Assembly (NCBI RefSeq): GCF_002252565.1
Contig: NZ_NPML01000011.1
Span: 186,001-250,000, forward strand
Reading direction: 5' to 3'
Source of the DNA: Petroclostridium xylanilyticum
GTDB taxonomy: Bacteria; Bacillota; Clostridia; SK-Y3
Length of the DNA stretch: 64,000 nucleotides
Shown here: piece after piece, positions 1 to 64,000 of the stretch
How the letters are laid out: each line of letters starts with the position of its first letter
Position numbering within the stretch: position 1 is the stretch's first letter
Position numbers and translations under genes: made by a program
The notes under the pieces: model-generated
The model's database searches: none
The model's input: only the letters and a program-made list of their open reading frames with translations
What the model was told of the DNA's origin: nothing

Positions 1-484
1 CATCACCCCTTGATATAAATGGGCTTTTTGATTCCATTATCCGTTTCAGGGCGGCAGCAGCATCCAAATTGTTTGTTATTCCGGCCGGATTGTTTTTAGG
101 ACCTACAATAACGAAATAATTGTACATCAGCTCAATCCGTTTCAATCCATGTCCGTTTGAAACAAATTCATCCTCAGCTTTTTTACTATGCACTAGCAGC
201 ACGTCTGCATCTCCATTCTCACCAGTTTTTATAGCTTGTCCGGTTCCCTGAGCGATTATTTCTAGGGTTATACCCGTGTCCTTTTCAAATTCGGGTTTCA
301 AATACATGAGCAGGCCGGAATCATCAACACTGGTAGTAGTCGCTAGTGTCAACGTTCCTCTGCCGGTTCTCATACTGCAACTGGTTAAGACTATTACCAG
401 AAGAAAAACAGAAACAGACAGCAGGAATCTTTTTCCTATAACTAATACAGGTTTTGAAATATGTGAATAAGTGTTCTTTTTCAT
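1..484 (-). CDS. tupA: Tungstate ABC transporter substrate-binding lipoprotein (partial)
   Basis: Runs off the left edge; the first 161 codons are visible. TupA captures tungstate outside the cell for the TupBC importer. Seen: a signal peptide with lipobox LTSC and lipidated Cys36, then the family signatures LATTTSVDDSGLL (47-59), AQGTGQA (78-84), GDADVLLVH (91-99) and MYNYFVIVGP (120-129; the family usually has Asp where Tyr123 stands). The ATG at 484 has a GGAGG site 7 bases upstream. An insertion sequence begins only 23 bases from the start codon, cutting the gene from its former upstream DNA. It suits the tungsten enzyme encoded at 30.9-33.0 kb. A molybdate-binding role is less likely because of the TTTS motif. 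Confidence 0.88.
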   Translation of the reverse strand, partial: MKKNTYSHISKPVLVIGKRFLLSVSVFLLVIVLTSCSMRTGRGTLTLATTTSVDDSGLLMYLKPEFEKDTGITLEIIAQGTGQAIKTGENGDADVLLVHSKKAEDEFVSNGHGLKRIELMYNYFVIVGPKNNPAGITNNLDAAAALKRIMESKSPFISRGD

Positions 485-499
485 AGGATTTCCTCCTTC

Positions 500-507
500 A
501 AAAATGT
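500..507. repeat. Target-site duplication, left copy
   Basis: AAAAATGT directly abuts the left terminal inverted repeat of the insertion sequence. The same 8 bases follow the right end at 2394-2401. An exact 8-bp duplication shows that the element arrived by transposition, fairly recently. Confidence 0.9.
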
Positions 508-616
508 GGTAGTGTCAAAAATTTTATCAACTTTTGACCTGTACCCTTTGATTTTATTGACTTTTATTTAAAATTTATCTTACCCCTATAAAATTGGAAA
601 TTGAGAATGTATAGAT

Positions 617-2047
617 TTGAACAACATTATATCAGTTTTACTACTATACATTCAATTACAATATCAAATTACTATATATCTTATGTGTTGCGTTCTTGGC
701 AAACACTCTCCCCGCAAGTATTACGATGAGCCTGTTAAAAAACCCTGCCGTAAGCTTGTGGTAGATGAAATGCCTATTATTAAAACCTTTGAGAAACTTG
801 ATTACAAAAAGCGTATTGCTGATCAGCTTAAAGCTACTGGCAATCTCATTCCCCCAGTGAGGAGAAGGATACCTTCTACTGTCCCTGAAACTATAACCTG
901 CCCCAGATGTAATGCCCCTCATGATTACCTGTACGATAATACAGGTGGCAGAGGTCAGTATTTATGCAAGGTTTGTGAGTGTACCTTCAATAAGAAGAAC
1001 TACTATCTCAAAAACCTTTTATTCTGCTGCCCTCACTGTGGTAAGGTTCTTACTCAACAAAAGCAGCGTAAGGACTTTAATATCCATAAGTGTAAGAATC
1101 CTAAATGTCCATATTACCTTACCAAACTTAACTCAATGTCTGCTGAAGAAAAGCTACGTTATGAAGCTAATCCCCATGACTTTAAGCTGCACTACATCTA
1201 TAGAGAGTTTAATATTGATTTTGAACCTCTTGCAAAGCAAGCCTCGCAGCCCAATACTGTGAATTTATCAAGATTATCTGTTTCTCCCCACATTCTTGAT
1301 CTTATCCTTACCTACTACGTAAACTTCGGTATGTCTTCAAGGCAGACTGCTGCATTGATGCGTGAAGTCCATGGTGTAAGTGTTTCCCACCAATCGGTAC
1401 TAAACTACGCAGATGCTGTTGCCCGTAATATTAAGCCTTTGATCGACAACTACAAGTATAGCCCGTCTGGCTCCATCTGTGGCGACGAGACGTATATCAA
1501 GGTTAATGGTAAATGGCATTATGTGTTCTTCATCTTTGATGCGGTAAAAAAGATTATTCTCTCTTATCCGGTATCTCCTAATCGAGATACTGTTACTGCT
1601 ATCAAGGCATTGGACGATACCCTATCCAAATTTGAAAACATACCTGATGATCTTACTCTAATCTTTGATGGTAACCCCATCTATATACTAGCTCAGCATT
1701 ACTTCGCCCAATACGGTATTCACTTTGATATCAAGCAGGTTATCGGCCTTTCTAATGATGATCCTGTCTCTGAGGAATACCGCCCTCTCAAACAAATTAT
1801 TGAGAGACTCAACCGCACCTTCAACCGTGATTACAGGCCTACCAATGGTTTCAATAGTTTTGATGGTTCTGTGTCGTTCTTAACCCTATTTGTTGCCTAT
1901 TTTAATTTTCTAAGGCCACACTCAACATTGGAAGGTAAAGTTCCAGTAGTATTGGAAGAACTATCTACACTTCCCAATATGCCTGCCAGATGGCAGATAC
2001 TTATTAAGATGTCACAGGCCTATATTAAAACACAACAAACAGCTTAA
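617..2047 (+). CDS. DDE transposase with N-terminal zinc fingers
   Basis: Catalyses movement of the surrounding insertion sequence. Residues 95-120 hold one CxxC...CxxC zinc ribbon (C95, C98, C117, C120) and 138-164 a second (C138, C141, C159, C164). A helical DNA-binding region follows (about 225-265), then an RNase H-fold catalytic domain with D290 (GDETYIKV), D351 (IFDGN) and E396 (QIIERLN). The D-E spacing of 44 is wider than the common 34-35. The reading frame is intact, so the enzyme may be active. The TTG at 617 has no clear ribosome site; the ATG at 683 is an alternative start. It is read opposite to tupA. Confidence 0.9.
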   Translation: MNNIISVLLLYIQLQYQITIYLMCCVLGKHSPRKYYDEPVKKPCRKLVVDEMPIIKTFEKLDYKKRIADQLKATGNLIPPVRRRIPSTVPETITCPRCNAPHDYLYDNTGGRGQYLCKVCECTFNKKNYYLKNLLFCCPHCGKVLTQQKQRKDFNIHKCKNPKCPYYLTKLNSMSAEEKLRYEANPHDFKLHYIYREFNIDFEPLAKQASQPNTVNLSRLSVSPHILDLILTYYVNFGMSSRQTAALMREVHGVSVSHQSVLNYADAVARNIKPLIDNYKYSPSGSICGDETYIKVNGKWHYVFFIFDAVKKIILSYPVSPNRDTVTAIKALDDTLSKFENIPDDLTLIFDGNPIYILAQHYFAQYGIHFDIKQVIGLSNDDPVSEEYRPLKQIIERLNRTFNRDYRPTNGFNSFDGSVSFLTLFVAYFNFLRPHSTLEGKVPVVLEELSTLPNMPARWQILIKMSQAYIKTQQTA

Positions 2048-2097
2048 TCATTTTCTCTATATAAATAAATCAAAAAATGATATAGCAGTAGTCACCG

Positions 2098-2242
2098 GAC
2101 CTGTGGAGTTTATGGGTAACCCGCTGCTTTTAGGGGTGTGGGTAACCTGTGTGCAAAGTGTTGGCAACATGCTTTTCGTTGTCCATGCTTTGTGCACAGG
2201 TTATCCATGCCCCGGGCGGGTTATCCATAAACTCCATAGGTC
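2098..2242. repeat. Large imperfect palindrome inside the insertion sequence
   Basis: The segment starting GACCTGTGGAGTTTATGG is repeated in inverted orientation at its right end (ATAAACTCCATAGGTC), and the match extends inwards through TAACCCGC and TAACCTGTG blocks. The transcript or single strand could fold into a hairpin of about 145 bases. It lies after the transposase stop and before the right terminal repeat. It may terminate transcription or serve in transposition; the sequence does not decide. Several TTATCCA or TTACCCA blocks resemble DnaA boxes. Confidence 0.8.
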
Positions 2243-2393
2243 TATTAGATAGTACCTCGCCATTCAGGAACATGCCATGGCACATGCCTTCTTCGTGCAA
2301 ATCTTCAGTATTTAAATCTCAATGTACAACATTACAATTTTTGTTATTATTGGTAGCTCAACTTCATGTTTTCATAGAACTTTTGACACTACC

Positions 2394-2401
2394 AAAAATG
2401 T
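2394..2401. repeat. Target-site duplication, right copy
   Basis: AAAAATGT follows the right terminal repeat of the insertion sequence and matches 500-507 exactly. Confidence 0.9.
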
Positions 2402-2448
2402 TTAATATATGAAAGGTAAATGGTTTATTTTGAGTAGAGAACGCCATA

Positions 2449-3606
2449 CTATCCTTTTTTTAGTATTTTTACATCTACACTAAATCCAGGTTTTAAAAGA
2501 TTTTTGTTCTCCTCAATAGAAATATATACTTTAATAATTTTCTCTCCATTTTGTTTTATTGCTATATCTGAGATTTTTGTTACCTTACCTTTGATCCTCT
2601 CTGACTTATCATGATAAGAAGTGATTTCACATTCTGCTTCTATTTTAACGTTTTTTATAAATTCCTCTGATACATCTGCTATAACTTGTATGCTATCAGC
2701 ATCTACTATGCTTAATAAATTGCTCGCTCCCCCCATTCCTACTACACTACCTTCTGTGCAGGAAATTTTAGATATAATCCCATTTTCTATATCCGAAACA
2801 ATGTCATTCCCTTTTATATAACTTTTGTTTAATTTATTTTGCATTGTGGCCATATCTAGCTCATTAATTTCTATGCCTAATCTTTGCTGCTCTATTGCAA
2901 TTATATTGCCGCCTTTTGCTTTTGCTAATTCAGCTTCTTTATAATCTATTAATGTATCTAACTCTTTAAGCCCTTCTTTCAAATTATTTTTAAGCTTTTC
3001 CATAGATTTAAGAATATCTTCCTTTTCTTTCTCCTTTGTATCTAAATTATATTCATATGTCTCTAATTCCTTTTTAGAAATTCCACCATTGTCGAATAAT
3101 TTCTTATTTTTTTCGTAATCCTCTTTAGCTGTTTGTATATCTTTCATTACCTTATCTAAATCTAATTGAAGCATTTGCATATCAGGGTCTGTATTATTAG
3201 CTAAACGGCTGGCTTTCTCATTTCTTTCCTCTTTTAATCTATTGAGCTCTTTTTCCTTTGCACTTATATTGATTACAGAATTTTGAAACTCTAGATTTTT
3301 GAGTTCTATTTCTTTACTTTTTTTCTCTATATCATTTTTATATTGGGCATAATTTAGGTTAATTAACTTATCTCCTTTTTTTACCGACTGCCCTTCTTTT
3401 ACATAGATTTTCTGTACAAAGGCTGGAAAATCTATAAAAATATCTTTTGTATCAAGAGCCACTACTTCACCAAATACTTCTATACTATCACTTACTGATT
3501 TTTCAGTACTTATTTGGGTTACCACTTCTTCATTGTTCTTATCATTACTACATGCTGTGAATGAAAACAGCATCCCTAACAATATCGCAAATATCATTTT
3601 TTTCAT
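2449..3606 (-). CDS. MacA/HlyD-like efflux adaptor lipoprotein
   Basis: Adaptor subunit of a MacAB-type exporter. The signal peptide ends in lipobox FTAC with Cys19, so it is membrane-anchored. Residues about 60-90 form the first half of a biotinyl-like domain (VKEGQSVKKGDKL). A long charged coiled coil spans about 95-245, and the second half plus a beta-barrel follow (GSVVGMG, then KPGFSVDVKIL near the end). At 385 residues it is normal for the family. The ATG has AGGAGGG upstream. It is the last gene of the operon behind the ATPase and permease. The substrate is unknown; peptides, antibiotics or lipids are typical of relatives. Confidence 0.87.
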   Translation of the reverse strand: MKKMIFAILLGMLFSFTACSNDKNNEEVVTQISTEKSVSDSIEVFGEVVALDTKDIFIDFPAFVQKIYVKEGQSVKKGDKLINLNYAQYKNDIEKKSKEIELKNLEFQNSVINISAKEKELNRLKEERNEKASRLANNTDPDMQMLQLDLDKVMKDIQTAKEDYEKNKKLFDNGGISKKELETYEYNLDTKEKEKEDILKSMEKLKNNLKEGLKELDTLIDYKEAELAKAKGGNIIAIEQQRLGIEINELDMATMQNKLNKSYIKGNDIVSDIENGIISKISCTEGSVVGMGGASNLLSIVDADSIQVIADVSEEFIKNVKIEAECEITSYHDKSERIKGKVTKISDIAIKQNGEKIIKVYISIEENKNLLKPGFSVDVKILKKG

Positions 3607-3656
3607 CCCTACACCCTCCTATTGCCTTTAATACTTAATAATACTTTTTCATAATC

Positions 3657-4331
3657 TCATCCCCATACCTTCCCGTCTCTAACATTTATTATTCTCTGAC
3701 CATATTCCGCAGCTTCCTTTGAGTGAGTTACCTGAACGATAGTTTTACCTTTCTCCTTGTTAATCCTCTGGAACAGTTCCATAATCTCAATACCTGTTTT
3801 ACTGTCCAGGTTGCCTATAGGCTCGTCCGCAAGAATCACATCGGGTTCATTTATGAGAGCCCTTGCTATAGCCACCCTCTGCTGCTGCCCTCCCGACAGT
3901 TCCCTCGGGGTATAGTGCCTCCTGTTTGAAAGACCTACATCCTCAAGAATTTGTTTCAATTTTGCGGTATAATTCTTCATTTTCTTTCCATCAAGAAGTA
4001 TCGGAAGCATTATGTTTTCTTCTACGTTTAAGTTAGGTATAAGATTGTAGAACTGGAATACAAAGCCGATATCCCTTCTACGCATGATGCTCTCTTCCTT
4101 ATCGTCCATCCCGGAAATTTCCTTCCCCTTTATCTTTATACTCCCCGAAGTAGGCTTGTCAAGCCCACCTAGAAGGTAGAGGAGGGTACTCTTGCCCGAA
4201 CCGGAAGGACCCATAATGGAGACGAATTCTCCGCTCTCAATCTTAAGATCAATATTCTTTAGTACTTCCACATAAACACCTCCAAGCGTGAAGGTTTTGC
4301 ACAAATTTTTCGCTTCAATAATTGTACTCAT
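3657..4331 (-). CDS. ABC transporter ATP-binding protein, MacB/LolD type
   Basis: Energises the FtsX-type permease encoded just upstream. The 224-residue protein is a single nucleotide-binding domain with Walker [10 protein letters not shown] (41-49), Q-loop region [10 protein letters not shown], signature LSGGQQQR, Walker B VILADEP, and an H-loop His in VTHSKEA. The DDKEE insert before the Q-loop is typical of the MacB/LolD family. It starts at ATG 4331 behind AAGGA, 30 bp after the permease stop and 50 bp before the adaptor gene, so the three are one operon. Confidence 0.93.
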
Positions 4332-4361
4332 ATTTTGTTCCTTTCTTATGTATAACCAATT

Positions 4362-6881
4362 TTATTCATATTTTATAGCCTCAATTATGTTGAGCTTCGA
4401 CGATTTCATTGCCGGACCAACCGATGCCGTCAGCGTTATTATTACACCTGCCAGTAGGCTACTCAACAGTAGAGAAGCCGAATAGTTTATCTGAATCGAT
4501 GATACTATTATTCTGACTATATAGAACATTACCGATATCTGCAGAATACCTCCCATAACTCCAATTACTCCACCTATCAAACCCCCTGTAAGTGCTTCTA
4601 CAAAAATCATCTTAATAATCTGCCTTTTATTCATGCCTATAGAACGCAAAACCGCTAAAGAACGCTTCCTTTCAATAAAGCTGATGATTAGGTTGTTGAA
4701 AACTCCTATAATTCCGATCAGGACTGTCAGTATGGAAAAACCGTTTAAAACCCCAAATATCCTAGCGTTTGACTTTACAATCAGGGCCTTGACTTCATTC
4801 ATAGTTATTCCTCCAGCTCCATTCTTCGCATACTTGTCTTTTAGAAATCGCAACATTTCATAAGGGTCTTTATCGGTTTTAATCGCTATATAATCATAAT
4901 ATTTCACTCCCATATCCATTTTGAGATACCGCTCTGCAATCACAGCATAGTCTCCTCCGTACATCATGGTATCCCAAACGTCTATAACCTTGTAATCCCT
5001 GTCACCGGCAGGCATTCGCAATATAATGGTATCTCCGGCTTTAACTCCCAGCCTGTTCTTTATCATGCCTGTAATTATGATATTTCTTCCAGAATCCAGT
5101 TCCTTAAGTTTTTCCAAGGTATTTTCCTTGCTGCCCCCAAGTATAATATTGAAATAATCCATAAATGTATTTTTATCTGCACTTTCTATGTTCTGTATTA
5201 TCTTATCGGTCCCCTTGACCTCTATCTTCCTGGCATTATAAAATCCCTTGGCTTCCTTGACTCCCTCTATCGAGCGCAGTGAAAATTCGAAACTCCTGCC
5301 CATTTCCGGTATACTAAAGCTCAAATCATATTTGATGCCGCGGTCAAAATAATTGATGATTTCCGAAATACTGCTCTGGCTTACAACATTAATTGCAAGC
5401 AGACTTGAAATTCCTATAGCAAGCAGTGATATATTATTAAGTATGCTTTTATTGTTCCTGAGGTTTTTAACCGCCAGCACCCCTTCGTTTCCAAAAACAA
5501 ATACATATATCTTTTCTAATATCTTAACAAAAACCTTTGTAATGAAAGGAATTAGAAGCACTATAGCAGCTACTCCTCCCAGTATGCAAATTGAGTTCAA
5601 AGCCAGCCCCGCATTTCCAACCGCCATAGGTGGTAATAGTAATGCCAGAACAAGCAGCACTATTCCTAATATTATATTCCATAAACCAGTTTTATTGCTT
5701 TTTATTTCCATATTATTCAATACTATATCCTTGACAGGTATTCTCGACACCTTCAATATCGGTATCAAAGAACTTACCAGTGATAATACAACTGCAACAA
5801 TAAACGACACTATCAGTTGCATAACACTGAACTGTATTGATGTCTTATAGCTTGAGTCCCATACCGGCGTTGTCGCCTTTGCAATAAGGTACAGCACTCC
5901 TATCCCCAGGACATCCCCTATTATCCCCCCTGTTACTCCATAAAAGATACTTTCCGAAAGCAGTACAAAATTTGTTACCTTCCTGCTTGCCCCTACACTT
6001 CTAAAGGTGCCAATCATAGGCAGCCTTTCGGTAGTAATTACTTTAAAGGAGGAATATATTATGAAAACACTCATAAACAAAACCATGACAAGTGCCATTG
6101 ATAATATAATCACAATACTGCCAGCCTGAGCTTCCAAATCATCCGGTGATATAGTTTCTCTGACAGTATAACGCTTTAACAATTCAGACAGTTCACTCAG
6201 CATGAACTGCTTTTCCCCAGGATCTTTAAGCTTGACATAAATGGTAGTAACGTTACCCTTCTGCCCGTATAGAGTACTTAACGTATCCTTTGGGACAACA
6301 GCCTGATGTGTTTGCCCGTCGTCACTAAAAGGCCCCGTCATCTGTGCAATTCCACTGATTGTGAATTTATATTTTACCCCTTCTATCTCAATCTCGAATA
6401 CCTTACCTATTTCAAGTCCGTACTTGTCGGCAGTCTTTTTGCTAATGACTATCTTTTTTCCCGTGAAGGGTTCGAGGTTATATTCCCTTGCAAGCGTAAC
6501 GGGTGTCATCTTCTGAATATCCTTCCATTCCATACCTCTCAGACTTATAACTACATTCTCATACTTTGAGCCATTTCTCTTGTATTTGTATATGCCTATA
6601 CCGTTAAAAACCCCTACCGAATAATCAATACGTTTGGCATATTCCGGTGGGAAAGAAGTTGAAAAGTACTTTGTCGGAGACTTCTTCCCGGCTTGAATGA
6701 CAATCTCGGTTTCCCCGTAAAACTTCTTTATCTGTTCTGTATACATTTTTTTTAACGAATCACTAATCGCTGTTGAAGCAAAAAATAGTGCGGTGGAAAT
6801 TGTTATCGAAAACACTATAAGGAATGTTCGCGTTTTCTTTTCTTTAATATTTTTAAATATAAACTTGAAAATAATTGGCAC
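4362..6881 (-). CDS. FtsX-like ABC permease, two-domain
   Basis: Membrane subunit of the MacAB-like exporter. The 839 residues hold one N-terminal membrane helix, an extracellular MacB-type domain, and an FtsX block of three helices (about 255-385). Two central helices follow (about 400-450), then a second extracellular part (about 480-690) and a second FtsX block (about 715-835). This duplicated layout is typical of Firmicute antimicrobial-peptide or lipoprotein-type exporters. The start codon is GTG at 6881, chosen because GAGGTGAT lies directly upstream. It is the first gene of the operon; the substrate cannot be read from sequence. Confidence 0.9.
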   Translation of the reverse strand: MPIIFKFIFKNIKEKKTRTFLIVFSITISTALFFASTAISDSLKKMYTEQIKKFYGETEIVIQAGKKSPTKYFSTSFPPEYAKRIDYSVGVFNGIGIYKYKRNGSKYENVVISLRGMEWKDIQKMTPVTLAREYNLEPFTGKKIVISKKTADKYGLEIGKVFEIEIEGVKYKFTISGIAQMTGPFSDDGQTHQAVVPKDTLSTLYGQKGNVTTIYVKLKDPGEKQFMLSELSELLKRYTVRETISPDDLEAQAGSIVIILSMALVMVLFMSVFIIYSSFKVITTERLPMIGTFRSVGASRKVTNFVLLSESIFYGVTGGIIGDVLGIGVLYLIAKATTPVWDSSYKTSIQFSVMQLIVSFIVAVVLSLVSSLIPILKVSRIPVKDIVLNNMEIKSNKTGLWNIILGIVLLVLALLLPPMAVGNAGLALNSICILGGVAAIVLLIPFITKVFVKILEKIYVFVFGNEGVLAVKNLRNNKSILNNISLLAIGISSLLAINVVSQSSISEIINYFDRGIKYDLSFSIPEMGRSFEFSLRSIEGVKEAKGFYNARKIEVKGTDKIIQNIESADKNTFMDYFNIILGGSKENTLEKLKELDSGRNIIITGMIKNRLGVKAGDTIILRMPAGDRDYKVIDVWDTMMYGGDYAVIAERYLKMDMGVKYYDYIAIKTDKDPYEMLRFLKDKYAKNGAGGITMNEVKALIVKSNARIFGVLNGFSILTVLIGIIGVFNNLIISFIERKRSLAVLRSIGMNKRQIIKMIFVEALTGGLIGGVIGVMGGILQISVMFYIVRIIVSSIQINYSASLLLSSLLAGVIITLTASVGPAMKSSKLNIIEAIKYE

Positions 6882-6928
6882 ATCATCACCTCTATATAAG
6901 ACTTTATAGTCTCGTGGATAACTTTATA

Positions 6929-6966
6929 CAATTATATAGCAAACCAACTTTAAAGTTCGAAGTATC
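6929..6966 (-). promoter_or_regulatory. Possible promoter of the efflux operon with palindromic operator
   Basis: Read leftwards, TTCGAA and TATAAT are 19 bp apart, with a perfect 12-bp palindrome AACTTTAAAGTT (6946-6957) between them. A repressor or activator site at this position is plausible. The -35 match is weak. Confidence 0.4.
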
Positions 6967-7093
6967 CTGGTCAGGAATGATACATATACATCCTTCACAA
7001 TTTAATTATACGGATAGTTGTTATAGATATCGTAAATTTCTCATTAAGTATTTGTTAATTTTTTATTATATTTTTATGTCTAAATATCTTCCG

Positions 7094-7750
7094 TTAGATT
7101 TCTATTTTTTTCAAAGCCAAAATTTCCAATGATTGTTTCTGTAAATTTTTGTATTTATACTTCAAATAGCAAATATGGTTTTGCTCCATTGAAATTTTGA
7201 GTACTTTAACCCACTTCCAAAGTCGGTATAATGACGAGACCAAAGCCATGAAAGTGATGATATAAATGAATACATGGACTGTGAAAAAGTATATGGGCTG
7301 CGAAAACATAAAGGATACATATGCCATTATCGGAATAATATAAAAAAGTACTGCAACTAGCCTACCAATAAAATCAAAAACAAATATTGACTTTCCGCTG
7401 CTTATTTTCTTGAGGAAAAGTGAAGTAACAACAAATTCTATAAACTTAAACAGTATGATGAATAAAAACCATAATGGGAGTACGTGGTAATAATATAGTA
7501 CAATATAGATGGCAACAATATAAAACAAATCTGCCAGCACATCAAAAGCCGCACCGAAATGCGATGTATTTCCATAAAGCCTTGCAATTTTCCCATCCAA
7601 AAAGTCAGTTAAAAATATTACCAAGATAATTATGATAGGAATCAGCATACTGCCAAAACGGCTTAAAATATAGAAGCTTAATAAACATGATAACACTACC
7701 CGCAGTAGTGTTATCATGTTCGGAAGTTGTTTCATCAACCATGCCATCAT
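7094..7750 (-). CDS. CDP-alcohol phosphatidyltransferase
   Basis: Membrane enzyme that moves a phosphatidyl group from CDP-diacylglycerol to an alcohol such as glycerol phosphate, serine or inositol. The full family signature is present near residues 48-75: D-x2-DG-x2-AR-x8-G-x3-D-x3-D, reading DFLDGKIAR, then G, D and D at the expected spacing. About five or six hydrophobic helices follow. At 218 residues it is normal in length, with a basic Tyr- and Lys-rich tail. The ATG at 7750 has AAAGGAG upstream. It lies 5 bp behind the flavodoxin gene and is probably co-transcribed. The alcohol cannot be assigned. Confidence 0.9.
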   Translation of the reverse strand: MMAWLMKQLPNMITLLRVVLSCLLSFYILSRFGSMLIPIIIILVIFLTDFLDGKIARLYGNTSHFGAAFDVLADLFYIVAIYIVLYYYHVLPLWFLFIILFKFIEFVVTSLFLKKISSGKSIFVFDFIGRLVAVLFYIIPIMAYVSFMFSQPIYFFTVHVFIYIITFMALVSSLYRLWKWVKVLKISMEQNHICYLKYKYKNLQKQSLEILALKKIEI

Positions 7751-7755
7751 TTGGG

Positions 7756-8313
7756 CTACTCCTTTGATAACTCTTTGCCTAAATCGTAAGCAATCTTATC
7801 ATTTTCTTTGTTTGCACTTACAAAGAATTTTATTTTTTTGTGTGCCTTCGTACTATTAAGGAATTTTTCCATGTTATCCAGTTCCAATAAGGAATCAGGG
7901 TTCGCTCCGGTTGAATACAATACAATTCTCTTGGAAGAAAAATCCTTTATTCTTGACATATAATCTGTTACTATCGATAATGGATTTCCTCCATATGCCG
8001 GTGAGCCAAACACGATGAGCGAATACTGTGAAATATCAGTAGATAAATGCTCTCCCGGGTAGTTTAACGTTACCTCGTACCCTCCATCATTTAGTCCCTT
8101 CGCGATTTGATGTGCCATTCTACTCGTAATATCTGTTATTGCAGGCTGATATACAATTAATGCTTTTTTAGGCAACTGCTGATTACTTTGCAGGATTTCT
8201 TCCCTGTTTCCTTTGGGTTTATTGGTGGATGCAACCATCCATACGATTAACACCATACATGTGGTTAAAACACCAAATACAATTGCCACTCCTATTAAAA
8301 GTTTCTTTATCAT
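7756..8313 (-). CDS. Membrane-anchored flavodoxin-like protein
   Basis: The 185-residue protein has one N-terminal membrane helix (about 5-27) and then a flavodoxin fold: KKALIVYQPAITDIT at the FMN phosphate-loop position (about 49-63), and FGSPAYGG (about 101-108), the loop that packs against the flavin. The phosphate loop lacks the usual run of Ser, Thr and Gly, so FMN binding is likely but not certain. It would carry electrons at the membrane. It is the upstream partner of the phosphatidyltransferase gene. The ATG has GGGGG upstream. Confidence 0.75.
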   Translation of the reverse strand: MIKKLLIGVAIVFGVLTTCMVLIVWMVASTNKPKGNREEILQSNQQLPKKALIVYQPAITDITSRMAHQIAKGLNDGGYEVTLNYPGEHLSTDISQYSLIVFGSPAYGGNPLSIVTDYMSRIKDFSSKRIVLYSTGANPDSLLELDNMEKFLNSTKAHKKIKFFVSANKENDKIAYDLGKELSKE

Positions 8314-8356
8314 TTTGGTTTACCCCCTTATTCATATAACTTACTTAGTCGTTTGC

Positions 8357-8389
8357 AAAATGCTCAGCCCCTTGTGGAACAAGCATTTT
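8357..8389 (-). terminator. Hairpin behind the rhamnose operon
   Basis: AAAATGCT and AGCATTTT form an 8-bp stem between the rfbD stop and the next leftward gene. There is no clean T-run, so termination may be weak. Confidence 0.45.
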
Positions 8390-8407
8390 AGCATATTATT
8401 TTTATTG
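8389..8407. repeat. 19-bp direct repeat, copy 1, flanking the rfb operon
   Basis: TAGCATATTATTTTTATTG occurs here and, identically and in the same orientation, at 11900-11918. The two copies bracket exactly the four rhamnose genes. Confidence 0.75.
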
Positions 8408-8452
8408 TCCTCCTCTGAATCATGTAAAATAAATGATTGCATATACATGGAG

Positions 8453-9301
8453 TTAAAAACTCAATTCAATCATATACCTTTTTAAGGCATCACGCCATTC
8501 TGGAAGCCTGTCAAACCCGCTTAAGTCTATACTCTTTTTTGACATGCGTGAATTCTTGGGTCTTACCGCTTTTGTTGGATATTCTTCTGTACTTATAGGA
8601 TTAACGCACACATCAAGTCCGGCTAAATGAAATATTTCCTGAGCGAACTCGTGCCAGCTGCAATAACCTTCATTTGTGGCATGATACGTCCCATATTTGT
8701 TTGTAACAGACATATCTGTTATAAGACGTGCAACGTCAAAAGTATAGGTTGGAGAGCCTATTTGGTCACAGACAACATTCAGTTGTTTTCTCTCTTTTCC
8801 TAGTGTCAGCATAGTCTTTACAAAATTATTTCCGTTCTTTCCGAACACCCATGAAATTCTGATTATAAATGCTTTATCGACCAGTCTTTTAACTTCGAGC
8901 TCACCTTCATATTTAGTTTGACCATAGTAGTTTATAGGGGCAGGCATATCAGTTACTTCATATGGCACTTCTCCTTTACCATCAAAAACGTAGTCAGTGC
9001 TAATATATACCATCTTTGCTCCTACCTCCGAACAAGCCTGAGCAACATATCTGGTTCCAAGTACATTTACGGCATAACACTCATCTCTGTCTTCTTCTTC
9101 TGCTCTATCAACTGCGGTATATGCAGCACAGTGAACAACTATATCAGGTCTATAGTTTCTAATAAAGTCCATAGTCTGTCTTTCATCGGTAAGATCAAAT
9201 TTTTCTTTATCTACCCCAAGGCATTCAACATTTAGACTCTTAAACCTTTTTACAACATCATATCCAAGCTGACCTTTAACCCCTGTCACAAGGACTTTCA
9301 A
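8453..9301 (-). CDS. rfbD: dTDP-4-dehydrorhamnose reductase
   Basis: Last step of dTDP-L-rhamnose synthesis: NADPH reduction of dTDP-4-dehydro-L-rhamnose. The 282-residue short-chain dehydrogenase fold shows the nucleotide motif GVKGQLGYDV (7-16), the catalytic STDYVFDG stretch, and YGQTKYEGE with the Tyr-x3-Lys pair. It ends the operon rfbA-C-B-D. The start is TTG at 9301, supported by AAAGGTGATG upstream; no in-frame ATG fits better. The product would feed the RhlB-like glycosyltransferase of the neighbouring cluster, or the cell wall. Confidence 0.95.
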   Translation of the reverse strand: MKVLVTGVKGQLGYDVVKRFKSLNVECLGVDKEKFDLTDERQTMDFIRNYRPDIVVHCAAYTAVDRAEEEDRDECYAVNVLGTRYVAQACSEVGAKMVYISTDYVFDGKGEVPYEVTDMPAPINYYGQTKYEGELEVKRLVDKAFIIRISWVFGKNGNNFVKTMLTLGKERKQLNVVCDQIGSPTYTFDVARLITDMSVTNKYGTYHATNEGYCSWHEFAQEIFHLAGLDVCVNPISTEEYPTKAVRPKNSRMSKKSIDLSGFDRLPEWRDALKRYMIELSF

Positions 9302-9363
9302 ATAGCATCACCTTTATTCCTTTATTTTTGTAAATCTGTTAACCAGTCTGATTATAAACACAA

Positions 9364-10398
9364 TTAACCGGCAATTACCTGCCTGTTGCCATACATCTTT
9401 TCATAATAGCTGCTGTACTCACCGTTAATAATATTTTGCCACCATTTACTATTTTGAAGATACCATTTTATGGTCATCCTTATTCCTTCATCAAATTTAA
9501 CTTGTGGCTTCCATCCAAGTTCCCTTTGGATTTTCGATGGATCGATGGCATATCTAAGATCATGACCTGGCCTGTCAGTAACAAAGGTAATAAGAGAGTC
9601 TGGTTTTCCAAGTTCCTTTAAAATTGTCTTTACAACCTCAAGGTTAGTCCTCTCGTTATGTCCTCCTACATTATATACCTCACCTTCGGTACCTTTATGT
9701 ATAATGAGGTCAATTGCACTACAATGATCTTCGACATAGAGCCAATCTCTTACATTTTCACCTTTACCATAAACCGGTAGGGGTTGATCATTAAGAGCCC
9801 GTGAAATCATAAGTGGAATAAGTTTTTCCGGGAAATGATATGGACCATAGTTGTTGGAACATCTGGATATTGTTACAGGAAGTTTGAAAGTCCTATAGTA
9901 TGATAGTACCAGCAAGTCAGCAGAAGCCTTTGAAGCAGAATAGGGTGAGGATGTATGTATCGGACTTTCTTCAGTAAAGAACAGGTCAGGTCTATCAAGA
10001 GGAAGATCGCCATAAACTTCATCTGTCGAAACTTGATGATATCTTTTTATCCCGTATTTACGACAAGCATCCATAAGTACCTGTGTCCCAAAGACATTAG
10101 TTCTCAGGAATATGCCAGGGTTCTCAATAGACCTGTCAACATGAGATTCAGCTGCAAAATTAACTACAATATCAAATTTTTCTTCTTCAAAAAGATTAAA
10201 AATTTCCTCTCTGTTGGCAATATCTCCTTTTACAAATCTGAAGTTTGGATTATCCATTGCCTCTTCGAGGGTCTCAAGATTCCCTGCATAAGTAAGTAGG
10301 TCAAAACAAACTATTCTATATTTTGGATACTTCTCTAACATATAATATATAAAGTTACTTCCAATAAAACCTGCCCCACCGGTTACTAGCACATTCAT
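9364..10398 (-). CDS. rfbB: dTDP-glucose 4,6-dehydratase
   Basis: Converts dTDP-glucose to dTDP-4-keto-6-deoxyglucose using bound NAD. Visible are TGGAGFIGSNF (6-16), the catalytic VSTDEVYGD, the YSASKAS Tyr-x3-Lys pair, and RCSNNYGPYHFPEKLIP, a hallmark of RmlB. The 344-residue length is normal. The ATG at 10398 has GGGGGAG upstream. It is followed by rfbD after 62 bp and preceded by rfbC after 20 bp. Confidence 0.97.
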   Translation of the reverse strand: MNVLVTGGAGFIGSNFIYYMLEKYPKYRIVCFDLLTYAGNLETLEEAMDNPNFRFVKGDIANREEIFNLFEEEKFDIVVNFAAESHVDRSIENPGIFLRTNVFGTQVLMDACRKYGIKRYHQVSTDEVYGDLPLDRPDLFFTEESPIHTSSPYSASKASADLLVLSYYRTFKLPVTISRCSNNYGPYHFPEKLIPLMISRALNDQPLPVYGKGENVRDWLYVEDHCSAIDLIIHKGTEGEVYNVGGHNERTNLEVVKTILKELGKPDSLITFVTDRPGHDLRYAIDPSKIQRELGWKPQVKFDEGIRMTIKWYLQNSKWWQNIINGEYSSYYEKMYGNRQVIAG

Positions 10399-10418
10399 TT
10401 ACAACTCCCCCATAAGTT

Positions 10419-10970
10419 TTAATATACAAAATTGTGGTCACTATCTTTAAGTAAAGGAGCCTTCAAATCCTTTTCAGAAAGAATTGGATTGGATATGCCC
10501 CAGTTGATACCTATCTCGGGATCATCAAATCTTATACTCCTGTCACATTCAGGTGTATAATATTCATCTACTTTGTATTGCACTTCTACATCATCTACAA
10601 GTGTAAGAAAACCATGGGCAAATCCTTTAGGTATAAAAAGCTGTTTTTTATTTTCTGCCGAAAGCTCAACTGCTATCCATTTCTTATATGTAGGTGACCC
10701 CTTTCTAATATCTACAGCAACATCAAGTATAGCTCCTTTTGTACACCGTACAAATTTTGTTTGCGCCTTAGGATTTATTTGAAAATGCAATCCTCTTAAC
10801 GTTCCTTTTTTAGTAGACATGGAATGGTTATCCTGGATAAAGTCGACGCCAATACCTTGCTGAACAAGCCTTAACTTTGAATATGTTTCCATAAACCAAC
10901 CTCTATGATCTCCAAAAACCTTTGGTTCTATTATATATACACCCTCAATATCTGTTCTGACTACTTGCAT
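10419..10970 (-). CDS. rfbC: dTDP-4-dehydrorhamnose 3,5-epimerase
   Basis: Epimerises dTDP-4-keto-6-deoxyglucose at C3 and C5. The 183-residue cupin fold shows FIQDNHSMSTKKGTLRGLHFQ in two parts: the substrate-binding DNHS segment and the catalytic His in LRGLHFQ. It also has IPKGFAHGFLTL and the Tyr in EVQYKVDEYY. Length is normal. It sits 20 bp upstream of rfbB and 35 bp downstream of rfbA, each with its own strong ribosome site. Confidence 0.97.
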   Translation of the reverse strand: MQVVRTDIEGVYIIEPKVFGDHRGWFMETYSKLRLVQQGIGVDFIQDNHSMSTKKGTLRGLHFQINPKAQTKFVRCTKGAILDVAVDIRKGSPTYKKWIAVELSAENKKQLFIPKGFAHGFLTLVDDVEVQYKVDEYYTPECDRSIRFDDPEIGINWGISNPILSEKDLKAPLLKDSDHNFVY

Positions 10971-11005
10971 ACAAATCCCCCAATCTTATGGTAACAATTT
11001 TCTAT

Positions 11006-11884
11006 TTAATACATTATTTTCCCTTCAGCAACTCGTATGAGATGCTGACCATAGGGAGATTTTCCATACTTTTGAGCGGATTCAAGAAGCTGTTCACATG
11101 TTATCCACCCTTGATTGTATGCTATTTCTTCTGGAGCAGATATCTTTATACCCTGTCTTCTTTCAATCATTCTTACGAACTCAGCTGCATCTATAAAGGC
11201 ATCCATAGTGCCTGTATCCAGCCATGCAAAACCTCTCCCTAGTAACTTAACATCTAAATCTCCTTGTTCAAGATATAGTCTATTTAAATCTGTAATTTCA
11301 AGTTCTCCTCTATCACTAGGTCTTAGAGACTTTGCATACTGAATAACTCTGTTATCATAAAAGTATAGTCCTGTTACGGCATAATTAGATTTTGGATTGT
11401 GCGGTTTTTCTTCAATAGAAATAACTTTCCCTTCTTTATTAATCTCGACTACCCCAAATCGTTCAGGATCTTCTACATAGTATCCAAACACTGTAGCTTT
11501 CCCTCTGTTCATTGCGGCTTCTAATAGTATTTGTTTCAGGCCATTTCCATAAAAAATATTATCTCCAAGGATCATCGCACACGCTTCATCTTGAATGAAA
11601 TCTTCACCTATAATAAAAGCTTGCGCGAGCCCGTCAGGAGATGGTTGTACCGCATATGATAAATTTATTCCAAACTGACTGCCATTACCTAGAAGTCTTT
11701 TAAAGTTTGGCAAATCTACGGGTGTAGATATTATAAGAATATCTCTAATACCTGCCAACATAAGAGTTGAGAGTGGATAATAAATCATTGGCTTATCATA
11801 TACCGGCAAAAGCTGTTTGCTAGTTACCATTGTAATTGGGTATAGTCTGGTTCCTGTCCCCCCCGCAAGTATTATTCCTTTCAT
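11006..11884 (-). CDS. rfbA: Glucose-1-phosphate thymidylyltransferase
   Basis: First step of dTDP-rhamnose synthesis: joins dTTP and glucose-1-phosphate. Residues 7-26 carry the pyrophosphorylase signature [13 protein letters not shown] and the catalytic Lys in [12 protein letters not shown]. The Asp of LGDNIFYG binds magnesium, and [10 protein letters not shown] is the C-terminal family motif. At 292 residues it is the short, regulated RmlA type. It is the first gene of the rfb operon; the ATG has GGAAGGTGAT upstream. Confidence 0.97.
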
Positions 11885-11899
11885 GAATAATCACCTTCC

Positions 11900-11918
11900 T
11901 AGCATATTATTTTTATTG
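11900..11918. repeat. 19-bp direct repeat, copy 2, flanking the rfb operon
   Basis: Identical to 8389-8407; lies 16 bp upstream of the rfbA start. See that entry. Confidence 0.75.
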
Positions 11919-12043
11919 CTTTCCCTCTAATTTTCTGCCGCTTCTATGAACACAAACATTGTTTTCAAGGAACCTTTATCAGGTTAAACTAATTGATAAT
12001 GGAACAATACGCATATTGATTTTACTTTAAGTGAATCATATTT

Positions 12044-12997
12044 TTAATGACTTAGTCCGTTCATAACATAGATAAGATGCTCCATTGTCCTTAACAATTC
12101 ATCCATATATTCTTTAACAGCTTTCTGACTACCCGGAAGCGTATAAATCAAAATATCTTTAATAATACCAGCGATAGAACGGCTTAATAACGCATGTGAA
12201 TTGGTTTGTCCATATTTCATTCGGATAAATTCCATTATACCGGGTATGATTTTATCACACAAACTGCTGACAACATCATAGGTTATATCCCCTGGTCCAA
12301 CACCAGTGCCGCCAGTTGTTAAGATAACATCATAACCCATCTTAACTGTTTCCTCTATTTCCTGTTTTAGCCATTCTGCATTATCCGGGATAAGTCTATA
12401 ATCAATGTATATTTGCCGATTTATTCCACCAAAATGCTCCTTTAATATACGCTGTATTTCATAACCGCTGGTATCATGATATTCTCCGGCATAAGCTCTA
12501 TTACTTAAAGTAATAACTTTGAAATTAAAAACCCGGGGAATATGCTTAACTATATTTCCAGGTTGTATCGCCCCTTGTTTGATAACCCTGAGGAATATAC
12601 CTTCTCTGGGCATAATACAATCCCCAGTTGTTTGATAAATTGAACATTCTTTGCCATTACATTTTTTCCCTATCCTGGTCACTTCCATTTCAGTTTCATC
12701 AATAATGAAATGATCCAGCAGATTAACAGAGATTTGATCGAATCCTTCTATCGTTATGTTTTCAGCAAAATCACCGGGTTTTAATATTTTATTATGTTTT
12801 ACAGAAAACAAATTAATAGTTTCATACCTCAACATACTGACTTGAACATCACCTATGCTGGTATGGGCATCATTTTGAACTCCCTTTTCTGTTAGGAATA
12901 TTTCTTGTACAGGTATTTTGACAGTGCCCTTTTTTTCAGAAATATTTACTGATACAACCTTTCCTTCATGGATTGCAGAATTATTATACTTATTCAT
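12044..12997 (-). CDS. MOSC-MogA fusion, pterin-metal cofactor protein
   Basis: Two fused domains. Residues about 8-152 form a MOSC domain with its conserved cysteines in KKCNGKECSIYQ and GDCIMPREGIF. Such domains handle sulfur or cofactor in molybdenum/tungsten pterin enzymes. Residues about 158-317 form a MogA/MoaB domain, which adenylylates molybdopterin before metal insertion, with the substrate loop TTGGTGVGPGD. The fusion is known in anaerobes. It overlaps the preceding mobB-like gene by 8 bp. Because an AOR gene lies nearby and tupA further left, service to tungstopterin is likely; this is inference. Confidence 0.88.
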   Translation of the reverse strand: MNKYNNSAIHEGKVVSVNISEKKGTVKIPVQEIFLTEKGVQNDAHTSIGDVQVSMLRYETINLFSVKHNKILKPGDFAENITIEGFDQISVNLLDHFIIDETEMEVTRIGKKCNGKECSIYQTTGDCIMPREGIFLRVIKQGAIQPGNIVKHIPRVFNFKVITLSNRAYAGEYHDTSGYEIQRILKEHFGGINRQIYIDYRLIPDNAEWLKQEIEETVKMGYDVILTTGGTGVGPGDITYDVVSSLCDKIIPGIMEFIRMKYGQTNSHALLSRSIAGIIKDILIYTLPGSQKAVKEYMDELLRTMEHLIYVMNGLSH

Positions 12998-13637
12998 TAT
13001 TCTTCATCTCACCTACTCTGAAATTCTTTATTATTTCTTCTGGGACTTGCGCCTCTTTTATTGTTACTGCCAAATCCGATTGAATTTTATCAATTTTTAT
13101 TTTTTCAATGATCGTATGAATATTATTTTTAAAATTATTATCTATAATAAGATCAGCCTTATGCATCACTTCACTTGCTGATTTTTTAATGGGCACATTC
13201 CCTGTATTCTTTAACATTATAAAGCACCCGGGTCTGACAACATTACGAAGACTGTTGGATTCACAGATTATTAAAGTATGTGGAGGAGTTTTTGTCATAA
13301 AATACTTAATACCATCATAAATATGTGTCTTTAAGGTTTTAAGCCAGTACACTTTTTCTGCACCTGCTGCCAGTAAAAAGGAAGTATCTTTATTAACATT
13401 TGGATTCGTTTCTTCTACTATTTCGAAGTTTCCTTTTACACTAGAACAAACTCCACATCCTTCACCACCTCTTGGACATTTTCCATCTCTTTCTTGAATT
13501 GTGGTTACTTTTAGTCCGACGATAGGAAAACTATTTTTCCATTGCTGAATCATTGCAATAGCAAGAGTTGTTTTACCGCTATTACGGCCTGAAGAACCGA
13601 TTAAAAGCATTTGTGGAATATGTAAAAGCTCTTCCAT
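12990..13637 (-). CDS. MobB-like P-loop GTPase, cofactor biosynthesis
   Basis: Related to MobB, which assists nucleotide attachment to molybdopterin. The P-loop GSSGRNSGKTTL is at 13-24. A cysteine cluster CPRGGEGCGVC (about 54-64) is not typical of E. coli MobB and could bind metal. The C-terminal half has an Asp- and Asn-rich segment followed by a short tail. It has 215 residues; the ATG at 13637 has GGGAAGGA upstream. It is translationally coupled to the MOSC-MogA gene. It lies 163 bp downstream of the KAS III gene, so it may belong to the cluster transcript. Confidence 0.78.
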   Translation of the reverse strand: MEELLHIPQMLLIGSSGRNSGKTTLAIAMIQQWKNSFPIVGLKVTTIQERDGKCPRGGEGCGVCSSVKGNFEIVEETNPNVNKDTSFLLAAGAEKVYWLKTLKTHIYDGIKYFMTKTPPHTLIICESNSLRNVVRPGCFIMLKNTGNVPIKKSASEVMHKADLIIDNNFKNNIHTIIEKIKIDKIQSDLAVTIKEAQVPEEIIKNFRVGEMKNNE

Positions 13638-13799
13638 CTTATTCCTTCCCTCTATAATCTCCTATTAATAAATACAAAACTATATAGTATAATTGTAGAA
13701 AGTCTCATTTGTGTTTCATTTACCTTTACCATTATTGCGTTGACGCTTTTGTGAGGCGATTTTATATATGAGTTATTGCAGTAAAATCAATATTAAATT

Positions 13800-14834
13800 T
13801 TAAATAAAATCATCTCGACCTACCCATTTCATAAACATAGCTCCCCATCCTACTCCAGATCCAAAGGATACAAGAGCTATTTTGGAATCATTTGATATTT
13901 TTCCTTTTTCATATGCTTCACACAATGTTATTAACAATGATGCCCCTACTGTATTGCCATATTTCTCAATGGTAGTGTATGTTTTTGACATATCAATACC
14001 TAATACTTTCATTGAAGTCTTAATAATGTTGATATTTGCTTGATGAGATAATAACAAATCAATATCTGATAATTTATATCCGGCTTCCTCTGTCACATAT
14101 CTTATGCTTTCCGGAAACACACTGGTAGCAAACTCCCAAGTTGCTTTATTATCCATTCTTAAATATCTCAAGTCTCTATTATTAATGTTCTCAACTGTCA
14201 AAGGAGTCTCAATCCCACCGGCTTTAACCATAATCTTATCATATTTAGAACCATCTGTTTTTAAATAAAATGTTTGAATTCCTTTTCCTAACGGAACTCT
14301 ACTTAAAACAACAGCTGCCGCCCCATCACCAAAAAAACAACATGAATTTCGGTCTTTGTAATCAAGAAATGATCTACTGAGTATATCTCCACATATTACT
14401 AAAATATTTTTATAACTACCACTTGAAATAAAATTTGCACCTATAGATAACGAATATATACTTCCCGGACAACCACCTGCGTCAATATCAAAAGCTCCTG
14501 AATTTACAGCCCCTAATCTATATTGAACTCTACAAGACGTAGGTGGATTTATATGATCTGGAACTACTCTTGAAAGTAGTATCAAATCTATATCCTCCGG
14601 CTTTAGATTTGCATTATTTATAGCTCTAATCCCAGCTTCTACAGCTAAATCTGTTAAAGTTTCCGTATCTTTTGCTCTTCTTCTTTCAACGATCCCAATT
14701 TTTTCGCGGATCCACTCATCGGTAGTTTCAATATCTTTCATCAAATCAAAATTTGTTATCACTTTGTCAGGGACATAATAACCCATACCCTTTATTCCTA
14801 CACCAAATTTTACATTTGAATTCAATTTACTCAT
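13800..14834 (-). CDS. 3-oxoacyl-ACP synthase III (FabH-like), intact triad
   Basis: Starter-unit condensing enzyme: joins an acyl-CoA to malonyl-ACP, or a similar pair. The thiolase-fold triad is complete: Cys122 (AGGCPGS), His264 (LSHQAN) and Asn294 (KYGNTVGAS). The N-terminal DEWI (39-42) is also standard. At 344 residues it is slightly longer than housekeeping FabH. It is the last gene of the long leftward cluster. The ribosome site GGAGGGAG sits 13-14 bases from the ATG, further than usual. It probably primes the chain made by this cluster rather than serving general fatty-acid synthesis. Confidence 0.9.
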   Translation of the reverse strand: MSKLNSNVKFGVGIKGMGYYVPDKVITNFDLMKDIETTDEWIREKIGIVERRRAKDTETLTDLAVEAGIRAINNANLKPEDIDLILLSRVVPDHINPPTSCRVQYRLGAVNSGAFDIDAGGCPGSIYSLSIGANFISSGSYKNILVICGDILSRSFLDYKDRNSCCFFGDGAAAVVLSRVPLGKGIQTFYLKTDGSKYDKIMVKAGGIETPLTVENINNRDLRYLRMDNKATWEFATSVFPESIRYVTEEAGYKLSDIDLLLSHQANINIIKTSMKVLGIDMSKTYTTIEKYGNTVGASLLITLCEAYEKGKISNDSKIALVSFGSGVGWGAMFMKWVGRDDFI

Positions 14835-14939
14835 ATTATTTATATGACTCCCTCCATAGGAATTAAAAAATACTATTTATTCAGCCCCAAATGCATATTG
14901 ATTTCCATCTCCATAAACTCCAAACAGATCTTTTGCCAG

Positions 14940-15791
14940 CTATATATATTCATAAAAGCCTTTTTTGGCTTTCTTTCCAATAAATCCGGCATCAACCATA
15001 TTTTTCATATGAATACATGGTTTATATTTAGGGTCTAATGTGGCATCATAAATACTCTTCATGCTGTGATATATAACGTCAATTCCTATCAGGTCTGCCA
15101 GTTTTAATGGACCAAATTTAAGATTTAAACCTTTTTTCATGATTTCATCAATAATTTCTGGCTTGTTTGCATATTGTTCGAAATATAATGTAGCTGCTTC
15201 ATTGATCATCGGTACTAACATTCTATTAAATACAAACCCGGGAGAATCCGTTACTATAAAAGCCTCTTTAGATATATCAGTTATTAAACTTACAGCTTTT
15301 TCTATTATTAAATCGTTCGTTCTTAACCCCTTTACAATTTCAACCATATCCATCAAGGGAACTGGTGAAAAAAAGTGCATCCCTATAAACCTTTCAGGTT
15401 TATTAATAACTGAGCCCAGTTCTGTTATGGATATAGTAGATGTATTGGATGCAACTATTGTTTTATCATTTAGATATAAATTCATACTGGAGAGAATATT
15501 CTTCTTTAAATTCTTGTCTTCAGAGACCGTTTCAATTATTACATCCAAGTTTTGTATTTCTTTGATATCATCAACCAAATTGCAACATTTAATATTCCGT
15601 GAAATTTGTTCCATTTCCTCATTAGAAATTCTATTTTGTTTTAATTCATGTCTTAAGTAATCATAAATCTCATCTTTAAAATTTACTCTTCGCCCAAATA
15701 TAAATACTTCATACTTATTTACAGCAAAAACATGTGCAATTCCTTTTCCCATCAAGCCATGTCCAATAATTCCTATCTTTTGATTTTTCAA
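14940..15791 (-). CDS. 3-hydroxyacyl-CoA dehydrogenase (PaaH/Hbd type)
   Basis: NAD(P)-dependent interconversion of 3-hydroxyacyl and 3-ketoacyl thioesters. The Rossmann motif GIIGHGLMGKGIA is at 7-19. Catalytic residues are present: S115/N116 in ASNTS, His139 (GMHFFSP) and Asn189 (PGFVFNR). At 283 residues it is the normal Hbd length. Within the cluster it could reduce beta-keto intermediates in place of FabG. The start is TTG at 15791, supported by GGGGTGAT; it overlaps the upstream acyltransferase by 4 bp, showing coupling. Confidence 0.93.
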   Translation of the reverse strand: MKNQKIGIIGHGLMGKGIAHVFAVNKYEVFIFGRRVNFKDEIYDYLRHELKQNRISNEEMEQISRNIKCCNLVDDIKEIQNLDVIIETVSEDKNLKKNILSSMNLYLNDKTIVASNTSTISITELGSVINKPERFIGMHFFSPVPLMDMVEIVKGLRTNDLIIEKAVSLITDISKEAFIVTDSPGFVFNRMLVPMINEAATLYFEQYANKPEIIDEIMKKGLNLKFGPLKLADLIGIDVIYHSMKSIYDATLDPKYKPCIHMKNMVDAGFIGKKAKKGFYEYI

Positions 15792-17194
15792 TGTATCACC
15801 CCTTCCAATTCATCTACTACTTGCTTACTATTCAGCTTTAAATCACTATAAAAAAGAATTTCGTTTAACAATTCATTAAAATCATTTTTAACTTTTTGTG
15901 TTAAACCATTTTTATCATTAAACTTTGTAAAATATAGTGTTAATGTATCCTTATATCCTGAGGCAGATATTACCGGTAATCCAGAGTATGGAAAAGACAT
16001 CGCAATAGATATATCTTCTACAGCATCCCCAAAAGGCTTTACAAAATCATCCAACTTTCCAACATTAGTCGTTACTAATGTGCGAAGCGACCATTCTTTG
16101 AGACTATTTCCCACTGCTGATTTCCAGATTTTTTTCTGAATGGCAATTGGAAACATACTTATTGACACGAATGACATAACATTTCCGATACCCTCCTGCT
16201 TTTCCCTAAAAGCTTTAAGCTTTTTAGCAAATCCTGGCAAATCATCTGCATCTTTGAGGTCTACAGTAAAAAAATCCCTTCCTGCATAATTGGTAATAGT
16301 TAATACATCATCCTTTATATATCCTCTTAAATCAATCCCTATTGATAAACAGGCATGAGAGGAAGGTTCTTTTAAATTCATATTGTATTTATTCGTCAAT
16401 TTTAGAGTAAAGTATAGAATTATATCATTTATTGTAAACCCATAATCCTTATAATAGAGTTTTAATTTTTTCAAATCTTCTTTTCTTATGATAAGCCTCT
16501 CAATACTTTCCCCACTGCCGTTATTACTGTCATCAAAATCCATTTTAATTAAAGGTTTGTAAGAGTCCATTGAGGGTGTCTCTGTTTTAAGAAATGTTTT
16601 AATGGCTTTAATGACACCATAAGAAAATATCAATTTAGGTAATGTGCGGTAAATTTTTTTAGGTTTTAGAGCTTTATTATGCAAAAGGGCATTATAGTAA
16701 CTTCCAATTAATCCAATGAGATAGCTATTTCCTCTAGGATCAGCAAAACTATGATGGGTACAAAAAACTATAACCTTTTTTTCAGTTTCTTCATTGTAGA
16801 ATACTATTACCTTTAAAGGCGGTTCTTTTTCTAAGTTTAACCGTTTATCCTTTAATTGTAAAAATTTCGAATAAGCATCATCGTAAAAGTGTTTTTTGTC
16901 AACTCTAATTGTACGAATGATTTGATTAATATTAAAATTTTCTATTGGCACCCACCTATCTCGCCAATACCCTTTAGTAAATTTACATGACAGAATAGGT
17001 ATATCCTTTACAACACATTTTAAGCTTTCTTTTAAAATTTCAATATTAAAGTTTTCATTCACATAAGTTATGAAATAGAAGGTTTGGCAGCCTATATCTT
17101 TGTCCATTTCCCAGTATGCACTTTCTAAAATAGTTGCTTTAATGGGCTTATTTTTCAAGAGACTCCCCTCCTTATTATAGTCAGAACTATTCAT
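15788..17194 (-). CDS. Condensation/PapA-like acyltransferase, altered HHxxxDG motif
   Basis: A 468-residue CoA- or ACP-dependent acyltransferase of the condensation-domain fold, which makes esters or amides. The active-site motif reads HHSFADPRG (147-155). The base His148 and Asp152 are present, but the Gly after Asp is replaced by Pro153. Near the C-terminus TNVGKLDDF is the equivalent of the DFGWG latch. It is a paralogue of the next upstream gene, sharing GYWRD, WVPIEN, DIPILSCK and KLDD segments. A one-base overlap (TAATG) couples the two. A likely role is acylating the sugar or lipid product. Confidence 0.82.
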   Translation of the reverse strand: MNSSDYNKEGSLLKNKPIKATILESAYWEMDKDIGCQTFYFITYVNENFNIEILKESLKCVVKDIPILSCKFTKGYWRDRWVPIENFNINQIIRTIRVDKKHFYDDAYSKFLQLKDKRLNLEKEPPLKVIVFYNEETEKKVIVFCTHHSFADPRGNSYLIGLIGSYYNALLHNKALKPKKIYRTLPKLIFSYGVIKAIKTFLKTETPSMDSYKPLIKMDFDDSNNGSGESIERLIIRKEDLKKLKLYYKDYGFTINDIILYFTLKLTNKYNMNLKEPSSHACLSIGIDLRGYIKDDVLTITNYAGRDFFTVDLKDADDLPGFAKKLKAFREKQEGIGNVMSFVSISMFPIAIQKKIWKSAVGNSLKEWSLRTLVTTNVGKLDDFVKPFGDAVEDISIAMSFPYSGLPVISASGYKDTLTLYFTKFNDKNGLTQKVKNDFNELLNEILFYSDLKLNSKQVVDELEGVIH

Positions 17195-18552
17195 TATTGT
17201 TTTACCTTGTCTTTGGCGAGAATTTCATTTAGCAGTTCAGTAAATTCATTTTTAATTTTTTGAGTTAAACAATTTCTATCATTATACTTCACAAAATACA
17301 ATGTTAATGTACCCTTATATCCTGAGATAAGCAATGATGGGAATCCATGGACTCCTGCAGATGGAATAACAGATATACTATCGATACCCTCTCCAAAGGG
17401 CTTTAGATAATCATCTAGCTTTCCAAAATTAGTTACTCCCATCCCTGAGTATGATTGCATTGCCAAACCATTCATTATTTTACTCATAATTTTTTCTAGA
17501 AGGCCAACTGGAAATATGCTTGTTAAAAGGATTGGATAAAAAAAACCCAAACCAAGAGGTCTTTTCTTTAAAGCCTTGAAATCTTCTGAAATTTTATACA
17601 GATTATCTATATCTTTACTATTTATCATAACTGGCTCAGGCGCAAAATAATTAGCTATACTTAATGCATCCTCTTTAAAATACCTTCTCAGATCAACCAA
17701 CATTCCTGTAGCCAGTTGAGAATTAGGTTCTTCTAAGTCCATGTTATATTTATTAGTGAGTTTTAATACAAGATATAAAAATATATCATTTACTGTGAAT
17801 TTAAAAGGTTTATACAAGTCTTTTAATTTATTAAGGTCATTATTACTGATCATAATTTTTTCAATACCTACATTGTTGTAGTCAATATTCGTATCATTGA
17901 TATTGTCGAGTTCCAGTACAGGCTTTATAGGTTCCATTGTATTAACTTTTTTACGCATTAAAGAAATAGTTTCAAAGAAATTAGCCATACTGATAGAAAA
18001 TACTAGTTTGGATATTTTTCGTACATTTCTCCTTGGCGGAGTACATGTTGTATTATTTAAAATAGCATTATAATACTCTCCAATTATCTTTATTGCCTGT
18101 AACCACCCTCGCCCGTCAGCTAAACAATGATGCAAACAAAAAGCTATCATCTTATTTCCAATTTGTTCATTATAAAATATCTTTACTTTGAAAGGCGGTT
18201 CACTTTGTATGTTTATATACTTATCCTTTAACTGAATAAATTGATTATATGCTTCATCATAAAAAGAATCTTTATCCTGAAAAGAATTATTATCTACACA
18301 GATTGTTTTGATAAATTGATTGACATCAAGATTTTCTATTGGTACCCATTTATCCCTCCAATACCCCCTGGATATTTTGCATGATAAAATTGGTATGTCC
18401 TTTACAGCTTGTTTTATACTCTCTGCCAAAATTTTAATGTTAAAATCATCTTTTACATAAAGTAAGATATACCAAGTATTACATGTTGCATTATCTTCCA
18501 TAATACGCATGCAGCTGTCCATAACATTTGCTTTTATAAACTTACTCTTCAT
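17194..18552 (-). CDS. Condensation/PapA-like acyltransferase
   Basis: Paralogue of the downstream gene with the canonical motif HHCLADGRG (about 141-149), so it should be catalytically competent. It shares GYWRDKWVPIEN and the latch-region VTNFGKLDDY. It has about 452 residues from the ATG at 18552, which has GGGGG 7 bases upstream; a GTG at 18555 is the other candidate. Relatives transfer acyl groups to alcohols, glycolipids or polyketides. Two such enzymes together suggest two acylation positions, or a heterodimer. Confidence 0.82.
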   Translation of the reverse strand: MKSKFIKANVMDSCMRIMEDNATCNTWYILLYVKDDFNIKILAESIKQAVKDIPILSCKISRGYWRDKWVPIENLDVNQFIKTICVDNNSFQDKDSFYDEAYNQFIQLKDKYINIQSEPPFKVKIFYNEQIGNKMIAFCLHHCLADGRGWLQAIKIIGEYYNAILNNTTCTPPRRNVRKISKLVFSISMANFFETISLMRKKVNTMEPIKPVLELDNINDTNIDYNNVGIEKIMISNNDLNKLKDLYKPFKFTVNDIFLYLVLKLTNKYNMDLEEPNSQLATGMLVDLRRYFKEDALSIANYFAPEPVMINSKDIDNLYKISEDFKALKKRPLGLGFFYPILLTSIFPVGLLEKIMSKIMNGLAMQSYSGMGVTNFGKLDDYLKPFGEGIDSISVIPSAGVHGFPSLLISGYKGTLTLYFVKYNDRNCLTQKIKNEFTELLNEILAKDKVKQ

Positions 18553-18615
18553 CACATTTCCCCCTTATGCGATTAGGTTAAGCAATTCAATAGGGTTCTT
18601 TTATACTTTTGACGT

Positions 18616-19320
18616 TTAGACTGTTAGTAATGCTGATGCAAAAACATAGTCTTTCTCAAATTTTACTCTTATTTTAATAAGGTATTTTAAATTATCAATA
18701 CTCAAACTATATTCCACGTCATTAGCACTAGGATCAATATTAACGGAAAAATTATTAAATCCAAGAGAAAGCCCCACACCTATGGCTTTACAAATCGCTT
18801 CCTTTTGCACCCAGGCTTTATAAAAGGATCGTATCCGGTTTAATTTATTATACTTGCTATATATAGCCAGCTCATCTGGTGAAAAAACACTGCTGGCTAA
18901 GAGGAAGTGATTCAGCTTTGGATTTATTTTTTCTATATCAACACCGATATCTCCATTTTTAGCTATACCGACAAATAAATATTCTTTTGAATGTGAAATA
19001 TTAAAATGGAAAGCTTTATTCACACTATAAGAAATAAGCGGTTTCCCATAATCAGTATATTCATATTTTATTTCATAAGGATTTATATCTAAAAAACTAC
19101 TATGAATAATTCGTGTAATACCTTTACGCAAGCAAAATAAACGTCTTGTTTCTTCATTTCTTATTTCTTGACTCTTTCTTGTCTCTTCATCTGAAAGGCA
19201 CTGCTTGATAACTTCTATATATGTATAAAAATCCCTCACATCAATAATCCATGCATTGTAATCCTTTAGGTCTGGTATATGAGATAGAAAAATCTTATTT
19301 TTAATGTCCCGTAACGACAT
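18616..19320 (-). CDS. Sfp-type 4'-phosphopantetheinyl transferase
   Basis: Activates carrier proteins by adding the phosphopantetheine arm; here its obvious partner is the free ACP at 29186-29494. The motifs GVDIEKI (126-132, with Asp128 and Glu130 for magnesium) and WVQKEAICKA (170-179) define the Sfp family. It has 234 residues. A dedicated Sfp enzyme marks a secondary-metabolite cluster rather than housekeeping lipid synthesis. No Shine-Dalgarno sequence is visible. Its ATG follows the flavodoxin stop by 6 bp, so translation is probably coupled. Confidence 0.93.
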   Translation of the reverse strand: MSLRDIKNKIFLSHIPDLKDYNAWIIDVRDFYTYIEVIKQCLSDEETRKSQEIRNEETRRLFCLRKGITRIIHSSFLDINPYEIKYEYTDYGKPLISYSVNKAFHFNISHSKEYLFVGIAKNGDIGVDIEKINPKLNHFLLASSVFSPDELAIYSKYNKLNRIRSFYKAWVQKEAICKAIGVGLSLGFNNFSVNIDPSANDVEYSLSIDNLKYLIKIRVKFEKDYVFASALLTV

Positions 19321-19326
19321 AAAGAA

Positions 19327-19824
19327 TTAATGCGTAGAAGAAACACATTTCATGAGTTCTTCAACTTTTTTTTCATCAATGTTATTGGGATGCTCCGGGT
19401 CCAGTTTTAATTTCTTTACAAGAATTGATATCATCATCCTGATAAAAAAGTTCTGTTTTTTTACATCTACTTTACCACCTAAATAAAAAATCTCATACCT
19501 GTTTGATGGAATATAATTCTTTACGCTGCGACTGACAATTTTTTCGTACTCTGATTCAGACCCTAAAGCATGAACAAAAAAGATAATTTTTTTAGATTTT
19601 AAAATTGACGTATTTTTTTCTATAAATTTAATAACATCAGGTGCCAAACTTCCTGCATAAACTCCAGACCCAATAAATACTCTGTTATATTGATTTAGAT
19701 TTATAACAGGTTTATCCTTTATATTAAATACATCAACCTTATTTTTTGCTGCCATCTTCATTTTTTCTGCAGTTTCTTTTGTAGTACCGCCCTCTGTACT
19801 ATACACAATAACATCTTTGATCAT
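19327..19824 (-). CDS. Soluble flavodoxin domain protein (HemG-like)
   Basis: A 165-residue flavodoxin fold with VIVYSTEGGTTKETAEKM (5-22) as the FMN phosphate loop and IGSGVYAGSL (about 51-60) as the flavin loop. The form is closest to the flavodoxin_5 family that includes HemG. No membrane segment. In this setting it could deliver electrons to the radical SAM enzyme or the AOR. The ATG at 19824 has GAGGGAT upstream. The role is inferred from context only. Confidence 0.82.
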   Translation of the reverse strand: MIKDVIVYSTEGGTTKETAEKMKMAAKNKVDVFNIKDKPVINLNQYNRVFIGSGVYAGSLAPDVIKFIEKNTSILKSKKIIFFVHALGSESEYEKIVSRSVKNYIPSNRYEIFYLGGKVDVKKQNFFIRMMISILVKKLKLDPEHPNNIDEKKVEELMKCVSSTH

Positions 19825-19840
19825 AATAAATCCCTCTTTT

Positions 19841-21031
19841 TTAAATTAAATTAAATTCCTTAACTAATTCTTCAACAACTTTTTTACATCCCATTGAATT
19901 AAGAAAAAACTGTCTCATTTTCTCCAAGCCTGATTTTGTACTATCATCATTGAGCACTTTGATAATTTCTTCTCGTAATTTATCTGTTCTAATTTTTTTA
20001 TAGGGATAAAAGCTGCCACATTTGTGATATTTGACAAGTCTTCCCATCTCATAAGTCTCATCACTACCAGGACAAACCAACAGCGGAGTCATGCCAAGGA
20101 TAGAATCAGTAACGCTGCTGGCTCCACCATGACTGATAAATAACACAGACTTACTTATCATATTTTTATACTCTGTTGGAGTCAAGTTGTCATATATTGT
20201 TACATGGTCGGGAATAGTTTTCATGTTAATTTTATTCTGTTTATTACCGGCCAATGTGATAGCCACCTTATAGCCAAGATCTTTGGTCGCATTTATACAA
20301 GCCTCCCATAATGCATTGTTAGACTGAACAGTTCCTATACTAACAAATATAAGTTTATTATCTTTTGGCAAAATACTATGTTCAGTATTTGTAGGTCCCA
20401 TAAACCTTACATTATCAGGTATGGCATGTCCATTAGGATGAAACTCTTTAGAGGTAGTAACTATGGTAAATTCACCTTGATGGTCCATGATATCCGGTGG
20501 GTTATCACATAAATTACCATATTTCTTATCTATGCGTTTTTTAATCATCATGCTTTGAATAAAGGTTGGCATGTTTAATAGCATAGATTTAATTGCTCCA
20601 GGTGGTATTTTCTTTTCTCCGGCACCTACAAATATAGTAAACAAGAGAGCTAAAGGAATATTGTACAACCGTGCAACAATTTTTCCCCATATACTTAAGG
20701 GGTCACACATAATCAAATCCGGTTTTTCTTTTTCGACTTCTTTTATTAGAAACGGCATCAGCATATCTGTGAATGAATACAGCATATGCAGTAGAGCTAC
20801 TAGATTCTGTATTATTTTACCTGAAATTTTAGCTTTCTCGCTGTAATATTCTGCAAAATTGTCAGGATATTTACGTACTTCAATATTGTTATATCCTTCA
20901 AATTTATGAAAATGTTCTTCAAGTGTATAATAAAGTAATTTAACATTCTTATCTGCCAGTTCTTTACATAAATTGATTGATACATTTACATGTCCTACAG
21001 CCGGGAAACTAATAAACATTACCTTTTTCAA
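19841..21031 (-). CDS. GT1-family glycosyltransferase (MGT/YjiC-like)
   Basis: Transfers a nucleotide-activated sugar to a small lipophilic acceptor. The 396-residue GT-B fold begins MFISFPAVGHVNVSINL, whose His15 (GHVN) is the usual catalytic base. The C-terminal donor loop reads ISHGGASSVTDSIL followed by LLVCPGSDETYEM. It is distinct from the second, RhlB-like glycosyltransferase of the cluster, so the product may carry two sugars. The start is TTG at 21031 behind GGGGGAAG. Confidence 0.9.
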   Translation of the reverse strand: MKKVMFISFPAVGHVNVSINLCKELADKNVKLLYYTLEEHFHKFEGYNNIEVRKYPDNFAEYYSEKAKISGKIIQNLVALLHMLYSFTDMLMPFLIKEVEKEKPDLIMCDPLSIWGKIVARLYNIPLALLFTIFVGAGEKKIPPGAIKSMLLNMPTFIQSMMIKKRIDKKYGNLCDNPPDIMDHQGEFTIVTTSKEFHPNGHAIPDNVRFMGPTNTEHSILPKDNKLIFVSIGTVQSNNALWEACINATKDLGYKVAITLAGNKQNKINMKTIPDHVTIYDNLTPTEYKNMISKSVLFISHGGASSVTDSILGMTPLLVCPGSDETYEMGRLVKYHKCGSFYPYKKIRTDKLREEIIKVLNDDSTKSGLEKMRQFFLNSMGCKKVVEELVKEFNLI

Positions 21032-21117
21032 AGATTCTTCCCCCTTTCTCTCTTCTTGTTGTTCTAATTCATTTCATTCACTAAAACGGTTGCTCAAATC
21101 ATGCCACCCAAAAATAT

Positions 21118-22338
21118 TTAATATTTTTTAAAAACAAGTGTGGCATTATGTCCTCCAAAGCCAAAGGAATTTGATAGTGCTGCACGAATATCCTTTTCCC
21201 TAGCCTGGTTCGGAATGTAGTCAAGATCCAATTCCGGATCAGGATCATGATAATTAATTGTTGGTGTAAGTATCTTATTATAAATACTTAATACAGTTAT
21301 GATACCTTCAATAGCTCCAGCAGCGCCAAGTGTATGCCCAACCATTGACTTTGACGATGATACGCCTATTTTTTTCGCTCTTTTACCAAAGCATTCTTTG
21401 ATGGCCATTGTTTCATATTTGTCATTTAAATAGGTAGATGTGCCATGTGCATTGATATAATCAATTTCATCATAATTTACCCTAGCATCTGCCAGCGCCA
21501 TTTTCATGGTTTTTGCCATTCCACCCCCATTTTCCTTAGGAGCGGTAATATCTGCCGCCTCGCTAGTTATTGCATACCCGGCAAGCTCAGCATATATAAC
21601 TGCATTTCTCTCACGCGCTATTTTTTCTGATTCCAATACCATTACCCCGGCGCCTTCGCCCATTACAAATCCATCACGTGATAGGGTAAAAGGACGGCAT
21701 GCGGTTTCCGGTGAATCATTCCTTACAGACATGGCCATTATTTGGTTAAAACCTTTAATGTATTCAGGTTCAATACTTGAATCAACTCCACCTGCAATAA
21801 CAATATCAGCAAGACCGGATTTTATCATTTGATGACCTAGTCCAATGGCATAGGCAGAAGAAGCACAGGCTGTAGAAACATTAAAATTGGGACCTTCCAA
21901 ACCGTAAAGAAGGGAAATCCAGGCGCTTGGCGCATTCGGCATTGATTTAACAACAATGTGAGAATCGGACTGGTTTCGTTCCATGTCATTATATGAAGTA
22001 GTGATTACCCCCATGATAACGGCAATTCGCACCCTATCATAATTATCAAAATTGATACTGCTATTCTTAATTGCTTCATCAGCCGCAACCATTGACATTC
22101 TAGTTGTTCTTGTCATTTGTTTTCTATTTCTTCGCGGTATTATTTTTTCAGCAAGTTGTTCAAACTCCGGACTAACTTCCGCAGCAATCTGAGTCTCATG
22201 ATTGCTGGCATCAAATAAAGATATTTTCTTAACACCTGAGCGGCCTGCCAATAGATTTTGCCAGGTTGTTTCCAGATTCACTCCAAGAGAGGTGACCATC
22301 CCCATCCCGGTTATAACAGTTTTATTTTCATTATTCAT
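21118..22338 (-). CDS. 3-oxoacyl-ACP synthase II (FabF-like)
   Basis: Elongating condensing enzyme: adds two carbons from malonyl-ACP. The Cys-His-His triad is intact: Cys158 (STACASS), His298 (NAHGTST) and His335 (MVGHTLG), in 406 residues. It is the only KAS II in the cluster and no chain-length-factor partner is present. The start is set at the ATG at 22338 because GGAGGG lies 8 bases upstream; a longer TTG-initiated frame (22365) would bury this site. It lies between the dehydrogenase-like gene and a glycosyltransferase. Confidence 0.93.
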   Translation of the reverse strand: MNNENKTVITGMGMVTSLGVNLETTWQNLLAGRSGVKKISLFDASNHETQIAAEVSPEFEQLAEKIIPRRNRKQMTRTTRMSMVAADEAIKNSSINFDNYDRVRIAVIMGVITTSYNDMERNQSDSHIVVKSMPNAPSAWISLLYGLEGPNFNVSTACASSAYAIGLGHQMIKSGLADIVIAGGVDSSIEPEYIKGFNQIMAMSVRNDSPETACRPFTLSRDGFVMGEGAGVMVLESEKIARERNAVIYAELAGYAITSEAADITAPKENGGGMAKTMKMALADARVNYDEIDYINAHGTSTYLNDKYETMAIKECFGKRAKKIGVSSSKSMVGHTLGAAGAIEGIITVLSIYNKILTPTINYHDPDPELDLDYIPNQAREKDIRAALSNSFGFGGHNATLVFKKY

Positions 22339-22378
22339 AGACACACCCTCCACTAAGAAACTCAAAATTTATTTGTTA

Positions 22379-23521
22379 TCAATTATTAAAAACAGCTAAA
22401 TCTAGTGGTTGATAAATATCATCCTGCAACCTTTGGCGGTTATCTAAAAGGCACTCTATAATCTTTTGATGTCCTATGCGTTTCAGCATACTGGCGGGAT
22501 CTTCAGATAATCCTAGAACTTCTTTAACCGCTTCATTGATTTTATCTTTTTCAACATTTTGATTATGTATTATAAAAGCTATTTCATTTATAAGAAGGCT
22601 TTGCAACCTTAGTATTATATTTCGCTTATAATCATTTAACTCTGCTTCAGAAACTTTTTTAAACTCTACCGGATGCTCCTGTTCATAGGCACTAAGTCCC
22701 TTATTGCCGATCCCTCCCGGATAACTCTCCTCTATTAGTTTTTTGCCTTTATTATATAAAGGAATGAAAAGCTTTCTATAACGGTCATTAACAAAATTTT
22801 CAATGCTCTCTAAAATAATGCTTATGCCGGTAGAATCAACAATTTCAAATAATCCCAAGCTTAACAGTTGCTCTTTTAACAGCTTATCAATTTCTTCTAT
22901 AGTTAAATAATGTTCTTCATAAATTCTATATGCCTGTGTTGTTAATATCGAAAGCATTTTAGTCAAAACCATGTTTGCATTTTCTTCTAACTCAAAAGGG
23001 TTTTTACCGATATTTGTCAATACACTGCGTACCATTTCAACATAATCTTTTCCGGTAGACGACGTTTTATTGATTTCAACGGTTCTCATAACCTTTACCG
23101 GATAAAAGAAATGCATTCCCATGCATCTGTCCTTCTTTATACATTTTTCAAAAACAATCTGTAGCGGTATGGATGAGGTGTTGGATGCTAAAATACAGTC
23201 CTGTCTTACGATGGCCTCTACCTTTTCAAAAACATCCTGCTTCAGTTTTTTATCTTCATAAACCGATTCAATAACGAGGTCACAGTTTTTCAAAGCAGAT
23301 AAGTCATTGGATATTATAAAGGAGTTAGTTTTTTTTTCATAGGTAGATTCAGTTATATAACCTCTCTTTAGCATTTTTTTTAATTGTTTTTCAATGGAAG
23401 CTGTTATCTCTTCAATATCCTCCGATTTCCTACAAATCATAACCATATTATAGTCAAATTGGAAGAATTCATTAAATATATCTCTTCCCATTTTTCCTTT
23501 GCCTATAATACCGATTTCCAT
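22379..23521 (-). CDS. 3-hydroxyacyl-CoA dehydrogenase-like protein, altered active site
   Basis: A divergent 380-residue relative of the dehydrogenase at 14940-15791. The N-terminal Rossmann motif GIIGKGKMG (4-12), the LASNTSS stretch and His137 (GMHFFYP) are retained. At the catalytic Asn position the family's PGFxxNR reads NANMVLTKM, so Thr187 replaces Asn. The C-terminal part is longer than usual, with a second helical dehydrogenase-type region. It may bind hydroxyacyl or ketoacyl thioesters with reduced or changed activity. It overlaps nothing; the ATG has GGGGAG upstream. Confidence 0.85.
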   Translation of the reverse strand: MEIGIIGKGKMGRDIFNEFFQFDYNMVMICRKSEDIEEITASIEKQLKKMLKRGYITESTYEKKTNSFIISNDLSALKNCDLVIESVYEDKKLKQDVFEKVEAIVRQDCILASNTSSIPLQIVFEKCIKKDRCMGMHFFYPVKVMRTVEINKTSSTGKDYVEMVRSVLTNIGKNPFELEENANMVLTKMLSILTTQAYRIYEEHYLTIEEIDKLLKEQLLSLGLFEIVDSTGISIILESIENFVNDRYRKLFIPLYNKGKKLIEESYPGGIGNKGLSAYEQEHPVEFKKVSEAELNDYKRNIILRLQSLLINEIAFIIHNQNVEKDKINEAVKEVLGLSEDPASMLKRIGHQKIIECLLDNRQRLQDDIYQPLDLAVFNN

Positions 23522-23539
23522 TTTATTACTCCCCTCGAT

Positions 23540-24943
23540 TTATACTGTTTTATCATTGTGATTTTCATACATAGACAAAAATTTCTTACCTGATTTTGCA
23601 CTAACCTTATACAACTCTGCGATTTTACCATAAAAAACATCTTCAGGAAGCTTTGTTTTTAAGACACTATTGGTAAGATTATAGTATTCATAATCTCTAA
23701 TAATTATTTGATCCTGCAGTTCATCCCATTGTTCTGTCCCAGGGAATGGCGTCAAAATAGTCAAAGCGGAATTATAAATAGGGTTGTCTTCTATAAAACG
23801 TCCAACTCTCTCAAAATCCTCTTCATCATAATCAGGCCGAATAATATAGTTTCCATTTACATAGATTCCGGCTTCGTTTAATATCTTTAACGCTTCTTTT
23901 ATTGTTTCGACGGAACAGTCTTTTCCGTATTTTTCTAGCTCGTCGTCGCTTGTAGCCTCAAGACCACAAACTGTCACTTTTAATCCGGCTTTAGCGGCTA
24001 GTTGTATGATCTCGGGGTGCCGTACTACTGTGTCTGTTCGTACATCACCCATATAGGCATGATCTTTATTCAATCCTTCTTCAATAATCCTAGTGAATAA
24101 TTCCTTCGTTTTTTTAATATCGCCAAATGTGTTGGCATCACAAAACCGTATCAAATAGTATTGTTCCATTTGTTTGAGTTCATTGATAATGGATTCAATA
24201 TCACGGTGGAAATAAAACCCGTTGGTCATCCTCCATAAATAACAAAAATTACATCTATGTGTACAGCCTTGTGAAGTACTAATATAATGAATTTTCTTTT
24301 TTATATGTGGTATTGTATAGTTATATTTATCAGTCAGAGCCCTATTTGGCAGCATTTCATCAAGCAGATAATTCTCCTTGAATTCTTTATAACTCATGTC
24401 GCTTAACGGCCTAGTATAATACAAACTATTTCCTGTGTTGATGGCCAGTCCTGGGATTTTTGAGTAATCGGCTTTCTCCCTGTTCTTTTTAAATTCTTGA
24501 ACAATATGGTAATAACTGTGTTTCCCTAAACCTACGGATATGATATCTGCTTTTGAACCTATGAAATCCTGTGGACATGATGTAGGGTGAATACCGCCGA
24601 TAGTAGTCAGAATCTTATTGTTTACTTTTTTTACTGTTTCAAGCAGTTTGATTACACAATTATACTGTGCAGTTAAACAGGTGAAACTGACAATATCAGG
24701 TTTAAAAATATTGATTTCTTTAATAAGCTCCTCTATATAATCATAATCAGGATTAATATCCATTTCTGCCTTTTGATCAAGAATGATAACATTCTCTTCG
24801 GGCAGCATTCCTGCAAGAACATTCAATGCTAAAGGAGGTCCTACCAATACCCGCTTTGCAATGGCTTTTCTACCCTCTTCATCACAATAGTCATATATTA
24901 TGAATCTATTAGGAATTGGTGGGTTTACAAGCAATATATTCAT
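23540..24943 (-). CDS. Cobalamin-type radical SAM enzyme
   Basis: 467 residues. The N-terminal domain (about 1-150) resembles the B12-binding Rossmann domain of class B enzymes (MNILLVNPP, GPPLALNVLAG, TIGGIHPT). The radical SAM core carries the cluster motif CTHRCNFC (Cys227, 231, 234). Relatives methylate unreactive carbons, form rings or join chains on lipids such as hopanoids and, in anammox clusters, ladderane candidates. Here it sits among acyl-chain enzymes, so it probably modifies the lipid or polyketide chain. The exact reaction cannot be read from sequence. Confidence 0.9.
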   Translation of the reverse strand: MNILLVNPPIPNRFIIYDYCDEEGRKAIAKRVLVGPPLALNVLAGMLPEENVIILDQKAEMDINPDYDYIEELIKEINIFKPDIVSFTCLTAQYNCVIKLLETVKKVNNKILTTIGGIHPTSCPQDFIGSKADIISVGLGKHSYYHIVQEFKKNREKADYSKIPGLAINTGNSLYYTRPLSDMSYKEFKENYLLDEMLPNRALTDKYNYTIPHIKKKIHYISTSQGCTHRCNFCYLWRMTNGFYFHRDIESIINELKQMEQYYLIRFCDANTFGDIKKTKELFTRIIEEGLNKDHAYMGDVRTDTVVRHPEIIQLAAKAGLKVTVCGLEATSDDELEKYGKDCSVETIKEALKILNEAGIYVNGNYIIRPDYDEEDFERVGRFIEDNPIYNSALTILTPFPGTEQWDELQDQIIIRDYEYYNLTNSVLKTKLPEDVFYGKIAELYKVSAKSGKKFLSMYENHNDKTV

Positions 24944-24968
24944 TCCTTCATCCCCTCACTCATTAATA

Positions 24969-26087
24969 TTATTCAACGTACTTAAGTGTAAATCCAGCTT
25001 GCATAAACTTACTTACTTCCATTACAAAGCTAAATATCAAATCACCATTTTCAAAACTGCGATTTTTTAATAGATAATCAATTGACATGATAGCCGCCGG
25101 TGGTCCCGGATAACCGATTTGTTCTACTGCACTGTAAAATTTATCTAGTCCAATTCCTAATTCAGTGCATTCTTGCATTATATGCTCACGAACGGATTTT
25201 GACGGCATATTAATCACAAAATACTTTAAAGGAGTGAGATCGATATTCTGAAGAGCAAGCATTCTTTTTAGTGCATTATAAAAAATTGTCTTGCCGTTGC
25301 TTTCTGTATGAGCAAAGTCTTCCATCTGATTTAAATAAACCTGTCTAATATGATGGGCACCTTCCTCATAATTCTTTAGAGGATTATTCCAATGGTAAGG
25401 GAGCCTGTTCCCCATGGCTGACTTCTTTTTTCCTCCCGCAGACTCAATATAGGTGTTTTCCAAGTAAAAGCCTTTTTTCTTTTCATCGTCAGCTGTTAGA
25501 ACAAATGCACCGCCACCGTCACATAAGTACCAGCGTAAAAAGATATCTTCTTTAGTAACTTTCTCCTGATTATAAAACTCAGGGACAAAAAACGAACTGG
25601 AAACACATGAAGAAACAACTAGTGCATTTTTATATTCACCAGTTTGTAAATATGTATGGGCTAATTTTATAGCTTTATAAACAGATGTACAATTTGCATG
25701 GATATGAAACTCACCGCAGATTTCAATTGCAAGTTCTTCCTGTATTCGTGTTGATATTGCAGGCATTTGCTCAGAATAATTACCGCCATAAATTAGAAGA
25801 TCGATGTCTTTTGCTTCCATTCCGGCATCTTCCAAGGCTAACTTGGCAGCTTTTACAGACAAACTTAAATTATCGTCATCAAATGTGCGGGTTTTATTAT
25901 TGAATGCATAATAAACATACTCTACACCAAGCATTTCGGCCATCAATGGTTGAACTTTTTCTATCCACTTCTGAAGTTTTACCGGCGCTTTCGTAAGCTG
26001 TCCGAGGTAATCATTGATTTGGTCAAATTTTATGGGTTGTCCGGGAAGATATGAACCTGTTCCCGCTAGTCTCACATTTTTCCACAT
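24969..26087 (-). CDS. KAS III-like protein lacking catalytic His and Asn
   Basis: A 372-residue thiolase-fold protein. Cys133 (HANCTSVYK) stands at the nucleophile position. The position of the KAS III His is Asn293 (FVINMPSK) and that of the Asn is Tyr326 (IGYPGPP). Such changes abolish decarboxylative condensation in canonical enzymes, while the Cys could still carry an acyl group. Known variants of this fold act as acyltransferases or starter-selecting enzymes. The gene overlaps the upstream crotonase gene by 16 bp. ATG 26087 follows GGGAGGGGG. Confidence 0.85.
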   Translation of the reverse strand: MWKNVRLAGTGSYLPGQPIKFDQINDYLGQLTKAPVKLQKWIEKVQPLMAEMLGVEYVYYAFNNKTRTFDDDNLSLSVKAAKLALEDAGMEAKDIDLLIYGGNYSEQMPAISTRIQEELAIEICGEFHIHANCTSVYKAIKLAHTYLQTGEYKNALVVSSCVSSSFFVPEFYNQEKVTKEDIFLRWYLCDGGGAFVLTADDEKKKGFYLENTYIESAGGKKKSAMGNRLPYHWNNPLKNYEEGAHHIRQVYLNQMEDFAHTESNGKTIFYNALKRMLALQNIDLTPLKYFVINMPSKSVREHIMQECTELGIGLDKFYSAVEQIGYPGPPAAIMSIDYLLKNRSFENGDLIFSFVMEVSKFMQAGFTLKYVE

Positions 26088-26824
26088 GTTATGTACCCCC
26101 TCCCTTGCTTATTTTTAATACTCAGATAAATTTCATTAAAATTTTTTAAATACATCTTGATATTTGTTTTGGAATATGTCATTTTACTTTGTAAAATATA
26201 TTTCATCAATTCTTCACAATAGGACAAAGTCTCTTTTTTACTGACAATACCATCAACAATTCCCATTTTCAAAGCATCTTCTGCAGAAAAGGTTTCACCG
26301 CTTAACACTAATTCAAGAGCTTTCCCAAGACCGCATAATTCTACGCATCTTAAAGTACCACTCAAAGCTGGTATAAACCCAAATGTTGACTCAGGTAGAC
26401 CCAATGTACTGCCGTTGCCACAAATACGGATATGGCTGCACAAGGCCAATTCCAAGCCTGCCCCAATACAAAAACCGTTAATAGCGCTTATAACCGGTAT
26501 ATTATGGTTGTAAAAAAAATCAAATGAATTCCGATCTTGCTGATGCCCCATGGGATAGGTTACCAAATTACCATCACTATCAAATGAAGCTTGATTTGAA
26601 ACAAGTTCCTTAAGCCTGTCTACCTCAACACCGGAACTATAATGCCTCCCGTTGCCCGTTATTATGATTCCTTTAACTTTGGAATGAGCAATATATCGAG
26701 TGACAAGTTCACTAAGTTCTGTAAGAAACAAAGTTGTCATTTTATTTGCAGGCGGATCGTTAATGACAACATATCCTATATCTTCTTTTTCTTCAAAAAT
26801 AACTTTGTTCAATTCAATCTTCAT
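26072..26824 (-). CDS. Enoyl-CoA hydratase/isomerase (crotonase)
   Basis: A 250-residue crotonase fold. Oxyanion-hole segments SSGVEV and INGFCIGAGLELAL are present, and a Glu stands in the catalytic position of LPESTFGF (about 143-150). It can hydrate or dehydrate enoyl/3-hydroxyacyl thioesters, here probably replacing a FabZ-type dehydratase. It is the first of three crotonase-fold proteins in the cluster. Only a weak GAGG site precedes its ATG, which lies 1 bp after the upstream stop. Confidence 0.92.
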   Translation of the reverse strand: MKIELNKVIFEEKEDIGYVVINDPPANKMTTLFLTELSELVTRYIAHSKVKGIIITGNGRHYSSGVEVDRLKELVSNQASFDSDGNLVTYPMGHQQDRNSFDFFYNHNIPVISAINGFCIGAGLELALCSHIRICGNGSTLGLPESTFGFIPALSGTLRCVELCGLGKALELVLSGETFSAEDALKMGIVDGIVSKKETLSYCEELMKYILQSKMTYSKTNIKMYLKNFNEIYLSIKNKQGRGYITCGKM

Positions 26825-26825
26825 A

Positions 26826-27515
26826 TTACGACCTCATTTTCAAATAACTTTTAACAATCAAAGCGCAAAACTGTTTAGCTTCTTCTTCAAGCAGTAATTT
26901 CCGGTCAGCCTTTAAACCAAGAAGTTTATAATTGTTAAAGCATTTTATTATAGATTTAATATGATAATTATCCTTATTACTTATGATTCTATTTACATAT
27001 TTTTGAACTTCATTTTGTATATCATCTATATCAATTATTTGATTTATTAGCCGCTGGACATAAACATCATCCAAATATAAGGTCTTTTTCAATAGGTTCC
27101 TGTATCCGTCGACATTTATTTCATTTCCCATAAGCAGCTGACACCGCTCTTCAAAATTAAAAACAAATTTGGAGTCGTCATCCGGAAACCGAATAGAAAT
27201 ATTTTTTCCACTCAGACGGATGTCGAACATCATCATCAACTCCAATAATTCATCGTAACAATCAGTATCAACTACTATAATAGAAAGAATGGGAAGTGAA
27301 TTCAGCCATTTATATAACTCCAATTTTTGAGCTTGGGGCTTATTGCATGGAATATGCTGACTATTCCATATAACCGCAAAAACAACAATTTTATCACTGG
27401 CGATATTTTCATCGATTAATTGTTTATGGCTAAAAATATCATTGAAATCAGTAATGTCTAAAAAAGCAATAGAGTTTTGTATGAGCAAATGAGATTGTCC
27501 GTTTACTGTAACCAT
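26826..27515 (-). CDS. Degenerate crotonase-fold protein, probably non-catalytic
   Basis: 229 residues with no clear full-length family match. The middle part follows the crotonase pattern: LPILSIIVVDTDCYDELLEL, then MMMFDIRLSG and ISIRFPDD, mirroring the usual IPVIAAVNG...GGGLELAL, ACDIRIAS and FGFPE. The glycines of the oxyanion hole are gone and the catalytic Glu is Asp or lost. It may be a structural or regulatory partner of the two intact hydratases beside it. The frame is intact and has a good ribosome site, so it is not simply decaying. Confidence 0.6.
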   Translation of the reverse strand: MVTVNGQSHLLIQNSIAFLDITDFNDIFSHKQLIDENIASDKIVVFAVIWNSQHIPCNKPQAQKLELYKWLNSLPILSIIVVDTDCYDELLELMMMFDIRLSGKNISIRFPDDDSKFVFNFEERCQLLMGNEINVDGYRNLLKKTLYLDDVYVQRLINQIIDIDDIQNEVQKYVNRIISNKDNYHIKSIIKCFNNYKLLGLKADRKLLLEEEAKQFCALIVKSYLKMRS

Positions 27516-27516
27516 A

Positions 27517-27912
27517 CTATCCCTCTTTATCTAATTCATTTTTAATAAAGTCAGGAAGTTCATGCACTATTCTTTCAAAGGATACTAAAATCATTTTTCC
27601 GGTTGCTTTGGCAACCTTCTTATTTGTGTTTACAAAATAAATATCTTGATCGGTTATCAAGTACTGGTCTTCATATTTCCAATGGGTTTTTACAACTGCT
27701 TTGTCAAACATCTTTAGTTCACGTATATAACGGATATTTGTCTCAACAACTACCGGAAAAAGCATTTCGCTTTTCAAAAAATCCATCCATTTCATCTCAT
27801 CAAAAAATTTCCATCGGGCTTCTTCTAAATAATTCAAATAAACAGCGTTGTTGACATGACCAAATGAATCTAATTCATAGCCTCTGACTTCAAAGAAAAA
27901 CTCATGCTTCAT
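27517..27912 (-). CDS. 4HBT-type acyl thioesterase (hot-dog fold)
   Basis: A 131-residue hot-dog thioesterase like YbgC/4HBT. The motif YELDSFGHVNNAVYLNYLE (12-30) includes the catalytic Asp15 and the HVNN helix start. It would release the finished chain from ACP or CoA. Its ATGA overlaps the stop of the START-like gene, so the two are coupled. Confidence 0.92.
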   Translation of the reverse strand: MKHEFFFEVRGYELDSFGHVNNAVYLNYLEEARWKFFDEMKWMDFLKSEMLFPVVVETNIRYIRELKMFDKAVVKTHWKYEDQYLITDQDIYFVNTNKKVAKATGKMILVSFERIVHELPDFIKNELDKEG

Positions 27913-28427
27913 TTTACCAATTCTCCTTGCTTCTTTCTTACGGTTTGGTTAATCAGAATCTTTTTTAAAATCGATAGTCTCCAGCACATATAAATATCAT
28001 GCCCCAAACAAACAATACCATAGTATAAATGAATTAACCAATTTATACCTGTAAGATTCATTTCATGATTAAGAAGTATCCCATTTTCTTTTTGAATAAA
28101 CTCAAACTTCCCTTTTCCTGTGAGCAAACCTGAAAAAACAACGCTAAATCCCTTGTTATCGGGAAGGATTTCTTCACATATTATTTTATAGCTAAACGGA
28201 GGAAATATAATGTGAAATGTAGTAACACATCCTGGATCAAAATACGCTTTATCGGAAGTCATCCATACAAATGGAAGAAAGTTAAACCATTTGTGCAATT
28301 TTTTATTATCATAAAGCTGTTCGATAAAATCCTCAATAGTTGTTTCATCTGACGCCATAAACAAATGACTAACTAAATTGTATTCTTTTTTTTCTTTAGA
28401 TAGCAAGCTTTCGAACATTTTTATCAT
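27909..28427 (-). CDS. START/SRPBCC-like protein
   Basis: 172 residues without catalytic signatures. The pattern of strands with FPPFSY, GFSVVFSGLLTGKGKFEF, and a long C-terminal helix (WRLSILKKIL) fits the SRPBCC helix-grip fold, which encloses hydrophobic ligands and includes polyketide cyclases and lipid-binding proteins. The ATGA overlap with the thioesterase suggests joint action on the same chain. Assignment rests on overall pattern and is moderate. Confidence 0.6.
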   Translation of the reverse strand: MIKMFESLLSKEKKEYNLVSHLFMASDETTIEDFIEQLYDNKKLHKWFNFLPFVWMTSDKAYFDPGCVTTFHIIFPPFSYKIICEEILPDNKGFSVVFSGLLTGKGKFEFIQKENGILLNHEMNLTGINWLIHLYYGIVCLGHDIYMCWRLSILKKILINQTVRKKQGELVK

Positions 28428-28438
28428 TTTAACACAAC

Positions 28439-29179
28439 CTATATATTTTCAACTAACTTTAAAAACATTTCACTTTCGTATTCCATAGCGATTGCGTCTT
28501 TCTCGACAGCCGATTTATTTACTGATTGTATAATACTCCTTATTTGTTGATGTGATTTATTTTTCGTTAATTCATTTATAAATTGAACTGCCGCAGATAA
28601 ATGTGTTTTATTAGGAACAATTTTGTCAACCAAACCTAAACTATAAGACTCTTCCCCATTGATAGTCCTTCCAGTTATAATTATCTCTAACGCTTTGCTT
28701 TTACCGACTATTCTCGACAACCTAATGGTACCAGTTAATCCTGGCATAATGCCGATATTGGATTCAGGAAAGGCTAATAAAGCATTAGCCGTGCCTATCC
28801 TGAACTGACAACTTAAAGCAATTTCCAATCCGGCGCCAAAACATATTCCACTTATTGCCGCTACAGTGATAATAGGCAGCGATTCTATGTAATTCAGGAT
28901 ATCCCTACCCTTTTTCAATGCTTCTCTTAGATAACCGGGATTGTCTTTATTGGCTCTGATGTTATCCACATCGGCTCCAGCTGAAAAATGCCTTCCCTTT
29001 CCAGTTATTATTAAACCTTTTAGTCTTTGTTCGGATATCCACTCTTTTAAAAAACTCAAATCCAAAAAATCCGGCTGGGGTATTTTATTCTGGCTTCCAT
29101 TATCAATTGTAAGAATTCCAATTTGATTTACTTCTTCAAAACAGACTACCCCTGATTTTTTTTCTTCTGAATACGTCAT
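28439..29179 (-). CDS. Enoyl-CoA hydratase/isomerase (crotonase)
   Basis: A 246-residue crotonase with intact FSAGADV and ISGICFGAGLEIAL oxyanion segments and a catalytic-position Glu in FPESNIGIMPG. It is the second catalytically plausible hydratase of the cluster and lies directly behind the ACP gene (6 bp). Having two may mean chain-length division, or hydration plus isomerisation. Confidence 0.92.
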   Translation of the reverse strand: MTYSEEKKSGVVCFEEVNQIGILTIDNGSQNKIPQPDFLDLSFLKEWISEQRLKGLIITGKGRHFSAGADVDNIRANKDNPGYLREALKKGRDILNYIESLPIITVAAISGICFGAGLEIALSCQFRIGTANALLAFPESNIGIMPGLTGTIRLSRIVGKSKALEIIITGRTINGEESYSLGLVDKIVPNKTHLSAAVQFINELTKNKSHQQIRSIIQSVNKSAVEKDAIAMEYESEMFLKLVENI

Positions 29180-29185
29180 CCCGTA

Positions 29186-29494
29186 TCATGCTCCCAAATT
29201 TACAATATCATTCTCATGCTGATAAATTAAGAAAGTAGTTTCAATGACTTGTCCAATCGTTTCTGCCGGATTCTTAAGCAAATACTTTCCAATTGTCTGA
29301 AGCTGAATATTTAAATCATACTTCTTTTTAATTAGTTCAACAAGTTCAACAAACAATAAAGAATCACCATCTAAATCATCGGTAATGTTTGTTTCTTCAT
29401 TTAATTCAGATAATTCAACTTCACATTCCTCTGCAAAAAACTCATAAATCATTTCTCTTAATTCTTCTTTGATTTCTGGTGTTAAATTTCTCAT
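29186..29494 (-). CDS. Acyl carrier protein
   Basis: A free-standing 102-residue carrier protein, longer than the usual 75-85. The phosphopantetheine attachment site is Ser45 in DLDGDSLLFVELV, with acidic helix II following. It should hold the growing chain for the KAS enzymes of this cluster and be activated by the Sfp-type enzyme at 18616-19320. The ATG has AGGAGG upstream. The C-terminal extension beyond helix IV (about 85-102) is unusual. Confidence 0.93.
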   Translation of the reverse strand: MRNLTPEIKEELREMIYEFFAEECEVELSELNEETNITDDLDGDSLLFVELVELIKKKYDLNIQLQTIGKYLLKNPAETIGQVIETTFLIYQHENDIVNLGA

Positions 29495-29563
29495 AAAAAA
29501 CCTCCTAATTCATTTAGTTTTATTTATTTAAATTTTATTTGAATTGTTATAAAATAAACTTAT

Positions 29564-30844
29564 TTACTTCAATATCCCATGTTTTCTCGCCAATTTTTCC
29601 ACTATATTGCAAAAATCATCTATAGGATCGCTACAATCAAATTTGCAAGTAATTTCTCTGCAATTTTTGGCAACAACACTTGAATTTATAAGTTTATCCA
29701 GTTTATTTGCTATATCTTGTGCATTATATTTACTCCAATTTATGGTATCCCCTACTCCTAACTCTTTTAATCTATATGCGGTATCATAATGTTCAGGAAA
29801 CGTAGGTACAACAAGATGTGGAATACCTGCCCTTAATCCCTGTGAACAGGTACCTATCCCCCCATGATATACCATAGCAGCAGCTCGTGGAAGTATTGTA
29901 TCTAAAGGAATATATCTAAATACCTTTACACATGAAGGCAAATTTTTAGGAACTTTTTTGTCATAACATCCAACAAATATACCTCGTTTTTTTAGTTTTT
30001 CACAAGCATATGCAGATTCTATAAAGAATTTATCATTTTCCTGCAACTGTGATCCCGGATTAAATATAATGGGTGGTTCACCCTCTGCTATATACTCTTC
30101 AACTTCCCTCGGTAATTTTTGAGTTTGTTCTCCTTCATAAATCGGAAAGCCCAGTACTTCAGTTTGAGGAGGCCAATCAGGTTGTGGTTTTGCAAACCAC
30201 TCAGGTGTCATACAGATGACTTTATCTGGTGAAAACCTTAGTTTATATTCCTTGTATTTACTCAGCTCGATATCACCGTCATGGAATTGCTCAAATAGTG
30301 GTTTAAAAAGAATGAAGTCTTCAAAAAATGATCTCCAAAATCGTTTGACAAACCTAGGCATCCACTCAGGCAAATTGGGTTGTTGAGCCGGGCGGTACTT
30401 TGAATGAAAATAAAAAGGCACTAATACCACAGTTATTCCCGGAATATTTAATTTATCTTGTGCATACCTTGCTCCATAACATATATAATTATTAATGAGC
30501 AGAGTATTTCCTGGTTGGCAGTTATTATATATATACTCGTATATTGGCCTTGTCGAATTAAGGAATAATTTCCCAAGAGACTCAATAACCTTTTTTAGAT
30601 TGGCATTTTTGGCCGCACCTTGTTCCCATATTAAACCTTCATTTACAATATATGATAAAGCATTTTCAAAATCTTCTTTAGAACTTACAGAATGAAATCC
30701 AAGTTCTGCTTTGCGTATCTCGGCTTCAAATTTAGAATTAGCTAATAATACGACATTATGTCCTCTTTTTCGAAGAGCAGTTCCAATTGAAATATATGGA
30801 AGAACATCACCCCAGGTACCTGCTGTTGAAATTATAATGTTCAC
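29564..30844 (-). CDS. RhlB-like rhamnosyltransferase (GT1 family)
   Basis: A 426-residue GT-B glycosyltransferase. The strongest resemblance is to RhlB of rhamnolipid synthesis: AGTWGDVLPYISIG at the N-terminus, then MTPEWFAKPQPDWPP with LGFPIYEG, where RhlB has FPAWFAPPQQDWPQ and TGFPLFDG. The donor loop YHGGIGTCSQGLRAGIPHL follows. RhlB transfers dTDP-L-rhamnose to hydroxyalkanoyl lipids, and the whole dTDP-rhamnose operon lies in this window. Start is GTG at 30844 behind GGAGAG. Relatives that use other sugars exist, so donor specificity is inferred. Confidence 0.88.
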   Translation of the reverse strand: MNIIISTAGTWGDVLPYISIGTALRKRGHNVVLLANSKFEAEIRKAELGFHSVSSKEDFENALSYIVNEGLIWEQGAAKNANLKKVIESLGKLFLNSTRPIYEYIYNNCQPGNTLLINNYICYGARYAQDKLNIPGITVVLVPFYFHSKYRPAQQPNLPEWMPRFVKRFWRSFFEDFILFKPLFEQFHDGDIELSKYKEYKLRFSPDKVICMTPEWFAKPQPDWPPQTEVLGFPIYEGEQTQKLPREVEEYIAEGEPPIIFNPGSQLQENDKFFIESAYACEKLKKRGIFVGCYDKKVPKNLPSCVKVFRYIPLDTILPRAAAMVYHGGIGTCSQGLRAGIPHLVVPTFPEHYDTAYRLKELGVGDTINWSKYNAQDIANKLDKLINSSVVAKNCREITCKFDCSDPIDDFCNIVEKLARKHGILK

Positions 30845-30899
30845 CTATCTACTCTCCCTTCTTTTTATATAACTTTACATTAATGTTTTACTTGTTGTT

Positions 30900-32987
30900 T
30901 TATGAATTTAATGATAATTTTTTCTTTTCTTTCAAATATTCTTTTCTGTCTTTTTTGTCTTTTAAATCAATCAACAAGCAAAATATTTTGGAAAGTATAA
31001 GAGCTTTAACCCTATCTTTAAATGAAAACTTTGCATTTAAACTTACTTGTTGCAATAAGTCTTTAATACTTTCTACATTATTGCTATATAGTACATTTGC
31101 TTTTTCAATATATTCTTCCAAGCCTAATTCTTTAAACCTTTTACCAGTAGGTTTACCTTCACCGGTCAACCCCCTGAACTTAAAATACTCTGGAAGCATT
31201 CCTGGATTGTCACGAACTTTAATTGTTGTTTCCTCAATATACTCATCGTCAATATTGTCATCTTTTTTTCTTACAGGCCACTCATAATCATCTAATCCTA
31301 TTCCACACAGTACATTAAAAGCATTTTGCAATTGATAAATACGCTCACTTGCATAAAATATATCTTCATCTTTTAAATCAAGATTATATAATCCATTCAT
31401 AACTTCAGCAAATTCATCAAAATATGCATGTCCCATATTAGGAATTGGATGGATAGCAAAAATACACAATCCCAATGCATCTACTGCATATTTATAATTT
31501 TCATGCCACCAAACAACTCGTCCTTTTTTTTCCGGGGTCCCGATTTCTTTTTTCGCATCTACTTTAAAAATATATTTTGCAACTAGATCTGAGAAATAAC
31601 CTCCGAAAAGCATTGTAAAAGGAAAATTTTTTAAATGATCTCCACCTCTGGTAGAAGTTATATAACCTAATGACCAAGCTAATCTTGCTTTAGCTTGCGT
31701 ACCAGCTGAAGATTTCTTAATACAAAAGGCATATTGCTCGGCATTTATTTCTTTTGCAGCCCTATATACACCTTCTGCCATCAAATCACCTATGCCCTCA
31801 CGGCTTACAAGCTTGTGTATGAGATATTCAACATCATCGGTATTGCCGAATTTAACTGTTTTGCCGTCAGTATCTTCTGGTTTAATAATACCTCTCTCTT
31901 GACATTCCAGAATCAGACCCAAAACACCCCCAAGTTCAATGTCATCCATTCCATAATAGTCACTTAGCAGTTTTAAATGTATAATGCTAGGCCAGTCAAA
32001 TATTCCAACTGCAGGACCAACAGATGTTATAGAACCATAATCTATTTTTTCACCCTTTTCACCTTTATACTTTCCTTCTTTTATTTCAAATTTCTTTGCG
32101 CAAGCTACAGGACAAGCATAACATGCTGTTTTTTTAGTTACATATTCATATTTAAATTTATTTGAATAAATGTTTTCAGCTTTTGAATCGCTACCAGATT
32201 GGCAATTTCTTACAGGTAAATGTCTAATCTTGTTATACCTTTCTACTAGAAATATTGTTCCTTCAATATTTGTATTTTTGGCAAGCATAGAAGAACGGCA
32301 TGTTTTTAACCATAATTTTTTTATTTTCATAATTTTATTTGCATCGTATACCGGAGGTTTACATTCATTTTTTTCAATAACAATAGCCTTTAAATTTTTT
32401 GACCCCATAACACATCCCATACCTGTACGGCCGGCAACATGATTTTCAGACATAATTATACTGGCAAAACGTACAAGCTTCTCTCCTGCAGGACCAATAC
32501 AGGCTACTTCGCAATTCTTGCCATGACGCTCTAATAGAATCTTTGTTGCTTGATTGGTTAAAGTCCCCCATAAATCAGTAGCGTCTAAAATCTTAATTTC
32601 TCCTTGTTTATTTATATGTACATATACCGGCTTTTCCGATTTTCCCATAAATACTAGGTGATCAATTCCAACAGAACGCATATTTATTGTAAAATTTCCA
32701 CCTATACTTGAATCCCCATAAATATCGGTTATGGGGCTCTTTGCAGTTACAGTACACCGGTTTCCCGCCAATAATCCCGTCCCCACAGCCGGCCCAACGC
32801 CAAAAATAAGTACATTTTTTTCCGATAAAGCGTCATGGTATACAGCTTCTGAATCAAAAAGTATCTTTGTATTAATACCGGTACCTCCGATATATTTTTT
32901 CCTTACTTCAGGAAATATTTCTTCGCGATATATTCTATTATTGGACAGGTCAATATATATTATATTGTTATCTTTTGTATTCACCAT
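30900..32987 (-). CDS. Tungsten aldehyde:ferredoxin oxidoreductase family enzyme
   Basis: AOR-family enzymes interconvert aldehydes and acids (or reduce related substrates) with a tungsten bis-pterin and a 4Fe-4S cluster. Cluster ligands are Cys289, Cys292, Cys296 (CYACPVAC) and Cys508 (DALGLC). The N-terminal domain shows IGGTGINTKIL and the GRTGMGCVMGSKNLKA stretch. At 695 residues it exceeds the usual 600-620 because of a Lys-rich tail with a hydrophobic segment (about 655-690) that could be membrane-associated. It sits between the acyltransferase and glycosyltransferase genes and is probably part of the pathway. Confidence 0.93.
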   Translation of the reverse strand: MVNTKDNNIIYIDLSNNRIYREEIFPEVRKKYIGGTGINTKILFDSEAVYHDALSEKNVLIFGVGPAVGTGLLAGNRCTVTAKSPITDIYGDSSIGGNFTINMRSVGIDHLVFMGKSEKPVYVHINKQGEIKILDATDLWGTLTNQATKILLERHGKNCEVACIGPAGEKLVRFASIIMSENHVAGRTGMGCVMGSKNLKAIVIEKNECKPPVYDANKIMKIKKLWLKTCRSSMLAKNTNIEGTIFLVERYNKIRHLPVRNCQSGSDSKAENIYSNKFKYEYVTKKTACYACPVACAKKFEIKEGKYKGEKGEKIDYGSITSVGPAVGIFDWPSIIHLKLLSDYYGMDDIELGGVLGLILECQERGIIKPEDTDGKTVKFGNTDDVEYLIHKLVSREGIGDLMAEGVYRAAKEINAEQYAFCIKKSSAGTQAKARLAWSLGYITSTRGGDHLKNFPFTMLFGGYFSDLVAKYIFKVDAKKEIGTPEKKGRVVWWHENYKYAVDALGLCIFAIHPIPNMGHAYFDEFAEVMNGLYNLDLKDEDIFYASERIYQLQNAFNVLCGIGLDDYEWPVRKKDDNIDDEYIEETTIKVRDNPGMLPEYFKFRGLTGEGKPTGKRFKELGLEEYIEKANVLYSNNVESIKDLLQQVSLNAKFSFKDRVKALILSKIFCLLIDLKDKKDRKEYLKEKKKLSLNS

Positions 32988-33054
32988 TTATCTCCCCTTA
33001 ATCGACCTATTCAACCCTCACAATTTAACATCTCTTTTTAAGCATAATATTTAC

Positions 33055-34044
33055 TTAAACAACCATTCTTTCATTGGATTTTATATTTAGATTGGACGCT
33101 TTTATTTTCTCTAATATCAATTTACTTTTGAGCAAACTATTATAATTAAAAAATTCGCAATTGGTATTGATTAGTTTGGAAGATTTGGTAAGAGAATCGT
33201 TCAAGCTTACTTCAATAAAGCTGTTGATACCCATTTCAGTAACTTTTTCTATAGAGGTTTTCCAGTACATTCGGCTTGCCATATTTTTAATAAGCTCTTT
33301 CTTTAAATCTGAAGAATCCTGAATTATATTCTGGTTGTAACATGAAATTACCGGCATCTTACAATTTAAAATATTGATTTTTTCAACAACATTTATATAT
33401 CTTTCTATTCCACCCAATGCGTATGGTGAGTGAAAAGCATAAGGCACATTTAATTCCTTAACCTTCATGGCACCTTCATTTTCTGCTATTTCTAAAACTT
33501 TTTCTACACAACTCTTAATTCCAGATATAATAATGCAATATTCATTATTTTCGCTGGCTATTGAAACATAATCATTTAAACCATTTCTCTGGATCATTCT
33601 ATCAACATCATCAGAGGTCATACCGACAATCACAGCCATAGATTCTTTTTTTCTAGGAGCATATTGGGCATATTCATATGAACTTAACAGCAGATGTAAT
33701 CCCGATTCAAAAGAAATTGCTTGTCCGCATGCCAATGCAGTAATCAGACCCATGCTGTATCCGAGAAATATTCCTGGCTTTATTCCGAAATTAATATATG
33801 TATGATAAACAATATAATCAATAGTATAGATAGCAATCCAGTCATTGAACATCTTATCATAGTTGGTTATTGAAGAATTAAATAAATAGTGCCACAAGTC
33901 TAATTTTATTTCCTTATTTACTTTAGAACAACATTGGTGCAATATTTCTTTTTGTTCTTCATCAAGTAGGTGTAAAAATCTTTGATATTCAGCTCCTACT
34001 CCCTGAAAAAGAAAGGCATGTTTTTTCTTAATAAAATTTTCCAT
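33055..34044 (-). CDS. FabD-like acyltransferase, malonyl-binding Arg absent
   Basis: A 329-residue alpha/beta-hydrolase-type acyl-CoA:ACP transferase. Nucleophile Ser97 (GYSMG) and His205 (AFHSP) are present. At the place of the FabD Arg that pairs with the malonyl carboxylate (Arg117 in E. coli) stands Ser122, and FPGQGSQ is replaced by FQGVGAE. This suggests a monocarboxylic acyl substrate, or hydrolysis as in trans-AT acyl hydrolases, rather than ordinary malonyl loading. It is the first gene of the long operon, with a promoter and structured leader upstream. Confidence 0.85.
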   Translation of the reverse strand: MENFIKKKHAFLFQGVGAEYQRFLHLLDEEQKEILHQCCSKVNKEIKLDLWHYLFNSSITNYDKMFNDWIAIYTIDYIVYHTYINFGIKPGIFLGYSMGLITALACGQAISFESGLHLLLSSYEYAQYAPRKKESMAVIVGMTSDDVDRMIQRNGLNDYVSIASENNEYCIIISGIKSCVEKVLEIAENEGAMKVKELNVPYAFHSPYALGGIERYINVVEKINILNCKMPVISCYNQNIIQDSSDLKKELIKNMASRMYWKTSIEKVTEMGINSFIEVSLNDSLTKSSKLINTNCEFFNYNSLLKSKLILEKIKASNLNIKSNERMVV

Positions 34045-34170
34045 TGTCCACCTCTTTAGTCACTACCGATTATAGTCATCATTTTCCACTATATTTTCTG
34101 AATCAATTATAATACCACTTTTTTCAATTATCCATATTATTTATTTTATAAAACATCTTTCACCTCTTTC

Positions 34171-34232
34171 ACGCAGTAAAATATATCTCTTAGGCATAGC
34201 TCCGCCTTTTTGCGTATAAGCACCTTATACAC
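34171..34232 (-). other. Structured leader of the biosynthetic operon
   Basis: Within the roughly 200-base leader, GTGTATAAG and CTTATACGC form a 9-bp stem with a 3-base loop (34212-34232). The ACGCA inside the second arm can instead pair with TGCGT at 34171-34175, enclosing an AGGC/GCCT stem (34192-34207). The alternatives are mutually exclusive, as in attenuators and riboswitches. I do not recognise a known class. Confidence 0.5.
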
Positions 34233-34251
34233 CGCCTTACATTTCGCTATC

Positions 34252-34280
34252 ATTATAGCTTGTATCAAATTGAATATCAA
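34252..34280 (-). promoter_or_regulatory. Promoter of the biosynthetic operon
   Basis: Read leftwards: TTGATA, 17 bp, TATAAT, an excellent vegetative promoter. The start of transcription would lie near 34245, leaving a leader of about 200 bases before the FabD-like gene. Confidence 0.75.
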
Positions 34281-34955
34281 CTTTTTTAATGTAAATTAAA
34301 TGTAAATTTATGTTAAATAAATGTTAACATTTACGATAGACGATTATATCTTCCATGTAATAAAAATCCCTAATATTAGGAATATTAGAACATACTTCAA
34401 ATGGTTTGACTGACTACGTAAAAGCCTTGCAGCTTTATGCTCGGGTCTTTGACAGTTATGACATCTCAAATAGCCTCTAAAGCCTTACAATAAGCATATT
34501 TACGTGTCAAATTTTACTACTCAAAAGTGCGTACTTTCAAGTGATTTTTCTAAAGTAATATTAAATTTCACATCATAACTGTCGATATGAAAAATAGCAG
34601 CAAACGCACTATTCACAATGGATACAAAAAAGTACGCAATTTTTTATTAACAGCAAAATCTTAGAAATCGCTATCCACAAGGGTTTGTAAGCTTTTTCTG
34701 TTCTTCAACTGTCAAATACTGTAAAATATTACATAAGTTATTGTATTATGTATTATAAACTATAGTTTTGCAAAAATTGTACCTTATTTATTTTGCAAAT
34801 TATTACGTCAATTTCTGGCAACTATTTAAAAAGTGCAAAACTATAGATTTTTAATCTGAAAGAAATATTTTTTATCTGTAAATTAATAACTTATCAGAGT
34901 TCATATTTCAATATTATAAAATACCAACTTTAATTTCAACTACACTTTAGTGTAG
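34281..34955. other. Gene-free region with several long-range inverted repeats
   Basis: No convincing gene. Inverted repeat pairs are seen at 34405-34422/34499-34511 (TTTGAC..ACGTAAA), 34451-34461/34573-34583 (GACAGTTATGA), 34529-34537/34629-34637 (GCGTACTTT) and 34760-34772/34834-34846 (CTATAGTTTTGCA, 13 bp exact). The second and third pairs interleave. The region could be operators for the GAF-LuxR regulator, a structured RNA, or worn mobile-element ends. Confidence 0.55.
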
Positions 34956-35741
34956 TTAACCTTGGACTGTCAATTTTAATTCTATAGCTCTTGCAACTGC
35001 CTCGGCACTGGATTTTGCGCCTAATTTACCGAATATCTGCTTTTTATGATATTTTACTGTATTGATATTGAGGCATAATTCTACAGCTATCTCTTTTTCT
35101 GTATATCCTTTTGCAAGTAATTTTAAGACTTGCAATTGCTGACCATTCATCTTATTTTCTACTTTTATTCTCCTAACTTTGTTTGCAGCTTCAGTTTCTT
35201 TGAGTTCCTTTAGCTTATACCCGATCTGATATGACAATAACTCAATAATAGCCATTAACTCTTTTTGCATCATTTGATTGATAGTGGACACATCCACATA
35301 ACCTATAACACTTTCATTAACCCATAACGGGGTGGCATAGCAATACCACTTTTTGAGAATACGGCAATAGTGCTGTTCAGGCCGTATATATACAGACTTT
35401 TTTAATGCCATTGCCATTGAAATAGCATTGGTGCCACAGCTCTCTTCCGCAAAAGACATTCCCAGCTTTATTCCCGATTCTTTTGCATACCGTTCTATTA
35501 GCATACTGCTGGCTGCAGTTAATAAAATTCCTTGTATATCAGTTAGTAAAAAAATATATTGCCCTGTGACAAAACTTTTAATTTCTTCAATAGAACTGTT
35601 GAAGATGGAGATAAGAACCTTATGTTTATTAACTAACAACCGAACTTCATTATCTGTCAGCCTTAGAACCGGCAGTAAAATATCTTTTGGCAGCCCTCTT
35701 TCCTTACACCGCTTCCATGATTGGTATACCATTTCCTTCAT
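34956..35741 (-). CDS. GAF-sensor LuxR-type transcriptional regulator
   Basis: About 261 residues. The N-terminal two thirds match the sensor region of AcoR-type activators: SWKRCKERGL at the start, EESCGTNAI, and an HYCRILKKWYCYATPLW segment. Instead of the AAA+ sigma-54 domain there is a C-terminal LuxR helix-turn-helix (about 192-255; LLAKGYTEKEIAVELCLN, NTVKYH). It is probably the activator of the downstream cluster, reading the same strand. Of several start codons at 35741-35753, the ATG at 35741 has the best distance from GGAGAGG; GTG 35753 gives a frame 4 codons longer. Confidence 0.85.
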   Translation of the reverse strand: MKEMVYQSWKRCKERGLPKDILLPVLRLTDNEVRLLVNKHKVLISIFNSSIEEIKSFVTGQYIFLLTDIQGILLTAASSMLIERYAKESGIKLGMSFAEESCGTNAISMAMALKKSVYIRPEQHYCRILKKWYCYATPLWVNESVIGYVDVSTINQMMQKELMAIIELLSYQIGYKLKELKETEAANKVRRIKVENKMNGQQLQVLKLLAKGYTEKEIAVELCLNINTVKYHKKQIFGKLGAKSSAEAVARAIELKLTVQG

Positions 35742-35834
35742 CAAGCGCATCACCTCTCCATTCTATTTTTGAAAAACACTTCATTATTAAATTAACGTAC
35801 TTTTAGCAAATATAAATATTCAGTTTAATTTTTA

Positions 35835-35946
35835 TCATGATGGGTCTCCAAAGGGCAGAGATTTAGTACTGCATCTAGCAGCCATTATGCCTGCTATCCT
35901 TACAGTGGCTAGTACATCTTTGTGTAGAATATGTATTGATTTAAGC
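35835..35946 (-). pseudogene. moaC: Relic of moaC (molybdopterin biosynthesis)
   Basis: A short open stretch with stops at both ends encodes KDVLATVRIAGIMAARCSTK and then SLPFGDPS. This aligns with the MoaC core GDVLAVARIAGIMAAKxT followed by LIPLCHP. The catalytic-region Cys-His is already lost (GDP instead of CHP), and the rest of the gene is missing, so it is a decayed fragment of about 35 codons. It shows that pterin-cofactor genes once extended here, next to the tungsten-enzyme cluster. Confidence 0.68.
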
Positions 35947-35990
35947 CCATTGAAAATACAAAATTAACATACTATACTTTCCATGATTTT

Positions 35991-36001
35991 TTTGTCGAAA
36001 A
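35991..36001. promoter_or_regulatory. Spo0A-box-like sequence
   Basis: TTTGTCGAAAA contains the Spo0A core TGTCGAA in its ideal context, about 250 bp upstream of the cluster regulator. The 7-base core also occurs by chance about once per 8 kb, so support is modest. Confidence 0.35.
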
Positions 36002-36088
36002 GTGTAGATTGTAAAACATTTTTGCAAGAGCGATATATGAATTAGCTAAAGAGTGAGGGGGGAAGTGAAATTTTTAAAAAATGGCAAA

Positions 36089-36130
36089 AAAATAGACTAA
36101 TCTGGATAAAACCCTAAATTAGTCTATTTT
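36089..36130 (-). terminator. Rho-independent terminator of purL
   Basis: AATAGACTAAT and ATTAGTCTATT form an exact 11-bp stem just behind the purL stop, followed leftwards by a T-run. T-runs on both sides allow two-way use. Confidence 0.88.
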
Positions 36131-36147
36131 TTAAACTTTATTTATTT

Positions 36148-39100
36148 TTATTTAAAATAGTTAACTCCAGCCTCAAAAATCTTCTGATCTTTTTCCCCCG
36201 GGACATTTTTCATCACATTGGAACCTATTCTCTCCGAGTGTCCCATTTTGCCTAAAACCCTTCCATCGGGGCTGGTGATGCCTTCTATCGCTTCCACCGA
36301 TCCATTCGGGTTGAAACGGATATCATAGGTGGGATTGCCATTCATATCTACGTACTGCGTCGCAATCTGTCCATTCTTTGCCAGGGTTTCGATTACATCG
36401 GCATTTGCAATAAACCTGCCTTCACCATGGGAAACAGCAATAGTATGGATGTCTCCTGCTTTTACATTGCTAAACCATGGTGAGAGAGTGGAAACTACTT
36501 TTGTTTGCACCGTGCATGAAATATGGCGGCCGATGGTATTAAAGGTCAGTGTGGGACAATCCTCATCAATATCCCTGATCTCCCCATAGGGGACCAGTCC
36601 CAGCTTGATAAGTGCCTGGAAGCCGTTGCATATCCCCAGCATGAGCCCATCCCTTTGTTGCAGTAAATGCATCACAGCGTCCTTTACTTTTGGGTTTCTA
36701 AATGCTGTAGCAATAAACTTCCCGGAACCGTCCGGTTCATCACCGCCGCTGAACCCTCCCGGGATCATGATAATCTGGGAATTATAAATCCTCTTTGCCA
36801 TTTCTTCCAGAGATTGTTCAATTTCCTGTGGGGAAAGGTTTCGAACAACAAATATATCTACCATTCCGCCAGCTTTTTCAAAGGCCTTTGCAGTGTCATA
36901 CTCGCAGTTGGTTCCAGGGAAAACAGGCATAAATATCCTTGGCTTTGCAAAGGAGGCATATGGCCTTCCAACCCTTTTCCTTTCATAAATATACTGCTTC
37001 GGCTGTCTTTCGAGCGCCGGTGTTCTGGTTGGGAAGATGCTTTCCAGGGGTTCTTCCCATTTTTGCAATATAACATTTAAATCTATCTCTATATCGTTAA
37101 CAGTAATGACTTCTTTCTCCTGTGTATGCCCTAAAATCTTATAACTCAAACCGGCAAATAATGCGTCCACCGGTTGGTCTTTTTCTATTTCAAGGACTAA
37201 TGAGCCATAGGAAGGTGTAAACAGGTCCCTTGCATCAATTTTTTCATCAAAACTAAACCCTATTTTATTACCAAAGCACATTTTGCTGATAGCTTCAGAC
37301 AGTCCTCCGCCTCTTACGGTGTGTGCTGCCAGTACTTTACCCTGTTTGATCAGTTCATGAATGCGGGAATAATTTTTTTCCAGTTGGCTGAAATCCGGAA
37401 GTTCATACGCATCACGCTGCAGCGGGAGATAAACAACCTTACTGCCCACCTTTTTAAATTCAGGTGAAATCACATGATTTACATTCACAACATCCAGCGC
37501 AAAAGCAACAAGGGTAGGTGGAACTGTTAAATCTTTAAAAGTCCCGGACATACTGTCCTTTCCGCCAATGGCGGGAATGCCCAATCTGGTTTGAACATAA
37601 TAGGCACCCAGCAAGGCACTAAAAGGTTTCCCCCATTTACTCCTGTCATTCCCCAATCTTTCAAAGTATTCCTGCAGCGTAAGCCTTATTTTTTTATAGT
37701 CTCCACCGGCAGCTGCCACCTTTGCAATGGCCTCTAAAATTGCATATACAGCTCCGTGGAAAGGACTCCACTTTGAAACTTTTGGATTATATCCATAAGA
37801 CATAACAGTGCCCGTTTGTGTATCCCCTTCCAGTACCGGGATTTTTGCAACCATGCTTTCAGCAGGTGTTAACTGATATCTGCCCCCAAAAGGCATGAGT
37901 ACTGTTCCTGCCCCAATGGTGCTGTCAAACCGCTCAACCAGTCCTTTCTGGCTGCAAACATTTAAATCCTGTAAATTCTTTACCCAGGCGTCCTGAATAT
38001 TAGATAATGATTCTTCAATGTTTTGCGGTAAAATATTAAAGAAATTATTCTTTTCATCCGGTGCTTTTATCATTACACCGGTATTTTTTACTGCTCCATT
38101 GGAATTTAAAAACTCTCTGCTGATATCTACAATGGTATTACCCTTCCAGAACATTCTAAGACGCTCATCGGCTGTAACAACAGCTACCTGGGTAGCTTCC
38201 AGATTCTCTTCCCGGGCCGCGTCAATAAATGCCTGTACATTTTCTTTTGATACAATCACAGCCATACGTTCCTGTGATTCCGAAATAGCAAGCTCGGTCC
38301 CATCCAGCCCCTCATATTTTTTCGGAATAACATCAAGGTTAATTTCCAATCCGTCAGCCAGTTCGCCAATTGCAACCGAAACACCGCCGGCTCCAAAATC
38401 GTTACATTTTTTGATCATGGCAGTAACTTTTGGATTCCTAAACAACCTCTGAATCTTGCGTTCTTCCGGCGGATTACCCTTTTGTACTTCTGCACCACAG
38501 GTTTCAAGAGATTCTTCCGTATGCGCCTTGGATGATCCGGTTGCCCCGCCGCAGCCGTCTCTTCCCGTCCTTCCTCCCAGCAGGACCACAACATCCCCCG
38601 GGGCCGGCTTTTCCCTTTTAACATTCTTTCTTGGAGCTGCACCAACAACTGCCCCGATTTCCAGCCTTTTTGCAATATATCCCTCGTCATAGATTTCCGC
38701 TACCAATCCGGTTGCCAGCCCTACCTGGTTTCCATAGGAACTATACCCTGCTGCTGCCCCGGTGGTAATCTTTCTTTGAGGTAATTTACCGGGGATGGTG
38801 TCTTCGATTTTTGTCCTTGGGTCGCCGCTTCCAGTAACGCGCATTGCCTGGTAAACGTAAGTTCGCCCTGATAACGGGTCCCTGATAGCTCCGCCCAGAC
38901 AGGTTGCTGCTCCTCCAAAAGGTTCTATTTCTGTAGGATGGTTATGGGTCTCATTTTTAAACATTACCAGCCATTCCTGCTCTTCACCATCTACATCCAC
39001 ATTTACTACGATACTGCATGCATTGATCTCATCCGACTCATCCAGATCATTCAGCAGCCCTCTTTTTTTCAATTCTTTCATGCCAATGGTCGCTATATCC

Positions 39101-39927
39101 ATCAGGCATATGGCTTTTTCCTTGTCTCCGTAAACATATTTTCTGGATTCAAGATAACTGTGATATACGGATTCAACAACTTCATTGAAATGAGACTTTT
39201 CTATCTCAACATCCCCTATCCTGGTTAAAAACGTAGTATGCCGGCAGTGATCCGACCAGTAGGTATCAATCATTCTCATTTCTGTAACAGTGGGATCTCT
39301 TTTTTCCGTATCGCAGAAATATGCCTGGCAAAACTTCAAATCATCCATATCCATCGCAAAACCCATTTCTTTTAGCAAAACCTCAAGGTCTTTTTCCGAC
39401 ATCCCTATGAATCCCTTGACAACCTTAACATCTTCAGGAACAGTAACTGTTATGTCAAGCGTTGAAGGTTTATCCAAGGATGCTTCATGGGCTTCTACAG
39501 GATTGATACAATATTCTTTTATCTTTTTATATTGTACATCAGAAATATCACCTTCAAGTACAATCAGCTTTGCAACCCTAACCTGCGGCCTCTCCCCGTG
39601 AGTTAAAATCTGAATGCACTGTGCTGCCGAATCCGCTCTCTGATCATACTGTCCGGGCAGGTACTCTATTGCAAATACTTTTGCCTCACTGCCGATCTCT
39701 ATTTCTTCATCGTAGATATCATCAACAGGAGGTTCAGAAAAAATAGTTCTCCTGGCAGCCTGATATTCCTCTTCTGAAATCCCTTCCACATCATACCGGT
39801 TAATAATCCGGACAGATTCCAGTCCTGTCATTCCAAGATTATCCCTGAGGTCCCGGAATAAACTCTGCGCCTCCACGTCAAAACCTTTCTTTTTTTCAAC
39901 ATACACCCTTCGAACTTCCTTGCCCAT
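36148..39927 (-). CDS. purL: Phosphoribosylformylglycinamidine synthase, single-chain
   Basis: Fourth step of purine synthesis: ATP- and glutamine-dependent amidation of FGAR. The 1,259 residues combine a PurS-like N-terminus, two AIR-synthase-type halves (NETHNHPTEIEPFGGAATC and GGRTGRDGCGGATGSSK visible) and a C-terminal glutaminase with LGICNGFQAL and its nucleophile Cys. This is the compact form found in Clostridia and Bacteroides. The ATG at 39927 is preferred over that at 39933, which lies only 2 bases from GGAGG. It stands alone, divergent from a LysR gene. Confidence 0.95.
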   Translation of the reverse strand: MGKEVRRVYVEKKKGFDVEAQSLFRDLRDNLGMTGLESVRIINRYDVEGISEEEYQAARRTIFSEPPVDDIYDEEIEIGSEAKVFAIEYLPGQYDQRADSAAQCIQILTHGERPQVRVAKLIVLEGDISDVQYKKIKEYCINPVEAHEASLDKPSTLDITVTVPEDVKVVKGFIGMSEKDLEVLLKEMGFAMDMDDLKFCQAYFCDTEKRDPTVTEMRMIDTYWSDHCRHTTFLTRIGDVEIEKSHFNEVVESVYHSYLESRKYVYGDKEKAICLMDIATIGMKELKKRGLLNDLDESDEINACSIVVNVDVDGEEQEWLVMFKNETHNHPTEIEPFGGAATCLGGAIRDPLSGRTYVYQAMRVTGSGDPRTKIEDTIPGKLPQRKITTGAAAGYSSYGNQVGLATGLVAEIYDEGYIAKRLEIGAVVGAAPRKNVKREKPAPGDVVVLLGGRTGRDGCGGATGSSKAHTEESLETCGAEVQKGNPPEERKIQRLFRNPKVTAMIKKCNDFGAGGVSVAIGELADGLEINLDVIPKKYEGLDGTELAISESQERMAVIVSKENVQAFIDAAREENLEATQVAVVTADERLRMFWKGNTIVDISREFLNSNGAVKNTGVMIKAPDEKNNFFNILPQNIEESLSNIQDAWVKNLQDLNVCSQKGLVERFDSTIGAGTVLMPFGGRYQLTPAESMVAKIPVLEGDTQTGTVMSYGYNPKVSKWSPFHGAVYAILEAIAKVAAAGGDYKKIRLTLQEYFERLGNDRSKWGKPFSALLGAYYVQTRLGIPAIGGKDSMSGTFKDLTVPPTLVAFALDVVNVNHVISPEFKKVGSKVVYLPLQRDAYELPDFSQLEKNYSRIHELIKQGKVLAAHTVRGGGLSEAISKMCFGNKIGFSFDEKIDARDLFTPSYGSLVLEIEKDQPVDALFAGLSYKILGHTQEKEVITVNDIEIDLNVILQKWEEPLESIFPTRTPALERQPKQYIYERKRVGRPYASFAKPRIFMPVFPGTNCEYDTAKAFEKAGGMVDIFVVRNLSPQEIEQSLEEMAKRIYNSQIIMIPGGFSGGDEPDGSGKFIATAFRNPKVKDAVMHLLQQRDGLMLGICNGFQALIKLGLVPYGEIRDIDEDCPTLTFNTIGRHISCTVQTKVVSTLSPWFSNVKAGDIHTIAVSHGEGRFIANADVIETLAKNGQIATQYVDMNGNPTYDIRFNPNGSVEAIEGITSPDGRVLGKMGHSERIGSNVMKNVPGEKDQKIFEAGVNYFK

Positions 39928-40136
39928 TATCATAACCTCCTCACTTTATCCTATAGTAAATTCAAAAAACAGCAAGTTCTATATAACGATTTCTGAATTG
40001 ATTTACATCGAGCTATATCTAAACTTTTACTTTCTATTGTTTACTGTTGCCAAAAAATTATTGTATATTTTTATTTTAATATGTTATTATAAATAAGTAA
40101 AGTTAATATTACTAATTCAAAATATTAGAGGTGCTT

Positions 40137-41039
40137 ATGGATATTAATTTTGAGTTATATAAGGTTTTTTATTATGCAGCTAAATTTGAAAGCTTTTCTG
40201 AGGCTGCCCAGAAGTTATTTATTACCCAGTCGGCAGTAAGCCAGTCTATAAAAAATTTGGAAGAAAAACTTGGCGGACAATTGTTTTTCAGGAAAAGCCG
40301 GAAGGTGAAATTGACATGGGAAGGTGAACTGCTTTTCAAGCATGTTGAGCAGGCATACAATTTTATAAAAAGCGCAGAAAATAAATTTTATGAGATGAAA
40401 AACCTGGATACCGGTGAAATTCGTATTGGTGTGAGCGATACCATTTGCAAATATTTTCTTATTCCTCATCTTGAAAAGTTTAATGTTGAGCACCCCAAAA
40501 TAAAAATACAGGTAATTAACAGGACTTCTTCCCAGATTCTTGAATTATTGAAAAATGGCCTTATAGATTTTGGGATTGCGACACTTCCGGTTAAGGATAA
40601 AAATATTTTGGTAAAAGAGTTTATTACAGTGGAGGACATTTTCGTTGCCTGCCATAAATATTCAGCTTTAAAGGATAGAAAGGTAACATTGCGTGAATTA
40701 ACAAAATATCCACTTTTAATGTTGGAAAAAAACAGTACGACCAGGCACAACATAGATCATTTCCTGGAACAAAAAGGAGTGACGTTTACCCCGGAGATAG
40801 AATTGGAGGATATAGATTTATTGGTAGAGTTTGCTAAAATTGGTCTTGGGGTGGCTTGTGTCTTAAAGCAAAGTGCATTCAATGAAATTGAAAAAGGGCA
40901 ACTTTTTGAAGTGGAAATGGCTGAAAAGCTTCCTCCCAGGAAACTAGGGATTTGTACTATGAAAAATGTTCCCCTTTCCCGGGCTGCAGCAGCGTTTATT
41001 GAATGTTTGCAGCGTACTGGCCACAGTCTGCAGTCATAG
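40137..41039 (+). CDS. LysR-family transcriptional regulator
   Basis: 300 residues: an N-terminal winged helix (about 4-60; AAKFESFSEAAQKLFITQSAVSQ in part) and a periplasmic-binding-type effector domain (about 90-295). It is divergent from purL with about 210 bp between them, the classical LysR layout, but purine control by LysR proteins is not usual, so its target is uncertain. ATG 40137 is chosen because AGAGGTG lies directly upstream; the longer GTG frame from 40131 overlaps that site. Confidence 0.92.
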   Translation: MDINFELYKVFYYAAKFESFSEAAQKLFITQSAVSQSIKNLEEKLGGQLFFRKSRKVKLTWEGELLFKHVEQAYNFIKSAENKFYEMKNLDTGEIRIGVSDTICKYFLIPHLEKFNVEHPKIKIQVINRTSSQILELLKNGLIDFGIATLPVKDKNILVKEFITVEDIFVACHKYSALKDRKVTLRELTKYPLLMLEKNSTTRHNIDHFLEQKGVTFTPEIELEDIDLLVEFAKIGLGVACVLKQSAFNEIEKGQLFEVEMAEKLPPRKLGICTMKNVPLSRAAAAFIECLQRTGHSLQS

Positions 41040-41081
41040 GGACAGGGCAAAACCACTGAAAAAGTGCCTCAACTTATAAAA

Positions 41082-41474
41082 TTATGCTAATGCGCTTTTC
41101 GTTTCATATTTCCCTGTGATCAGAATTTCTCCCAATCCCCGTTCAAGATTTATTTCATAAGTTCTTTTAGAACCTAATTTTCTCGCGATAATTTTAGTTG
41201 CAATACCGGGGTCAATTCTATCACCACATGTAAAAACATCTACACTGGCATACCCATGCTCTGGAAATGTGTGGATTGTTAAATGGGATTCCGAGATAAT
41301 GATAGCTCCTGATATTCCTTGAGGAGTAAACTTGTGAAACGTAACTTCCCTAATCTCTGCTCCTGCTTCCAGTGTGGCTTGTACCATAATCTTTTCTACC
41401 AATTCTCTATTATCAAGAAAGTTCCGGTTACATTCCCACAATTCTATTATAGAATGTCTTGAATAAGTATCCAT
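41082..41474 (-). CDS. speH: S-adenosylmethionine decarboxylase proenzyme
   Basis: Makes decarboxylated SAM for spermidine synthesis. The 130-residue prokaryotic class 1b enzyme cleaves itself before the Ser in [12 protein letters not shown] to create the pyruvoyl group. [17 protein letters not shown] with the catalytic His and Cys is complete. The ATG has AGGTGG upstream. No spermidine synthase gene is adjacent. Confidence 0.96.
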
Positions 41475-41801
41475 TATGCACCACCTATCTTTTTTATAGC
41501 CTTTATACTTCTATTTCCAACAATTTTGATGCCATGGGCAATAATTTATTTTTTAATTTTGCTATTGGTTATCGATACTATGGTTATTATATGATAATAT
41601 GAAAGATTTAAACCTTCAAATTTTTATTAAATTTTTATTAACTGCTACGCCGGGCGCACCCGGCACAAATAATGATGAAAATATGCTAAACCGGACTTTT
41701 TCTGTGGTTTCGGTTTTACTCCCCACTCCCCACTATTTTCATACTAAAAAATTATTATATATAACGGATTATAATTATTATCAGTTCTCAATTCTTCATT
41801 C
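41475..41801. other. Gene-free region between speH and the methyltransferase
   Basis: No supported gene. A GC-rich hairpin GCCGGG-CGCA-CCCGGC stands at 41649-41664 in otherwise AT-rich DNA; it lacks a T-run. A CACTCCCCACTATT stretch (about 41725) resembles one at 62700-62713. Confidence 0.5.
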
Positions 41802-43103
41802 TCACAGGTACTGCTTTTCTAATGCAGGACTAACATTTAATAACTTAACCAGTTTCCTGTATTCTTCCTCAGCTTTTTTGTTTTCATTCTGCGTCTTGAT
41901 GGCTCTAATCATCAGGTTTTTTGGCGTTTCCAATGGTGATATGTATTCTGCAATAGAGACTTTATAACCTAAGGCTTCCAGTTTAAGCGCTCTTAATCCA
42001 TCGGTAAGAATATCTGCCATTCTGGCTTTGAGTACACCATGTTTAATAACCGGTTTAAATGGTTCATAATCGTACTGGCTGAGCAGTTCTCTATGGCAAC
42101 AGGGGACAGCAATGATGGCCTTGGCATTGGCTCTCACACCCAAGCCTAACGCCATATCGGTCGCCGTGTCACAGGCATGTAAGCTGATAACAATGTCTAT
42201 TCGCTTATCCGGAACATAATTTTGAATATTGGTCTGGTGAAATTCCATATTCGCATAGCCTAAATTTTTAGCCATTCGTTTAGACGCTTCTATTACTGTT
42301 TCCGAATAGTCCAGGCCAATAAAATGGCATGATTTCTTGAGTATATTTTTGAGATAAAAATTTAACACAAATGTAAGATAGGATTTGCCACAACCGCAAT
42401 CCAAGACCGTAATGGTTTCATAATCCGACAGTTCATCTATAATCCCCTTCATTAACTCGACAAAGTGATCGATTTGATTATATTTTCGTATCATATCATT
42501 TTTCACTTTACCGTCTTTAGTAAGTATGCCTATCTCTTTTAGTAAATCATCAGCTTGTCCTACTTTTATGATATATTCTCTATTCCCGATATGGGATGTT
42601 ACATGATGCGCTTCCGAGTCTTCTTTTACATTATCCTCATACCTTATTTTCACTCCTTTTTGGGTTGCCTCTATGATAATATTGGTACCTCTTTCTTCAT
42701 ATACAATATGTACCTCATCATATTTTTCTGCTTCATTAGAAACAATTTGAGATAATTGAACAATTAAAATGTTTTCTATTTTTCCATTATAATTCATCTT
42801 TAAACGATTTGTTTCATCCAGTGTAACAATGGCAGGAAATTCTTTAGTCCCGGATTTATATTTGATTAAAAGCCTTATAAAATACTGCTCATTGTCCTTA
42901 AACCGTTGTTCCATGCCCGTAAGAAACATTTTAAGCTTTGCGATGTTTTGTTTATTCATTTTGTTAATCCTCCACATTCTTGTCAAATATTCATTCAAAT
43001 ATGGATGTATATTTTTTAGTTGATGCGTTAGTTGATGCGGCTTTTCCTCCGCTGCATTAACAGGCTCTAAGCCTTTTCGCAACGTTCTTTTCATAATATT
43101 CAT
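41802..43103 (-). CDS. Class I SAM-dependent methyltransferase (Methyltransf_32-like)
   Basis: About 433 residues. The N-terminal 180 have no clear motif. The methyltransferase domain starts with VLDCGCGKSYLTF (SAM-binding motif I, about 238-250), then FIGLDYSE, ISLHACDTATD and VPCCHREL. The HACD and PCCH motifs are typical of the family whose members may modify RNA or protein. The target is unknown. Start is uncertain: the nearest AGGGTG site is 12-15 bases from TTG 43106 or ATG 43103. Confidence 0.8.
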   Translation of the reverse strand: MNIMKRTLRKGLEPVNAAEEKPHQLTHQLKNIHPYLNEYLTRMWRINKMNKQNIAKLKMFLTGMEQRFKDNEQYFIRLLIKYKSGTKEFPAIVTLDETNRLKMNYNGKIENILIVQLSQIVSNEAEKYDEVHIVYEERGTNIIIEATQKGVKIRYEDNVKEDSEAHHVTSHIGNREYIIKVGQADDLLKEIGILTKDGKVKNDMIRKYNQIDHFVELMKGIIDELSDYETITVLDCGCGKSYLTFVLNFYLKNILKKSCHFIGLDYSETVIEASKRMAKNLGYANMEFHQTNIQNYVPDKRIDIVISLHACDTATDMALGLGVRANAKAIIAVPCCHRELLSQYDYEPFKPVIKHGVLKARMADILTDGLRALKLEALGYKVSIAEYISPLETPKNLMIRAIKTQNENKKAEEEYRKLVKLLNVSPALEKQYL

Positions 43104-43183
43104 CAACTAAATTAAATACACCCTTCAAATATTCAATTCTTGTTTTATTATATATCATAAGTACGCAAATAAAACAATAAAAT

Positions 43184-43215
43184 AAAGAGTGTATGAACCC
43201 CTCCATACACCCTTT
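43184..43215 (-). terminator. Terminator of the hsp20 gene
   Basis: AAAG-GTGTATG and CATACAC-CTTT arms form a stem behind the hsp20 stop, with a T-rich tail leftwards. Confidence 0.75.
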
Positions 43216-43231
43216 GTTTTAAATTCACTTT

Positions 43232-43666
43232 TTAGTTAATATCAATTTTATAGCCTTTCTTCTTTCCTTCCTTGCTCTTTGGCAGGACAATCTTCAGTAT
43301 ACCATTATTATAAGTTGCTTTTACATCTTCATTCCTTACATTTTCTACATAGAAGCTCCTGCTGATCCTTCCGGTTCTTCTTTCTTTTCTGATATAATTT
43401 TCTCTTTCTTCATTGATTTCTTCATTATGATTTGCAGATATTGTTAAATAGTCGTCTCTTAATTCTACTTCAATTGCCTCTTTATTTACTCCCGGAATTT
43501 CTGCTTCGATGATGTATTCTTTTTCATTTTCCTTAATATCAGCTCTGATACCGGAAGTTGAAGAAAGGAAAAAGTCGTTGTTAAAAAAGCTGTCCATGAA
43601 ATCTCTGCCAAAGAAACTGTTCATTAAATCACCATGTCTTTTTCTAAAAGGTACCAAATCAAACAT
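43232..43666 (-). CDS. hsp20: Hsp20/alpha-crystallin small heat-shock protein
   Basis: ATP-independent holdase that binds unfolding proteins. The 144 residues contain an alpha-crystallin domain (about 38-135) ending in the family's GILKIVLPK motif (about 126-134), and a short N-terminal arm rich in Phe. The ATG has AGGAGG upstream. Its promoter overlaps a CtsR-type operator, so heat control by CtsR is likely. CIRCE elements are not seen. Confidence 0.95.
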   Translation of the reverse strand: MFDLVPFRKRHGDLMNSFFGRDFMDSFFNNDFFLSSTSGIRADIKENEKEYIIEAEIPGVNKEAIEVELRDDYLTISANHNEEINEERENYIRKERRTGRISRSFYVENVRNEDVKATYNNGILKIVLPKSKEGKKKGYKIDIN

Positions 43667-43710
43667 ATTTTAAAACCTCCTTAATAAATTTATTTTCAAT
43701 TTCTGATTTT

Positions 43711-43746
43711 ATTATAAGATAAAGGTCAAAGAAAGTCAAAGTCAAA
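43711..43746 (-). promoter_or_regulatory. hsp20 promoter with CtsR operator
   Basis: Read leftwards: TTGACT, 17 bp, TATAAT. Over the -35 lies the tandem heptamer GGTCAAA-GAA-AGTCAAA (43724-43740, plus strand), an exact fit to the CtsR consensus. A third copy AGTCAAA overlaps at 43740-43746. Confidence 0.85.
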
Positions 43747-44098
43747 TTAAATTGTTTTTGTTTGATTTTTGTTAATATTTACTTGTTATACTTATTTATA
43801 TTCCACTTTCTACGCACCTGTTACTTAAAAAGGAAATTACCTTTAATCTCTTCTCTAAATGCTGAATCCCCATCTCAATACTAATATATTGTAAAGTTTC
43901 TCTGGAAAGTGCTATACATTTTAGCAAATGTGAGGCAAAATTTTGGAATATACAAACACAAAATAATTTTGTATAATTAAATAATGTCGAATATTAATTG
44001 TTTTTGGGTAATTATGTCGAAAAATGTTTTGAATAGCTTTTTATGGATATTAAAAAAACATAGACAAGGGACTGGTATTTTGAAAGGGGGAAGTTAGT
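43747..44098. other. Divergent intergenic region, two Spo0A-like cores
   Basis: No gene. The core TGTCGAA occurs twice, at 43985-43991 and 44015-44021, 30 bp apart and about 80-115 bp upstream of the next gene. The pair may mark control by Spo0A. Otherwise AT-rich. Confidence 0.4.
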
Positions 44099-45067
44099 TT
44101 GCAAACCGTTAATATTTCAAGAGTAATTAAAAATTTACTTTTTTTTATAGTATTTGAATTTATATTTTGTACCATTCTTGGCATATACCTTGTCTTCTAT
44201 GGACCTTTTACAAATATAAAGGAAACCTTTGTAACATCTGCTATGACTACACTGAACCATAAATATCTGGCAACAATGTTCTTAAGTCAGGCAGAAATTG
44301 ATAAAATTATGAAAAAAAATCAAACACAAATATTATCGGAAAAGGAAAACCAAGACGACATTATAATAAGCAACACCAGTGATGATATTGAATTAATTGA
44401 TATTAAGACAAATAAATTTAAAGGTTATTTACTGGTAATTAGTAATCCAAAAAGAATTAGTGTAGCGACAACCAGCAATTTGGGAAAAGGAGGCATGACT
44501 TTAAGCCAGATCGTCAAACAATATGATGCTATAGGCGGCATAAATGCCGGGGGCTTTGTTGATCCCAAGATGGCCGGGACAGGTGGAGTACCTGTTGGAA
44601 TTATCATAGAAAATGGTGAAATAAAGCACAAGGATGATACCCAGACTTACGATATCATAGGATTTAATGAAAAAGATATTCTGGTAATTGGCGAAAAATA
44701 TACACTAGAGGATATCAAAAACTTAAAAATCAGAGATGCTATTTCATTTGGCCCAGCACTTATTATCAATGGTAAGCCCATGATTGTAAAAGGTGACGGC
44801 GGATGGGGTATTGCACCCAGGTCAGCAATTGGTCAAAGACAGGACGGGACCGTTCTATTTTTAACTGTAGACGGAAGACAGACAGATAGCATTGGTGCAA
44901 CACTTAAGGATATCCAGGATATTTTGTTGAAATATGGTGCACATAATGCTGCCAATTTAGATGGAGGCTCTTCTTCCACAATGTATTATAATGGGCAGGT
45001 GATTAACACGCCTTCTGATATCCTGGGCGAACGGGCTATTCCTTCTGCTTTTATCATAAAGAAGTAA
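44099..45067 (+). CDS. Phosphodiester glycosidase (NAGPA-like) family protein
   Basis: 322 residues with one N-terminal membrane helix (about 10-32), so an outward-facing membrane-bound enzyme. The NAGPA domain (about 110-320) shows GGINAGGF, GGVPVGIIIENGE, ISFGPALIINGK, APRSAIGQ, FLTVDGRQ and NLDGGSSSTMYYNG. Relatives cleave sugar phosphodiesters and are found with exopolysaccharide or wall teichoic genes. Start is TTG at 44099, 8 bases behind GGGGG; no ATG fits. It is followed after 14 bp by a gene of unknown function. Confidence 0.88.
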   Translation: MQTVNISRVIKNLLFFIVFEFIFCTILGIYLVFYGPFTNIKETFVTSAMTTLNHKYLATMFLSQAEIDKIMKKNQTQILSEKENQDDIIISNTSDDIELIDIKTNKFKGYLLVISNPKRISVATTSNLGKGGMTLSQIVKQYDAIGGINAGGFVDPKMAGTGGVPVGIIIENGEIKHKDDTQTYDIIGFNEKDILVIGEKYTLEDIKNLKIRDAISFGPALIINGKPMIVKGDGGWGIAPRSAIGQRQDGTVLFLTVDGRQTDSIGATLKDIQDILLKYGAHNAANLDGGSSSTMYYNGQVINTPSDILGERAIPSAFIIKK

Positions 45068-45081
45068 AGGTAGGGGTATGA

Positions 45082-46263
45082 ATGACGAAAGAAAATACTA
45101 GAAAAATTTTAAGCAAAAAATTTATTAAGATAATATGTATATATATTTTAATAGGGGTAGTACTCACCACCTCCACATTGTATTATTTGAATAACTTTTT
45201 ATTGTCCGATCAAAATATTTTAGTTAAAAAACCGGATACTAAAAATACTAAAATTAAAGAATCATTTAATCCTGTTTCTGTATCAAACAGTGCTAAACAT
45301 ATATCATTAACGTATGATAGAAATTATGTAACATATATAGATTCAGGGAAACTTTATATAAAAAATACAAGAAACAACGAGATATTTAAAATAATACAAG
45401 AAGAAACCCCGGTTGTTTATGCGTTCTCTCTTAGCGATAGAAATATCATTGTATATTTTACCTACGAACAAAAACAAATTACCGCACCTGTTGCTAAAAA
45501 ATCAGATAGAATCAGTGATGTCCGCACCGATATATATAACAAACCTAAATCTAAGTCACATGAAATCAGTGCAGTACAGGCAGATATTTATAATAAACCT
45601 AAGTCACAACCGGAAAATACAGGCCAATTAAAAATTAAAACTTACAATATAGACAAAAATGAAAAAACTGACCACAAGAATTTTACAGTCAAAGATTTTT
45701 ATGGAATCAAAGATGTAAAGTATTCCAGCCTTACTAACCTGATTTATATAAATATAGAAACAAATGAGAATAAAACAATAAAAAATAGAATCTATAGAAT
45801 TGACATCATGAAAAATGCTTCTGTGTATACCAGTAACAAAACAATCTCTCATATAGAACTTTTAAATCATGACGATACTCTCATTTATGAAGACACAGAA
45901 AATAACATCTACATTAATAAAAAACTATTTAAATATCAAAATAATAAGAAATTTAAATTGCTGGGAATCGATGACAATGATTATATATACCTTCTTTCCA
46001 TCGACCAGCCAGGCAACCTGTTTACACTCAAAAATAATACTGTAAAAGAAAAACGCTTAATAGAGAACCTTAATAATGTTGGTATTTTTAGTAAAGACAA
46101 TAAGATATTGTTAATTTACAAGGACTATGCACTGGATTTAATAAAAAATGAAAAAATTGAAATACCACCAGATGCTGCAATTATAGATTTAGGAGAAAAT
46201 TATATTTATTATAAAAACATAAACAATGAAATTATAGCATCAAAAAAGGTCAGCCTGGAATAG
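45082..46263 (+). CDS. Membrane-anchored protein of unknown function with tandem repeat
   Basis: 393 residues, not recognised. One N-terminal helix (about 12-34), then an extracellular part rich in Asn, Lys and short strands, compatible with a beta-propeller. Residues about 149-180 hold two near-identical units, each containing DIYNKPKS (DVRTDIYNKPKS and AVQADIYNKPKS), which looks like a recent duplication in a linker. It is co-transcribed with the NAGPA-like gene, so it may work with it at the envelope. The stop lies inside the terminator loop. Confidence 0.65.
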   Translation: MTKENTRKILSKKFIKIICIYILIGVVLTTSTLYYLNNFLLSDQNILVKKPDTKNTKIKESFNPVSVSNSAKHISLTYDRNYVTYIDSGKLYIKNTRNNEIFKIIQEETPVVYAFSLSDRNIIVYFTYEQKQITAPVAKKSDRISDVRTDIYNKPKSKSHEISAVQADIYNKPKSQPENTGQLKIKTYNIDKNEKTDHKNFTVKDFYGIKDVKYSSLTNLIYINIETNENKTIKNRIYRIDIMKNASVYTSNKTISHIELLNHDDTLIYEDTENNIYINKKLFKYQNNKKFKLLGIDDNDYIYLLSIDQPGNLFTLKNNTVKEKRLIENLNNVGIFSKDNKILLIYKDYALDLIKNEKIEIPPDAAIIDLGENYIYYKNINNEIIASKKVSLE

Positions 46264-46279
46264 AATCCAGGCTTTTTTT
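46252..46279 (+). terminator. Terminator overlapping the stop codon
   Basis: AGCCTGGA and TCCAGGCT make an 8-bp stem followed by seven T. The TAG stop of the preceding gene is in the loop. Confidence 0.92.
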
Positions 46280-46341
46280 AAAGCACTCACGTAAAATCTT
46301 TTTCTATCTTTATATAAAATCGTAACTATACACAATATTTT

Positions 46342-47973
46342 TTATTTTTTCTTTAAAGTGATTGTATGATCAAAATTCGTAAAATCTGTAAAATAGATTG
46401 TGAAGTGATCTCTGCTTCGCGCTTCACTTCCGAATTTTCCCCCTATAAACATATGATTTGCAAAAGCAGGACCTACCATTATAGTATCCATATCTTTGCT
46501 AACTTCAATGTTCCCGGATTTTACGGCTATCGCCCCTCCTGCTACTCCTTCACACATAAATCCATCCGATTTGACGAGTGTTCCGCTGGTAAAGCCCATT
46601 TCAATCCTCAATGGCACACGGTCACAACCTTGAGTTGCAATATTTACTTCAATGCCATCTTCTACTTCCTGTACCTTAACGATAATATCCAGGTTAGGAC
46701 CATAGATTTTTTCTCTTTTACTATGATCCATCTTCCACCAATCGGTTGTATCAGGTTTTTCATTAAAAGGTTTATAGTACCATCCCTGTGCCCTATAATT
46801 TAAAATATATCCCTGGTCAGTTTCTTCAAGCTTTTGAATTTTAAACTCCCTTTGGTCAAAATAACTGACGCCGATTTTCATATAGGCTGTTAATGCGCCT
46901 GCCTGAAAATATAAAAATCTGCTGTTGTTTTCAATAATGGAAAAACTGATATCGTTCTTTCTTACACGTACAATACCTGAATCTTTATAGTATTTTTTGT
47001 AGTTATCCGGAAAAGCACTTCCCTGTAGCTCAAATTCTATAAATTCCGGATGAATCATGAATAAATCAAGACAATCGGGAGCCTTTCCGCCCCGTTCTAT
47101 GACATCATCCATTATTTTATTTGCAGCTGCAGCAAATTCTTTATTGCTTGTTTTATATGCCATATATACATATTGGTAATAGTAGTCCCTCGGATATACT
47201 TTTTGGCCCCTGTCCTGACGGGTAGAATTATTGGTAAAAACACTGCCGTCCGGATCGAAGTAGGTAAACATCATCTTCAGGTTGCGGTCTACATATTCCA
47301 GATAACTTTCGTCGCCAGATTCTTCTGCAAGCATAATCATTGCAGAGTTATTAATAATATTGTAACCGCCTGCCGAACGTTCTGCATACTCACCATACTC
47401 ATTTCCGTCAATTCCTTCTGATAAATAGCGTAGTGCTACTTCTTTAAACTCATTTTCTCCCACAATATTATAACTAGCCATTAAAGTAGAAGCGATTGCC
47501 CACCGATGATTAGGTGTGTGAAAGCCGCCCTTTGTCATTCCATAGGCAGCATCTTTAATGATGTTGTATATTTTTTCTCTTATTACTTCACTTTTCTCAT
47601 CTTTACCATATTTTCCAAGCAATTTATATGAAGGTGCCAGCCTTCTAACACAAAAAGCCGTATCAGGTGCAGAATAGAAATTGCAATCCAATAAGTCAAA
47701 TGTTCCATCCGGCCTTTGTGCCCGTCGGACATAATCTAATGCTATATTGATACGCTCATAAACATCCGGTTTCCGATAATAGCTGCTTTCTTCATTGTAG
47801 TATAATGCCAACAAAGTAGTAATTCCATAAATGGTGCTTTTAGGCTCGACATAATTGCGTTCTTTCACTACAGCTCCATAGTCAAAAGAATTCTTATCTA
47901 AAATTTGATTTTTCAAAAAGAATGCTGCTCTTTTTTCACTATCTTTTATAATCCTTTTATAATGGTCTATCAT
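46342..47973 (-). CDS. Lyase-like (alpha/alpha)-toroid protein, family not recognised
   Basis: 543 residues without signal peptide. The first 330 are helical repeats of the toroid type seen in polysaccharide lyases and unsaturated glucuronyl hydrolases, with GGFHTPNHRWAIAS (Asn and His as candidate catalytic residues) and a Tyr-rich DYYYQYVY segment. The remaining 200 look like a beta-sandwich. It lies last in the pectin-uptake operon, which fits intracellular processing of imported uronic oligosaccharides. The exact lyase or hydrolase class is not assigned. Confidence 0.62.
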   Translation of the reverse strand: MIDHYKRIIKDSEKRAAFFLKNQILDKNSFDYGAVVKERNYVEPKSTIYGITTLLALYYNEESSYYRKPDVYERINIALDYVRRAQRPDGTFDLLDCNFYSAPDTAFCVRRLAPSYKLLGKYGKDEKSEVIREKIYNIIKDAAYGMTKGGFHTPNHRWAIASTLMASYNIVGENEFKEVALRYLSEGIDGNEYGEYAERSAGGYNIINNSAMIMLAEESGDESYLEYVDRNLKMMFTYFDPDGSVFTNNSTRQDRGQKVYPRDYYYQYVYMAYKTSNKEFAAAANKIMDDVIERGGKAPDCLDLFMIHPEFIEFELQGSAFPDNYKKYYKDSGIVRVRKNDISFSIIENNSRFLYFQAGALTAYMKIGVSYFDQREFKIQKLEETDQGYILNYRAQGWYYKPFNEKPDTTDWWKMDHSKREKIYGPNLDIIVKVQEVEDGIEVNIATQGCDRVPLRIEMGFTSGTLVKSDGFMCEGVAGGAIAVKSGNIEVSKDMDTIMVGPAFANHMFIGGKFGSEARSRDHFTIYFTDFTNFDHTITLKKK

Positions 47974-47998
47974 TTTCTTCCTCTCCTTTAGTTAGTAT

Positions 47999-49651
47999 TT
48001 ATTGTCTATGCGTCTGATACCATTCATTGATCTCTCTTTCAACTTCAGTTCCGCCGGCCGCATTATATCTCTCCACAAATTCATCAAAATAGTCGATAGG
48101 CTTATCTCCGGTGATAATGGCGATATAAGCTTCCTCTCTAATTTTTTCAAGTTTAGATTTGTATTTACTCATAGTTGGTGTAGCAACCTGAATGATGGAT
48201 TCAATCCCATATTTATCAAACCCATTTTTATACGCCCACTGTTCTCTTGCAGCCTTAAGTGGAAATGGTACCGTCATACCGATGCATGCGCCAATCCTGG
48301 AAACATACGTATGATCATCTGCCCATTTTCCAATTAGCGTAAAGTCTTCATGTTCTTTATCCACCCATCTCCAATGCTTTCCTTCTATTCCGTACATTGC
48401 TGTTACCCTGACAGTTGGGTCAGGATGAGCACTTACATAATCCATAATTTGAAGAATCTTGGCCACTTTTCCGGGTTCATTTTGGGCAAGTGCACCAATT
48501 CCGTAAAAATTCATCAACCGGTTATACTGCATGACGCCTCGAATACCACCAGGCCCTGCCGGTGGTTGTCCAAAAGCTATCTCCACATCCGGATTTATTG
48601 ACAGCATTTCTTGCATTATAGGCCCAGGCTCATTTTCAATGAGATTGCCGTTTTTATCTTTAATGACATAATCACCTTTTTTAAGCCAATGGTAGTAATT
48701 TCCTCGTGCCGTCATACCTACCCTGCCGTTAATGAATGAATGAGATATTGCCCAATAACCACCATAATTTTCTCCTGTAATGAATTCAGGATCCAATATC
48801 CCATCTTTATACCATTTATGAAGCAAGGCCAATGCCTGTTTCATTTCCGGCATTGTTCCGGTATACACGGGTTTTCCATCTTTTTCAACCCAATAATCTC
48901 GCTGCGGCACGCCACCAAATGCCCCAAATACAACTGACATCCCGTCCTGAGATAATCCATAGGTATCGTCTTTACCATTACCGTCCGGATCTTCCTTCGC
49001 AAACTTATACATTAATGCTTCAAATTCCTCCAATGTTTCAGGCACTTTAGTTACTCCAACATTTTCCATCCAATCTTTTCGATAAACAATAGGCAACCTA
49101 AATATATTGGTTTGACTGACAGACGGCATCGCATATAATTTACCATTCACTTTTCCATAATTAAAAAATCCAGGTGCATTGTCTTCGGTCACCTTTAAAA
49201 TATTGGGAGCATATTTTTTAAAAATCTCCATCGGCAATTCGGCTAAAACGCCTTGAGCTGCATATTTAGGTAAAGAGTCAGGATTTTGTATTCGAAACAA
49301 ATCGGGAATTTCACCCGCTGCAAGCCGAAGGTCCAACATTTTTTCATATTTATCGTACTCCAAATTCCACACATCAATATCGACATTAAACATATCTTCA
49401 TAATATCTGATCATTTCCCCATCCGGGTCTGTAGGTGCTTTTTGGTAGGCAGTCCATGAAATCTTATATTTTTTCCCCTCCACCGGTGCATAAGGGTCCT
49501 TTGCTTTTGGATCGGTACTTTGCTGTTGATTCGGTTTTATAGTGTTTTTCTGGGGTGCTGCACTATTCTTATCTGTACAACCTGTAAAACCTGCGTACAA
49601 TAATCCTACCACTAAAATAACACTTAATACCTTTCCTATTTTTTTATTCAT
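47999..49651 (-). CDS. Extracellular solute-binding lipoprotein (YtcQ/LipO-like)
   Basis: 550 residues; signal peptide with lipobox FTGC, Cys25, then a Gln/Ser/Thr-rich linker and a large sugar-binding fold. Large binding proteins of this type serve YteP/YtcP permeases for complex sugars, including rhamnogalacturonan oligomers in Bacillus. It sits downstream of the GH31 relic in the same direction. With the smaller binding protein at 54.7 kb, the operon has two for one permease pair. Confidence 0.88.
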   Translation of the reverse strand: MNKKIGKVLSVILVVGLLYAGFTGCTDKNSAAPQKNTIKPNQQQSTDPKAKDPYAPVEGKKYKISWTAYQKAPTDPDGEMIRYYEDMFNVDIDVWNLEYDKYEKMLDLRLAAGEIPDLFRIQNPDSLPKYAAQGVLAELPMEIFKKYAPNILKVTEDNAPGFFNYGKVNGKLYAMPSVSQTNIFRLPIVYRKDWMENVGVTKVPETLEEFEALMYKFAKEDPDGNGKDDTYGLSQDGMSVVFGAFGGVPQRDYWVEKDGKPVYTGTMPEMKQALALLHKWYKDGILDPEFITGENYGGYWAISHSFINGRVGMTARGNYYHWLKKGDYVIKDKNGNLIENEPGPIMQEMLSINPDVEIAFGQPPAGPGGIRGVMQYNRLMNFYGIGALAQNEPGKVAKILQIMDYVSAHPDPTVRVTAMYGIEGKHWRWVDKEHEDFTLIGKWADDHTYVSRIGACIGMTVPFPLKAAREQWAYKNGFDKYGIESIIQVATPTMSKYKSKLEKIREEAYIAIITGDKPIDYFDEFVERYNAAGGTEVEREINEWYQTHRQ

Positions 49652-49787
49652 AAAATTACCTCCCGTATTATTAATGTAACATTGAAAGGTATAGTAGTAA
49701 ATAGAAAATAATGTTATCCATCCTATAGCGCCAGCTGTTTTACCAAGTTAGTGGTAGGGCCACTCATTTTCGTGCGTACGAGTAAAT

Positions 49788-51631
49788 TTATAGTTGTGTA
49801 TCTAACTCCATTACATCTTTCACATTAAATTCCAAATCAAATTGATGGTTTTCCCCGTATCTATTATATTTAATTCTTGCTATCCTGTTTTCATTGTCAA
49901 AATACCAGCCTTCGTCGCTATTTTCCCACGCTTCGGTATCAAGATACATATTGATACGCTTGCCGTCAAGATAAACTTTATTAGGAGACTTCTCACAACA
50001 TAGAACATCTAAGCATACTTCTTTAACGTTTGTATGATAAGTTCCATCCTTCTCCAACACAATACGGAAACTACTCCTGCTTTTATGAGTTTTAATGCTG
50101 ACCTTGCAATATTCTCCAGTTAAATACCGATTGGTTTTACCATCATCTTCATATATTATGAATTCAGAACCTTCACTCGCATCAATAAGTATGTTTAACT
50201 TATCAATTACATCCAGGTGCAGGTTATGAATTCCTGTTGTAAGTGGAATAATTGCACCCTGCCTGATAAATACAGGAATCGTATCCAGTGTGACATCTAT
50301 CTCAACGGTCTGTCCTCCCTTATAGACCGTATAATTATCCCAATAATACCAGTCTGACCCCTGAGGCAAATATACCTTTTTCTTTTTTGTCCTTTGTCCA
50401 GAACATTTGCTATCAATAGATAATCGCCAAGCATAAAATTAAAACTCTCTTCATAAACTTCCGGGTCATCAAATTCGTAGAACAATGGTCTCATGATAGG
50501 GTCTCCAAATGTAGCAGCCTGGTACATGAGCGAATAGAGGTAAGGGATTAACGTATATCTTAAGTTGATCGCTTTTCTTACATACTCTGTATAATTAGGA
50601 TACATCCATGGTTCTGTAACGGTGTTGTCATTATTGCAGGAAGGGTTATCAAATTTTTTATAATTCCAATTAAATACATAACGCTTTCCATCTTCTCCGC
50701 TTGTGTAGCCGGACGACAAGAAAAATCCGTCACAATTAATTCGTTCTTTTTTAGCTTTCTCTGCAAAGCCCAATATTGCTTGATCAGATTTTTCATCCAG
50801 CTCAGTATAATACATGGTAGAGCCAAGATATCCCAGGGAATAAAGCGGGGGCATGGCTGTTTTTCCTGTCAGGTCTGTGTATTTCCGCACTACTTCCTTA
50901 ATACTTGGACCGTATATAAAAAACAAATCAATTTCTCCCCCATCTGCCGAATAGTAGCAGTATTTGTTCCAGTATCCGCTTCTATCACATCCCATATCAA
51001 ATACACTATCATAAGTATTATGATAGAATAATCCTCTATAGGTTTTAGTGCTTTCGTCAAATGTTATATAAAAAGGAATATGCTTATATAAAGGATCAGT
51101 AACAACCGGGTCGTAGGAGGGCGTATCCCTGTTGCTCATCTTTAATACCCTTCTAAATTTATTAATTTCTCCCGTTTTTTCACCAAAGCCATAATAATAG
51201 CTTTTATCACTAATTCTGCTGTAGTGATAAATTCTCCCTAACCTGTCTTTAGAGTAGGCTTTTTCTCTTATATCCGAATGGACTAATTGACCTTTGTTAT
51301 CATATATGTCTATTCCAAACCTTATCTTGTGTATAACGAGCTTTATTTTATTTGTAGATAAAATTAACTGCCGGTCACTTTCTTCCAATTGATATGCAAC
51401 CGGGGTTACTTTCTTCCTCTCCCCTTCAAATAAATGATCAAACTTATCCTCCCATGCAGTCATCACCAAAATATAGGACGCTTCAGGAGCAAAGGTTTTG
51501 TCAAATGAACAACGGATTCTTACAATATCTTCTGTTAAGAATAAAACCTTAAATATAGGTCCGTCTGTCTTTAAGATGAGATGGTCCTTATTATCTTTTA
51601 TCTCAATAATCCTGTTTGCAATCTGTCTCAC
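49788..51631 (-). pseudogene. GH31 alpha-glycosidase, broken by deletion and frameshift
   Basis: The N-terminal domain and the start of the barrel are good GH31 (YYYGFGEKTGEINKFRR, GYLGSTMYYTE, then KRYVFNWNYKKF). At about 50641 the protein jumps from FDNP to SCNNDNTVTEPWMYP, which belongs near the end of the barrel, so some 250 residues with the catalytic Asp pair are missing in frame. Near the A-rich run at 50377-50389 the frame then shifts by one, and the C-terminal beta domain continues in another frame (49788 to about 50369). GTG 51631 with GGAGATT was the original start. It cannot be active. Confidence 0.88.
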
Positions 51632-51656
51632 AATCTCCTCATCCTCCGAAACAAAA

Positions 51657-52487
51657 TTAGCCTTCTTTTAATCCCGAACTCATCATACTGTCAATAATAT
51701 TCTTTTGGAAAATCAGGAATACAATGAGTACAGGTATCATAGAAATTACCGATGCAGATAGCAGTGTATTCCAATCAATAGAAAACTGTCCGCTCAAATT
51801 CGAAATAGCCAGCTGCAAGGTATACTTCTTAGGTTCACTAATTACCAATAACGGCCAAATAAAGTCATTCCATCTCCACATAAAAGAAAAGATTGTCAGG
51901 GTTGATATTACAGGTTTTGCAATAGGAACCATCAACCGCCAGAAAATTGTTCGTTCTTTAGCACCGTCAATTCTTGCCGATTCCAATATGGAATCCGGAA
52001 CGGACAAGAAATACTGTCTCATCAAGAATATACCTGTAGGTGTGGCAATAGGTGGAATAATAATTCCCCACAGCGAATTATACAGTCCCAACTTGCTGAC
52101 AACGGTAAATGTAGGTGACATGATTACTTCAGTTGGCAGCATGGTTGTTGATAGAAATGCAACAAAGAGCAAATCTCTTCCTCTAAATCTATATTTTGCA
52201 AATGCAAAACCAGCCATCGTATTTATGGCTAATGTAATAATGGTTGATGTAACAGTAACAATGAAGGTGTTCTTAAAATACAATAAAAAGTCATATTGGT
52301 TGAATGTATTTATATAGTTTTCTACAGTCGCATTTTTCGGAAACAGCGTAATAGGATAAGAAAACAGTTCATTCCCCGGTTTAAATGAGCTTAGAACAAT
52401 CCAAAGAACAGGGAAAATAAATACAAAAGTCGCTAAAATTAATAATAAACTCCCTAGTATTGCGTATATATTTCTTCTCTGATTCAT
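51657..52487 (-). CDS. Sugar ABC transporter permease (MalG type)
   Basis: Inner permease of a carbohydrate importer: 276 residues, six membrane helices, and the cytoplasmic EAA loop in ESARIDGAKERTIFWRLMVPI. ATG 52487 is chosen because GAGGAGGGG lies 9 bases upstream; a TTG-initiated frame to 52526 would overlap the preceding gene. One base separates it from the MalF-type gene. No ATPase gene is present, so a shared MsmX-type ATPase is expected. Confidence 0.93.
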   Translation of the reverse strand: MNQRRNIYAILGSLLLILATFVFIFPVLWIVLSSFKPGNELFSYPITLFPKNATVENYINTFNQYDFLLYFKNTFIVTVTSTIITLAINTMAGFAFAKYRFRGRDLLFVAFLSTTMLPTEVIMSPTFTVVSKLGLYNSLWGIIIPPIATPTGIFLMRQYFLSVPDSILESARIDGAKERTIFWRLMVPIAKPVISTLTIFSFMWRWNDFIWPLLVISEPKKYTLQLAISNLSGQFSIDWNTLLSASVISMIPVLIVFLIFQKNIIDSMMSSGLKEG

Positions 52488-52488
52488 A

Positions 52489-53403
52489 TTATACTTCCCC
52501 TCCTCTTCCAATCTTGAATTGAACAAGTGTTAAAATGGCTAATATTACAAACATAATCATGGAAGCTGCACTTGCAAATCCCATTTTAAATCGGATAAAC
52601 CCTGTTTCATAGATATACTGAACAATATACGTAGTGCTATCGCCAGGACCTCCACCGGTCAAAGTGAGTACTAACGGATACTCCTTAAATGCGTTAATGA
52701 TGGATAATACAAATACTAAAAAGCTGGTTGGCTTTAATAGCGGCAATGTTATATTCCAGAATTGACGCAACTTGGAAGCTCCATCAATTGTAGCTGCTTC
52801 ATAGTAGCTGGTAGGAATACTTTCAAGACCACCTATAAAAATGATCATAAAAAATCCGGCTTTAGACCAGACAGTAGCAACAATTACTGTTGCTTTAGCA
52901 AAAAAATCAGAGGTCAGCCACGGTACAGATGTGCCCCCAAACAACTGTATCAAGTAGTTTATAATACCAAAGTTCTCACCGAATATCCATCTCCACATAA
53001 GACCTACAATGACTGTTGAAATCATGGTTGGCCAATAAATGGAAGCTCTCATTAAGCCTCGTCCCTTGATTCCGTCCTGTGTCAGCAGCATTGCCAACAG
53101 CAGGGAGACGGCAAATACAAGCGGAACAGAAACAATCGCATAAACAAATGTTTGCTGCAGTACTTTCCAGAAAACAGGATCAGCTAATATCGCTTTATAA
53201 TTATTCCACCCTATAAATTTGGGTTTGGACCATCCGTCATGCTTGTAAAAAGAATATATAACACCGTAAACAGCCGGAATTAAGAAAAACGTAGTAAATA
53301 TAATAAAATTAGGAAGTATAAAAGCATATGCAGCTCTTTTTTGTTGATTCTCATATGATTTAATACTTGCTTTTCCTCTAGCCAAATTGAGCGCCCCTTT
53401 CAT
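52489..53403 (-). CDS. Sugar ABC transporter permease (MalF/UgpA type)
   Basis: 304 residues with six helices and the EAA loop YEAATIDGASKLRQFWNITLP. It pairs with the MalG-type permease immediately downstream. Context (GH105, two binding lipoproteins, lyase-like protein) points to oligosaccharides from pectin. It follows the GH105 gene by 20 bp. Confidence 0.93.
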   Translation of the reverse strand: MKGALNLARGKASIKSYENQQKRAAYAFILPNFIIFTTFFLIPAVYGVIYSFYKHDGWSKPKFIGWNNYKAILADPVFWKVLQQTFVYAIVSVPLVFAVSLLLAMLLTQDGIKGRGLMRASIYWPTMISTVIVGLMWRWIFGENFGIINYLIQLFGGTSVPWLTSDFFAKATVIVATVWSKAGFFMIIFIGGLESIPTSYYEAATIDGASKLRQFWNITLPLLKPTSFLVFVLSIINAFKEYPLVLTLTGGGPGDSTTYIVQYIYETGFIRFKMGFASAASMIMFVILAILTLVQFKIGRGGEV

Positions 53404-53423
53404 ATTTACCTTATATCTTTTTA

Positions 53424-54521
53424 TTATTTATCCAAGTAAGTTAAAACCTCTATCAGAGCCAGCAAAGCCATAGCCTGTCCATATGGCATCGGACAAATAG
53501 GTATAGCTTTATAGAAGTCTGCACTTTCCCTTCCCATAGGCGTCCCATAGGATACATTCCGGACAACACCTTTATCGTCTATATTATTCATTAAAGCTTT
53601 TGCTGCTTTCAAACCAACTTCAAGGTAGCTGGCATCTATATAATTTTTCCTGACGGATTTTAATATTCCATAGCAAAAACCTGCTGTAGCTGACGCTTCA
53701 ACATAAGACGTCGGATCATCCAGTAAAGTGTGCCACATCCCACTTTCATCCTGAAGCTCTGCCAATTTTTCTATCTGGGCAATAAGTGTTTCTTTCAAAA
53801 ATTCTTTTACACCAATATTCCCCTCCAACATCTCTATAAAATCCGGAATCCCAATGGTAATCCAACTGTTTCCTCTTCCCCATAACGCTTGTGCAAAATT
53901 ATGATTTCCTTCGAATGTCCATCCATGAAACCACAATCCTGTTTTTCTATCAGCAAGATATTTAGTATGCAGTAAATATTGCCTGATTGCCTCTTCAACA
54001 TATTTATATTCATTTAAAACAATTCCGGCTCTTGCCAAAAACAATACTGTCATTACCAGGGTGTCGTCCCAAAGTTCCTGATTATTGGTTGAATCTGAGG
54101 TAATGTGCTGCAATCCTTTTTCTTTTGTTCTGGGCATTTCATTATAGATCCAGCTTGCCCATTCTTTGCAAGGTCCTAGATATTTTTCATTTTTTGTTTC
54201 TTCATAAAGATACATCATTGTAAGCATCGGAGCCACAGTATTGACATTTTTTCCGGGAAGCCCGTCTTTCAATCTCTCATCGTAATATTTCTCAAGATAG
54301 CCTAAATATTTTTTATCCCCTGAATATTGATAAATCTTATAAAACCCGTATAGACCGACTCCTTGTGTCCATTCCCAGTATTTATATTTCTTTAATTCCA
54401 GATCTTCTGTATTCAGTGCTTTCATATTTTGCATAAACTGCTCATCTTCCGTATATAAGATTTGCAGCAGCGAATTGCACACCTTATCTATCTTTTCATA
54501 TATCTCATGTTTATTAAACAT
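53424..54521 (-). CDS. GH105 unsaturated rhamnogalacturonyl hydrolase
   Basis: Cytoplasmic enzyme that removes the unsaturated uronic acid left by pectin lyases. The 365-residue (alpha/alpha)6 barrel carries the family's WDDTLVM (151-157), with the catalytic Asp, and WGRGNSW. No signal peptide. YteR of Bacillus is the model. Its ATG has AAGGGGTG upstream. It lies behind a hairpin that follows the binding-protein gene, so it is probably expressed at a lower level. Confidence 0.93.
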   Translation of the reverse strand: MFNKHEIYEKIDKVCNSLLQILYTEDEQFMQNMKALNTEDLELKKYKYWEWTQGVGLYGFYKIYQYSGDKKYLGYLEKYYDERLKDGLPGKNVNTVAPMLTMMYLYEETKNEKYLGPCKEWASWIYNEMPRTKEKGLQHITSDSTNNQELWDDTLVMTVLFLARAGIVLNEYKYVEEAIRQYLLHTKYLADRKTGLWFHGWTFEGNHNFAQALWGRGNSWITIGIPDFIEMLEGNIGVKEFLKETLIAQIEKLAELQDESGMWHTLLDDPTSYVEASATAGFCYGILKSVRKNYIDASYLEVGLKAAKALMNNIDDKGVVRNVSYGTPMGRESADFYKAIPICPMPYGQAMALLALIEVLTYLDK

Positions 54522-54658
54522 ACTTTCACCCCTTATAATGAGCGCAGTTTAAAATTCAATATTTCCATAATTGCAAACTGCGCGAATTTCATAGATAACT
54601 TCCTTGATTTATTTCTAATTTTAAAGTGTGTTATCTATATAAAGAACAAAGATATTAG

Positions 54659-54696
54659 AAAAAATTTTGTGCCGCTGTGCGACACAAAATTTTTTC
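54659..54696 (-). terminator. Partial terminator behind the binding-protein gene
   Basis: AAAATTTTGTG and CACAAAATTTT form an 11-bp stem with T-rich flanks, between the solute-binding gene and GH105. This would make more binding protein than permease and enzymes. Confidence 0.85.
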
Positions 54697-54714
54697 TTTC
54701 TCATGTTTTATTAC

Positions 54715-56001
54715 TTATTTTAATCCCATTTCTTTAGAAAGTTCAGCTGCGAAATCATCAAGTGCCTTTTTGGGAGTTTTTTCACCCTTCATAGCATACT
54801 CGATATTGTCTCTTAACAAATTTCCGACAAAATCACTAAATTCATTAGTGTAGTCGATTCCAGCAATTGCAGGGGTATTTTTCAACTCGTCATTAAACAC
54901 TGCATAGGCTTCATTACCATATTGATATTTCGGGGTTACATCGGTCCTTGAGCTCATGTAAGCACCTTTTTCACAATATTCTTTGTATACCTCTGGACTG
55001 TAGAACCATTTTAAGAATTCCTTAGCTTCAGCTTCAACCTTTGAACCTTTTACAGCAAAAACGAAGTTTCCACCGGGAACTGACGAACGTATAGTGCCTT
55101 TTGGCATATACACTGCTCCCCATTCAAAATCCTTAATGTTCTGTTGGTAATCGTTGATCTTCCAGTTGCCAGCCATGTGTACTGCAACTTGTCCTGATTT
55201 AAACATTGCACTTGGGTCTTCAGAACCTAACCAGACAGATTTTGGTATAATTCCATCGTCATGCAGCTTTATGAAATATTTAAGTGCTTCTTCGCCTTCC
55301 TTGCTGTTTGCTACAACTTTAGTAACATCTTCATTAAAAATACTTCCACCGAATTGGTACATCAAAGTTTGGAATCTTTGTTGACTGTGGTCCCAAACCA
55401 ATCCGTATTTTACGGCACCACTATCCACTACCTTTTTCACAGCAGCTACAAACTCTTCCCAAGTCCAGATTTCTTCCGGAGAAGTCGGAATTTTTACGCC
55501 AGCTTTTTCAAATGCTGTCTTATTATAAATCATCCCATTTGCTGTTACATTGGAAGGAATAACAACAACCTTACCGTCCACTTTCATCTTTTCATGCAAG
55601 CTTTCAGGAATTACAGATAAATCAACGATGTCGCTTATATCAAGCAGATAATCCTTATAAACTTTAAATTTTGTAGCCCTGACTAAAGCCGGAGCGTCAC
55701 CGCCCTGAATCATGGTTTGCAATTTTGAAGGTTGTTTTTCATAAGGTACTTCAATCATTTCTACCTTAATACCCTTTTCCTTCTCATACTTTTGAGCAAT
55801 ATATGCCATTGCTCCGCCTTCATTTGTATCATCGGCAATCAAAAATTTTAACACTACGTTTTTCTTTGTTGAATCTTCAGTCTTGGCTGAATTTTCATTT
55901 GTACTTTTTCCAACATTATTTTGATTGTTTTTACTGCTGCATCCAACAAACGCAAAAGATATAGCCATTAATATACTTAAAATAATAGTAAACTTTTTCA
56001 T
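54715..56001 (-). CDS. Sugar-binding lipoprotein of ABC importer (family 1)
   Basis: 428 residues; lipobox FVGC with Cys21 counted from the ATG at 56001, preferred because GGAGG lies 6 bases upstream (ATG 56007 touches it). A typical SBP type 1 sugar-binding fold with KGSKVEAEAKEFLKW near the C-terminus. First gene of the pectin operon, next to its divergent regulator. A Ser/Asn linker follows the lipid anchor. Confidence 0.93.
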   Translation of the reverse strand: MKKFTIILSILMAISFAFVGCSSKNNQNNVGKSTNENSAKTEDSTKKNVVLKFLIADDTNEGGAMAYIAQKYEKEKGIKVEMIEVPYEKQPSKLQTMIQGGDAPALVRATKFKVYKDYLLDISDIVDLSVIPESLHEKMKVDGKVVVIPSNVTANGMIYNKTAFEKAGVKIPTSPEEIWTWEEFVAAVKKVVDSGAVKYGLVWDHSQQRFQTLMYQFGGSIFNEDVTKVVANSKEGEEALKYFIKLHDDGIIPKSVWLGSEDPSAMFKSGQVAVHMAGNWKINDYQQNIKDFEWGAVYMPKGTIRSSVPGGNFVFAVKGSKVEAEAKEFLKWFYSPEVYKEYCEKGAYMSSRTDVTPKYQYGNEAYAVFNDELKNTPAIAGIDYTNEFSDFVGNLLRDNIEYAMKGEKTPKKALDDFAAELSKEMGLK

Positions 56002-56378
56002 AGACATCCTCCTAAAAATTTTTTGTTTTTTTAATTTGTAAATGCTGCATCATTATAAAATTCATCTTAACAGCCAGCTGTTTTGACTGATGTGTCTTAC
56101 ACTTTTTATGATAGATTTATCACAAGCATTTTTCAATGATAGATTTTCCTGATTGTATAAATATAGTTCTTTCCAGTATTTTTATTGATATAAAAATTTC
56201 ATGAACATATAAAAATTTCTCATATTTACTCTATTTAAATCCACATATTCTATTAAATATAAATTTAAGGTATGTTTTTTAATCTATTCTTTATTTAATG
56301 GAATTAAATTGGCATTTCAAAACTGTTAATTCTATTAACAACTTTACTATTTTATTCTTTTAATAGAAAATATAGTTT
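56002..56378. other. Divergent control region of the pectin cluster
   Basis: No gene. AT-rich DNA between the binding-protein gene (leftward) and the AraC regulator (rightward). It must hold the operator of the AraC-type protein, but I see no clear repeat pair to name. Confidence 0.5.
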
Positions 56379-56407
56379 TTGACAAATTGTTATAAAGTCA
56401 ATAATAT
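56379..56407 (+). promoter_or_regulatory. Promoter of the AraC-type regulator
   Basis: TTGACA, 17 bp, TAATAT. A CACC-TTTCC-GGTG hairpin precedes the AGGGGG ribosome site of the gene. Confidence 0.65.
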
Positions 56408-56479
56408 GATAATATAAGCAGTATTGCGTAGTTAAGAGACGATATTCCACCTTTCCGGTGATAGAGGGGGTTAGATATA

Positions 56480-58843
56480 ATGAATTTGTTTAAACGTTTT
56501 AATAATCATTCGGTGTTTTATAAATTAATCATATCGTACGCCGTTTTAGTATTTATACTAACATTGGTATTAGGGTCCATTTCCTATTTATATTTTTCAT
56601 CAAACTTCAATAAAGAAGTAGAAAAAGTTCATCAGAAAATGTTAGAACAAGTAAGCAATGCAATAAACTCAGAAATTATAGCACTCGTTTCAAATACTTA
56701 TATGAATATATCCACAGCATTTACCGATGCAACACATTTTTTATTTTTATTTGATGACCCTGTTAAAGGTAACCATTTAAAGATCTATAATACTTATAAA
56801 TACTTGCAGGAAATCGTCACAAATGCCCCGGATGTTATTAAAGCAGTACATGTATATTATAAAGACCATAACCTCCTGATTTCTTCTTCACTGGGAATAA
56901 AATATTTAAATGAAGAGAGCCGTGAACCGTATAAAAATATGGATTGGTTAAAGTTATTGAGTCAAAGTACTCAACATACTTTGTGGATAGAATCAAGGGG
57001 AGTCGCTACCAATATTGAAGCAGACAAACTAACCCATGGTTCTAATATTTTTACCTATGCAAAATCCTATCCTATTATTTCAAATGGTATGAACGCTAAA
57101 GGTCTGATTGCAATTGACGTGAAAGAAAGTGCGTTCAGCGATATCGTCCAAAGAATCATGACCGAAGAATATAGTGATACTTTTATCGTTAATAATAAAG
57201 GGGAAATTATTTCTCACCATCAGAAAGAAAAACTTTATACGATGATAAGCAGCGAAAAATATATGCGTAGAATGCTAATCTCCACAAAAGATTATGATAG
57301 TACTATAGCCAAAAGAAATAACATACCATCTATTATTTCTTTTTCCAAACTTCCACATTTGAATTGGAAAATTATTAATGTAACGCCATTGACACGTTTT
57401 TACCAGCAAACTACAATTATTAAACGAGTATTAATTATTATTTGCTTTCTTGTTATTATTATTGGCTTGATTATAGCAACCCTGTTTACGTCCAACATCT
57501 ACAATCCGTTGGAAGATATAATGAATCGGGTAAAAGTTTTACTTGGTTCATCAAATTCTAATGAACCTAACAAAGAAAATGAGTATGCTTTTATAAATCA
57601 TGTTATTAGTGATTTGTCCACAAAAGTAAACAAATTAGAAAATACACTACAAAACAATAAACCTATTCTTAAATATAATTTGCTTATGGAATTGTTGCAT
57701 CAACAAGTATTAAGAGAAGAAGAATTATCAGAAAGACTTAAGCTAATAGGCACAACAATGAATTATCCTTTTTATTTTACTTTAATTATAGAACTAAATC
57801 AAAAGGTTCTTCACAACCTAACTATAGAAAATAGTCACTTTGTTGTATATGATCTTATCAACAAGTGTGAAAGTTTCAGCAATGATGAATTATTATGCAG
57901 CGGGATTCAGTTGCCGGATTTTCAAATCGGTATTATTATCGGAACAAATAAAAAAAATATGAATTCTATTAGTAAGCTGGCTTCCGAACTGATATCCTAC
58001 GCATATGCCAACTATACGATTTCCACTACTATCGCTATTGGAAATCCTGTACAATCACTTTTAAAAGTTCATGAATCTTTCAAACAAGCGAAGATTTTAC
58101 TTAAATATAAATATTTTTTACCTAAAATCCCCCTGCTTTCGGGAGAACAAATACTGGCTAGAGAAAACAGCAATGAAACAATGCCGGAATCATTATTAGA
58201 AGAATTCGAAGAAGGGCTCAGGCTTCGCAATTTGGCTAAATTAAGGGAATCACTGGATTTATTAATAAAACTTTCAAAAGAAGGCCCTTATTCAGCTGCT
58301 CATTGCCATCAAAAAATATTAAACATTACTAACATTTTTTCTAACTATATCAGGGATATGCGTTATACACCATCACAATATCAGAAACAAAATTTAAATA
58401 ATATCTTTTATGAAATTGAAAATATTGAAGAATTCAAAAATTGGATTTTAAATTTTGCAGAGGAAGTGCTTAACTTTTTAAGAAATCAAAAAGACAATAA
58501 AAATGCGGAGGTAGTCGAACTCGTAAAAAAATATATTTATGACCATGTTGATAATGAACTTTCTCTAGATTCCGTTGCAGAACATATTTCTATTAGTCCT
58601 AAATATCTCAGTAAAATATTTAAGGATGAAACAGGCATAAATTTCACCTCTTTCGTCACGGATGTTAGAATAGAGAAAGCTAAAGAACTACTAATTAATA
58701 CAGATATGACGATACAACAAATTGGATATGTAGTTGGCTACAATACTCCGGCATATTTCATACGACAGTTCAAAGCAAAATATGGATACACACCTAATGA
58801 ATATAGAAGGATATACGGAACTCCTCATTCAAATGATGCGTAA
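56480..58843 (+). CDS. Membrane-spanning AraC-family sensor-regulator (YtdP-like)
   Basis: 787 residues in one chain: helix 1 (14-38), extracellular Cache-like sensor (about 40-310), helix 2 (315-337), a cytoplasmic linker (about 340-670) and two AraC helix-turn-helix motifs (about 685-785; LDSVAEHISISPKYLSKIF and the second helix near IQQIGYVVGYN). Such proteins sense extracellular sugars directly. It is divergent from the pectin-uptake operon and probably activates it. ATG 56480 follows AGAGGGGG. Confidence 0.93.
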   Translation: MNLFKRFNNHSVFYKLIISYAVLVFILTLVLGSISYLYFSSNFNKEVEKVHQKMLEQVSNAINSEIIALVSNTYMNISTAFTDATHFLFLFDDPVKGNHLKIYNTYKYLQEIVTNAPDVIKAVHVYYKDHNLLISSSLGIKYLNEESREPYKNMDWLKLLSQSTQHTLWIESRGVATNIEADKLTHGSNIFTYAKSYPIISNGMNAKGLIAIDVKESAFSDIVQRIMTEEYSDTFIVNNKGEIISHHQKEKLYTMISSEKYMRRMLISTKDYDSTIAKRNNIPSIISFSKLPHLNWKIINVTPLTRFYQQTTIIKRVLIIICFLVIIIGLIIATLFTSNIYNPLEDIMNRVKVLLGSSNSNEPNKENEYAFINHVISDLSTKVNKLENTLQNNKPILKYNLLMELLHQQVLREEELSERLKLIGTTMNYPFYFTLIIELNQKVLHNLTIENSHFVVYDLINKCESFSNDELLCSGIQLPDFQIGIIIGTNKKNMNSISKLASELISYAYANYTISTTIAIGNPVQSLLKVHESFKQAKILLKYKYFLPKIPLLSGEQILARENSNETMPESLLEEFEEGLRLRNLAKLRESLDLLIKLSKEGPYSAAHCHQKILNITNIFSNYIRDMRYTPSQYQKQNLNNIFYEIENIEEFKNWILNFAEEVLNFLRNQKDNKNAEVVELVKKYIYDHVDNELSLDSVAEHISISPKYLSKIFKDETGINFTSFVTDVRIEKAKELLINTDMTIQQIGYVVGYNTPAYFIRQFKAKYGYTPNEYRRIYGTPHSNDA

Positions 58844-59065
58844 CCAAGGCATATCATAAGATGAGCCATTGCCGCTTTGTCGCATTAATAGTATCGGGTT
58901 TACTTGAATTTCAACTCAGTATGTATTGTGGATACTATGTACGCCAGATAAATTCTGCGGTATAATATAAGTCGTCATATATATCAGAAAATTTGTTATT
59001 GTAAAATCAGCGTTTTTTTAACTACTGTGTGTAAAATTATTTTTACGTATAAAGGGGCGTAGATT

Positions 59066-60850
59066 ATGGGGGATATTTACAAAGAACAGGAATTTGATAA
59101 GTTGCTAAGTGGTAAAATATTTGACAAAAACAGGCCTTTTAAAACCTTGATATATTTGTTCAAGGATAACATTGGAAAGATATTATTATCTTTTCTCTTT
59201 TATGCCATAAAGCATTCCCCTGCTTGGATCATGCCTATTGTAATAGGTAATGTGATTGATATTGCCACTGCTCGGGGAAGTCGTGACTTAAAAGAAATGT
59301 GGATCAATTTAGCGGTAGCCATCATTCTGATAGTTCAAAATTTACCTACCAATGTATTGTATACAAAGTTTTTCAGTCAAGCTTTAAGGAAAGTAGAAGC
59401 GGATTTGCGAAGTAAACTGGTAAGAAAGCTTCAAATGCTGTCAATTTCTTATCATAAAGAAATGAAATCCGGAAAGATTCAGTCCAAAATCCTTAGAGAT
59501 GTAGAAGCCATTACGGTACTGTCAAGACAGTTTTGTAACGGTGTTATTCCTATTATTATGAATATTGTTGTTGCACTTGCCATTACTCTGAGTAAAAGCT
59601 TTACAGTAAGCATATTTTTTATCCTGTCTATACCGTTATCAGCTTTTATCATTAAATTTTTCAGAAGTAATATACGCAAGACCAACTCAGATTTCCGTAA
59701 AGAGCTTGAAGAAATGTCAGCCAAGGTGGCTGAAATGGTGGAAATGATTCCCATCACAAAGGCTCACGGTTTAGAGAAAGTAGAAATTCAAAAGATTGAT
59801 ACACAACTAGAAAAAGTCAAGGATAGCGGATACAAACTGGATATTGTAAATGCTTTTTTCGGGGCTTTTGCCTGGGTGAGCTTTCAATTCTTTCAAGTGG
59901 GTTGTCTTGCTTTTACAGGATACCTTGCTTATAACGGCGAAATCACAGTAGGTGATGTGATTTTATACCAAAGCTTCTTTACATCCATTTTGAATCAGGT
60001 TTCCTCTTTAATCAATATCTATCCTGAAATTGTAAAAGGTTTTGAGTCTATAAATTCTGTGGCTGAAATATTCATGTCGGAAGATATAGAAGATAACAGG
60101 GATAAAAAGAAGGTTAAAAATATTAAAGGTAATTTCCGATTTGAAAATGTAGAATTTAAATATAACGCTTCAGACAAACCGGTACTGAAAGACTTCAATT
60201 TAGAGGTTAAATCCGGGGAATGTATTGCTTTTGTAGGTGAGTCAGGAGCTGGAAAGACTACAATATTAAATTTGATCATAGGATTTAATAAAGCTACAAA
60301 GGGTAGAATATTGATTGATAATATGGACATGTCAGAAATCAATTTAAATAGTTATAGAAAATTTATCGCTGTTGTCCCTCAAAATACCATACTATTTTCC
60401 GGAACCGTCCGCGACAATATTACCTATGGATTGCCATCCGTTAGTGATGAAAAACTCCAGGAAGTTATTGAAACTGCTAATCTTTCTGACGTAATAAAAA
60501 AATTGCCCAAAGGCCTGGATACCTCCATTGGAGAACATGGCGGCATGCTTTCAGGAGGTCAAAGACAGCGTATTGCCATTGCAAGGGCTCTTATTCGCAA
60601 CCCTCAAATTATTGTACTGGATGAAGCAACTTCTGCCTTGGATAACATTTCAGAGATGCATGTGCAAAAGGCAATGAGAAACCTTATTAAAGGACGTACT
60701 ACTTTTATTGTTGCTCATAGATTATCGACCATAAGGGACGCAGATCGCATTGTAGTATTAAAAGGCGGAATGTGTGTCGAATGTGGTACCTATGATGAAC
60801 TGATTGACAAAAAAGGAGAGTTCTATAATTTAAGAAAACTTCAAGCATAG
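59066..60850 (+). CDS. ABC exporter, fused membrane and ATPase domains
   Basis: 594-residue half-transporter working as a dimer. Six helices (about 30-320) precede the ATPase with Walker A GESGAGKTT, Q-loop VVPQN, signature LSGGQRQR, Walker B IIVLDEATSALD and H-loop VAHRLST. All catalytic residues are intact. Substrate unknown; lipid or drug export is usual. A 50-residue membrane protein gene follows after 26 bp. Confidence 0.94.
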   Translation: MGDIYKEQEFDKLLSGKIFDKNRPFKTLIYLFKDNIGKILLSFLFYAIKHSPAWIMPIVIGNVIDIATARGSRDLKEMWINLAVAIILIVQNLPTNVLYTKFFSQALRKVEADLRSKLVRKLQMLSISYHKEMKSGKIQSKILRDVEAITVLSRQFCNGVIPIIMNIVVALAITLSKSFTVSIFFILSIPLSAFIIKFFRSNIRKTNSDFRKELEEMSAKVAEMVEMIPITKAHGLEKVEIQKIDTQLEKVKDSGYKLDIVNAFFGAFAWVSFQFFQVGCLAFTGYLAYNGEITVGDVILYQSFFTSILNQVSSLINIYPEIVKGFESINSVAEIFMSEDIEDNRDKKKVKNIKGNFRFENVEFKYNASDKPVLKDFNLEVKSGECIAFVGESGAGKTTILNLIIGFNKATKGRILIDNMDMSEINLNSYRKFIAVVPQNTILFSGTVRDNITYGLPSVSDEKLQEVIETANLSDVIKKLPKGLDTSIGEHGGMLSGGQRQRIAIARALIRNPQIIVLDEATSALDNISEMHVQKAMRNLIKGRTTFIVAHRLSTIRDADRIVVLKGGMCVECGTYDELIDKKGEFYNLRKLQA

Positions 60851-60876
60851 AATAATAGTAAAGGAGAAATAGTTTT

Positions 60877-61029
60877 ATGAAATCAAAAATGTCAATAATT
60901 TTATTAATTTTGGGTTCGCTTTGCATTATAGCAAGTGCAGGATATCCTATGGGTTTTTTTTCTAAAAAAATTATGTTTATACTATATTTTACTGCCTTAA
61001 TCATGTTTTCTATTAGATCATTTTTATGA
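60877..61029 (+). CDS. Small two-helix membrane protein (50 residues)
   Basis: A short gene behind the ABC exporter with a strong AAGGAGAAA site 7-8 bases before its ATG. The product has two hydrophobic helices (about 5-22 and 31-46) joined by a short loop with Gly-Tyr-Pro and basic residues. No family is recognised. Close spacing suggests an accessory subunit of the exporter. Confidence 0.68.
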   Translation: MKSKMSIILLILGSLCIIASAGYPMGFFSKKIMFILYFTALIMFSIRSFL

Positions 61030-61034
61030 ACAAA

Positions 61035-61200
61035 TGCGCATTGTTCCACCCGCAGAGTTTCGAGGTAAAGAACTTCCAAGGCTTGTGTCAGGCAGGCGCA
61101 AACTCGCTTCGCTCAAACAATGCACCTGCTTTTCTGACACTGTGCCGGGAACCTCTTCACAATGTGGGTTTCACAATTGCACACCTTTGTCCACAGTTTT
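61035..61200. repeat. GC-richer intergenic element with inverted blocks
   Basis: Inverted blocks such as GCGCATTGTT/AACAATGCAC and a TGTCAG...GCAGG pair give an imperfect fold. Composition differs from the surroundings. It may be a dispersed repeat; no other copy is present in this window. Confidence 0.4.
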
Positions 61201-61227
61201 CTACGCAAGCTATTTCTTTAATAGGTA

Positions 61228-61259
61228 TAAATAACCAGGATTTTTGTCCTGGTTATTTA
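61228..61259 (-). terminator. Hairpin at the end of purD
   Basis: TAAATAACCAGGA and TCCTGGTTATTTA form a 13-bp stem that includes the purD stop codon. A-rich and T-rich arms allow use from both sides. Confidence 0.75.
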
Positions 61260-62512
61260 ATACCTATATCTTTTCTATAATGCATATCTTTAAATGAAAT
61301 TTTGCTTACTCCTTCATAAGCAGTTTTAATTGCCTCATCCAAATTGCTTCCTATTGCAGTAACTCCCAGCACCCGGCCTCCGGCAGTGACTATCTTTCCA
61401 TCAATCAGCTTGGTCCCTGCGTGGAATACAGTTACACCTTCTATCAGCTCTGCATCTTCTATGCCTTCTATTGGATATCCTGTATAATATTTTTGCGGAT
61501 AGCCGCCCGATGCCATTACCACACAGACCGCCGCGTTATCTTCCCATTCCACTTTAACTTCTGATAATCTTTCATCGATGACCGCATTAAATATTTCAAC
61601 CAGATCACTTTTTAACCTCGGAAGTACTACCTGTGTTTCGGGATCGCCGAATCGTGCGTTATATTCCAATACCTTTGGTCCGTCTTTTGTGAGGATAAGG
61701 CCGAAGTACAAAATTCCTTTAAATTTTCGTCCTTCTTGATTCATGGCCTGTACGGTTGGCTTAAATATATTTTCCATGCAGTATGCTGCTATTTCCGGAG
61801 TATATATTCTGCTTGGCGAGAATGTCCCCATTCCCCCGGTATTTAAGCCCTGGTCATGATCGTAAGCCCTCTTATGGTCCTGGGCACTCACCATGGGTAC
61901 CACCGTCGTACCGTCGGTAAATGCCAGGATCGAAACTTCCTGACCTGCTAAAAATTCCTCTATAACCACCCTGTTTCCAGCTTGGCCGAACACCTTATCA
62001 TCCATGATTTCCTTAACAGCCTGAACAGCTTCATCATAATTCCGGGCAATGATAACACCTTTTCCCAAAGCCAGGCCTTCTGCTTTTACTACTGCAGGAT
62101 AGGAAACATTTCTTAAGTATTCTACTGCCTCCTTACTGTTGTCAAAAACTTCATAAGCAGCTGTTGGGATTCCATACTTTTTCATGAGGTTTTTTGAAAA
62201 CACCTTGCTGCCTTCTATCATTGCAGCATCTTTTCCAGGGCCAAATACCCTTAATCCTCTTGCCTCAAATACATCTACAATACCTGCTGCCAGGGGATCA
62301 TCAGGTCCTATAACTGTTAAATCTATTTTGTTCTCTTCTGCAAATTTTACAAGGTTTTCAAAGTCCATTGCCTTTATATCAATACATTCTGCTAATTTCG
62401 CTATTCCACCGTTGCCGGGAGCACAGTAAACTTTATCTACCAGGGGACTCTGGCTGATTTTCCATACCAGCGTGTGTTCCCTGCCGCCCCCGCCGACTAC
62501 TAGAACTTTCAT
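61253..62512 (-). CDS. purD: Phosphoribosylamine-glycine ligase
   Basis: Second step of purine synthesis: ATP-dependent joining of phosphoribosylamine and glycine. The 419-residue ATP-grasp enzyme begins MKVLVVGGGGREH, has GNGGI, the ATP-grasp Lys in VVKAEGLALGKGV, and the motif NARFGDPETQ. Length is normal. It follows purH on the same strand; an inverted repeat and a second hairpin lie in the 200 bp between. Confidence 0.97.
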   Translation of the reverse strand: MKVLVVGGGGREHTLVWKISQSPLVDKVYCAPGNGGIAKLAECIDIKAMDFENLVKFAEENKIDLTVIGPDDPLAAGIVDVFEARGLRVFGPGKDAAMIEGSKVFSKNLMKKYGIPTAAYEVFDNSKEAVEYLRNVSYPAVVKAEGLALGKGVIIARNYDEAVQAVKEIMDDKVFGQAGNRVVIEEFLAGQEVSILAFTDGTTVVPMVSAQDHKRAYDHDQGLNTGGMGTFSPSRIYTPEIAAYCMENIFKPTVQAMNQEGRKFKGILYFGLILTKDGPKVLEYNARFGDPETQVVLPRLKSDLVEIFNAVIDERLSEVKVEWEDNAAVCVVMASGGYPQKYYTGYPIEGIEDAELIEGVTVFHAGTKLIDGKIVTAGGRVLGVTAIGSNLDEAIKTAYEGVSKISFKDMHYRKDIGIK

Positions 62513-62535
62513 TTATTATCCACCTTCCTGCTTCT

Positions 62536-62584
62536 GATATACTTATCATTCTATCCATGACTTTCGCCTCGGAATAAGTATATC
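62536..62584. repeat. Inverted repeat in the purD leader
   Basis: GATATACTTAT (62536-62546) and ATAAGTATATC (62574-62584) are exact complements with a 27-base loop, 24 bp upstream of the purD start. A regulator site or hairpin; not a known purine riboswitch. Confidence 0.55.
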
Positions 62585-62658
62585 ATGCTTCAAAATATTT
62601 ATCATCTTATTTCATATTTTGTCACAATTATTGTCAACCGCTGCTATCTCCGTATTAT

Positions 62659-62713
62659 TAGTGGAGAGTGAATAGTGAGGAAGAAAATGCTCCCCTCTAT
62701 CCACTCCCCACTA
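62659..62713 (-). repeat. Inverted repeat behind purH
   Basis: TAGTGGAGAGTGAATA and TATCCACTCCCCACTA pair over 14 of 16 positions directly after the purH stop. It may end part of the purH transcripts; no T-run follows. Confidence 0.5.
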
Positions 62714-62715
62714 TA

Positions 62716-64000
62716 TTAATGTTTAAAATGTCTCATCCCCGTAAATATCATGGCAATGCCATATTTGTTGCATGCATCAATGGATTCCTGATCCTTGATC
62801 GACCCTCCGGGCTGGATAATTGCTGTGATACCGGCCTTTGCAGCTGCTTCTACGCAGTCAGGGAATGGGAAGAAGGCATCAGAAGCCATAACCGCTCCTT
62901 TTGCCCGATCTCCGGCATAATTAATTGCGAGGTTTGCTGCCGTAATTCTATTGGTTTGCCCTGGTCCTATTCCAACCGACATATTATTTTTCACAAGGGC
63001 AATACCGTTGGATTTAGTGTGTTTTACCACCTTCCATGCGAAAATGAGATCTTTCATTTCCTGTTCGGTTGGCTTTCTATCAGTTACATACTTGATTTCA
63101 TCCATATTCAATAATTGATTATCTATTTCCTGCACAAGCAAGCCACCGGCAACCTTTTTCATGTCAAAAGTTCCTGCAGGAAGCTTTGCTGAAATATCTT
63201 TAAGTTCCAGTATCCTTATATTCTTTTTCTGGGTTAAAATTTTCAATGCATCTTCACTGTAAGAAGGTGCAACAACGATTTCAACAAATATTTTGTTAAT
63301 TTCTTCTGCGGTTTTGGCATCTATTTCACGGTTAGCAGCCACAATTCCCCCGAAGATGGACACCGGATCGGCTTCGTAGGCTTTCATATATGCATCATAT
63401 ATGTTATCAGCACTACCTACGCCGCAGGGATTGGCATGCTTAACTGCAACCACCGTGGGTTCATCAAATTCTCTTAATAAGTCAAGAGCACCATTGGTAT
63501 CATTGATATTATTGAAGGATAATTCCTTTCCGTGCAGTTGTTTCGCCGATGTCAGGCAGCCTGCATTATGTCCGACTTCTTTATAAAATACCGCCTGCTG
63601 GTGAGGATTTTCCCCATAGCGCATATCCTGAACCTTTTCAAAAGTTAAAGACAGGGTCTGCGGGAATAACTCTTCCCCGATTTGCTCTCTCAAATATTTT
63701 GCAATTAATGTGTCATAATGGCTGGTATGCTCGAAAACCTTGTAAGCCAACTTAAATTTTGTTTTTTTAGAAACTTCGCTATTTGCTTTTAGCTCATCAA
63801 TAACTATAGAATAATCAGCCGGATCTACAATAACAACTACATCCTGGTAGTTCTTTGCAGCAGCTCTTATCATGGTAGGACCGCCGATATCAATATTTTC
63901 GATTGCTTCTTCTAATTCTACATGATCTTTTAATATGGTTTGTTTAAAAGGATAAAGGTTGATTGCTACGATATCAATGGTATCAACATTAAGTTTCTTT
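62716..64000 (-). CDS. purH: Bifunctional AICAR formyltransferase/IMP cyclohydrolase (partial)
   Basis: Runs off the right edge. About 427 residues to the stop are visible; roughly the first 85 are missing. The first visible part is the end of the IMP cyclohydrolase domain ([26 protein letters not shown]). The rest is the formyltransferase domain with [14 protein letters not shown] and [12 protein letters not shown], whose Lys and His are catalytic, and the C-terminal [11 protein letters not shown] and FTGMRHFKH. It performs the last two steps of IMP synthesis and lies upstream of purD. Confidence 0.97.

Follow-up and report, generated by a model that had tools for sequence, protein, structure and literature searches.

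A predicted cobalamin-dependent radical SAM enzyme and its constant KAS III-like partner in a gene cluster of Clostridia

Petroclostridium xylanilyticum carries a member of a new clade within a class already known, the cobalamin-dependent radical SAM enzymes, in a gene cluster for which no published description was found in the literature searched. The gene lies on the reverse strand (23540-24943) of the 64,000-nucleotide stretch of DNA analysed here, which is called the window. I read its product, referred to as rSAM below, as a chain-tailoring cobalamin-dependent radical SAM enzyme of a glycosylated secondary-metabolite cluster, with a probability of about 0.75. Judging from its genes, the cluster, which certain oxygen-shunning Clostridia carry, seems to make a carbon chain decorated with sugars, and rSAM belongs to its conserved core. 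It is probably an anaerobic, type II-like system with stand-alone ketosynthases (KS), acyltransferase (AT) and acyl carrier protein (ACP), and the product would be polyketide- or fatty-acid-like and probably unsaturated.

The rSAM gene and its domains

The rSAM ORF has 467 codons and an ATG start, which is preceded by a strong Shine-Dalgarno ribosome-binding site (GAGTGAGGGGATGAAGGA-ATG). Between the window gene and its nearest relatives, there are 0.82-0.93 differences per synonymous site and 0.10-0.12 per non-synonymous site, which shows that purifying selection on the protein is strong. Since orthologues that are 55-81% identical also exist in other genera, the ORF is not a product of chance. 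The initial annotation had called the gene product a B12-type radical SAM enzyme, and this was borne out. Both the B12-binding domain (PF02310, 73.2 bits, cut-off 32.1) and the Radical_SAM domain (PF04055, 68.4 bits, cut-off 29.5) score well above the Pfam cut-offs, and the C227-X3-C231-X2-C234 motif does not vary across 12 orthologues. With an N-terminal B12-binding domain and a radical SAM domain carrying CX3CX2C, the protein qualifies by its sequence as a class 1 cobalamin-dependent radical SAM enzyme. No second copy was found in the same genome at E 1e-5, and a search of the window for a cobalamin riboswitch or another RNA family found none.

Distribution of the clade

The rSAM clade is small and strongly conserved; its 12 members are all from Clostridia and are 55-81% identical to the window protein. 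Among 391 Clostridia genomes, three orthologues were found, at 81%, at 61% (Alkaliphilus transvaalensis) and at 56% (Clostridium sp. 12(A)), and the next identity drops to 30%. When 84,980 species genomes were scanned with two conserved peptide patterns, which could let divergent members escape, 11 loci emerged, again all in Clostridia. Three of the 11 are apparently the genomes with orthologues in the 391-genome set. The loci belong to Alkaliphilus, Lacrimispora, [Clostridium] aerotolerans, [Clostridium] polysaccharolyticum, Clostridium sp. 12(A), and MAGs. At E 1e-30, a search of 60 related genomes yielded no close relative. A translated search of a plasmid collection gave distant homologues only, which were usable as references.

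Relationship to known families

All NCBIfam scores of the window rSAM are far below the cut-offs, and the same families match in all 12 members. By this comparison, the clade is a new subgroup of the known class and fits no NCBIfam family. The highest scores were obtained with the models for BchE (TIGR02026, 136.1 bits, cut-off 481) and HpnR (TIGR04367, 134.4 bits over 377 residues, cut-off 650), followed by MJ_1487 (85 bits, cut-off 251). The initial annotation had proposed a tree with lipid-acting enzymes, among them HpnR, HpnJ, ladderane-cluster proteins, and tetraether synthases. The kinship with HpnR turned out to be real but distant. The kinship with the last three was rejected on the family models: HpnJ (TIGR03471) gives 70.7 bits against a cut-off of 577.6; the ladderane-associated B12 radical SAM model (TIGR04072) gives 32.3 bits against 360, with the radical SAM core alone being matched; and the library includes a model for the tetraether synthase Tes (NF045702), to which rSAM has no match at E 0.001. 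In so far as the library has models for the hopanoid C-2 methylase HpnP or the archaeal GDGT ring synthases, none of them appeared among the NCBIfam matches.

Models for the MiaB/RimO tRNA methylthiotransferases and for radical SAM enzymes of RiPPs score weakly, at 24-49 bits (26.1, 28.3, 43.9 and 49.1) against cut-offs of 250-750, and such kinship was rejected as well. The initial annotation had regarded a close relation to these families as evidence against its reading, and no such relation was seen. That rSAM modifies a peptide, a tRNA or a protein, for example as a methyltransferase, and sits in the cluster by chance is very improbable in view of these low scores; moreover, no precursor peptide was recognised, and the gene strictly co-occurs with the KAS III-like gene (see below).

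The named reference closest to rSAM by BLAST is ThnL (167 bits, with 28% identity across 432 residues). BchE (125 bits) and HpnR (112 bits) follow. The ThnL sequence used here is the best plasmid match to rSAM, a gene on the Streptantibioticus cattleyicolor megaplasmid pSCAT (L050:14968-16392). As read from the DNA, it lies directly before a ThnK/TokK-type gene and after a beta-lactam-synthetase-type (ThnM-like) gene, and because of this position I take it to be ThnL of the thienamycin cluster. The PLSDB record (NC_016113.1) is nearly unannotated, with no annotation in this stretch, yet it reads as the thienamycin cluster there. Among the references used, ThnL and HpnR match each other best (183 bits). 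PMC13331322, which cites Sinner et al. 2022, describes ThnL as thioether-forming and counts it with the non-methyltransferases.

In a maximum-likelihood tree, the 12 orthologues sit on one long stem (1.4-1.5). The tree places them on one side of a supported split (96/99 in the full tree, 96 in the reduced tree) together with ThnL, HpnR, and radical SAM proteins from clostridial tandem arrays, whereas BchE, ThnK, ThnP and others are on the opposite side. The AU test separates none of the three candidates: with the clade constrained to group with ThnL, HpnR or BchE, the p-AU values were 0.40, 0.27 and 0.21, and none was rejected. The tandem arrays themselves (L066:8165-16390, L067:7318-14143 and L065), found in several clostridial genomes, combine several cobalamin-type radical SAM genes with genes for GNAT acyltransferases and for a SAM methyltransferase. 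Some of their radical SAM proteins fall on the HpnR/ThnL side and others in a second radical SAM lineage.

Predicted structure and cobalamin binding

An AlphaFold2 model of rSAM was obtained with pLDDT 77.5 and pTM 0.79; it is weak in the cluster loop and at residues 414-426. The model has the fold of solved class 1 cobalamin radical SAM members over the whole chain, with Z 18-23 for MgmA (22.7), OxsB (21.8), TsrM (21.6), CysS (21.1), and TokK (18.5). These five differ from rSAM in sequence (13-19% identity) and in their substrates. The top structural match is AprD4 (Z 25.4, rmsd 3.7, 397 residues). AprD4 is a radical SAM enzyme whose B12-like domain holds no B12, and therefore the fold alone does not prove that rSAM binds cobalamin. 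Binding is nevertheless favoured by three features of the sequences. The B12-domain score (73) resembles those of ThnL (78), HpnR (83), and BchE (84) and exceeds that of ThnK (51); a GGxH stretch is kept in the rSAM alignment; and the organism's own genome encodes a cobyric acid synthase CobQ (562 bits, cut-off 309.9) and can by this measure make cobalamin.

It might be supposed from the AprD4 match and from the deoxysugar genes of the cluster that rSAM is an AprD4-like dehydratase or deoxygenase with a B12-free domain, possibly acting on an Rml-type sugar. This is improbable. The AprD4 family model gives 27.4 bits (cut-off 500) while the BchE and HpnR models give about 135, the B12-binding domain scores like those of true cobalamin enzymes, and the KAS III-like and HADH-like neighbours are constant while the sugar genes vary between clusters.

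In TokK, Trp76 sits under the cobalt (PMC13331322). The aligned residue is Ala92 in the window rSAM and Ser in one orthologue. It is Trp in ThnK, Pro in BchE, Ala in HpnR as in rSAM, and Thr in ThnL in contrast to rSAM. In this alignment, the residue under the cobalt does not separate methylases from non-methylases.

The constant neighbours of rSAM

The rSAM gene lies between a dehydrogenase-like gene (HADH2) downstream and a KAS III-like gene upstream, just as the initial annotation had described (Table 1). Wherever the DNA of a related locus extends far enough, these three genes adjoin in constant order. The FabF gene is next in all loci except the Alkaliphilus transvaalensis cluster, where it sits elsewhere in the cluster. 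Of the 391 Clostridia genomes, four carry the rSAM gene, and the KAS III-like gene is present in precisely these four and, at E 1e-25, in no other. If the genomes are independent, the chance of this identical distribution is 1e-7 to 1e-9. The earlier phrase "amid acyl-chain genes" is right in that rSAM is tightly and repeatedly linked to acyl and ketide genes, but the setting is broader, a cluster of the secondary-metabolite type. Because of this linkage, the modification of a chain, which had also been proposed, is the natural reading, although the lipid models named at that time lack support.

The KAS III-like protein keeps Cys133. All nine aligned homologues have Asn293 and Tyr326 in place of the His and Asn of the FabH triad, and ordinary decarboxylative condensation looks unlikely from these replacements. 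The protein aligns over its full length with the cyclohexanedione-forming ketosynthases StlD/DarB and has an FLRWxLxDGAGA-like motif. In contrast to StlD/DarB, it has neither the Cys-His-Asn site nor a score over 450. The composition of the cluster (a KS, an HMG-CoA-synthase-like protein, two crotonases, an ACP) is also reminiscent of an HCS-type beta-branching cassette. This was not adopted, because the KAS III-like protein hits HMG-CoA synthase models at 19-24 bits versus 101 for StlD/DarB and because FabF keeps its Cys.

The wider cluster

All genes from 34044 down to 7094 are on the reverse strand, with gaps of -16 to 162 bases (Table 1). The AT, aldehyde oxidoreductase, ACP, both crotonases, thioesterase, phosphopantetheinyl transferase (PPTase), and glycosyltransferase recur in related loci wherever coverage allows. 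RmlA/B homologues are also present in several related clusters, while the two condensation-domain-like acyltransferases were seen only in the window and two other loci (L032 and L037). The Clostridium sp. 12(A)/Lacrimispora-type clusters have a two-subunit indolepyruvate-type ferredoxin oxidoreductase (L036:5566-7967), which suggests for them an aryl-acetyl-CoA starter absent from the window version. The A. transvaalensis cluster carries a sugar aminotransferase. Since the scaffold enzymes are constant while the starter and the sugars vary, I infer that the rSAM step acts on the constant part of the molecule.

Table 1. Genes of the rSAM cluster in the window
Feature	Position	Strand	Evidence
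Exporter: HlyD-type adaptor, ABC ATPase (by eye), FtsX/MacB permease	2449-6881	-	
CDP-alcohol phosphatidyltransferase (7094-7750) and membrane flavodoxin	7094-8313	-	Pair kept in window, L032, L047
RmlD, RmlB, RmlC, RmlA (dTDP-L-rhamnose)	8453-11884	-	Sequence reading
Pterin cofactor genes: MoCF_biosynth/MOSC fusion, MobB-like (by eye)	12044-13637	-	PF00994 89 bits, PF03473 24 bits
FabH, starter ketosynthase, Cys-His-Asn triad intact	13800-14834	-	TIGR00747 293.6 bits, above cut-off; motifs
HADH1, second 3-hydroxyacyl dehydrogenase	14940-15791	-	
Two condensation-domain-like acyltransferases	15788-17194, 17194-18555	-	Weak PF00668
Sfp-type phosphopantetheinyl transferase	18616-19320	-	PF01648 66 bits
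Flavodoxin-domain protein, possible electron donor	19327-19824	-	PF12724 89 bits
Macrolide-family glycosyltransferase	19841-21031	-	TIGR01426 154.7 bits, cut-off 260
FabF-type ketosynthase, Cys-His-His intact	21118-22365	-	NCBIfam fabF 472.6 bits; motifs
HADH2, diverged 3-hydroxyacyl-CoA/ACP dehydrogenase-like	22379-23521	-	PF02737 156 bits; Ser116, His137, Glu149 invariant
rSAM, predicted cobalamin-dependent radical SAM enzyme, 467 aa	23540-24943	-	PF02310, PF04055, CX3CX2C, AlphaFold2 model
KAS III-like, StlD/DarB type	24969-26087	-	PF08545 36.5 bits; NCBIfam StlD/DarB 101 bits (cut-off 450)
Crotonase 1, enoyl hydratase/dehydratase-like, both catalytic-position Glu	26072-26824	-	PF00378 117.9 bits; motifs
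Conserved 229-aa protein, no Pfam/NCBIfam match	26826-27515	-	Weak PDB crotonase match, E 0.5
4HBT-type thioesterase	27517-27912	-	PF13279 67.2 bits
SRPBCC (helix-grip) protein	27909-28427	-	Not recognised by Pfam; AlphaFold2 pLDDT 87.2
Crotonase 2, enoyl hydratase/dehydratase-like, both catalytic-position Glu	28439-29179	-	PF00378 130.9 bits; motifs
Acyl carrier protein, DSL phosphopantetheine site	29186-29494	-	PF00550 30.9 bits
Glycosyltransferase, macrolide/EryCIII type	29564-30844	-	Family model, under its cut-off
Aldehyde:ferredoxin oxidoreductase, tungsten type, CX2CX3C and GLC motif	30900-32987	-	PF01314 299 bits, PF02730 225 bits
Stand-alone malonyl-type acyltransferase, FabD-like, GYSMG motif	33055-34044	-	

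The conserved 229-aa protein reads like a degenerate crotonase (LLELMMMFDIRL, FPDD) in which the glycine-rich oxyanion loop is absent. The model of the SRPBCC protein resembles a START domain (VIA Z 15.3) and the WhiE and TcmN aromatase/cyclases (14.5), and a role as a polyketide cyclase/aromatase is possible. Its gene evolves faster than its neighbours, with a dN/dS of about 0.23. A tungsten-type aldehyde oxidoreductase together with pterin-cofactor genes is unusual inside a secondary-metabolite-like cluster; the latter genes presumably serve the oxidoreductase.

The PPTase, the trans-AT, the macrolide-type glycosyltransferases, the dTDP-rhamnose genes, and the MacB/FtsX exporter favour a glycosylated secondary metabolite over a membrane lipid, as far as gene content can tell. 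On the other hand, rSAM could be a hopanoid, ladderane or tetraether enzyme homologue that acts on fatty-acyl or glycerolipid chains, in accordance with the match to the HpnR model, the fatty-acid-type genes, and the CDP-alcohol phosphatidyltransferase conserved in three clusters. I consider this unlikely, given the failure of the HpnJ, ladderane and Tes models, the genes just listed, and a sporadic spread over unrelated clostridial families that suits a secondary metabolite. With the phosphatidyltransferase conserved, a lipid-like product is possible, and this enzyme and its flavodoxin partner could attach the product to a lipid.

Proposed role and chemistry of rSAM

In the preferred reading, rSAM tailors the chain of a glycosylated secondary metabolite. 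FabH, FabF, AT, and ACP would build the chain, and the HADH- and crotonase-type enzymes would reduce and dehydrate it. An enoyl reductase was not recognised among the cluster genes, so double bonds may stay in the chain. rSAM would then act on the chain, either carrier-bound or free. By analogy with characterised class 1 enzymes, the reduced [4Fe-4S] cluster would cleave SAM, the resulting 5'-deoxyadenosyl radical would take a hydrogen from an unactivated carbon of the chain, and the substrate radical would encounter the cobalamin on the opposite side of the pocket. Either the flavodoxin or ferredoxin that the aldehyde oxidoreductase has reduced may supply the electrons.

What would follow is less certain. 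C-methylation from methylcobalamin, as in HpnR, is tentatively placed first, being narrowly likelier than the formation of a C-C or C-S bond or a ring. Three points put it first. Most enzymes of the class are presumed to be methylases (PMC13142503); HpnR falls with the clade on one side of the tree; and a search for a conventional methyltransferase among the genes from 7094 to 34044 recognised none, so that any C-methyl group in the product would have to come from rSAM. Cobalt-assisted bond formation, as in ThnL, OxsB and BchE, is a close second and a serious contender at somewhat less than even odds: rSAM would join two positions of the chain, or the chain and a sulfur nucleophile, to give a ring, a C-C link or a thioether. 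ThnL and BchE are the two nearest named relatives in BLAST, and the conserved aromatase/cyclase-like SRPBCC protein and the KAS III-like protein without His and Asn hint at odd cyclisation chemistry. However, the methylase HpnR is nearly as close, most characterised members of the class methylate (PMC13142503), and the tree is compatible with ThnL, HpnR and BchE alike. Oxidation, hydroxylation or another reaction is an unlikely outcome.

A more specific idea, which I regard as doubtful, pairs rSAM with the KAS III-like protein that lacks His and Asn as the two enzymes of one module. Through a radical, cobalamin-assisted C-C bond, the module would close or couple a polyene bound to the ACP. I know of no counterpart to such an anaerobic polyketide cyclase.

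Comparison with known systems

ThnL has the same two domains, a similar length (474 aa), and a role in the biosynthesis of a small-molecule antibiotic, and the LWRMT, VRTDT, and PD[WY]xExDF stretches are common to ThnL and the window rSAM. However, ThnL acts on a carbapenem to form a thioether, and its gene has no KAS III or HADH neighbours. HpnR, the hopanoid C-3 methylase, shares the domain architecture with rSAM, but the identity is 24%, and neither a hopanoid substrate nor C-3 methylation is expected for rSAM. BchE, the anaerobic Mg-protoporphyrin IX monomethyl ester cyclase, is likewise a cobalamin radical SAM enzyme and performs an oxidative, ring-forming reaction under anaerobic conditions. 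In contrast to rSAM, it acts on a tetrapyrrole and lies across the main split, although the AU test does not reject a common grouping.

Few polyketide-type products of strict anaerobes are known, and only a handful of cobalamin radical SAM enzymes have a known non-methylating reaction. The compact clade with its constant KAS III-like partner is present in the culturable A. transvaalensis, [Clostridium] aerotolerans, [Clostridium] polysaccharolyticum, and Lacrimispora species, with [Clostridium] aerotolerans DSM 5434 and Lacrimispora algidixylanolytica SPL73 among the carriers. The cluster suggests that the pathway has its own substrate pool and exporter, and it offers a route to asking whether cobalamin radical SAM enzymes act on polyketide-type chains. 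The position on the HpnR/ThnL side turns the choice between methylation and bond formation into a direct experimental question.

Other features of the window

A gene for a LuxR-type (GerE) regulator (34956-35753, reverse strand) lies just upstream of the cluster and is a candidate cluster regulator. Farther away (49788-51631, reverse strand), two overlapping ORFs in different frames resemble fragments of a single glycoside hydrolase, GH31-like by eye. The middle of the protein is missing and there is a frameshift near 50330; this is probably a decayed gene.
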